The translations under genes and the position numbers were made by a program. From positions 1 to 27,094 of the IMG/VR virus record IMGVR_UViG_3300044511_000447: a stretch of 27,094 nucleotides of DNA; one strand, written 5' to 3'. This DNA is from a virus. Below the pieces are notes generated by a model, which did no database searches, was not told the origin of the DNA, and was given only the letters and a program-made list of their open reading frames with translations. This document shows, in pieces, positions 1-27,094 of this stretch. The first letter of the stretch is position 1. Every line of letters starts with the position of its first letter.

Positions 1-31
1 ACGGAAAATCAATATCAACGTCAGCGCTCAT
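1..31 (-). CDS. DnaE-like (C-family) DNA polymerase, second part, 5' end only (partial)
   Basis: Only the first ten codons lie in the window and read M-S-A-D-V-D-I-D-F-P before the left edge. The start ATG overlaps the stop of the zinc-finger gene as ATGA. In bacterial DnaE the catalytic motif PD(F/I)D(V/I)DF, which carries two of the three catalytic aspartates, follows the glycine-serine motif by roughly 40 residues. The S-A-D-V-D-I-D-F string matches that motif, and the gene at 3904-4395 stops just before the point where it would occur. The gene also occupies the position of the polymerase gene (43) in the T4 order 44-62-regA-43. I infer that it encodes the catalytic remainder of a split C-family polymerase. 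Ten residues are thin evidence, so the next ~1.5-2 kb to the left decides it. Confidence 0.55.
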   Translation of the reverse strand, partial: MSADVDIDFP

Positions 32-771
32 AAACCAAATTCTTCCTTTATGAAATGCTTCAATTCATCAACAGTGGATTTCATTTCTTCAAACTTAGTA
101 AACCAAAAACCTATATTAATTACTTTTTTTAATTCTTCCTTATCTTCAGTGTCCATTTTACTAACAAATTGATTCACTGAGCTACTAATAAAAATAATCC
201 ATGGAGAAAGCTGACGGCGACGAAATAACTCAATGAATCTTTTACTTCCGATTTCATTAAGAACATTAGTTAAATCAACTTCATATTTTTCAGCATAGTT
301 AATTAAAACACCGATACTTTCAGCTAACGCTTCCTGTGGATTATCAACTGATTTATCGACCTGTTGAATATAAGCCCCATAAGCTTCATTTCTCATCCAC
401 ATTGCAGGTGGATAGTCAATTTCAACCATAGTTCGCACGTAAACCGTTGGTTTGCTTATGCCGAGCTTTTTTATAAATTCGGCAAACTTTATAAAAACTG
501 AAAAAAATCTAGATTCTGCAAACGTGTCAATTGGAGGAACTGCTCGCTTCTGAATAGTCATCCAGTCAGCATAGATTGCAAATGCTCCTTGCCCAATTGG
601 AGTTTTTAAAATTTCAGCACGCTCCATTTCACGACAACTATGCTTCATGAAATTGGTTTCATTTGCAAGAGTTCTTTTACAATGAGGGCAAGTCCAACTG
701 CTTGGACTTGCATTTATCTCAACTTGTGCTTTTCTCTTCTTTGCAATTCGACGAATTGTTTCTTCATCCAT
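28..771 (-). CDS. Zinc-finger protein of unknown function in the regA slot
   Basis: This 247-residue protein is not recognised. It has a basic N-terminus followed by a CxxC...HxC zinc-binding pattern (C28, C31, H44, C46). The rest is predicted mostly helical, with no signal peptide or membrane segment. Its ATG overlaps the end of gp62 by 8 nt, and its stop overlaps the next ATG. It is therefore translationally coupled inside the clamp loader-polymerase operon. In T4 this position holds regA, a ~120-residue translational repressor, but nothing in this protein looks like RegA. A role at the replisome, as a DNA/RNA-binding accessory factor or a link between loader and polymerase, is inference from position and zinc finger only. 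Confidence 0.85.
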   Translation of the reverse strand: MDEETIRRIAKKRKAQVEINASPSSWTCPHCKRTLANETNFMKHSCREMERAEILKTPIGQGAFAIYADWMTIQKRAVPPIDTFAESRFFSVFIKFAEFIKKLGISKPTVYVRTMVEIDYPPAMWMRNEAYGAYIQQVDKSVDNPQEALAESIGVLINYAEKYEVDLTNVLNEIGSKRFIELFRRRQLSPWIIFISSSVNQFVSKMDTEDKEELKKVINIGFWFTKFEEMKSTVDELKHFIKEEFGL

Positions 772-1237
772 CTTTTAATTCTTTTTTCAATTTTGTCAAT
801 TGATCTTTTTCCCAAGCTAAATCTTCGGCCAACGTTATTATATCATCATCAGTATAACCTGGAAAAATTATTTTTGCCTCTCGAAGCGAACAATTTCGAG
901 CTGTAGCAATTACTTCAAGCGCAAGCTTTTTTTGTTTCTTTTTATTAAGTGGCTTCCAAAAATAGCGATTTGTTTTTTTATTTCCTGTTGTTGACATCAG
1001 TTTTAGCAACAAATTAGGGTATTTACCCAGCGCAAACACATATGGATTTACGTTATCATTTAGCTTCCTAAGTGCTTCTGTATCATGTGTTCCTGCCAAC
1101 CAGCGTTGAACAACAATTGGAGAAAATCCTTTTTGTTGTTCAACCGTTAAACTTTCCCAAATATTGAAATTGCGTTTGTTAATTTCACTAAGCAACCAGA
1201 AAATATCAAGCTTGAAGCTTCGAACTTTTTCTCCCAT
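764..1237 (-). CDS. 62: Sliding-clamp loader small subunit (gp62-like)
   Basis: In T4, gp62 forms the clamp loader with four gp44 subunits and loads the gp45 clamp. This 157-residue protein is somewhat shorter than T4 gp62 (187). It follows gp44 with a one-base TAATG overlap, as in T4. The sequence resembles gp62 of marine T4-like phages in pattern: a D-I-F-x-x-L-x-x-I-N-x-K start, a central N-P-Y-V-F-A segment, a basic N-K-K-T-N-R-Y-F-W-K stretch and a C-terminal helical domain. There is no catalytic motif, as expected for this subunit. The call rests mainly on synteny and this weak pattern similarity. Confidence 0.75.
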   Translation of the reverse strand: MGEKVRSFKLDIFWLLSEINKRNFNIWESLTVEQQKGFSPIVVQRWLAGTHDTEALRKLNDNVNPYVFALGKYPNLLLKLMSTTGNKKTNRYFWKPLNKKKQKKLALEVIATARNCSLREAKIIFPGYTDDDIITLAEDLAWEKDQLTKLKKELKDG

Positions 1238-2166
1238 TAAAGAGCACCTAGCTTTATAAGTAATGCGGCAAAGTTAATTTCAGGGTCAACCACAATGCCA
1301 TGCTTGTAAAGGTGCTCAGCTATTTCAATGATTGCCTTTTCTTGTTTATTGTCATCAACTTTAAACTTTGGAATGAGTTCAAGACTTGTATACAAAAATC
1401 TAAACAAATCTTCGTAATCTTCAGTGTTAACTGAATCTACTAAAAGTTTTCTGGCTTCCTTAAATTTATTTTGTTGTAAAAGCTCAAGAACATCATAACG
1501 ATAATTTTTTGATTCACTTTCAAGAGGAGCTTTAAGAACTCCTGATCTTGATGATTCTTGACAAATTGTAATTATTTGACGAATGTCTGGATATGATGAG
1601 TAGATTATTTTTTCAAGCACATCAACGTTTATGTCAACCCCTTCTTTATCAAGAATGTCAACAACTAATTCAATTACAGAATCAGTGTGCGGAGATTTAA
1701 ATCTAATGTGGTTGAACCTTGACTTAATCTCAATAGTTAATCGATTTTCATGATTACATGTTGCGATAAATCTTGTGGTTGACGTATTTTCAACAATTAT
1801 GTGACGCAACATAGCTTGCGCGTTAGGAGAAAGATAATCAGCTTCCTCGAGCTGAATTACTTTAAAATCTCCAAACGGCATTACATTTGCAAATCGACTG
1901 ATCTTTTCACGAATCGTATCAACGCCAGTTTCATCTGATGAGTTAATACGAAGCACATCAAGTTCATGAACACCTAGCTCAGAAATTAAAATATTTGATA
2001 AAGTAGATTTACCAGTTCCTTTAATTCCACTAATCAATAAGTGGGGAAGATCTTTATTTTTAACTATTGATTCAAAATAAGCTCGTTGCGAATTATCTTG
2101 AAACACAATATCGGCTAAACAAGTTGGGGCGTATCTATCAACCCAAAGTGGACTTTTATTCTTCAT
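1237..2166 (-). CDS. 44: Sliding-clamp loader ATPase subunit (gp44)
   Basis: This AAA+ ATPase of the RFC/gp44 family opens and loads the sliding clamp. Walker A is G-I-K-G-T-G-K-S at residues 47-54. The Walker B region reads V-I-Q-L-E-E-A-D, so the usual first aspartate of DE is a glutamate. The arginine-finger SRC motif appears as S-R-F, preceded by the C-N-H-E-N sensor-1 asparagine region. The N-terminal W-V-D-R-Y-A-P box is typical of RFC small subunits. I chose the ATG at 2166 because a GGAAG ribosome site precedes it. A longer reading from a TTG at 2202 would begin inside the promoter -10. It is the first gene of a promoter-led operon with gp62, the zinc-finger gene and the polymerase part. 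Confidence 0.93.
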   Translation of the reverse strand: MKNKSPLWVDRYAPTCLADIVFQDNSQRAYFESIVKNKDLPHLLISGIKGTGKSTLSNILISELGVHELDVLRINSSDETGVDTIREKISRFANVMPFGDFKVIQLEEADYLSPNAQAMLRHIIVENTSTTRFIATCNHENRLTIEIKSRFNHIRFKSPHTDSVIELVVDILDKEGVDINVDVLEKIIYSSYPDIRQIITICQESSRSGVLKAPLESESKNYRYDVLELLQQNKFKEARKLLVDSVNTEDYEDLFRFLYTSLELIPKFKVDDNKQEKAIIEIAEHLYKHGIVVDPEINFAALLIKLGAL

Positions 2167-2193
2167 TTGTCTTCCATAATGATTCAAAGAATC

Positions 2194-2223
2194 ATTATAC
2201 AACTTATATTTTTAAAAGTACAA
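2194..2223 (-). promoter_or_regulatory. Sigma70-type promoter of the gp44 operon
   Basis: On the minus strand TTGTAC (2223-2218) and a perfect TATAAT (2199-2194) are separated by 18 nt. Transcription would start near 2187, about 20 nt before the chosen gp44 ATG. The upstream block ATTGTACTTTT is shared with the promoters at 5725-5753 and 22981-23009. Confidence 0.7.
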
Positions 2224-2224
2224 T

Positions 2225-3214
2225 TTATCTATAAACCTGATTAATTGGCGCGTTTTTTGAAACGTTACCAAAGTCAATTTGAATAGAGTCGGCATCAATA
2301 TCTTCAAGTTTTGATCTCATGGGTGTACTTTCAATCTCAGTTAAAACAGTTGGCGTTTTATCTTTTACTTCTAGCTCAGGAATATATGGTAGCTCTTCTT
2401 TTACAATTGGTTCAATAATGTCGTGTTTTGGCTCTAATTCTAAAGGACCACTTGGAACATTAACAAATCCAGGAGATGCTAAATCAGGTGTAAAATCAAC
2501 AATTACTTCTTCTGGAGTAATTATGACTTCTTTTTTCGGAACTTTCTTTAATAGCAAATAGTTTCCAGATAAAAGAAGCCAAATTGCTAATGGATCAAAA
2601 ACAAAAATAATTAATGAAATCGCATAACTAACAGTTTCTTCTGGCGTTTTTCCAAAGATTGCTGCAAGGTACATTATTGGCCCAACATGGGCATTTCTAT
2701 CTATCTGAGTCATTTTGATCTCAGGTAGTTCCTTGTCAATTTCGGCAACTCGATTAGTTACTGCTTCTTGTTCTGCTTTGAAATTTGCCATTAACTTGGT
2801 TCTTCCTCTAACAACGTCTGTTGGCAAGTTCGCGATTTGAGTATCAATTTCTCTTTTACGCGTTTCAAGCTTTGATTTTTCAGCTTCGAGCAACTCAATT
2901 TTTGTTTCAATCCCTTTTATAGGAACTGATGATTTCTGAAATTCAGCAGCTAGAAATCCAGCAGCTCCAGCAGAAGTAATCAAAATTAATGTCGCAGCCG
3001 CAGGCACCCCGTAAAGTTTCTGTAAAAAGTTAATATTATTCCATTCCTTGTACAAGAAAGAGACACCAATAACTTTCCCCAGGTCAAGAGAGGCAGCGAC
3101 TGCAAGAACTAAAAAATTATTTGAGAAAAATGAACTCCAACCCAAAATTGAAATCCAACTTCCTAAAACTTCAATTGTAAGTGCTGATAAAAAAACTAAT
3201 AAAGTAAAAAGCAT
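2225..3214 (-). CDS. Membrane protein with central coiled coil and acidic tail, unknown function
   Basis: Residues ~1-25, 30-55 and 70-92 are hydrophobic and probably membrane-spanning. Residues ~98-170 form a charged, heptad-like helical region rich in E, K and R. Another strongly hydrophobic segment follows at ~195-220 (I-S-L-I-I-F-V-F-D-P-L-A-I-W-L-L-L). The last ~100 residues are acidic, rich in P and E, and probably disordered. The ATG follows the stop of the co-chaperonin gene directly and has no evident ribosome site, which suggests translational coupling. It lies in a late-promoter unit with the two genes upstream. I cannot name the family. A virion, lysis or membrane-remodelling role is possible but unsupported. 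Confidence 0.85.
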   Translation of the reverse strand: MLFTLLVFLSALTIEVLGSWISILGWSSFFSNNFLVLAVAASLDLGKVIGVSFLYKEWNNINFLQKLYGVPAAATLILITSAGAAGFLAAEFQKSSVPIKGIETKIELLEAEKSKLETRKREIDTQIANLPTDVVRGRTKLMANFKAEQEAVTNRVAEIDKELPEIKMTQIDRNAHVGPIMYLAAIFGKTPEETVSYAISLIIFVFDPLAIWLLLSGNYLLLKKVPKKEVIITPEEVIVDFTPDLASPGFVNVPSGPLELEPKHDIIEPIVKEELPYIPELEVKDKTPTVLTEIESTPMRSKLEDIDADSIQIDFGNVSKNAPINQVYR

Positions 3215-3523
3215 TTAATACGAAAAGTGTGGCTCGTCGTCTACAAGCATGACTTGAGTATCATCAGTTTTCCAAATTTGAACATTTTCATGCTTGAAGC
3301 CAATCGTCCATTTTAATGGTTCGATCAAAATGTATAATCCAACTTTTATTTGCTCATCAACATCAGGGCCAATTGCTAAAACCTTGGCCCATTTCGGTAC
3401 ATGAGCTTCATTAAGATTTTGATTTGTTAACAAAATTCCTGATTTTGTTTTTGGAATAAAATTTCCGCCAGCATGATCATCAACGAACGCAAATAAAATT
3501 GAATTGCCTAATGGTCTTAACAT
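3215..3523 (-). CDS. GroES-like co-chaperonin (gp31-type)
   Basis: The product is a 102-residue GroES-fold protein, close to GroES (97) and T4 gp31 (111). The N-terminal M-L-R-P-L-G-N-S-I-L matches the GroES strand I-R-P-L-x-D-R-V. The mobile loop carries K-T-K-S-G-I-L-L, whose hydrophobic G-I-L-L (29-32) corresponds to the GroEL-docking I-V-L. Next comes W-A-K-V-L-A-I-G-P, matching the GroES G-x-V-L-A-V-G-x-G core. In T4, gp31 replaces host GroES on GroEL so that the major capsid protein gp23 can fold. The same role is inferred here from family and from the late promoter at 3879-3886. An AAGG ribosome site precedes the ATG. Confidence 0.8.
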   Translation of the reverse strand: MLRPLGNSILFAFVDDHAGGNFIPKTKSGILLTNQNLNEAHVPKWAKVLAIGPDVDEQIKVGLYILIEPLKWTIGFKHENVQIWKTDDTQVMLVDDEPHFSY

Positions 3524-3548
3524 ATGCCTTATTTCCTTATGAATATTT

Positions 3549-3830
3549 TTATTTAGTTTTTGAGTTCTTTGATACCGAGGCAGATTCTGCAGCGGCTTCA
3601 GCGCTGACTCTTAGCGCAAGTGGTAACTCATTAATTTGTTTTTCATCGCTGATTGCAGTTTCAACAGGTTCTGCAACAGGCGTTGCTTTTGAAAAGCCAC
3701 CTTTTTCATCAATAAATTTTCTTCGTTGATTTACAGAAACTGGTATAGGGGCTGCCGCAAGAGCCTGCTGAATTTCTAAAATATCAAAATCAACAATTTC
3801 GCCGCGCGCAGATCGTGTTATTCTTCCCAT
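3549..3830 (-). CDS. Small conserved phage protein, unknown function
   Basis: The product is 93 residues. Its N-terminus M-G-R-I-T-R-S-A-R-G-E-I-V-D-F-D has the look of a small protein I recall from other T4-like phages, without an assigned role. A short basic stretch with R-R-K-F-I-D-E-K follows at ~36-43. The C-terminal half is rich in A, S and E and probably disordered. A GGAG ribosome site precedes the ATG, and a late promoter lies ~50 nt upstream, so it is probably made late. It heads a unit with the co-chaperonin and the membrane protein. A structural or assembly role is plausible from timing only. Confidence 0.8.
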   Translation of the reverse strand: MGRITRSARGEIVDFDILEIQQALAAAPIPVSVNQRRKFIDEKGGFSKATPVAEPVETAISDEKQINELPLALRVSAEAAAESASVSKNSKTK

Positions 3831-3857
3831 AATTTCTCCGACTATTTGGTATTAGTT

Positions 3858-3881
3858 ATAAAGTAGGCGAACCTACTTTAT
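3858..3881 (-). terminator. UUCG-loop hairpin between the DnaE-like part and the late unit
   Basis: A 10-bp perfect stem (ATAAAGTAGG/CCTACTTTAT) closes a TTCG loop, about 23 nt past the stop at 3904. It overlaps the last bases of the late promoter. It can form in transcripts reading through from upstream. It cannot form in late transcripts, which would start inside the 5' arm. It may be a terminator or a processing/stability hairpin; no long U-tract follows. Confidence 0.5.
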
Positions 3882-3886
3882 TTATA
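3879..3886 (-). promoter_or_regulatory. T4-type late promoter (TATAAATA)
   Basis: There is an exact match to the T4 late -10 box on the minus strand. The predicted start is near 3873, about 43 nt before the ATG at 3830. It would drive the 93-residue gene, the co-chaperonin and the membrane protein. Confidence 0.75.
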
Positions 3887-3903
3887 GGTGTCAGGCAGAA
3901 ATA

Positions 3904-4395
3904 TCAATCATGGAAAAATTCGGAGTATGAAATATTGTACTTTAATGGGTCAACTAAATGTAGACCAATTAAAAATAGAAGATATGAAGCGCAGCTACTT
4001 CCTCTACCTACTCCCCAAACCTGAGCCTTTTCTTTTAAAGTATCAACGATGTAAATAATAACTCTAAACAAGTCTACAAGATTTCTCCTGTAGACCTGTG
4101 TTAACTCGTTATCAATCCTAGTGTCAACTCGATCATCACCGGTTTTGAATTGATTGAAATATTCACGAACGTCAAGTGTTTTATACTTAGTTGGAATATT
4201 CCATTCTAAATTCCACGTATATTTATCGTCATCATTGCTTTTTAAAAGCAATGTTTCAGCAAATTGATTAAACTCAATAATTTCTGGTGTTAACTGTGTT
4301 ACAAGAATTTGCTGAACTGGAATATTTCGAAGAAGTAATTCTTCAACATTTTCAGGTTCAGCAATTATTTTTCCATCGGGTCTATAGGACACCAT
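3904..4395 (-). CDS. DnaE-like (C-family) DNA polymerase, first part (glycine-serine motif, no PHP domain)
   Basis: The last ~75 of 163 residues align with the start of the DnaE palm. The series is R-I-D-N-E-L, a helical stretch ending in T-L-K-E-K, the glycine-serine motif G-V-G-R-G-S-S (128-134), then L-F-L-I-G-L-H-L-V-D-P-L-K-Y. It ends in Y-S-E-F-F-H-D, matching the DnaE F-E-R-F-L. The stop falls just before the site where DnaE has its PDxDxDF catalytic motif. That motif appears as the start of the gene at 31-1. The N-terminal ~85 residues are unrecognised and too short for the ~270-residue PHP domain. The ATG overlaps the dCMP deaminase gene by 31 nt. No intein-like sequence follows the break. 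On its own this piece lacks the catalytic aspartates, so it would have to act with the other part. Confidence 0.72.
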   Translation of the reverse strand: MVSYRPDGKIIAEPENVEELLLRNIPVQQILVTQLTPEIIEFNQFAETLLLKSNDDDKYTWNLEWNIPTKYKTLDVREYFNQFKTGDDRVDTRIDNELTQVYRRNLVDLFRVIIYIVDTLKEKAQVWGVGRGSSCASYLLFLIGLHLVDPLKYNISYSEFFHD

Positions 4396-4907
4396 TTATA
4401 TTCAATCCCATTGTCAATTAGACGCTGAATAACTTCGTCATTGTTCGTAACTCGATTATAATATCGCGCAAAAACAATCCGCTTTACCTTAAGCGGAATT
4501 AAATTTTTTAGACATTGCGAACAAGGTTGAAGCGAACTATACACAGTTGCTCCTTCAAGACTAATTCCGCGGCGGGCTGCCCAAATTAATGCATTTAGCT
4601 CAGCGTGAATTTCATGAACGTCTGACCAAGCTCGATGAGCAGCTGGGTCAAACCCTTCTCTTGTAAATATTTCATCACAATTAATTTCACCAGCAACGGT
4701 ACCGTTGATGCCTGTAGCAACAATTCGATTGTCAACTACAAAAAAACATGCTACCTGTTGTGACACACAATGTGAAAGTTTAGTAAAATTACAAACTTGC
4801 TCAATGAAAATTTTATCAAGAGTTTCTTGCTTACGCTGCTGCAGCGCTGCCTGCTTCTTGGTTATACCGAGTTGATCTCGTAGAAAGTGAAATAAGCTTT
4901 TTATCAT
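4365..4907 (-). CDS. cd: dCMP deaminase
   Basis: This zinc-dependent enzyme deaminates dCMP to dUMP and feeds thymidylate synthesis. The zinc signature is complete: H-A-E (H101, proton-shuttle E103) and P-C-S-Q-C (C129, C132), in the usual spacing with G-A-T-V-Y-S-S-L between. The segment N-G-T-V-A-G-E-I-N-C-D corresponds to the substrate-loop G-Y-N-G-S-P-A-G of T4 Cd. At 180 residues it is close to T4 Cd (193). The ATG at 4907 lies 77 nt inside the preceding gene and has only a weak ribosome site. No internal ATG precedes the conserved domain, so I keep it. It acts in nucleotide supply with NrdA/NrdB. Confidence 0.9.
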   Translation of the reverse strand: MIKSLFHFLRDQLGITKKQAALQQRKQETLDKIFIEQVCNFTKLSHCVSQQVACFFVVDNRIVATGINGTVAGEINCDEIFTREGFDPAAHRAWSDVHEIHAELNALIWAARRGISLEGATVYSSLQPCSQCLKNLIPLKVKRIVFARYYNRVTNNDEVIQRLIDNGIEYKWCPIDPMEK

Positions 4908-5697
4908 CTGATACCCATTTTACAGTTCCTGTAACTTTTATTTGAATTTTATTTTCTTTTGCAGGATTAAAAATTTCTAAAACATCATCATAATTTTTTG
5001 CTTTAAAAGTTACGAAGCGACCATCAGTAAGCTTTAAATTAACTTGGAAAAAACATCCAAAATCATTTGCTTTTTCTTTTACGCTTGAAACTACGCCTTG
5101 AAATTCGTAATTTTGTTTAATGTGTGTTTCAGGATATTCTGTCGGATTTTCAGCTTCGTTAATAACTGCTTCAGCGTTTTTTATGACTGCTGCTACTTGC
5201 TTTTCAGAAAGCGTTCCATACATGTGATATTTTAAACCAATATCACGTACAAATACACTAGCAGTTTCAGAATCAATAGCTTGTAAAAAAAGTTCACGAT
5301 GATAGCAACTCAAATTTGCAAGAGTAGCTTTTTGTTTTTGCTTCAAAGCCTCAAGAACCGCATTGCGCTTCTCTTGAACTTTCGCAGTCTTACGATCATT
5401 TGCTACTTGTAAAGATTTAATTTTTTTCAAAATCTTTTGTTCCTCATTTACCACAAAAACCTCTACTTCATTCAATGAAGGAACAAAACCTATATGACCG
5501 TAACCGTTACACTTGAAGCAAACTGAACTATGATACCAGTTACTGTAAGAGTAATGACCACTGCCACCGCATCGGGGACATACTTTAACTTTTAATAAGG
5601 AAGTCAATGCTTTAAAAAACAAAACAGCGTCAACATTGTGAATTGACGCTGTTTTGTTTGCGAGAGCTTGTAGTTGTTCAACAATTTTAGTAGCCAT
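4831..5697 (-). CDS. DnaJ-type zinc protein with coiled coil and OB-like C-terminus
   Basis: The 288-residue protein has one DnaJ-type zinc site built from two CxxCxGxG repeats (C40/C43 and C60/C63). There is no J domain or HPD motif, so it is not a DnaJ co-chaperone. A charged helical stretch follows at ~80-125. Residues ~195-275 (from E-F-Q-G-V-V-S-S-V to K-L-I-S-L-S-T-R-S) alternate beta strands in the manner of an OB fold, which I infer by eye. It ends in G-S-A-A-A-A. Similar zinc-ribbon proteins are common in large phages without a known role. A strong sigma70-like promoter lies just upstream, and the dCMP deaminase gene overlaps its 3' end by 77 nt. A nucleic-acid-binding role is inference. 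Confidence 0.85.
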   Translation of the reverse strand: MATKIVEQLQALANKTASIHNVDAVLFFKALTSLLKVKVCPRCGGSGHYSYSNWYHSSVCFKCNGYGHIGFVPSLNEVEVFVVNEEQKILKKIKSLQVANDRKTAKVQEKRNAVLEALKQKQKATLANLSCYHRELFLQAIDSETASVFVRDIGLKYHMYGTLSEKQVAAVIKNAEAVINEAENPTEYPETHIKQNYEFQGVVSSVKEKANDFGCFFQVNLKLTDGRFVTFKAKNYDDVLEIFNPAKENKIQIKVTGTVKWVSDDKKLISLSTRSTRYNQEAGSAAAA

Positions 5698-5724
5698 CGT
5701 TTTTGCTCTTTAGTTGATAATTAT

Positions 5725-5753
5725 ATTATAGCACAACATCTAAAAAAGTACAA
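5725..5753 (-). promoter_or_regulatory. Strong sigma70-like extended -10 promoter
   Basis: On the minus strand TTGTAC (5753-5748), a 17-nt spacer and TATAAT (5730-5725) are preceded by TGC, giving an extended -10. The start would be near 5718, 21 nt before the ATG at 5697. The sequence is almost identical to that at 22981-23009. Confidence 0.8.
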
Positions 5754-5759
5754 TGAATT

Positions 5760-8700
5760 TTACTGCTGCCAGAATTTTATATTTCCACCTATACCAGATA
5801 TTTTCATACTAAAGCTATACCAGTCATATGGTTGAACAACGAAAGTAATTGACATTAGCCCATCAGTAGGTGGAGCTCCAGTCCAATTTAATGGAACAGT
5901 TATTGAACCTGTTGTATCACCTGCATTTAAACCTGTGCTCATGTCAAGATTGACATTGTCAGTGGTAACAGCAGTTCCGTTTTGAGTTGCAATAGCAATT
6001 GTCTGTTGTAAAAATGATGTTCCATCATAAGGAGCATCTAAAATAAAGTCAAATTTAAGAGCTGATGGCTGAATGCTTTGTAATGAAGAGATATAGAAAT
6101 TGTGCTGTGAAATAAGTTCAGCTCGTAAAGCGACTCCGCCTCCAGCCCCAGTAGGAACCGTCACAGTATCATTTCCTGTTAATGCCCAACCACCAGTAGT
6201 AGTTGTTAACCACCAGTATGCAATTAATGGAATAAATTTCATATCTGCTCCTGCAACAAATGCTAACCATGTTGCGCCGCCGTCAGTTGTAATAATAGTA
6301 AGAACATCAATACCGCCAGGAGTCATACTAAAGGTAGGTAATGTTCCATTTGCCCATTTAAAAGTAGAAGGAAATGACGGTATATTGTTACCTGAAGCGT
6401 TTTGAATAAGAACAAGTGTAACCGATGATGTGAATGTCCCCGGAACAAAGTTTGAAATTGTAAACGCGGTGTTATCTGTCATTGTAACAACATGTGTGTT
6501 ACCTTGTGAAAGGTCAATGTCATACGTTCCTTGAATACTAACATTAACAGTAGGTTCACTGTAGCTTTTTAAAATCGCCTTTTCGACGATATTATTATTA
6601 ACATTGATATCGCCAGTCATTGTTCCACCGTTAAGGTTTAAGAACTTTTGGCCGGCCTCCCATTTTAATGTTGTTCCATTGAAAACTAACGCTTCATCGT
6701 TATTTAAAACAGTTAGCGTTCCAATATTAACATCAGTTAAATCAGCAATAGCGTGACTGTGCGAAACATTTGCTTTACCAGCAAGCAAGTTATTGATCTG
6801 CGTAATGTCATAAGAGTCACTGATGTTATAACCAGCAAGTGTGGTAGGAGCATTTAAAACTCCTGACCAATTTACATTGGAAGCGGTACCTGCGTTTCCA
6901 GTAATATCAGTGATGCTAACCGCGCCAACTTGGCCATTTACTGAAAGCACTAAATCAGTTGGAGTTAAAAGCTCCTGCCAATCTGATAACAATGAAGGAT
7001 CAGTTCCTTGCAAAATAAAACTTTTGTTTAGATCACTTCTAATTGCAACGTCACCTGTCTGTGCTGTAAGGGCAAGCATCTGAGTTTGATCTGTAACTAC
7101 AAAAGTATCAACTATTGCGATTGCTGGAAGTTGAATTGATGGAACTTTTCCAGTTGCATCAAGAGATGCAACTCCGTTTACAATACCTTTTTCAGTTGTC
7201 GCAATCGCGTCACTGATATTATAACCAGCAAGAGTGGTAGGAGTGCCAATAATATTTGACCAATTAACAGTAGTGGTAAGTGGGCTATTTACCCAAACAG
7301 TTCCATTAAATTTCAAAAACTCATCTACACTTGGTGTCGAAATTACAGTATCAGTTAACGAACTAAGAGCGTGTGTGTGTGCTGTCGCAGCTTTACCACT
7401 TAGTAGAGTATCAACCTGTGTTGCGGTATAAGCATCAATAATACCGTACCCGACAAGTGACGTTGGAGCGCCAGTAATATTAGACCAGGCCCAAGTTGTT
7501 GGAGCGCCAGTAATATTAGACCAGGCCCAAGTTGTTGGAAATGGAGTGTTAGCCCAAGTTGTTCCATTAAAGGCGAGATACTGTGTAGCTGATGGTGACG
7601 CTATAGTGACATCACTTGATGATGCAAGTGAATGAATATGTCCAACATTTGACTTGTTGCTAAGCAGTGAATCAACTTGTGACATTGTGTACGCGTCAGT
7701 AATTGCGAAACCACTAATTGTCGACGGCTTCGCAGTTATACTTGTCCACGGTAATGAATTAACTTGAACTGGCAACTGTTGATTTACCCACTGAGAACCA
7801 TCCCATTTCAAAACATCACCAGGAATTCTACCAGGAGTAGAATTTATTACATCAGAAAGTTGCGAAAGAGCGTGATTGTGCGCATTAAATGTTGTTAGTG
7901 AAACCGCGTCATTTATTCCGTAACCGGCAAGATTGCTTGGCGTGTTTACGACATTAGCCCAGTCCCAATTTGTTGGAAGCGCTGGAAGATTTGCATTTAC
8001 CCAGTTTCCACTTAAATCATAAGTTAAAATTTGTCCATTAACTGGAGTGGTTATTTGAACACCACCTAAATTTGAGTTAATTGCTACAGCGTGCGGTGAA
8101 TTTTCCCACTTATTAGTAATTCCGTTGAATTTTAACAAGTCACCATTAGCTGGTAAAGTTAAAAACTGAACATCTGTTAGATTTAAAAGCCCGTGAGTAT
8201 GATTTGCTAGTGCAGCGTCATTTATTCCATAACCAGCAAGTGTGGTAGGAGTGTTAACTATCTCTAACCACGGGTGATTATGCACAAGCTCTGATGGTGA
8301 TATTCCATAACCAGCAAGTGTGGTAGGAGTATTTATGATGTTAGCCCAGTCCCACACGCTTGGAAAATCAACAATATTAGCAACATGATGTGTATGATTT
8401 ATATCGGCAACATTTGTAATTCCATATGCCTGCCAAGTTGTTGGCGTATTTGAAATATGTATCCAGTCCCATGATGTTGGAAAATCAACAATATCAGCGA
8501 TATGATGTGTGTGACCAATTAATGAAACATCTGTTAACCAGCCGGCGGCAACAGTTGGAATATTAATTAAATCAAACCAGTTATGAACATGTGAAATATT
8601 TGATTTATTGTTTAGTTCAGCAATTAATCCATTGATATCTGTCATGTCATGAAGATGGCCGATATCTGTCTTGTTATCAAGAACAGCTTGTAAACCGGTT

Positions 8701-9947
8701 ATATCTAAAATATCATGAACATGATTTATATCAGCTTTTAATAAATCTGCGCTTATTCTATTTTGAATTTCAGCTGTTAATGAACTTAAAATAGATTGAA
8801 CTTGATTATCGCGAGTTTGAATTTCAAGTGCTAAGTTAGCTGCTGTACTTTCTACTGTTTGAAAAACAGTCTCACTCATGTACCCGCCTTGGCTGGCGCT
8901 TGCTTCACCAATTGCTACTAGCACTGCACCTGAAGAAGTGCTTGCTGCGAGTGGAGCAACTGCACTTACTGAAGTGATGCCTGTTGATGAAGCTGTTACA
9001 GGTGCGGATGCTTCTCTATCTATTTGAAAAAGAATTGTTGTAGGATTTAAAATTGAACCAATATGCCAAACGTCACGTTGTGGTCTTACTGTAGAAAACT
9101 GCCCATTTGCTGTAAGGTACAGTGTTTTCCCTGCATCAGAAATATCAAAATTCCAATTTGGGTTATGAACAATACGACCACTAAGAATAATGGTGGTAGG
9201 TTCATTAACATAAACAGGTTCAATACAGAAACCAATAGGCGTAGCACCTAAAACAGGATCATTTTGCGCAAGCTTTATTTGATCAGGACCGCCAAACGCT
9301 ACAACAGAGAATGCTGGAATTGGTTCAATTGCTGTTACCAAAAAGATCGTACTATCAATCTTAATGTTACTTTGCTGTTGACTACCTATAAGTTTGAGAT
9401 CAACGTCAGAAGTTAAAAGCTCACCATTAGGGCGTCTAACTGGTTTACCATCACCATCTGCAATGATAAAGCCGCCCTCAAAATTACCATTAATTGAAAC
9501 TTGACTTCCTACCGGATAAGACGTGATGTTATAACCAGCTTTTGAACCAACTAAAACTTTAAGTTTTGTTATCCAACGATTACCATCCCACTCTTTAACT
9601 ACGTTAGCGTCAAGATCAAAAACTGTTTGACCAACACCGGCTGTAGCTGGCACACCATGTTGAACTAAAAATGGTAAAGTTGAAAATGTAAACGATGGCT
9701 GACCAGTTATTTGACTGATTTCAACATACAAATCCGCATTTGCTGGTAATGGACCCCAGGCCTTTTGAATTGTTTTATTAAATTCAATAATATAATTTGA
9801 TGTACCATGAGCTATCGTAATATAGAGTGGCCCATTAGATGTGCTTAAATCTACACGAGTAGGATCAGAGCTCAAGCGCAGCGAACTAAAGTTGCCTAAA
9901 TTGTCTTGTGGTGCATTAAGAACACCGTGACGAAACTGTAAAATCAT
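5760..9947 (-). CDS. Long tail fibre protein with HxH and GYGI repeats
   Basis: This 1395-residue fibre has three regions. Residues 1 to ~330 form a non-repetitive, beta-rich attachment-type domain. Residues ~400-1065 are repetitive, with eleven H-x-H sites (such as N-H-T-H, S-H-V-H, G-H-I-H) alternating with variants of P-T-T-L-A-G-Y-G-I. After the fibre motif L-N-G-G-T-M-T-G-D-I at ~1095 comes a ~290-residue beta-rich tip ending W-Q-Q. Paired histidines in T4 gp37 coordinate iron along the trimer axis, and a similar metal-stapled trimer is inferred. The C-terminal tip probably binds the receptor. A GAGG ribosome site precedes the ATG. No chaperone-type C-terminus (intramolecular protease) was recognised. 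Confidence 0.9.
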   Translation of the reverse strand: MILQFRHGVLNAPQDNLGNFSSLRLSSDPTRVDLSTSNGPLYITIAHGTSNYIIEFNKTIQKAWGPLPANADLYVEISQITGQPSFTFSTLPFLVQHGVPATAGVGQTVFDLDANVVKEWDGNRWITKLKVLVGSKAGYNITSYPVGSQVSINGNFEGGFIIADGDGKPVRRPNGELLTSDVDLKLIGSQQQSNIKIDSTIFLVTAIEPIPAFSVVAFGGPDQIKLAQNDPVLGATPIGFCIEPVYVNEPTTIILSGRIVHNPNWNFDISDAGKTLYLTANGQFSTVRPQRDVWHIGSILNPTTILFQIDREASAPVTASSTGITSVSAVAPLAASTSSGAVLVAIGEASASQGGYMSETVFQTVESTAANLALEIQTRDNQVQSILSSLTAEIQNRISADLLKADINHVHDILDITGLQAVLDNKTDIGHLHDMTDINGLIAELNNKSNISHVHNWFDLINIPTVAAGWLTDVSLIGHTHHIADIVDFPTSWDWIHISNTPTTWQAYGITNVADINHTHHVANIVDFPSVWDWANIINTPTTLAGYGISPSELVHNHPWLEIVNTPTTLAGYGINDAALANHTHGLLNLTDVQFLTLPANGDLLKFNGITNKWENSPHAVAINSNLGGVQITTPVNGQILTYDLSGNWVNANLPALPTNWDWANVVNTPSNLAGYGINDAVSLTTFNAHNHALSQLSDVINSTPGRIPGDVLKWDGSQWVNQQLPVQVNSLPWTSITAKPSTISGFAITDAYTMSQVDSLLSNKSNVGHIHSLASSSDVTIASPSATQYLAFNGTTWANTPFPTTWAWSNITGAPTTWAWSNITGAPTSLVGYGIIDAYTATQVDTLLSGKAATAHTHALSSLTDTVISTPSVDEFLKFNGTVWVNSPLTTTVNWSNIIGTPTTLAGYNISDAIATTEKGIVNGVASLDATGKVPSIQLPAIAIVDTFVVTDQTQMLALTAQTGDVAIRSDLNKSFILQGTDPSLLSDWQELLTPTDLVLSVNGQVGAVSITDITGNAGTASNVNWSGVLNAPTTLAGYNISDSYDITQINNLLAGKANVSHSHAIADLTDVNIGTLTVLNNDEALVFNGTTLKWEAGQKFLNLNGGTMTGDINVNNNIVEKAILKSYSEPTVNVSIQGTYDIDLSQGNTHVVTMTDNTAFTISNFVPGTFTSSVTLVLIQNASGNNIPSFPSTFKWANGTLPTFSMTPGGIDVLTIITTDGGATWLAFVAGADMKFIPLIAYWWLTTTTGGWALTGNDTVTVPTGAGGGVALRAELISQHNFYISSLQSIQPSALKFDFILDAPYDGTSFLQQTIAIATQNGTAVTTDNVNLDMSTGLNAGDTTGSITVPLNWTGAPPTDGLMSITFVVQPYDWYSFSMKISGIGGNIKFWQQ
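7462..7533 (-). repeat. Exact 36-bp tandem duplication in the tail fibre gene
   Basis: Two identical 36-bp units (7462-7497 and 7498-7533) encode a 12-residue block T-T-W-A-W-S-N-I-T-G-A-P twice. Six more bases of a third unit follow. The identity at DNA level, including wobble positions, points to a recent in-frame duplication within the fibre repeat region. Confidence 0.95.
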
Positions 9948-9975
9948 TTCACGTCCTCAGTTAAGATGTTTTTCT

Positions 9976-9983
9976 TATTTATT
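9976..9983 (-). promoter_or_regulatory. Possible late promoter variant (AATAAATA) of the tail fibre gene
   Basis: One mismatch from TATAAATA, placed ~30 nt before the tail fibre ATG at a sensible distance. The same variant occurs at 10493-10500 ahead of the holin-like gene. In AT-rich DNA such near matches are common, so this is weak. Confidence 0.3.
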
Positions 9984-10011
9984 ATTTGAAATGATTTTAT
10001 TAGACTAAAGC

Positions 10012-10440
10012 TCAAAAAACTCCAAAAATCTTCTTTGGTGAAGGTGGTTCATCATTTTCTTTTTCCTTATTTTCAATTTTTACCCCATATTTAGCAGCGA
10101 TAAATTTACTAAAGCCTTCACTTGAGGCAACATAAGTAAGATATGTAGCGAACATATCCCATGTAAGTTTTTCAAAAATAGTCATTCGAATAATAACCCA
10201 GGTTCCAACGATACCTCCAATAAATTGGAGAAGTTTTGTAAGAGATACTCGATTGGTTCCTTTAGCTGTTATTAAATCCGACCATTCAAGACTATCGGCG
10301 CGCTGAATGCCATAAATTAATAAAGTGAAGAAAAGAAGAATGAATAATGACGACCAAAAATGGCTTGATAAAATCTGATCCAAAAGACTGTTTATAAAGT
10401 CGTGCCACATATACTTATAACTCTCAAAAAATTTGAACAT
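10012..10440 (-). CDS. Holin-like small membrane protein
   Basis: The 142-residue protein has a short amphipathic N-terminus, a strongly hydrophobic segment at ~28-46 (F-W-S-S-L-F-I-L-L-F-F-T-L-L-I-Y-G-I), and a second at ~70-86 (L-L-Q-F-I-G-G-I-V-G-T-W-V-I-I). A weaker helix follows at ~95-115. The tail is charged and ends in K-E-K-E-N-D-E-P-P-S-P-K-K. Size, topology and charged tail fit a holin, and the endolysin at 15727-16308 has no signal peptide and so needs one. The family is not firmly recognised. Two starts are possible, 10440 and M11 at 10410. The first sits in a hairpin loop without a clear ribosome site; the second has GAGAG upstream. Confidence 0.5.
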   Translation of the reverse strand: MFKFFESYKYMWHDFINSLLDQILSSHFWSSLFILLFFTLLIYGIQRADSLEWSDLITAKGTNRVSLTKLLQFIGGIVGTWVIIRMTIFEKLTWDMFATYLTYVASSEGFSKFIAAKYGVKIENKEKENDEPPSPKKIFGVF

Positions 10441-10456
10441 ATGGTGTTATAAGTAT
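10411..10456 (-). promoter_or_regulatory. Hairpin enclosing the holin-like start codon
   Basis: A perfect 11-bp inverted repeat, ATACTTATAAC (10411-10421) and GTTATAAGTAT (10446-10456), brackets a 24-nt loop containing the ATG at 10440-10438. The second in-frame ATG (10410) comes directly after the stem. Translation from the two starts could differ according to folding. Confidence 0.5.
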
Positions 10457-10457
10457 G

Positions 10458-10482
10458 AGAGACGGTGCTCAGCACCGTCTCT
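10458..10482 (-). terminator. 11-bp hairpin between glutaredoxin and holin-like genes
   Basis: AGAGACGGTGC / GCACCGTCTCT with a three-base loop, immediately downstream of the glutaredoxin stop (10492). The stem is GC-rich for this genome, but no U-tract follows on the minus strand. It may be a terminator or an mRNA 3'-end protection hairpin. Confidence 0.6.
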
Positions 10483-10491
10483 ATTATGTAA

Positions 10492-10743
10492 CTATTTATT
10501 TAGAAATTGCTCTAATTGCGTATAACCGCCAATGTGGTTATCGTTTATGAAAATTTGTGGAACAGAACGAGCATCTGGAGCAGCCTTTAAAAGTTCATTA
10601 CGCGTATAATAAATAACTCCTGGATTCTTTAACTGTCCATAGTCAAGCAGGTATTGAATATATTCAATACCTTTTGTTTCTAAAAGGTATTTCGCTTTAT
10701 CGCAATATGGACAATTTTCTTTTGAATAAATTATAGCGTGCAT
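10492..10743 (-). CDS. Glutaredoxin
   Basis: The 83-residue glutaredoxin has the dithiol active site C-P-Y-C (C12-C15) after Y-S-K-E-N. It also carries the cis-proline motif S-V-P-Q-I-F-I and the glutathione-binding G-G-Y-T (73-76). An unusual D-Y-G-Q-L-K-N-P-G-V-I-Y-Y insertion lies between helix 2 and the V-P strand, roughly residues 39-51. In T4-like phages glutaredoxin/thioredoxin (NrdC) regenerates the C-terminal cysteine pair of NrdA. The neighbouring nrdA and nrdB genes support that role. The ATG overlaps the preceding stop by one base. Confidence 0.92.
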   Translation of the reverse strand: MHAIIYSKENCPYCDKAKYLLETKGIEYIQYLLDYGQLKNPGVIYYTRNELLKAAPDARSVPQIFINDNHIGGYTQLEQFLNK

Positions 10744-11030
10744 TAAATTCTCCTAAAAACTGGTAAATAATTATTCGGTGGGTTTTTTAATTCAACAAAT
10801 TCATGTCTGACTAAAAATGATGGTATATTCTCTTCAAATATCGTTACTAATTTTTCATACGTTCCTGGTCGAATAACTAGCGCGTGAACTATTCTAGTCT
10901 CATTAGGAATAATCGCATCAACATTTGTAAAGCCATCACCATTTTCAATAATTGTTGCCTTTATATTCTGAACATCTTTTTCAGAAATCGGTTTTCTATT
11001 TTTCAATTGAATGTTGAAATCGTATTTCAT
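10743..11030 (-). CDS. Small protein of unknown function
   Basis: The 95-residue protein is not recognised. It looks like a small mixed alpha/beta domain without cysteines, membrane segments or a signal. K-K/R-rich ends flank a strand-rich middle (R-I-V-H-A-L-V-I-R-P-G-T-Y). A GGAG ribosome site sits at the right distance, and its stop overlaps the glutaredoxin start, so it is a coupled member of the nrd-glutaredoxin unit. Confidence 0.75.
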   Translation of the reverse strand: MKYDFNIQLKNRKPISEKDVQNIKATIIENGDGFTNVDAIIPNETRIVHALVIRPGTYEKLVTIFEENIPSFLVRHEFVELKNPPNNYLPVFRRI

Positions 11031-11042
11031 AAGTATTCTCCA

Positions 11043-11423
11043 TTATAAAATTATTTGCTTATAATCAATTGGCGTTATTATTCCATTTTTATATTCTACT
11101 GCTGAATAAATTTTTATATTATTAGTACATTCTGCAAATAATATTTTTGGTAGAAAATTTTTCGTAATATCAAATAATATATTAGCTTTTGAAACTACAG
11201 AATGAAAAATTGCGTATAGACGTTTATCTTCTACGTGAATTAAATTATATCCAATAACTTTATAAGCATTATTTTCTAAAATATAATTTTCAACATTTTT
11301 ATGACATTCATTTTCTGGAAATTTACCAGTTTTTAAATAATGAAAATATGATTTTTGTAAATTCAAAAATTCTACTATTTCATTAAAGCCAATATCATCT
11401 TTTTTTGCTGGACGACACTTCAT
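11043..11423 (-). CDS. Protein of unknown function downstream of a homing endonuclease
   Basis: From the ATG at 11423, with AAGG 10 nt upstream, this encodes 126 residues beginning M-K-C-R-P-A-K-K-D-D-I-G-F-N-E-I. A longer reading to 11474 would lie within the endonuclease gene and lacks a ribosome site. The sequence is lysine-rich, has several strands (Y-K-V-I-G-Y-N-L-I-H-V), and no recognised motif. It is more AT-rich than the nrd genes. It overlaps the 3' end of the GIY-YIG gene by 29 nt, and the two may have arrived together. Confidence 0.65.
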   Translation of the reverse strand: MKCRPAKKDDIGFNEIVEFLNLQKSYFHYLKTGKFPENECHKNVENYILENNAYKVIGYNLIHVEDKRLYAIFHSVVSKANILFDITKNFLPKILFAECTNNIKIYSAVEYKNGIITPIDYKQIIL

Positions 11424-12168
11424 TAATATACCAACCTTTACAATTACCAAATCTAGCAGTCCTATTTTTATCAATCATCCCTTTCATAGTTCCATAAAAT
11501 AAATTATTATCATTACAAAAGTTTTTAAGGTTACCTGTTATAAAAAAATGTTCATTATTTGGAGTAATAATTTCATATGTTTTTGCCATAGGATTGTTAG
11601 CACCAGCACTTTTTATTGACATCTTTTCTTTCATTATTTTTATAAAGTTTTCTGATTTTTCTCTTCCATACATTGGATTATTCGTGCCAGACATTTTTTC
11701 ACTTATTTTTCTTTTAGTTTCTTCGCTATGTTTTTTAGGCCCATATCCACCACGAGCTAATTGCTTTTGACGACGAGCTTCTACTTTTTCTTCCCACCCA
11801 GGTCCAATAATTTCAGCTAACGTTTTTCCTTTAAAAGAAGGAGGTTTTGCTCCTAAACAAAAATTTGTAAGAATACCATTCTCATCTATACCTTTTCTTC
11901 CATATTGAATTATTAGTTGAGTCTCATAATCATAAGCGTCTTGCTCATTAATAAAATATGCGTAATAAACAATTGGAATTTCAAAACCTAATGATTGTAA
12001 TTTTAAAATTTTATTTAATTTTCGAGAATTTCTTTTTTTATCACGCTTTATCGATTGTGGTGCAAAATGTTGAAATGGTCTATCGTGTTTTCCTTTGCCA
12101 ATATAAAAGGGTAAATCGGTTCTTTTATCAATTAACCCATAAACAAAATATACAAATAAAGGTTCCAT
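11395..12168 (-). CDS. GIY-YIG homing endonuclease with NUMOD3 motifs
   Basis: The GIY-YIG nuclease domain is at residues ~5-90: the V-Y-F-V-Y-G-L strand, then F-Y-I-G-K-G-K-H-D-R-P-F-Q-H with its catalytic arginine, and a later E (Y-D-Y-E-T-Q-L-I) as metal ligand. NUMOD3-type DNA-binding motifs follow: H-S-E-E-T-K-R-K-I-S-E-K-M-S-G and N-N-P-M-Y-G-R. The C-terminus has a helix-turn-helix-like segment ending in G-W-Y-I-N-E-V. Such free-standing mobile endonucleases are common in T4-like phages, often beside nrd genes. I chose M10 (12168); 12195 and 12180 are also possible, and none has a ribosome site. A late promoter lies just upstream. Confidence 0.88.
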   Translation of the reverse strand: MEPLFVYFVYGLIDKRTDLPFYIGKGKHDRPFQHFAPQSIKRDKKRNSRKLNKILKLQSLGFEIPIVYYAYFINEQDAYDYETQLIIQYGRKGIDENGILTNFCLGAKPPSFKGKTLAEIIGPGWEEKVEARRQKQLARGGYGPKKHSEETKRKISEKMSGTNNPMYGREKSENFIKIMKEKMSIKSAGANNPMAKTYEIITPNNEHFFITGNLKNFCNDNNLFYGTMKGMIDKNRTARFGNCKGWYINEVSSSKKR

Positions 12169-12199
12169 AAAATAGAGCATGCAAAAATTAAACATACTG

Positions 12200-12207
12200 T
12201 ATTTATA
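12200..12207 (-). promoter_or_regulatory. T4-type late promoter (TATAAATA) of the GIY-YIG gene
   Basis: Exact late box on the minus strand between nrdB and the endonuclease. The predicted start, about 12194, coincides with the first possible ATG (12195). Either the mRNA is leaderless or the real start is downstream. Confidence 0.65.
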
Positions 12208-12224
12208 GTTTTCTAAATCAGTTT

Positions 12225-13325
12225 CTATAATGAAAAGTTTGAAAAATTATCATAATCAATATCAGCCTTGATTGCTCCAATAAGATACGATTGTTTCTCC
12301 GTTTCCATCGGCGCTTCTTGAAGCCCTGATGAGCTTAACCAGTGATTTGTCCAAGGATAAGGATTCTGGGTTTGCTTTTCAATTGGCTCTAATCCAATAG
12401 CTTTTAAACGATGACCTGAAATGTAGTCAAGATAATCATTATGAAGCCGCTCATTACACCCAATAATTGAGCCTTCACTAAACATATAAGCATTCCACTC
12501 TTTTTCTTCCATCAAAATATCAGCATACATTTGCCGCATTTCTTCAGCAAAATTAGATTCATTTAAAATTTCTAAGATTTCTGAATCATCTCCTTTTTGC
12601 CAAAATTTGATAAGATGTTGAGTTAAGGCAAGATGCTGAATCTCATCTCTTGCAATCAATGAAATATTTTTAGCTGAACCTTCAACTAATTTTAGCTCGC
12701 CGAATGCGAACGTTACTGCAAATGAGCCATAAAAACGAAGGCCTTCTAGCGCATTAATGTTGTAAATTAATTTTACTAGTGAACGCTTAGCCTTAAGTCT
12801 ATTAAATTCATCTCTGTGTTCATCATAATTTTTTGAATCATGAAGAAACTCGTCATAGTATTTTGTTACTGATTGCGCGCGCTTTTGAATATATTCATCC
12901 TTTAAAACATCATCAAATATAACCGCTGGATCAGGATATACATTTTTAATAATGTGAGTGTAAGCTCTTGAATGAATTGCTTCAAAAAATCCCCAGGTAA
13001 TAATACAACCTTCAAGTTCAGGATTTGAACAATAGGTTTGAAGAATAGTTTCTGGTCCACGTCCTTGTACAGAATCAAGCAAAATTTGGTAGCTTAAGTT
13101 CTTGGTGAAAATAAACTTTTGCTCTGGACGAAAAGCGTGATAATCAGATCGGTCCTTTTGAAGAGAAATCTCTACTGGGCGCCAGTAAAGACCTTGCATT
13201 TTTTCATTAAGCTTATCAAGTACAGGATACTTAAATACATCATATCGCTGAATATTTAAATCTTCACCAAAAAATAACGGTTGTTTTGTAAAATCTACGA
13301 CTTCTTTATTATAAACAGTTCTCAT
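12225..13325 (-). CDS. nrdB: Class Ia ribonucleotide reductase, small (radical) subunit
   Basis: This subunit generates the tyrosyl radical used by NrdA to reduce ribonucleoside diphosphates. All di-iron ligands are present: D84, E115, H118, E194, E228 and H231. The radical tyrosine is Y122, in E-A-I-H-S-R-A-Y-T-H. The first four have the same numbering as E. coli R2. The C-terminus D-Y-D-N-F-S-N-F-S-L resembles the E. coli tail that docks on NrdA. The 366-residue length is normal. An AAGGA ribosome site overlaps the nrdA stop region, and the genes are 9 nt apart. The gene is intact with no intron or intein. Confidence 0.98.
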   Translation of the reverse strand: MRTVYNKEVVDFTKQPLFFGEDLNIQRYDVFKYPVLDKLNEKMQGLYWRPVEISLQKDRSDYHAFRPEQKFIFTKNLSYQILLDSVQGRGPETILQTYCSNPELEGCIITWGFFEAIHSRAYTHIIKNVYPDPAVIFDDVLKDEYIQKRAQSVTKYYDEFLHDSKNYDEHRDEFNRLKAKRSLVKLIYNINALEGLRFYGSFAVTFAFGELKLVEGSAKNISLIARDEIQHLALTQHLIKFWQKGDDSEILEILNESNFAEEMRQMYADILMEEKEWNAYMFSEGSIIGCNERLHNDYLDYISGHRLKAIGLEPIEKQTQNPYPWTNHWLSSSGLQEAPMETEKQSYLIGAIKADIDYDNFSNFSL

Positions 13326-13334
13326 TTTTATTCC

Positions 13335-15653
13335 TTAAATTGTGCAAGATTCACAATGTTCTTCTTCAGCGGTTAAGTACTCTTGTTGATGCTCAGTATT
13401 TTGTTCCGCATTAGATTTTACATTTTTTAAATGTTGGTCTTCAATACTATCATCTGTTTTCATATCATACATATTCAAATAGTAGTTTGTTTTTAACCCT
13501 GCCTTGTATGAATGAAACCAATCTGAAATAACTACTTGTAAAGGAAGCTCGTGATTTTCATAGTTCATTGGATTGTATGACCAGTTTGCAGAAATTGCTT
13601 GATCAAAAAACTTCTGCATCGCACCAACAATGTTAATGTAACCAGAGTTTGATTTCATTTCCCAAAGTAAAGTATACTGATTTTTCAACTTTTCAAATTG
13701 TGGAACAATTTGCTTAATAACTCCTTTCTTTGATTTTTTAACTGAAAGTAGGGCGCGTGGCGGTTCAATACCATTAGTTGAATTTGTAACAAGACTTGAA
13801 CTTTCAACTGGCGCTTGCGCTGTTAAAGTCGAATTTCTTAATCCATATTTTTTAATATTATCGCGAAGTTCTTCCCAATTCAACTCAAGGTAACCATCAC
13901 CAATTAAGGCATCGATATCTTTTTTATAAGTATCAACTGGTAAAATTCCACGAGAATATTTTGTACGATTAAAGTATGCGCAAGGACCAATTTCTTGAGC
14001 AAGCTTATTTGATGCTTTTAGTAAATAATACTGGGTCGCTTCAGCTAAACGGTGAACTAAAATTGCAGCTTCTTTTTCCTCGTAACCACGCTTACATTTT
14101 GCAAGATAATGAGCTAAACCTGTAAAACCAATTCCAAGAGAACGACGTAGTTTTGTGATTTCTGCAGCCTTAACAGGATAATCCTGATAATCAATTAGAG
14201 CGTCAAGCGCGCGAACTGCAAGTTCGCAAACATATTCAAGCTCATTAGACTTAATAAGTCCAACATTTAAAGATGAAAGAATACAAAGCGCAATTTCGCC
14301 TTCTTCATCATCCATGGATTTTATTGGTGCGGTAGGAAGACTAATTTCTGTGCAGAGATTAGTCATATAAATTTTATCAAGAAATGAACTATGATCGTTA
14401 AAATGATCAATGTTCATTAAATAGATTCTACCGGTTTCAATTCGCTCCTTTAGAATATCAATAAAAAGCTGACGAGCCTTTATTTTCTTTTTTACTTTAC
14501 TTTTATCCTTTTCATATTTACAATAGAGCTCATCAAAAGCCGAAGTTCCAAAAGCTTCATAAAGTCCAGGAACCTCATGAGGTGAGAACAGACTGATTTC
14601 ACCGTCGGAAATAAATCGTTCGTAGAATAGCTTGCTAAGAGAAATGCAGTAGTCGAGCTTTCTAACACGAGAATCTTCAGTTCCCTTATTGTTCTTCAAA
14701 ACGATAATGTCCTCAATTTCCTGATGCCAGATTGGGAAGTTGATTGTGCCGTTGCCGCCGCGAATTCCGTTTTGAGAACAAGAACGAACTGTAGATTCAA
14801 ATACCTTTAAAAATGGAATTACACCAGTATGTAAAACTTCACCATCTCTAATCTTTGAGTTTATGCCTCTAATGCGGCCAAAATTTATACCAAGACCAGC
14901 GCGCCTAGCAATATACTTTCCAACAGCAGTGTTGGAACTGAAAATGGAGTCGAGAGAATCTCCGACATCAATAAGTACACAAGAAGCAAACTGACGTATG
15001 GGCGTACGAACCCCAGCCAAGACAGGAGTTGGTAAATTAATCTTGAAAGTTGAAAGTGCGTCATAATAGTCTTTTACGTATTTTAAACGAGTTTCGGCAG
15101 GGTATTCAGCAAATAAAGTAGCGGCAACGAGCAAGAACATAAATTGTGGAGTTTCAAAAATTTGTTTAGTTCCACGGTCTTGTACAAGGTACTTATCAAC
15201 AAGTTGTTGCAATCCAGCATAGGTAAAATCAAGATCACGCTCATGCTTAATGAAGGTGTTTAATTTTTTTAACTCAGTTGGAGTGTATTTTTTCAAAATC
15301 TCAGCATCATAAACTCCTACTGAAATATTTCGCTCTAGCAATTCTGTCAATGAAAAGTACTCAAAGCGACCAAATACTTGCTTACGAAGTGACCAAAGAA
15401 GAAGACGAGCGGCGGCGTACTGATAATTCGGCGTTTCTAATGAAATTAAATCTGACGCAGATTTTATTAAAATATTTTGAATTTCATCAGTTGTCATCCC
15501 ATTTTTAAACTGTAAGTTTGAAGTCATCTCAATTTGAGAAGCAGAAACTCCATTTAGACCTTCGCAGCTCTGCTCGACGACAAAGTGCATTTTTTCTAAA
15601 TTGAGAGCTTCACGATTTCCATTTCTTTTTATTATAAAGATTTCATTTGTCAT
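13335..15653 (-). CDS. nrdA: Class Ia ribonucleotide reductase, large (catalytic) subunit
   Basis: This is the catalytic subunit of aerobic ribonucleotide reductase. Residues ~4-92 are an ATP-cone regulatory domain (I-K-R-N-G at 8-12). The active-site set is complete: C225 (F-A-S-C-V-L), N432/C434/E436 (T-N-L-C-T-E-I), C457, and the radical-relay tyrosines Y724-Y725. The tail E-H-C-E-S-C-T-I carries the C767/C770 pair reduced by glutaredoxin. The 772-residue length is typical. AAGGA precedes the ATG, and an extended -10 promoter lies ~40 nt upstream. It is co-transcribed with nrdB and supplies dNTPs from host RNA precursors. It is intact, without intein. Confidence 0.98.
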   Translation of the reverse strand: MTNEIFIIKRNGNREALNLEKMHFVVEQSCEGLNGVSASQIEMTSNLQFKNGMTTDEIQNILIKSASDLISLETPNYQYAAARLLLWSLRKQVFGRFEYFSLTELLERNISVGVYDAEILKKYTPTELKKLNTFIKHERDLDFTYAGLQQLVDKYLVQDRGTKQIFETPQFMFLLVAATLFAEYPAETRLKYVKDYYDALSTFKINLPTPVLAGVRTPIRQFASCVLIDVGDSLDSIFSSNTAVGKYIARRAGLGINFGRIRGINSKIRDGEVLHTGVIPFLKVFESTVRSCSQNGIRGGNGTINFPIWHQEIEDIIVLKNNKGTEDSRVRKLDYCISLSKLFYERFISDGEISLFSPHEVPGLYEAFGTSAFDELYCKYEKDKSKVKKKIKARQLFIDILKERIETGRIYLMNIDHFNDHSSFLDKIYMTNLCTEISLPTAPIKSMDDEEGEIALCILSSLNVGLIKSNELEYVCELAVRALDALIDYQDYPVKAAEITKLRRSLGIGFTGLAHYLAKCKRGYEEKEAAILVHRLAEATQYYLLKASNKLAQEIGPCAYFNRTKYSRGILPVDTYKKDIDALIGDGYLELNWEELRDNIKKYGLRNSTLTAQAPVESSSLVTNSTNGIEPPRALLSVKKSKKGVIKQIVPQFEKLKNQYTLLWEMKSNSGYINIVGAMQKFFDQAISANWSYNPMNYENHELPLQVVISDWFHSYKAGLKTNYYLNMYDMKTDDSIEDQHLKNVKSNAEQNTEHQQEYLTAEEEHCESCTI

Positions 15654-15693
15654 TATTATGTCCTTACTAAGTAAAGCCTAGGTTAACTACATT

Positions 15694-15721
15694 ATTATAT
15701 CAAAGATATCAGAAATTGTAA
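15694..15721 (-). promoter_or_regulatory. Extended -10 promoter of nrdA
   Basis: On the minus strand TTACAA (15721-15716), a 16-nt spacer and TATAAT (15699-15694) are preceded by TGA, giving TGATATAAT. The start near 15687 leaves a ~34-nt leader before the nrdA ATG. Confidence 0.6.
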
Positions 15722-15726
15722 TCAAC

Positions 15727-16308
15727 TCATGAAAGCAGCGAACGTATGCTTTCAACTCGAGATAACCAACCATTCAAGAATCTATTTTGTGAAGGATTTC
15801 GTAAAGCTAAATTTTTAAAAAAACGAGAACGTATATCTAAGTAATTTTTTATGGCTTTATTTTCATCAATCGATTGAGCAGCCGCTAACGTACCTTTTCC
15901 AAAAAGACCGTCTGCTTTACAGCCTATTGCTTCTTGAAGCATCTTAATGCCTCGGCCGTTACCATGGTTGACGCACGCGTCAAAATGAACAATACCTAAA
16001 TTAGCAGGCAAATCATCAGCGTGACCAGCTTGCCAATATCCTCTTTCATAAACACCCATTGCCTGTTCCAAAGTTAACGTTTTTATATTAAGAGACGGGT
16101 GTGAGTTTTTTGCGATGCCAAACTTTGTTTCGCCGCCCCGGTCAGCCGCGTCATTAACATATCCGGTTTTTCGTTGTTGCTCTTTAGTTCCACAGGCACC
16201 TATAATTACATCTGGATCTGTTGGGTTAAAACGTGGCCCAACTTCATATTTCATTGAAAAATTAAAAGCTTTAACAAAGGCTGGAGAAAAGTCGTGTTCT
16301 GAAGGCAT
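15727..16308 (-). CDS. Endolysin, GH108-type N-acetylmuramidase with peptidoglycan-binding domain
   Basis: This enzyme cuts the glycan strands of peptidoglycan at lysis. The GH108 core is visible as V-N-D-A-A-D-R-G-G-E-T-K-F-G-I-A (51-66), preceded by the probable catalytic E22 (K-Y-E-V-G-P). About 25 extra residues lie between E22 and the V-N-D box, compared with the compact E-G-G-Y-V-N-D of most members. The C-terminal part carries the PG_binding_3 type pattern H-F-D-A-C-V-N-H-G-N-G and A-D-G-L-F-G-K-G-T-L. The 193 residues include no signal peptide, so a holin is needed for export. A GGGAG ribosome site precedes the ATG by 5 nt and is partly inside a hairpin. An exact late promoter lies upstream. 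Confidence 0.92.
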   Translation of the reverse strand: MPSEHDFSPAFVKAFNFSMKYEVGPRFNPTDPDVIIGACGTKEQQRKTGYVNDAADRGGETKFGIAKNSHPSLNIKTLTLEQAMGVYERGYWQAGHADDLPANLGIVHFDACVNHGNGRGIKMLQEAIGCKADGLFGKGTLAAAQSIDENKAIKNYLDIRSRFFKNLALRNPSQNRFLNGWLSRVESIRSLLS

Positions 16309-16315
16309 AAATGCT

Positions 16316-16350
16316 CCCTATCATGATGTATTATTTGAGGAATGATAGGG
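16316..16350 (-). promoter_or_regulatory. Hairpin masking the endolysin ribosome site
   Basis: CCCTATCAT (16350-16342) and ATGATAGGG (16324-16316) form a perfect 9-bp stem with a 17-nt loop. The last three G's of the 3' arm are the first bases of the GGGAG ribosome site. The late start predicted near 16346 lies within the 5' arm, so late mRNA would lack the CCCT half and leave the site open. Confidence 0.65.
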
Positions 16351-16351
16351 C

Positions 16352-16359
16352 TATTTATA
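16352..16359 (-). promoter_or_regulatory. T4-type late promoter (TATAAATA) of the endolysin gene
   Basis: Exact late box on the minus strand, ~44 nt before the endolysin ATG. It overlaps the regulatory hairpin so that the late transcript begins inside the stem. Confidence 0.8.
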
Positions 16360-16385
16360 CAGCTTCAAAGCAGCATTTTTAAAGC

Positions 16386-16922
16386 TTAGTAGCTAAGAAT
16401 ATTACCTATTGTTAATCCATTCAAATACTTATGTAAATCATGTGGACCAATTGAAACGCCGACGTGAACTTCATTATTTACATTATCAAAGTGAGCATTT
16501 GCTAAACCTGCTGGGTGACAGAGCGCATGCTGTTTTTGAACCATTGGATGAACTAAGCTAATATTTTCATTTTCATGAAAATCTATAATGTTAATTTTTG
16601 CTGTTCTTTGCTTTTGATCATGCGGTGAAGGTGTCATTAATACAGCGTACGATGGTTGATGAGCACAACTTGCAATTGGAACAGTATCAACCATGCTAGT
16701 TTCAGGATCAATAATTAAAATATGCCAAGAACTAGGCATCATGAAATTAAAATTATTGATTTCAACAGAAACTGCGTTGCCAATTGTATCTTCAAAGTAT
16801 GTAAACGGTTTGAGAATAAAATCAGCTAAAGTTGCGCTAAATGCCCAAAAGTATTTTACAGCAATTGGTGAATCTGTAGATTCAATAATATAAGGTTTAT
16901 TTATTTCAGGAAAACATAACAT
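16386..16922 (-). CDS. Conserved-looking protein of unknown function next to uvsW
   Basis: The product is 178 residues, soluble and mostly beta-type by eye, starting M-L-C-F-P-E-I-N-K-P-Y-I-I-E. The notable strings are W-H-I-L-I-I-D-P-E-T (a possible strand-turn), several histidines in the second half (H-P-M-V-Q-K-Q-H-A-L-C-H), and G-P-H-D-L-H-K-Y near the end. I recall similar proteins from large phages but no function. It starts 1 nt after the uvsW stop, so it belongs to the recombination operon. The histidine-rich end could bind a metal, which is inference. Confidence 0.8.
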   Translation of the reverse strand: MLCFPEINKPYIIESTDSPIAVKYFWAFSATLADFILKPFTYFEDTIGNAVSVEINNFNFMMPSSWHILIIDPETSMVDTVPIASCAHQPSYAVLMTPSPHDQKQRTAKINIIDFHENENISLVHPMVQKQHALCHPAGLANAHFDNVNNEVHVGVSIGPHDLHKYLNGLTIGNILSY

Positions 16923-16923
16923 G

Positions 16924-18327
16924 TCAGTTTCTTATTTTATAATTAACTAAAGGAAGAAGTGTGTATTGTGCTGCTTTAAAATATTTCTTACGTTCTCTAA
17001 AGTGCTTTTTTGACCACTTAAGAGAGCTATGTAAATCTACTACATGAACTTTTTTCTTGTCATGCGCAAGTCGTGTTCCACGACCAACTGATTGTATTGC
17101 TTTAATGAATGATTTTCCGCCATCAATCATAACTTCGCAAAACACCCTATTGATTGAAATGCCAGTTGACGCAATACCAAACGTGGCAATTACAATTAAG
17201 TTATTTTCAGTTTCAAAAAGATCATAATTTTCTTTTCGTTCTTCTTTTTCAGAAGCGCCGTAGAGGAAAACACTTCCGTCAATTAACTTTTGCAGTTTCT
17301 TGCCGAATTGAATTGAGCTAACTAACACAAGGGTGTTTCCATAAGTTTCAGCTTTTGCAATGATTAAATCCGCAATAAAATCTATTCTACTTGGAGACTT
17401 AGCTAAGTAAGCTCGCTCTGAAGCGTAATCAATGAACTCCTCATCCACGTTTTCTTTTAACTCAACAGGCTCAATTTCAACTTCAGCTAGATAACCATTT
17501 TCAATTAACCAACTAGCTGGTATTTCAGTTAAAATATCTCCAATTGAAGAATAAAGTGAAAGCTTATCAACTTCAGGTTTTGGAAATGTTCCAGTTACTC
17601 CATATCTAAATGGAATATGAACTCCATTTTCATTCATTAACTTTTGAGCTACATTAGCGGCGGCGCCGTGTACTTCGTCCCAAACAAAACATTGAAAAAA
17701 ACTTAACAAATGAGGGTTGTTTTGAAGTGCTTGCCACGTGCCCACTACATGCTGGTGATCAATTTCTTTTTTATCACCACAATAAATGCCAACATCTAGC
17801 CCGCAGATTTCATACCAATCAGCTGTTTGTCGTACTAAATCAGCTGATGGAACTACTGTTATTGTTCTGTACCCTGAGCGACCATAAGTGTCACAAAGCG
17901 CAGCGCAAATAAGTGATTTACCAGCTCCAGTTCCAGCAATAATAAATCCTGAGGTTGCATCAATGGCAAGATTAACAGCTTCTACTTGATAAGGTCTAAG
18001 TTTTATCTTTTCATTTGCAAAGAAGTTTTCACAAACTAAAGCTGGAATATTTTCAATTGGTTTTCGTTCATCTCTTAACTCAATATCATAGTCCCAAGCT
18101 GCCAACATTGGAACAATGGTAGTTAATAGTCGATAGTAAGTTTTACCAGTTTGTTTGTTAAAAAATCTGATTCTACCATCCCAGCGTCCAAGCTTATATT
18201 GTGGGCTCCAAAAGTAACCATCTTTGTGAGGCCCCAACTTATCCCAGAGGACCTCAGCGTGTGACGGTTTTAACCCAGAGATAATACACCAAACTTCATC
18301 TTTAACTGTAATGTAACACTTTATCAC
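16924..18327 (-). CDS. uvsW: UvsW-type DNA/RNA helicase
   Basis: This superfamily 2 helicase in T4 removes R-loops, remodels forks and Holliday junctions, and shuts down origin replication late in infection. The 467-residue protein has the UvsW-type N-terminal domain (D-G-Y-F-W-S-P-Q-Y-K-L-G-R-W-D-G-R-I-R, residues 36-54). It then has motif I G-T-G-A-G-K-S (132-138), motif II D-E-V-H (217-220), motif III as V-T-G-T-F, and motif VI Q-S-V-G-R-G-T-R-L. T4 UvsW (about 500 residues) has the same layout. Its ATG overlaps the uvsY stop by 4 nt, and uvsY-uvsW adjacency is also the T4 arrangement. Confidence 0.95.
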   Translation of the reverse strand: MIKCYITVKDEVWCIISGLKPSHAEVLWDKLGPHKDGYFWSPQYKLGRWDGRIRFFNKQTGKTYYRLLTTIVPMLAAWDYDIELRDERKPIENIPALVCENFFANEKIKLRPYQVEAVNLAIDATSGFIIAGTGAGKSLICAALCDTYGRSGYRTITVVPSADLVRQTADWYEICGLDVGIYCGDKKEIDHQHVVGTWQALQNNPHLLSFFQCFVWDEVHGAAANVAQKLMNENGVHIPFRYGVTGTFPKPEVDKLSLYSSIGDILTEIPASWLIENGYLAEVEIEPVELKENVDEEFIDYASERAYLAKSPSRIDFIADLIIAKAETYGNTLVLVSSIQFGKKLQKLIDGSVFLYGASEKEERKENYDLFETENNLIVIATFGIASTGISINRVFCEVMIDGGKSFIKAIQSVGRGTRLAHDKKKVHVVDLHSSLKWSKKHFRERKKYFKAAQYTLLPLVNYKIRN

Positions 18328-18776
18328 AGGATAACGTCTTGCAATTCTGCAATTCTTAATTTTGTTATGTCGCTAATTCGCCAACTCCAAGTTTCTAGAG
18401 CGGCAACAATTGATTCAGCTTTTCTTCTAAGAAGAGTAACCTCTAGTCCAAGTTCAGCCCAACTTATAACATCCTTATCGCCAGGTACATAGGCCTTGAT
18501 ATCTGATGGTTGAAGGGCTCTGTTTGAACCTTCTTTAAACTTACGATACGCGTCAGACTCAGCTTTTTCCTTTTTAATAAGGAGAAATTGTTCTAGAGTT
18601 TTTAACTCATCAGCTATTTGACGATAACGAACTAAGTTACTAGGTAACTCACGGTGTAGCGTTTCAATTCGCTTACCCTCAATATCAAAGATAGGCGCCG
18701 CCTCATCAATTTTATCTGAATAATCAAGTATTTTATGAACTAGTAATTCATTATTTTTTATGATATCATGAAACAT
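18324..18776 (-). CDS. uvsY: UvsY-type recombination mediator
   Basis: In T4, UvsY helps load UvsX recombinase onto gp32-covered single-stranded DNA. The ~150-residue product is mostly helical and charged, like UvsY (137). It shares a similar pattern: an L-x-x-x-E-x-x-x-K-K-E-K-A-E coiled helix, a K-E-G-S-N-R-A-L segment, then P-G-D-K-D-V-I-S-W, corresponding to the T4 S-A-D-K-D-V-L-K-V. A C-terminal R-I-S-D-I-T-K-L-R-I-A-E-L-Q helix follows (T4 I-K-H-I-Q-D-M-R-A-F-E). Adjacency to uvsW supports the call. I take the ATG at 18776, which overlaps the upstream gene by 11 nt; 18791 is possible. Confidence 0.75.
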   Translation of the reverse strand: MFHDIIKNNELLVHKILDYSDKIDEAAPIFDIEGKRIETLHRELPSNLVRYRQIADELKTLEQFLLIKKEKAESDAYRKFKEGSNRALQPSDIKAYVPGDKDVISWAELGLEVTLLRRKAESIVAALETWSWRISDITKLRIAELQDVIL

Positions 18777-19032
18777 ATTGAGAATCAACAATAAAAGTAT
18801 CTAACGTAGTATCGAATTTAACAACGCTTTCTACGAGAATGGTGTAGCTTATAAAATCAATATACACTAAAATGTCTTGAATTTCTACAATAGCGTCAGC
18901 AATATCCGGCAATTCAACTTCATCAATTTGAACAATACTAAATTCATCGTTATTATTAATTTCTATTCGGAATTTTTTAATTCCTGTTTCTTGTAACTTC
19001 TCGATTGCACTAGTATCAAAAAGCAAGCTCAT
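18766..19032 (-). CDS. Small acidic protein of unknown function between uvsX and uvsY
   Basis: The 88 residues start at the ATG at 19032, chosen for the GGAG six bases upstream. The protein is strongly acidic with alternating hydrophobic residues (D-A-I-V-E-I-Q-D-I-L-V-Y-I-D-F-I), suggesting strands and one helix. There is no known motif, signal or membrane span. Its position in the recombination operon is the only functional hint. Confidence 0.7.
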   Translation of the reverse strand: MSLLFDTSAIEKLQETGIKKFRIEINNNDEFSIVQIDEVELPDIADAIVEIQDILVYIDFISYTILVESVVKFDTTLDTFIVDSQYVS

Positions 19033-19046
19033 AAAAAGCTCCACGT

Positions 19047-19070
19047 AAAATGAAGCTCTTTACGAGCTTC
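19047..19070 (-). terminator. 7-bp hairpin with short U-run, uvsX unit/uvsY unit boundary
   Basis: GAAGCTC / GAGCTTC with a GTAAA loop is followed on the minus strand by ATTTT. It lies between the 68-residue gene and the 88-residue gene. It is a weak intrinsic terminator or attenuator; the ribosome site of the next gene lies just beyond it. Confidence 0.5.
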
Positions 19071-19080
19071 CAAGTTAGAA

Positions 19081-19287
19081 TTATTTTTCAGTTAGATTAT
19101 CGACTACTTCTTTTAACTTTTTATTTAATTTGGCGCGGGTGTGAAAAACTTCACGACGTTGTCCAACGCTAGATAATTCATCTGCATTTCCAGCATTTTC
19201 AAAAGTTGGGTAGTTTAAAATAAAACCGCCGTTTACAATTTCAATTACAACTTCAACATTGTAAAAATCAAGGTCCTTTCGTTTCAT
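19081..19287 (-). CDS. Small protein of unknown function after uvsX
   Basis: The 68-residue product is basic at both ends. It has a strand-rich first half (V-E-V-V-I-E-I-V-N-G-G-F-I-L) and a C-terminal helix A-K-L-N-K-K-L-K-E-V-V-D-N-L. The ATG overlaps the uvsX stop as ATGA, so it is coupled to uvsX. No family is recognised. Confidence 0.65.
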   Translation of the reverse strand: MKRKDLDFYNVEVVIEIVNGGFILNYPTFENAGNADELSSVGQRREVFHTRAKLNKKLKEVVDNLTEK

Positions 19288-20351
19288 TGGATTGCCTCCG
19301 TTTGTAGTTCTTGTTCAGGGTCTTCTGACATTGAGTCTATGAGTGTTGTTATGGCTATTTCTTCACCGGTTATTTTTGGGTGACTCAACATTTTTGAGAC
19401 CAACTCTTCATTTAGCTGTTTTGATTGAAACTTGATTTGTTCATCAGGCATAACTAATGTTTTCCAGGCACCTGCAGAAGTTACAATCCCAGCTGCTTCC
19501 ATAAGATCAAGAAATCCAGAATAAGGACTCATTCCCTTTGTGTACGGAACATCGACTTCAACTCGACTACCAAGTTTTGCAAAGCGTGATTTAAAACATT
19601 CTACTCTCATGCGAATACCAAGAACTTCGCCGGCCTCTCTTAATTTAAGCTTCGTGATAAGCAGGATTTGAGAAACAGAGTAACGAATTGCATTATTGAT
19701 AATCCAATTACCTTCACCGTTTAGCAAATCAGAGTTTGCGTAAACTTGATGTGTAACAATCATTGCCATCGGCAATCGCTTTATTCGTGAAACAGCAGTT
19801 CTAAGCATGTGCTTTGACTGCTTGGCTCGCTGTCCTTGATCGCCTTTTTGAACGCCTGATTCAAAGTGAGAAACTTCAGAATCTGTCAAAAGCATATCAA
19901 GTGAATCAAGTGCTATTACAACTTTAGGCGAGTTAGGATTATCCTTGCCGTATTCCTTTTCATAACTCTGAATAAAATCTGAAATTACAGAAACAACATC
20001 AGAGAATAGCGTTACGCCAACGTACATGAGCTTATCAGGTGATGTATCAATTCCGATAGCTGACATAAAGTTATCATCAAGAGCATTTTCGGAATCAAGA
20101 ACTAAAACAAATGCTCCTTGCTTCTGAGCATCTCGTAAAATGTTACAAAGTAAAAATGATTTACCGGCACCAGATGGACCAGCTAAACATGTAATTCTAC
20201 CTTGTGGAATGCCTTTGGTAAAAGAACCAGACATAATTTTATTAATCGCGTAATTTCCGGTATTATACCAAAAATCAGGCGGTCCGAATGACGTATAAAC
20301 TGTTTCTAGTTTATCAATCGTCTTTTTAAATTTATTCAAAAATGGTAACAT
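19284..20351 (-). CDS. uvsX: UvsX, RecA-like recombinase
   Basis: This strand-exchange recombinase drives recombination-dependent replication with UvsY, gp32 and UvsW. Walker A is G-P-S-G-A-G-K-S at residues 58-65. The region L-V-L-D-S-E-N-A (83-90) carries the catalytic glutamate of RecA folds. Walker B is V-V-I-A-L-D-S-L-D. A Q at the T-H-Q-V-Y site follows (RecA motif switch). The length (355) matches the family (T4 UvsX ~390). I chose the ATG at 20351 because GGAG lies 6 nt upstream; a start at 20369 would fall inside the hairpin stem. It follows gp32 with a hairpin between. Confidence 0.95.
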   Translation of the reverse strand: MLPFLNKFKKTIDKLETVYTSFGPPDFWYNTGNYAINKIMSGSFTKGIPQGRITCLAGPSGAGKSFLLCNILRDAQKQGAFVLVLDSENALDDNFMSAIGIDTSPDKLMYVGVTLFSDVVSVISDFIQSYEKEYGKDNPNSPKVVIALDSLDMLLTDSEVSHFESGVQKGDQGQRAKQSKHMLRTAVSRIKRLPMAMIVTHQVYANSDLLNGEGNWIINNAIRYSVSQILLITKLKLREAGEVLGIRMRVECFKSRFAKLGSRVEVDVPYTKGMSPYSGFLDLMEAAGIVTSAGAWKTLVMPDEQIKFQSKQLNEELVSKMLSHPKITGEEIAITTLIDSMSEDPEQELQTEAIQ

Positions 20352-20361
20352 AACAAGCTCC

Positions 20362-20390
20362 AAAGGCAAAGCATTAAATGCTTTGCCTTT
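20362..20390 (-). terminator. 13-bp hairpin between gp32 and uvsX
   Basis: AAAGGCAAAGCAT / ATGCTTTGCCTTT with a three-base loop is a perfect 13-bp stem. It abuts the uvsX ribosome site (GGAG at 20361-20358) but leaves it unpaired. No U-tract follows. It is probably an intercistronic processing or stability hairpin, or a partial terminator that gives more gp32 than UvsX. Confidence 0.65.
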
Positions 20391-20404
20391 TAATTCCTAA
20401 GTTT

Positions 20405-21301
20405 TTACTCGGCTGTCTGACGTGCTGCCTTGCGGTTCTTTAATCTTTCAAGAACAGCTGAAGCTTTGCTTGTATTATTTTCAGCTGAATCAAATTTATC
20501 ATCATTTGATTCAGAAGCATTAAATTGTGACGGAGCAGAAGATTCTGTAGTTTCAGTTTTTAAACTTGATGTCGTACTTGAATCATCAGGAATTTCATGA
20601 CCAGAATCTGTATCGCCTTCATAACTTGCGCCAGTTTGATCAGCGAGAAGCATGTTTGCAACAGTATCATAATCCATGTACGGTGTACGATATTCAGATA
20701 GATCATATCGAGTTAAACTCTCAATAAGAGAGTCGTCAAGAGGAGTTTGCTTTGGTGAAAATGTTGAAGTTCCGTAATCTGACCACTTACCAGACTTTGT
20801 CTTCTTGATGCGAAAATTGTAACCAGCTTTCATATCATCTGGACTTTCTTCAAGATCACCAGATTTAAATCCAGCTTGAATTGCTTTGAAAATCTTTGGG
20901 CCAAATTCAATAAGCTTTACTAGGTCAGAATCGTTAGTCTCAATTGGAGATTCAACTACGATGACTTGTCCGATATAGGACTTTTTCTTATAGTACTTGT
21001 AACCAAGATCTTCGTTTTTCTCATTGTAATACTTACGAGAGAGTTCACAAATAGGACATTTTTCGCCATACATTGACAAACAAGGAACGCGCTTTCTTTC
21101 ACCGTTGATGGTGAGCTCATGTTGAAGATTTTCTACTAGAAAACCTAATGGATTGCTTTCGTTGCGATCAGGAAGAAAACGAACAACTGTAGTTGTGTCA
21201 TCTTCCATTTTCCAGAATGGAAAAAACTTTTTGTATGGTGATTCGGAATTAGCAGATTTGTTGTAATTTCCAGTTAAACGGGTAAAACGTTCTGATGCCA
21301 T
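20405..21301 (-). CDS. 32: Single-stranded DNA-binding protein gp32
   Basis: This protein covers single-stranded DNA during replication, recombination and repair. The zinc site has the gp32 pattern H61, C74, C82, C85 (C-L-S-M-Y-G-E-K-C-P-I-C). The N-terminus has the basic cooperativity (LAST-like) segment K-K-F-F-P-F-W-K. The core ends near ~205 with Y-M-D-Y-D. The tail from ~215 is acidic and rich in S, T and D, as in T4. Unlike T4 it ends in a basic stretch, R-L-K-N-R-K-A-A-R. The ribosome site AGGAGA is strong. The leader carries a late promoter, a 5' hairpin and a U-rich unstructured stretch, suggesting autogenous translational control. Confidence 0.95.
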   Translation of the reverse strand: MASERFTRLTGNYNKSANSESPYKKFFPFWKMEDDTTTVVRFLPDRNESNPLGFLVENLQHELTINGERKRVPCLSMYGEKCPICELSRKYYNEKNEDLGYKYYKKKSYIGQVIVVESPIETNDSDLVKLIEFGPKIFKAIQAGFKSGDLEESPDDMKAGYNFRIKKTKSGKWSDYGTSTFSPKQTPLDDSLIESLTRYDLSEYRTPYMDYDTVANMLLADQTGASYEGDTDSGHEIPDDSSTTSSLKTETTESSAPSQFNASESNDDKFDSAENNTSKASAVLERLKNRKAARQTAE

Positions 21302-21339
21302 GATAATATTCTCCTAAACAAAATAAACAAATAAACGTA

Positions 21340-21363
21340 CAAATGACACCTGTTTGGCAGGTG
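21340..21363 (-). promoter_or_regulatory. gp32 leader hairpin / possible pseudoknot operator
   Basis: CACCTG (21363-21358) and CAGGTG (21352-21347) form a 6-bp stem with loop CCAAA. CAAA of the loop can pair with TTTG at 21343-21340, giving an H-type pseudoknot with a 1-nt first loop. A U-rich, structure-poor stretch then runs to the AGGAG ribosome site. T4 gene 32 has a comparable operator: a 5' pseudoknot plus an unstructured tract bound by gp32. Confidence 0.45.
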
Positions 21364-21370
21364 ACAATGT

Positions 21371-21378
21371 TATTTATA
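21371..21378 (-). promoter_or_regulatory. T4-type late promoter (TATAAATA) of gp32
   Basis: Exact late box on the minus strand. The predicted start (about 21365) puts the leader hairpin at the very 5' end of the mRNA, 64 nt before the gp32 ATG. Confidence 0.7.
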
Positions 21379-21411
21379 GACTGTCAACAGTTTTTGTAGG
21401 ACAACGGCAAC

Positions 21412-21432
21412 AAAAGCCCAAATAAATTGGGC
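21412..21432 (-). terminator. Intrinsic terminator upstream of gp32
   Basis: GCCCAA / TTGGGC with a five-base loop is followed on the minus strand by TTTTG. It is the second of two hairpins after the HD-Pnk gene. Confidence 0.6.
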
Positions 21433-21465
21433 ATATCAACAAGGGGAAGTCTTAGACAAAAGAGG

Positions 21466-21490
21466 AAGGGAACCTATAATAGGTTCCCTT
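21466..21490 (-). terminator. Strong hairpin downstream of the HD-Pnk gene
   Basis: AAGGGAACCTA / TAGGTTCCCTT is an 11-bp perfect stem with a three-base loop. It is followed on the minus strand by a pyrimidine-rich CCTCTTTTG. It lies 32 nt past the HD-Pnk stop. Confidence 0.75.
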
Positions 21491-21507
21491 ATCAGCGGGT
21501 AAGTGTT

Positions 21508-21516
21508 ATTATAACA
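21508..21516 (-). promoter_or_regulatory. Possible extended -10 promoter upstream of the gp32 hairpins
   Basis: TGTTATAAT on the minus strand has an extended -10 plus a perfect -10 but no good -35. The start would fall near 21501, before the two hairpins. Transcripts toward gp32 would have to pass both, so it could be an attenuated early promoter. Confidence 0.35.
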
Positions 21517-21521
21517 AGAAA

Positions 21522-22703
21522 TCAGCTGTTGTACACTACTTTGTAGTGCTTAGCAGCAGATTTTTGAAAGTTTCCATCAAATATTACGTACGCTTCATCA
21601 ACCTCGCTTCCAACTCGCGGCTGACTAATAGCGTAGTATTGCTGCGTTACACTCTCAACTGGTACTTCCTTATCATCACGCAACAATTGACGCTCAATTA
21701 CCGTAGAAAGCGCAATCGGAAATTCCATTGAAACAATGAAATAATTGCGCTTGCGAAGCTCTGCAACATAGAACGCGCGAGACTTTCTGGTCGAGTTCAC
21801 GTTGTCAATAACCAAATCGTGACCAGCGTTCATTAATCCAATAAAACGAGCTCTCCAAAACTGGTCAAATTCTTTTGACTTTTCCATTGTGCAATACTTC
21901 CAAGCGAGTGCGTAATCACGCTTAGAATTATTTGATGTCTTAAAACCTGACGTAAAGTAAAACTCCAAGCGAAGCTCATCGAGTGAAAAAATCTTGGCAT
22001 TAGTAGCCAATTGACGGGCATACGTGGACTTACCAGCACCAGAAGGACCAATCAAAAATGTAGCAATCTTATGATTGGCCGGCTGCGGTTGCTCAACTAT
22101 TCTGTAAGACAAAGGTTCCAAAGTAACAAACTCGGCAATCCATTGCTCGACCTTTGAGAGCTTCGCTTCATGATCATCAGAGATGCGGCCTCTTGCGTCA
22201 GAGCGCAAAACATCTAAGAACATTTGCAACGCTCCCAGACCGTGTGAATGACAATCAGTTATCAAAGCGCGACACTTTTGGTTATCCTTAATGTCGTACG
22301 GAAGATGATTTTCAATCAACCACTTAATCAAACGCCACTCATTGCTGTCAAAGCGAAGTTCAGCCATAAGTTCGGGGTTTGTCATCATGAAATCTTCAAA
22401 CACTCGAGCTGAAACAGGTTCATGACCACCAAAAGTTTGATAGTTGCCACGGCTGTCACTGTACTTTTCTTGACGTGACAGCGGCTTTCCAGCATCATGA
22501 AAAAGCAGAGCTGTCATCGTGATAAGCTCCATCCGTTGGGTGCGGTGCGGCCCAATGTTTACGCAGTATGAGTCAAGTGTCATCAACGTGTGCTTCCACA
22601 CATTTTCCTCACGATGATACGGGCTGTTTTCACGAATAGAACGCATGTTATGCGCAATTGAGCTCGAGGTGAGAGCAATGTAGAGCTTGTTAAAAAGTTC
22701 CAT
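21522..22703 (-). CDS. HD-Pnk: HD phosphohydrolase fused to 5'-OH polynucleotide kinase
   Basis: This is a bifunctional nucleic-acid end-healing enzyme. The N-terminal HD domain (to ~190) has H38, H69-D70 (L-F-H-D-A-G-K), H94, H133 and D169. The C-terminal domain is a T4 Pnk-like P-loop kinase: G-P-S-G-A-G-K-S (219-226), D242 in S-L-D-E-L-R as candidate general base, V-I-D-N-V-N-S-T-R-K-S-R, and the lid with R-D-D-K-E-V-P-V. The architecture matches bacterial HD-Pnk (Runella slithyformis), whose HD domain removes 2',3'-cyclic or 3' phosphates while the kinase adds 5' phosphate. T4 PseT does the same with unrelated phosphatase chemistry. No RNA ligase is in the window. The start at 22703 is chosen for GAGGAA upstream; 22715 is less likely. 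Confidence 0.85.
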   Translation of the reverse strand: MELFNKLYIALTSSSIAHNMRSIRENSPYHREENVWKHTLMTLDSYCVNIGPHRTQRMELITMTALLFHDAGKPLSRQEKYSDSRGNYQTFGGHEPVSARVFEDFMMTNPELMAELRFDSNEWRLIKWLIENHLPYDIKDNQKCRALITDCHSHGLGALQMFLDVLRSDARGRISDDHEAKLSKVEQWIAEFVTLEPLSYRIVEQPQPANHKIATFLIGPSGAGKSTYARQLATNAKIFSLDELRLEFYFTSGFKTSNNSKRDYALAWKYCTMEKSKEFDQFWRARFIGLMNAGHDLVIDNVNSTRKSRAFYVAELRKRNYFIVSMEFPIALSTVIERQLLRDDKEVPVESVTQQYYAISQPRVGSEVDEAYVIFDGNFQKSAAKHYKVVYNS

Positions 22704-22974
22704 TATGTTCCTCAATCAACATTTCAATTAACGAAAGCGCTTCATCTGTTGTAACGGTTTGGTAAAAAATGCCTTCAAATGAAATTAAAATTTCATAATT
22801 AGGCATAAGTTGTAAATAGAGTGTTACCGTTTGGTTATTTCTACAAACGTCTAAGTGAACTGAAGTAGGCGTAAAACGACTTTCATAAATGAAATCATGA
22901 CGAAGTCTCAGAGTAAGTGAAATGTCGTCAATGATTTCAATTCTAGCGTCAGGCCCAGCCATATCAGTGTTCAT
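22690..22974 (-). CDS. Small protein of unknown function, first gene after an early-type promoter
   Basis: From the ATG at 22974 this encodes 94 residues. They form a strand-rich small domain (S-L-T-L-R-L-R-H-D-F-I-Y-E-S; Q-T-V-T-L-Y-L-Q-L) followed by a helix (T-D-E-A-L-S-L-I-E-M-L-I-E-E-H). No family is recognised. The promoter -10 ends 6 nt before this ATG, so the mRNA would be leaderless. A start at 22992 would lie inside the promoter. Its 3' end overlaps the HD-Pnk start by 14 nt, so the two are probably co-translated. Confidence 0.7.
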   Translation of the reverse strand: MNTDMAGPDARIEIIDDISLTLRLRHDFIYESRFTPTSVHLDVCRNNQTVTLYLQLMPNYEILISFEGIFYQTVTTDEALSLIEMLIEEHNGTF

Positions 22975-22980
22975 GTGCTT

Positions 22981-23009
22981 ATTATAGCACAATTTTTAAA
23001 AAAGTACAA
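22981..23009 (-). promoter_or_regulatory. Strong sigma70-like extended -10 promoter
   Basis: TTGTAC (23009-23004), a 17-nt spacer and TATAAT (22986-22981) are preceded by TGC. It is nearly identical, including the TTTTTTA spacer start and TTGTGC, to the promoter at 5725-5753. It drives the small gene and HD-Pnk. Confidence 0.8.
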
Positions 23010-23019
23010 TTAATTGTAC
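23004..23019. promoter_or_regulatory. 16-bp perfect palindrome over a promoter -35
   Basis: GTACAATTAATTGTAC reads the same on both strands and includes the -35 hexamer of the promoter at 22981-23009. It could be an operator for a dimeric repressor, or two back-to-back -35 boxes. No -10 is seen on the plus-strand side. Confidence 0.45.
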
Positions 23020-23047
23020 CAAACATTATTGCACTTTGTGAATTTCA

Positions 23048-23602
23048 TTATTTTATGGTAACAACTTCATCGTTTTTTCTCAACTCTGACACAATTTGAT
23101 TGGCTGTGGCGAAACCATCAATACGAGTCCAAGTACTTTCACCAGGTCGATGAATAATGGTTAACGGCTGGTGATTCATTTTATCACCAAAATAAGCGTG
23201 AAATGCTTTTTCAATTTGAATAATTTGATCAAAGGTTCCAGTGTAAAAATTCCAACCTGGTTGCGTCTTTAATTTTTTCATATGTTCCTGTAAGACGCTA
23301 ACAGTGTCATTTTCAGGGTCAATTGAAAATGAAATGAGATGAACTTTCGAAGCGTCCTCGCCTAATTGCTTCTGAACTGCTACAAACGTGCGGCTTAACG
23401 CAGGACAAATGCCAGCGCACGTGGTAAAAACAAAATTGATGGCAATGGGTTTGTACCCCATTGTTTCATCTTTGATATTTATCTTTACGCCATCGTCACG
23501 AAAAATCATTAACTCAGGGATATCATACGTAGCGGTTGAAACATTAGGACTACTGGCAAAAGCAAGATTTGAAAGAAATAACATCATCAAAAATTTAAGC
23601 AT
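23048..23602 (-). CDS. Secreted SCO1/SenC-like copper or thiol-redox protein
   Basis: The 184-residue product starts with a signal peptide (M-L-K-F-L-M-M-L-F-L, cleavage after A-F-A at ~16). It is followed by a thioredoxin-fold SCO domain. The copper-binding set is complete: C62 and C66 in F-T-T-C-A-G-I-C-P, and H144 in M-N-H-Q-P. The motif S-I-D-P-E-N-D-T is also typical. SCO proteins deliver copper to, or reduce the cysteines of, the CuA site of cytochrome c oxidase, and some act as periplasmic thiol reductases. I chose the ATG at 23602 because AGAGG precedes it and the signal peptide starts there. It overlaps the glycosyltransferase end if read from 23629. It is an unusual gene for a phage and presumably host-derived. 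Confidence 0.9.
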   Translation of the reverse strand: MLKFLMMLFLSNLAFASSPNVSTATYDIPELMIFRDDGVKINIKDETMGYKPIAINFVFTTCAGICPALSRTFVAVQKQLGEDASKVHLISFSIDPENDTVSVLQEHMKKLKTQPGWNFYTGTFDQIIQIEKAFHAYFGDKMNHQPLTIIHRPGESTWTRIDGFATANQIVSELRKNDEVVTIK

Positions 23603-23625
23603 CTTAATAACCTCTTTTTTATCAT

Positions 23626-24660
23626 TCATTTCATCAAAACTAAACCATCTTTAAATTGCTGAGTAGCTATTTCCCACGTAAAATTGTCAAGCACATACTG
23701 ACGAGGAACTTCATTTTTATAATATTCACAATAATAATTAATTGCGGCTCCTATTTCATTATCGCTTTCTACAAGAGTTCCTACGTTTGATAGATACCCC
23801 TTTAAGTATGCTGGCAATACATCACCAGGACCAGGCACGTTAAACGCAACCACTGGCGTTCCGCTTGCTAAAGCCTCAAGAGTTACCAAACCAAACGTAT
23901 CAGTTTTTGATGGAAAAACTACTACCTTAGCAGAAGCATAAAAATTAGCTAAGTCTGTTGAATGCTTAGCTCCAACAAATATTATACTATCACATTTATA
24001 TTGCTTTTTATACTGTTCAAGTTGCGGGCCATCACCGACAACTATTTTTAAAAATGCTGTTTTTGCATTTAAAAAAGCTTCAATATTTTTTTCACTTGAA
24101 ACTCGACCTACATAAAGAGCAAACGGTGGTCCTTTTTTATAATCGCGTGAAGGATTAAAAAGATCAATATCGACACCACGAGACCAGCGCCAAAATTGGT
24201 TTTGAAAGCCTCGAGCTTTCAATTCATTTTCAAGTGATTCTGTTGCGACAAAGACGCGAGAAGCAGGTTTATGAAACCATTTGAAGTATTTGTAAGTTAA
24301 GCTGGCAGGAACACTTAACTTATTTTCAATATATTCAGGAAACTTTGTATGATATGCGGTTGTAAATCTGAGATTATTTTTAACGCAGTAACAGCGGGCT
24401 AAAAGCCCTAAAGGACCTTCAGTTGCAATGTGAATAAAATCTGGTTTTGCGTGCTTTATTCGTGTTGCTAATCGTTTCATTCCAGGCCAAGCTAACTTAA
24501 TTTCAGGATAAGTTGGGCAAGGAAATGTTTTAAACATCTCTGGATGAATTACTGTAATATTAAAATGAGCAGAAAGCCCATCAATAGTTTTTTCAAGTGT
24601 ACGAACTACGCCTGATACTTGAGGTCTAAACGCATCAGTTACAATTAGCAATTTTGTCAT
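23626..24660 (-). CDS. GT4 family glycosyltransferase, Agt-like (diacylglycerol glycosyltransferase candidate)
   Basis: This GT-B glycosyltransferase has a Rossmann-type N-terminus with P-Q-V-S-G-V-V-R-T-L. The acceptor-side motif is F-P-C-P-T-Y-P-E-I-K-L-A-W-P. Its C-terminal donor site has L-Y-V-G-R-V-S-S-E-K-N, then K-T-D-T-F-G-L-V-T-L-E-A-L-A-S-G-T-P-V-V-A (the E of L-E-A is conserved, the first E of EX7E is D). This is the pattern of SqdX/MgtA/Agt enzymes, which transfer sugars to diacylglycerol. In alphaproteobacteria, agt sits beside plcP and makes glycolipids under phosphate starvation. Here the PlcP-like gene is next but one, with a mobile nuclease between. The sugar and acceptor are inferred; another GT4 acceptor such as surface polysaccharide is possible. 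Confidence 0.88.
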   Translation of the reverse strand: MTKLLIVTDAFRPQVSGVVRTLEKTIDGLSAHFNITVIHPEMFKTFPCPTYPEIKLAWPGMKRLATRIKHAKPDFIHIATEGPLGLLARCYCVKNNLRFTTAYHTKFPEYIENKLSVPASLTYKYFKWFHKPASRVFVATESLENELKARGFQNQFWRWSRGVDIDLFNPSRDYKKGPPFALYVGRVSSEKNIEAFLNAKTAFLKIVVGDGPQLEQYKKQYKCDSIIFVGAKHSTDLANFYASAKVVVFPSKTDTFGLVTLEALASGTPVVAFNVPGPGDVLPAYLKGYLSNVGTLVESDNEIGAAINYYCEYYKNEVPRQYVLDNFTWEIATQQFKDGLVLMK

Positions 24661-24670
24661 TATTTTTTCC

Positions 24671-24678
24671 TATAAATA
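24671..24678 (+). promoter_or_regulatory. T4-type late promoter (TATAAATA), plus strand
   Basis: Exact late box on the plus strand, 30 nt before the nuclease ATG, with a predicted start near 24684. GGAG at 24697-24700 is the ribosome site. It is the only late box found on the plus strand and serves the only plus-strand gene. Confidence 0.75.
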
Positions 24679-24708
24679 GTTTATTATGCTAATAGTGGAG
24701 ATATTAAC

Positions 24709-25653
24709 ATGATTATTATACAAAGTAAAATTCTTGAATATTTATCAAATCCAAAAAGAAAACGAAGAAATCTATTTTTTATTCAAAAAGAAAGTTGGTT
24801 TTTTGAAATCGAAAATGCTTTTAAAACGTTGAAAATTCCAAATGAATGGAATTTTCAACGTAAAATATATCACTTGTTATTAGGTCACGTAAATGTTCCA
24901 ATATGTCCAATTAGCGGACTTGAATGTATGTGGCGGCGTGGCCCGGCAACTCGACGGGAAATTGATTTTCCTGGATTACAATATGGATATGCATTATTTC
25001 ATTCTAAAAGAGAAGCATCAAGCAATGAAGGAAAACAGCTTATAAAGCAAAATTTAGAAAAAAGTCTTTTAGAAAAATATGGAATTACTAATGTCTTTCA
25101 ACGTAAAGATGTTAAACAAAAATGTAAATTTACCTTAATTAAAAGATATGGAGTGGATAATATTAGTAAATTAGACAGCATAAAATTTAAAAAAGCTCAA
25201 ACAATGATGCAAAAATATAAACGTCCACATAATTTTGATCAAAATTATTTACAACAAGTTTTAAATGAAAAATATGATGTATTTTATCCAGCACATATTC
25301 CATCAGTAGCAGAAATTTGTTGTAATAACAGATTTAAAAAGAAACATGAATTTACTTTACCATCCGGTAAAGTAATTTTATTACAAGGATTTGAGCCAAA
25401 GGCATTTTCTTTGTTATTAGATGAAGGATTTAATGAAGAAGAAATTCTTTTTTCTAAAAAAGATATGCCCAAAATTATCTATGAATATGATAACAAAATT
25501 AAGCGATATTATCCTGACTTTTTTATTCCAAAAATTAATACTATTATTGAAGTAAAAAGTCAATATACGTTTAAAATTGATCAAAAAATATCATTTTTAA
25601 AAGAAACGGCCACTAAAAATCTTGGATTTTTATTTAGATGGATAATTTTTTAA
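24709..25653 (+). CDS. PD-(D/E)XK-type mobile (homing-like) nuclease
   Basis: The 314-residue basic protein is oriented against all its neighbours. Residues ~117-170 hold repeated DNA-binding-type units (L-L-E-K-Y-G-I-T-N-V-F-Q and L-I-K-R-Y-G-V-D-N-I-S-K, each followed by K-x-K). Near the C-terminus Y-P-D-F-F-I-P, ten residues and I-I-E-V-K-S give the PD-(D/E)XK catalytic core, with E in F-E-P-K-A as a possible further ligand. Similar free-standing nucleases occur between genes in T4-like phages. It is more AT-rich than the genes around it. Its 3' end overlaps the PlcP-like gene's 3' end by 20 nt (convergent). It has its own late promoter and ribosome site. I read it as an insertion between two formerly adjacent genes. 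Confidence 0.75.
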   Translation: MIIIQSKILEYLSNPKRKRRNLFFIQKESWFFEIENAFKTLKIPNEWNFQRKIYHLLLGHVNVPICPISGLECMWRRGPATRREIDFPGLQYGYALFHSKREASSNEGKQLIKQNLEKSLLEKYGITNVFQRKDVKQKCKFTLIKRYGVDNISKLDSIKFKKAQTMMQKYKRPHNFDQNYLQQVLNEKYDVFYPAHIPSVAEICCNNRFKKKHEFTLPSGKVILLQGFEPKAFSLLLDEGFNEEEILFSKKDMPKIIYEYDNKIKRYYPDFFIPKINTIIEVKSQYTFKIDQKISFLKETATKNLGFLFRWIIF

Positions 25654-26401
25654 TTTCAATAATGTCATTTTCAATTTTTTTAATTAAAATTAATTCATTT
25701 TCATAAGTTTCAATAATTGCTGTTAAGCTTTCTACCCAATCACCGCAGTTCAAGTAAATGAAATCATTATTTTTTATTAGCTCAGGATGATGAATATGCC
25801 CGCAAATTATTCCATCTAGTTCTTCATTCTTTAAAATTTCACAAATTTCATTCTCATAATCACTTATAAATTTTACAATGTTCTTAACTTTGTACTTTAT
25901 AAATGAAGACAGTGAAAAGTGAGATTCAATGTTAAAAAGCTTTTGAATTAATCGTGTAAAACGATTTAGCTGAAGCAAAATGTCATAGCCTATGGCGCCG
26001 AATTTTGAAAGCCAACCATAATGCTTTGATATTGTATCAAATTGGTCGCCATGAGTAACTAAAAACTTTTTACCATTTTTTAGCTCATGAATATCTTCTA
26101 GCTTAACTTGTACATTTCCGAAACTCATGTCAGCTAAATCACGCACTGGTGAGTCATGATTACCTGGAATGTAAATAACTTCTACTCCGTGCCGCGCCAT
26201 ACGAAGAATTTTTTGAACAACGGTATTATGGTCAGTTGGCCAATAAGATTTTCTTGAAAGAGCCCAAAAATCAATAATATCACCGACTAAGTAAAGCTTT
26301 TGAGCATCAAGGATTTTAAGGAACTCAAGAAGCTTATCAGCTTGACATTGAGTGCTGCCTAGATGAAGATCTGAAATCCAACATGTTTTTACACGTAGCA
26401 T
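25634..26401 (-). CDS. Metallophosphoesterase, PlcP/LpxH-like (phospholipase C candidate)
   Basis: The complete calcineurin-type dimetal signature is present: D11-x-H13 (S-D-L-H-L-G), G-D41-x-x-D, G-N81-H82-D, T-H117-G-D and G-H202-I-H204-H. The context strings Y-L-V-G-D-I-I-D-F-W, S-Y-W-P, N-T-V-V-Q-K-I-L-R and N-C-G-D-W-V-E-S are those of the ~270-residue proteobacterial family often annotated UDP-2,3-diacylglucosamine diphosphatase. That family includes PlcP, a phospholipase C that splits membrane phospholipids to diacylglycerol under phosphate starvation in Sinorhizobium and marine bacteria. At 255 residues it is full length. The Agt-like gene nearby favours PlcP over a lipid A role. Neither activity is proved. 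Confidence 0.88.
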   Translation of the reverse strand: MLRVKTCWISDLHLGSTQCQADKLLEFLKILDAQKLYLVGDIIDFWALSRKSYWPTDHNTVVQKILRMARHGVEVIYIPGNHDSPVRDLADMSFGNVQVKLEDIHELKNGKKFLVTHGDQFDTISKHYGWLSKFGAIGYDILLQLNRFTRLIQKLFNIESHFSLSSFIKYKVKNIVKFISDYENEICEILKNEELDGIICGHIHHPELIKNNDFIYLNCGDWVESLTAIIETYENELILIKKIENDIIEIKKLSI

Positions 26402-26426
26402 ATTTAAAACCTATTATAAAAATTTT

Positions 26427-26435
26427 ATTATATCA
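26427..26435 (-). promoter_or_regulatory. Extended -10 promoter of the PlcP-like gene
   Basis: TGATATAAT on the minus strand matches the extended -10 used before nrdA. It lies between the gp17 stop and the PlcP-like ATG. No convincing -35 is seen. Confidence 0.45.
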
Positions 26436-26454
26436 TCGAATTGTTTCAGCGTTA

Positions 26455-27094
26455 TTACACTATTAAAATAGGCATTGGCGCGTCAGATTGTTCCTCATTA
26501 AATTGATTTGAATAATCGTAAAGAATATTAATAGCTCTATCATCATACATACAGATTTGCTTTAACAAGCGTGAGATAAGCAAGAGTGATGAAACTGTGT
26601 CGTCAGTTGCGCCTTTCTTGGCCGCGTAAGAGCCGCCTGAAGCAATAAAATTTTGAAGCTCGAAAATGGTCTTGTCTGAATTAATTTTTAAATTATCTTT
26701 TTGTTTTTCAATTAGTTGTTTTACGTGAAGACATGCGAGTATTTTTGTTTTACCTGAGGTGTTCATTCCCATTTCATCTGGTTTATCACTTACTAGCTCA
26801 GCAAATTCATTCGGCTTTTCATCATTAAAGAGAAGCGCCTTAATAGCTTCACCAACTCCATTACGTTCAAATGTCCAAAACACGTCTGGTCTAAAGCCTT
26901 GAGCGTCTTGTCTTGTTAGTAAATTAAGCGTGTACTTAATTGCCTGATAAAGCATTGGAATATTCATTACGTTTGAACGCCATTGAACAACTTGTTCAAG
27001 CGATGGAAATTCAAATACGTCAATAACTGAAAAATCATTACCATTACCAGTCGCAATATCAACGGACATTAAGTAAACTTTGCCGCGTCCGTCA
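26455..27094 (-). CDS. 17: Terminase large subunit gp17, C-terminal nuclease part (partial)
   Basis: The reading frame continues past the right edge without a start, so this is the 3' part of the packaging motor gene. It contains the RNase H-like nuclease domain: V-D-I-A-T-G-N-G-N-D-F-S corresponds to T4 gp17 V-D-V-A-K-G-R-G-R-D-Y-S with the first catalytic aspartate. Near the end, F-E-L-Q-N-F-I-A-S-G-G-S-Y-A-A-K-K-G-A-T-D-D-T-V-S matches the T4 segment carrying the last acidic ligands. The ATPase domain would lie beyond the window. The first in-window ATG (27069) falls inside the domain and is not the start. Confidence 0.95.
   Translation of the reverse strand, partial: DGRGKVYLMSVDIATGNGNDFSVIDVFEFPSLEQVVQWRSNVMNIPMLYQAIKYTLNLLTRQDAQGFRPDVFWTFERNGVGEAIKALLFNDEKPNEFAELVSDKPDEMGMNTSGKTKILACLHVKQLIEKQKDNLKINSDKTIFELQNFIASGGSYAAKKGATDDTVSSLLLISRLLKQICMYDDRAINILYDYSNQFNEEQSDAPMPILIV

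What the first reader, a model, noticed from the sequence alone, without database searches (positions are those of the whole stretch)
1..4395. A two-piece, PHP-less DnaE-like replicase in the T4 polymerase slot
The gene at 3904-4395 ends with the DnaE glycine-serine motif and the following V-D-P-L-K-Y...F-F segment. It stops just where DnaE has its PDxDxDF catalytic motif. About 3.9 kb on, after gp44, gp62 and a zinc-finger gene, a gene at the window edge starts M-S-A-D-V-D-I-D-F-P. Together they read like one C-family palm cut between two catalytic motifs. The second half sits where T4 has its family B polymerase gene. Neither part has room for the PHP domain at its N-terminus. A split inside the active site would need the two chains to assemble. 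No intein or intron sequence is seen at the break.
Basis: partly seen in the sequence, partly recalled or inferred. Interest (0 to 1): 0.88.

Follow-up and report, generated by a model that had tools for sequence, protein, structure and literature searches.

The report
Two-gene mini DNA polymerase III, phage
This phage carries the catalytic core of a bacterial-type DNA polymerase III cut into two small separate genes, a real arrangement already described in giant phages in 2021, and it sits beside a T4-like polymerase instead of replacing it.

Summary
Window 3904-4395(-) encodes 163 aa ending just before the DnaE PDxDxDF motif. The gene cut by the window edge (31..1, -) is complete, 192 aa, in a near-identical 197-kb virus contig. 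AlphaFold models (pLDDT 94.0, 95.6) map the two proteins onto consecutive stretches of E. coli Pol III alpha, about 279-394 and 398-782. PHP, thumb and C-terminal regions are missing. The aspartates matching the catalytic motifs are invariant in 67 of 67 C-halves.

The replacement reading fails: the 197-kb contig also encodes a family B polymerase, itself apparently broken at YGDTD by a split intein. PolB matches occur in 12 of 12 named phages searched that carry both halves.

In 33 genomes paired, the halves are separate genes 3.7 to 224 kb apart, in either order, once on opposite strands; the ends at the break leave no room for an intein.

The kind is in print: Iyer et al. 2021 (PMC7824862) describe a split minimal Pol III alpha beside PolB in "group 2.2" jumbo phages. 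This is a new member of that kind. Most likely (inferred) the chains assemble into an accessory polymerase; I found no experimental test in seven literature searches.

The parts
3904..4395 (-). N-half of the split minimal DNA polymerase III alpha (163 aa): palm part with Gly-Ser motif GVGRGSS; ends just before the PDxDxDF region
   Evidence: PF07733 E 6.6e-10; phrog_11127 E 5.2e-36; model pLDDT 94.0; VIA Z 12.2 to 5lew, Z 10.6 to 4jom (rmsd 2.6, 95 aligned, model 69-163 on E. coli 279-394)
1..31 (-). start of the C-half (first 10 codons in the window; 192 aa in L003:14365-14943): DxDxD, K-x-D, fingers RPGK and KKSHxxxY motifs
   Evidence: PF17657 E 3.9e-6; phrog_11778 E 6.6e-61; model pLDDT 95.6; VIA Z 10.0 to 2hnh (rmsd 5.0, 187 aligned, model 1-192 on E. 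coli 398-782)
28..771 (-). Zn-finger-like protein (247 aa, phrog_11058, unknown function) directly upstream of the C-half, 4-base overlap; candidate partner (inference)
   Evidence: phrog_11058 E 3.9e-45; C2H2 Pfam matches only at E 0.06-0.33, below cut-off; family within 4.5 kb of the C-half in 38 of 49 loci
764..1237 (-). possible gp62-like clamp-loader small subunit (weak)
   Evidence: phrog_11758 'unknown function' E 1.2e-17, phrog_225 clamp loader E 0.0075
1237..2202 (-). clamp-loader ATPase, T4 gp44-like
   Evidence: phrog_168 E 1.9e-68; family within 4.5 kb of the N-half in 43 of 49 loci
3215..3523 (-). GroES-like protein next to the N-half
   Evidence: Cpn10 PF00166 E 0.0013, below Pfam's cut-off; family within 4.5 kb of the N-half in 49 of 49 loci; annotated 'Co-chaperonin GroES' in Phosso and 'chaperonin' in MIJ3 at the same place

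Best explanation
A two-chain, minimal C-family (Pol III alpha / DnaE) polymerase core of the kind described in 'group 2.2' jumbo phages. Chain 1 (163 aa) brings the palm part with the Gly-Ser motif that in DnaE holds the triphosphate of the incoming nucleotide (established for DnaE; recalled). Chain 2 (192 aa) brings the metal-binding aspartates and the core of the fingers. The two meet non-covalently to make one active site (inferred). PHP, thumb and the C-terminal region are missing, and the phage has a separate family B polymerase, so it most likely works as an accessory polymerase within the same clamp-loader replisome: gap filling, repair or one strand (inferred; Iyer et al. also suggest one strand or repair). 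Shown: homology, fold, residue conservation, co-occurrence, PolB in the near-identical contig. Not shown: physical assembly, activity, role.
For: Fold: the 14 best VIA rows of the C-half are DnaE/PolC polymerases, Z 6.3-10.2, the next row 3.9; the 16 best of the N-half likewise, Z 7.6-12.2, the next 2.2; entries 9qpc, 9qrl and 9qrn are titled only 'DNA polymerase' and taken as PolC from their residue numbering. Foldseek agrees for the C-half: 7 rows at E <= 0.001, all Pol III alpha. The aligned ranges are consecutive in E. coli alpha. Residues: D4, D6, D8, K68, D70, H172 invariant in 67 of 67 C-halves; R93, E97, G128, G130, R131, G132, S133, F160 in 74 of 74 N-halves. Co-occurrence: each half once in 14 of 14 records; in 22 further contigs of 160-389 kb, N in 21 and C in 21. 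Control: phrog_11127 also rings in 8 of 14 cellular genomes (it sees whole DnaE), but the phage frames it hit are 163-228 aa; phrog_11778 rings in 0 of 14. Only one PF07733 place in each of 5 records. Distances of N and C correlate over 33 genomes, Mantel r 0.717, 0 of 5000 permutations as high. PolB: 13 of 14 records, 18 of 22 contigs. Print: PMC7824862.
Against: No complex was modelled and no activity is known. Without a thumb the grip on DNA is unclear. The distance correlation would also arise for any two vertically inherited genes. Loci were chosen for carrying one half, and the search patterns contain the GRGSS, H-x-x-G and IRP residues, so the invariance of those is partly by selection (that of D4, D6, D8, K68, D70, H172, R93, E97, F160 is not). 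Some records are near-duplicates (for example G010 and G024). Foldseek gave no row at E <= 0.001 for the N-half.
Confidence: 0.75

Rival explanations
1. The split polymerase is the main replicase and has displaced PolB.
For: The C-half lies after the clamp-loader genes, near where T4 has gp43 (T4 order recalled).
Against: PolB with exonuclease and polymerase domains in the near-identical contig; PolB matches in 12 of 12 named phages with both halves; no thumb or C-terminal region in the split protein. Four of 22 contigs lacked a PolB match; they are 160-200 kb and may be fragments.
Confidence: 0.05
2. A nucleotidyltransferase that is not a templated DNA polymerase, for example a primer-, end- or nucleotide-modifying enzyme built on the C-family palm.
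For: About 90 residues in the thumb region, about 85 in the fingers and everything after them are missing (gaps in the weak local alignments; ranges), so ordinary processive synthesis is unlikely.
Against: Fingers motifs R-P-x-K and K-S-H-x-x-x-Y are kept: R137 and H172 in 67 of 67, P138 and Y176 in 66 of 67.
Confidence: 0.15
3. A decaying remnant of a captured host dnaE.
For: Both halves are far shorter than a cellular alpha subunit.
Against: Motif residues invariant across 67 and 74 divergent sequences; both halves kept in 14 of 14 records and, each, in 21 of 22 further contigs; both fold with high confidence.
Confidence: 0.03
4. One gene broken in assembly, or by an intron or intein, so that a single chain is made.
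For: PolB in the near-identical contig is broken by an apparent split intein.
Against: Separate genes in 33 of 33 paired genomes, either order, opposite strands in G018; N-halves end 2-10 residues after conserved F160 (74 rows) and C-halves start 1-16 residues before the first Asp (67 rows) with the starts I chose; no frame with both halves among 160 loci.
Confidence: 0.02

Closest known systems
Split minimal DNA polymerase III alpha of group 2.2 jumbo phages (Iyer et al. 2021, Viruses 13:63, PMC7824862; author name recalled)
   Same: Two separate genes, an N-terminal NTP-binding part and a C-terminal metal- and template-binding part; none of the other Pol III domains; PolB alongside (passages read).
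   Different: Here the halves lie 3.9 kb apart around the clamp-loader genes, and PolB is broken by an apparent split intein; relatives found here include a 141-kb phage (Slicko01).
Xanthomonas phage XacN1 ORF245 + ORF228
   Same: Highest-scoring named relative of both halves: N 42.3%, C 49.5% identity.
   Different: Halves 14.9 kb apart; ORF228 annotated 'hypothetical protein'; an annotated Pol III epsilon gene (ORF223) five genes after the C-half.
Pectobacterium phage CBB, CBB_328
   Same: Reported in 2017 as a truncated Pol III alpha of 172 aa (PMC5259590, passages).
   Different: The second half is not mentioned in the two passages I saw.
Bacterial DnaE / PolC
   Same: Palm with Gly-Ser motif, acidic motifs, fingers motifs.
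   Different: Cellular enzymes are one long chain (E. coli 1160 aa) with PHP, thumb and C-terminal domains.

Membership tests
split minimal Pol III alpha (Iyer 2021) | two separate genes for the NTP-binding and the metal/template-binding parts | tested here: met
split minimal Pol III alpha (Iyer 2021) | no PHP domain | tested here: met
   PF02811: 0 of 5 records, all 14 controls positive; G001 is 197 kb and may be incomplete
split minimal Pol III alpha (Iyer 2021) | none of the other Pol III alpha domains elsewhere in the genome | not tested
   only PHP and PF07733 were searched; an epsilon-like gene, a different subunit, is annotated in XacN1 and reported in CBB and Atu_ph07
split minimal Pol III alpha (Iyer 2021) | accompanied by a family B polymerase | tested here: met
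   G001:26479-27351, exonuclease and polymerase domains
split minimal Pol III alpha (Iyer 2021) | genes distantly located | tested here: inconclusive
   3.9 kb apart here, 3.7 to 224 kb in relatives; the passages give no limit
C-family DNA polymerase (DnaE/PolC) | palm with Gly-Ser motif and catalytic Asp residues | tested here: met
   the E. coli numbers D401/D403/D555 are recalled
C-family DNA polymerase (DnaE/PolC) | N-terminal PHP domain | tested here: not met
   N-half has only 61-68 residues before the part aligned from E. coli position about 279; no PHP match
C-family DNA polymerase (DnaE/PolC) | thumb and C-terminal (clamp-binding, OB) regions | tested here: not met
   56 profile positions against 146 residues of 3e0d in the thumb region (weak local alignments) and an end near 823-840 of 1220
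C-family DNA polymerase (DnaE/PolC) | templated DNA synthesis | not testable with these tools
   needs protein
replacement of the T4-type replicase | no other replicative polymerase in the genome | tested here: not met
   PolB present; family A was not searched

The most novel reading that the evidence does not exclude
A DNA polymerase whose active site is completed by two separately made chains and whose lost DNA grip (thumb) is supplied by a third protein, the overlapping Zn-finger gene product of window 28-771, forming a second, clamp-loader-linked polymerase beside a trans-spliced PolB.
Probability: 0.15. Interest if true: 0.7.

Novelty: new member of a known kind. Interest (0 to 1): 0.35.

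Why it matters
If the two chains make an active enzyme, it would be a C-family catalytic core of 355 aa in two parts against 1160 aa for E. coli alpha, with a natural cut through a polymerase active site. Iyer et al. propose the minimal form as a model of the ancestral Pol III; that can be tested with two short proteins. This window adds a member with both genes close together in one replication cluster, which is convenient for co-expression.

Tried and rejected
Rejected: the split protein in place of PolB (PolB found); gene breakage or assembly error (33 of 33 paired genomes); intein at the break (no room); a fused single-chain version (none among 160 loci). Foldseek on the N-half gave no row at E <= 0.001 (best 0.023, M. 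tuberculosis DnaE); the VIA second look was clearer. Residues 1-61 of the N-half model matched nothing convincing and were barely tested (one row at Z 2.2). The PDB sequence search with the 13-row C-half profile was weak (best E 0.038); with 67 rows it reached 2.1e-4. Seven literature searches showed no experimental work on the split enzyme; I saw their listings and passages of five papers (PMC7824862, PMC6102473, PMC11348598, PMC6892783, PMC5259590) and opened none of the others, and the library holds open-licence papers only. A 2016 survey of viral replication proteins that I recalled did not appear as a held paper.

Rows left out and limits. Alignments A1 and A2 use 13 of 14 records (G002, a contig identical over the shared part, left out). 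Of 90 C and 87 N frame hits, one search kept complete plus-strand frames without duplicates (79 and 79) and 66 and 74 after thinning; A3 took all 66 plus L003, A4 took 73 of 74 (a truncated one dropped) plus the window. For some searches I gave 22 of the 26 loci on contigs of 160 kb or more, leaving out four on contigs of 348-378 kb (L114, L119, L120, L142). Misses: PolB in G010, G015, G016, G019 (160-200 kb), N-half in G012 (its C-half lies near the contig end), C-half in G021; all may be fragments, which was not tested. C-half starts in A3 were taken as the nearest upstream start codon, which favours short overhangs; stop-to-stop frames of 189-246 residues bound the error. One search counts include loci from the same contig, and its up/down labels mix overlaps with true positions, so only presence within 4.5 kb is used. 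Family A polymerase and epsilon were not searched; no complex of the two chains was modelled; dN/dS was not computed.
Full report
The observation. The minus strand of the window carries a replication cluster. The gene at 3904-4395 codes for 163 aa and stops right after ...VDPLKYNISYSEFFHD. Pfam sees DNA_pol3_alpha at E 6.6e-10 and PHROGs its family 11127 'DNA polymerase' at E 5.2e-36. The edge gene begins at window 31 with MSADVDIDFP. It is complete in two IMG/VR contigs found with the first half: 192 aa, L003:14365-14943, Pfam DNA_pol3_finger E 3.9e-6, phrog_11778 'DNA polymerase' E 6.6e-61. The 197-kb contig (G001) is 100% identical to the window over 1-14395 and 98.7% over 14378-27090.

What the pieces are. 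AlphaFold2 folds both with high confidence (C-half mean pLDDT 95.6; N-half 94.0). In the VIA second look the leading rows are DnaE/PolC polymerases: C-half Z 10.0 to E. coli alpha 2hnh (rmsd 5.0, 187 aligned, residues 398-782), 14 such rows before the first unrelated one at Z 3.9; N-half Z 10.6 to 4jom (rmsd 2.6, 95 aligned, residues 279-394), 16 such rows before one at Z 2.2. Entries 9qpc, 9qrl and 9qrn among them are titled only 'DNA polymerase' and are taken as PolC from their numbering. Foldseek agrees for the C-half (7 rows at E <= 0.001, all Pol III alpha) and ranks DnaE/PolC first for the N-half, but at no better than E 0.023. So the break falls between E. coli positions 394 and 398, just ahead of the aspartate motif. 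The C-half holds DxDxD (D4, D6, D8) and the K-x-D motif (D70); these are the counterparts of the catalytic aspartates (E. coli D401, D403, D555, recalled). The Gly-Ser motif is in the other chain. By the weak local alignments the C-half is about 90 residues short in the thumb region and about 85 in the fingers, and it ends soon after the KSH motif. No PHP match is found in 5 of 5 records, and the N-half has only 61-68 residues ahead of its aligned palm part.

Is it alive? In 67 thinned C-halves D4, D6, D8, H36, G39, K68, D70, R137 and H172 never vary; in 74 N-halves R93, E97, G128, G130, R131, G132, S133 and F160 never vary. H36, G39, R137 and the Gly-Ser letters occur in the patterns by which loci were found, so their invariance is partly selected; the aspartates, K68, H172, R93, E97 and F160 are not in the patterns. 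Such conservation speaks for a working catalytic site.

Two halves, always two. Twelve named phages (XacN1, Phosso, MIJ3, CM1, GAP32, Hallingskeid, XaC1, Atu_ph07, RaK2, Slicko01, Vibrio 2.275.O, SCTP-2) and two contigs of this virus each have exactly one of each half, 14 of 14. phrog_11127 also rings in 8 of 14 cellular controls, because it sees whole DnaE; but the frames it hit in the phages are 163-228 aa long, and phrog_11778 rings in 0 of 14 controls. Of 22 more contigs chosen for carrying one half (15 by C, 7 by N), 21 have the N-half and 21 the C-half. From those coordinates, 33 genomes (12 named, G001 and 20 contigs, some near-duplicates such as G010 and G024) can be paired: spacing runs from 3.7 kb (G015) through 3.9 kb (here) to 224 kb (Phosso); the N-half is upstream in 23, the C-half in 9 (MIJ3, GAP32, Hallingskeid, XaC1, RaK2, Vibrio 2.275.O, SCTP-2, G017, G023), and in G018 they lie on opposite strands; order in circular records is a convention. 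No frame among 160 loci contains both. N-halves end 2-10 residues after conserved F160, and C-halves begin 1-16 residues before the first aspartate with the starts I chose, which leaves no space for split-intein parts. The distance matrices of the two halves correlate over the 33 genomes (Mantel r 0.717, 0 of 5000 permutations as high), which shows shared descent, not contact. In the phage collection, 72 records match the C-half, 63 of them over at least 80% of it, and 145 match the N-half, the latter including ordinary phage DnaE genes.

The replicase question. PF00136 finds a family B polymerase in G001 at 26479-27351. Its frame (L062:1291-3696) has polymerase (E 2.3e-18) and exonuclease (E 3.8e-14) domains and an intein-splicing match behind YGDTD (PF14890 E 1.5e-8, 35.0 bits against a cut-off of 35.8; TIGR01445 E 0.00033, also below cut-off). 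A free-standing frame follows (PF18741 E 1.3e-5, below cut-off), then a second piece (PF00136 E 0.0027, below cut-off) that resumes with ...ILVHNSCYFHTF. A similar arrangement was reported for MIJ3 (PMC6892783, passages). So PolB is present and probably restored by trans-splicing (inferred). PolB matches occur in 12 of 12 named phages and in G001 (the miss is the 42-kb fragment) and in 18 of 22 further contigs. Each of 5 records has a single PF07733 place, so no second DnaE palm was seen there.

Neighbours. In 49 N-half loci with enough flank, a GroES-like gene lies within 4.5 kb in 49 and gp44 in 43; in 49 C-half loci the Zn-finger family (phrog_11058) lies within 4.5 kb in 38 and the gp62-like family in 37 (loci of one contig are not merged). 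In this virus the Zn-finger gene and the C-half overlap by four bases. In GAP32, Hallingskeid, XaC1, Atu_ph07, RaK2 and Slicko01 the C-half lies a few genes before a primase or primase/helicase gene, in the XacN1 stretch it does not. XacN1 has an annotated Pol III epsilon gene five genes after the C-half, and epsilon-like genes are reported in CBB and Atu_ph07; whether this virus has one was not searched.

What is known. Iyer et al. 2021 (PMC7824862; [quoted passage not shown] The CBB paper (PMC5259590, passages) had noted a truncated alpha of 172 aa, and the Atu_ph07 paper an alpha and an epsilon subunit (PMC6102473, passages). This window is therefore a new member of a known kind.

Verdict. 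Observation confirmed; two-chain C-family core supported; 'replicase in place of PolB' not supported; kind already in print; assembly and activity untested.

Noticed in passing
L062:1291-5626 (G001:25291-29626): PolB of the near-identical contig is broken at YGDTD(S) by an apparent split intein, with a free-standing frame (possible endonuclease) between the pieces; similar to the report for phage MIJ3.
   Followed up: partly
window 3215-3523: A GroES-like gene lies within 4.5 kb of the N-half in 49 of 49 loci; why a co-chaperonin travels with a polymerase piece is unexplained.
   Followed up: partly
W10 (Slicko01), W08 (Atu_ph07), G007, G009: PolB matches in two separate frames (for example 578 + 322 aa, 558 + 367 aa), perhaps further broken PolB genes; the Atu_ph07 paper lists two products, gp276 and gp277.
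   Followed up: no
window 3904-4395 and L003:14365-14943, PHROG matches: phrog_13169 (463 aa) matches the N-half at 330-411 and phrog_12219 (823 aa) matches the C-half at 375-398: possibly other split or unusual phage DnaE forms.
   Followed up: no
window 11395-12195 (-) and 24709-25653 (+): Two homing-endonuclease-like genes, the first beside the ribonucleotide reductase genes.
   Followed up: no
L003:15528-16562: A nucleotidyltransferase of the RlaP type (PF10127 E 1.3e-7) a few genes after the C-half.
   Followed up: no
L031:6865-7458 (XacN1): An annotated DNA polymerase III epsilon subunit five genes after the C-half, a possible proofreading partner.
   Followed up: no
window 26455-27093 (-): Terminase large subunit match at 677-878 of 890 in phrog_36964; the frame is open at the right edge of the window.
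   Followed up: no
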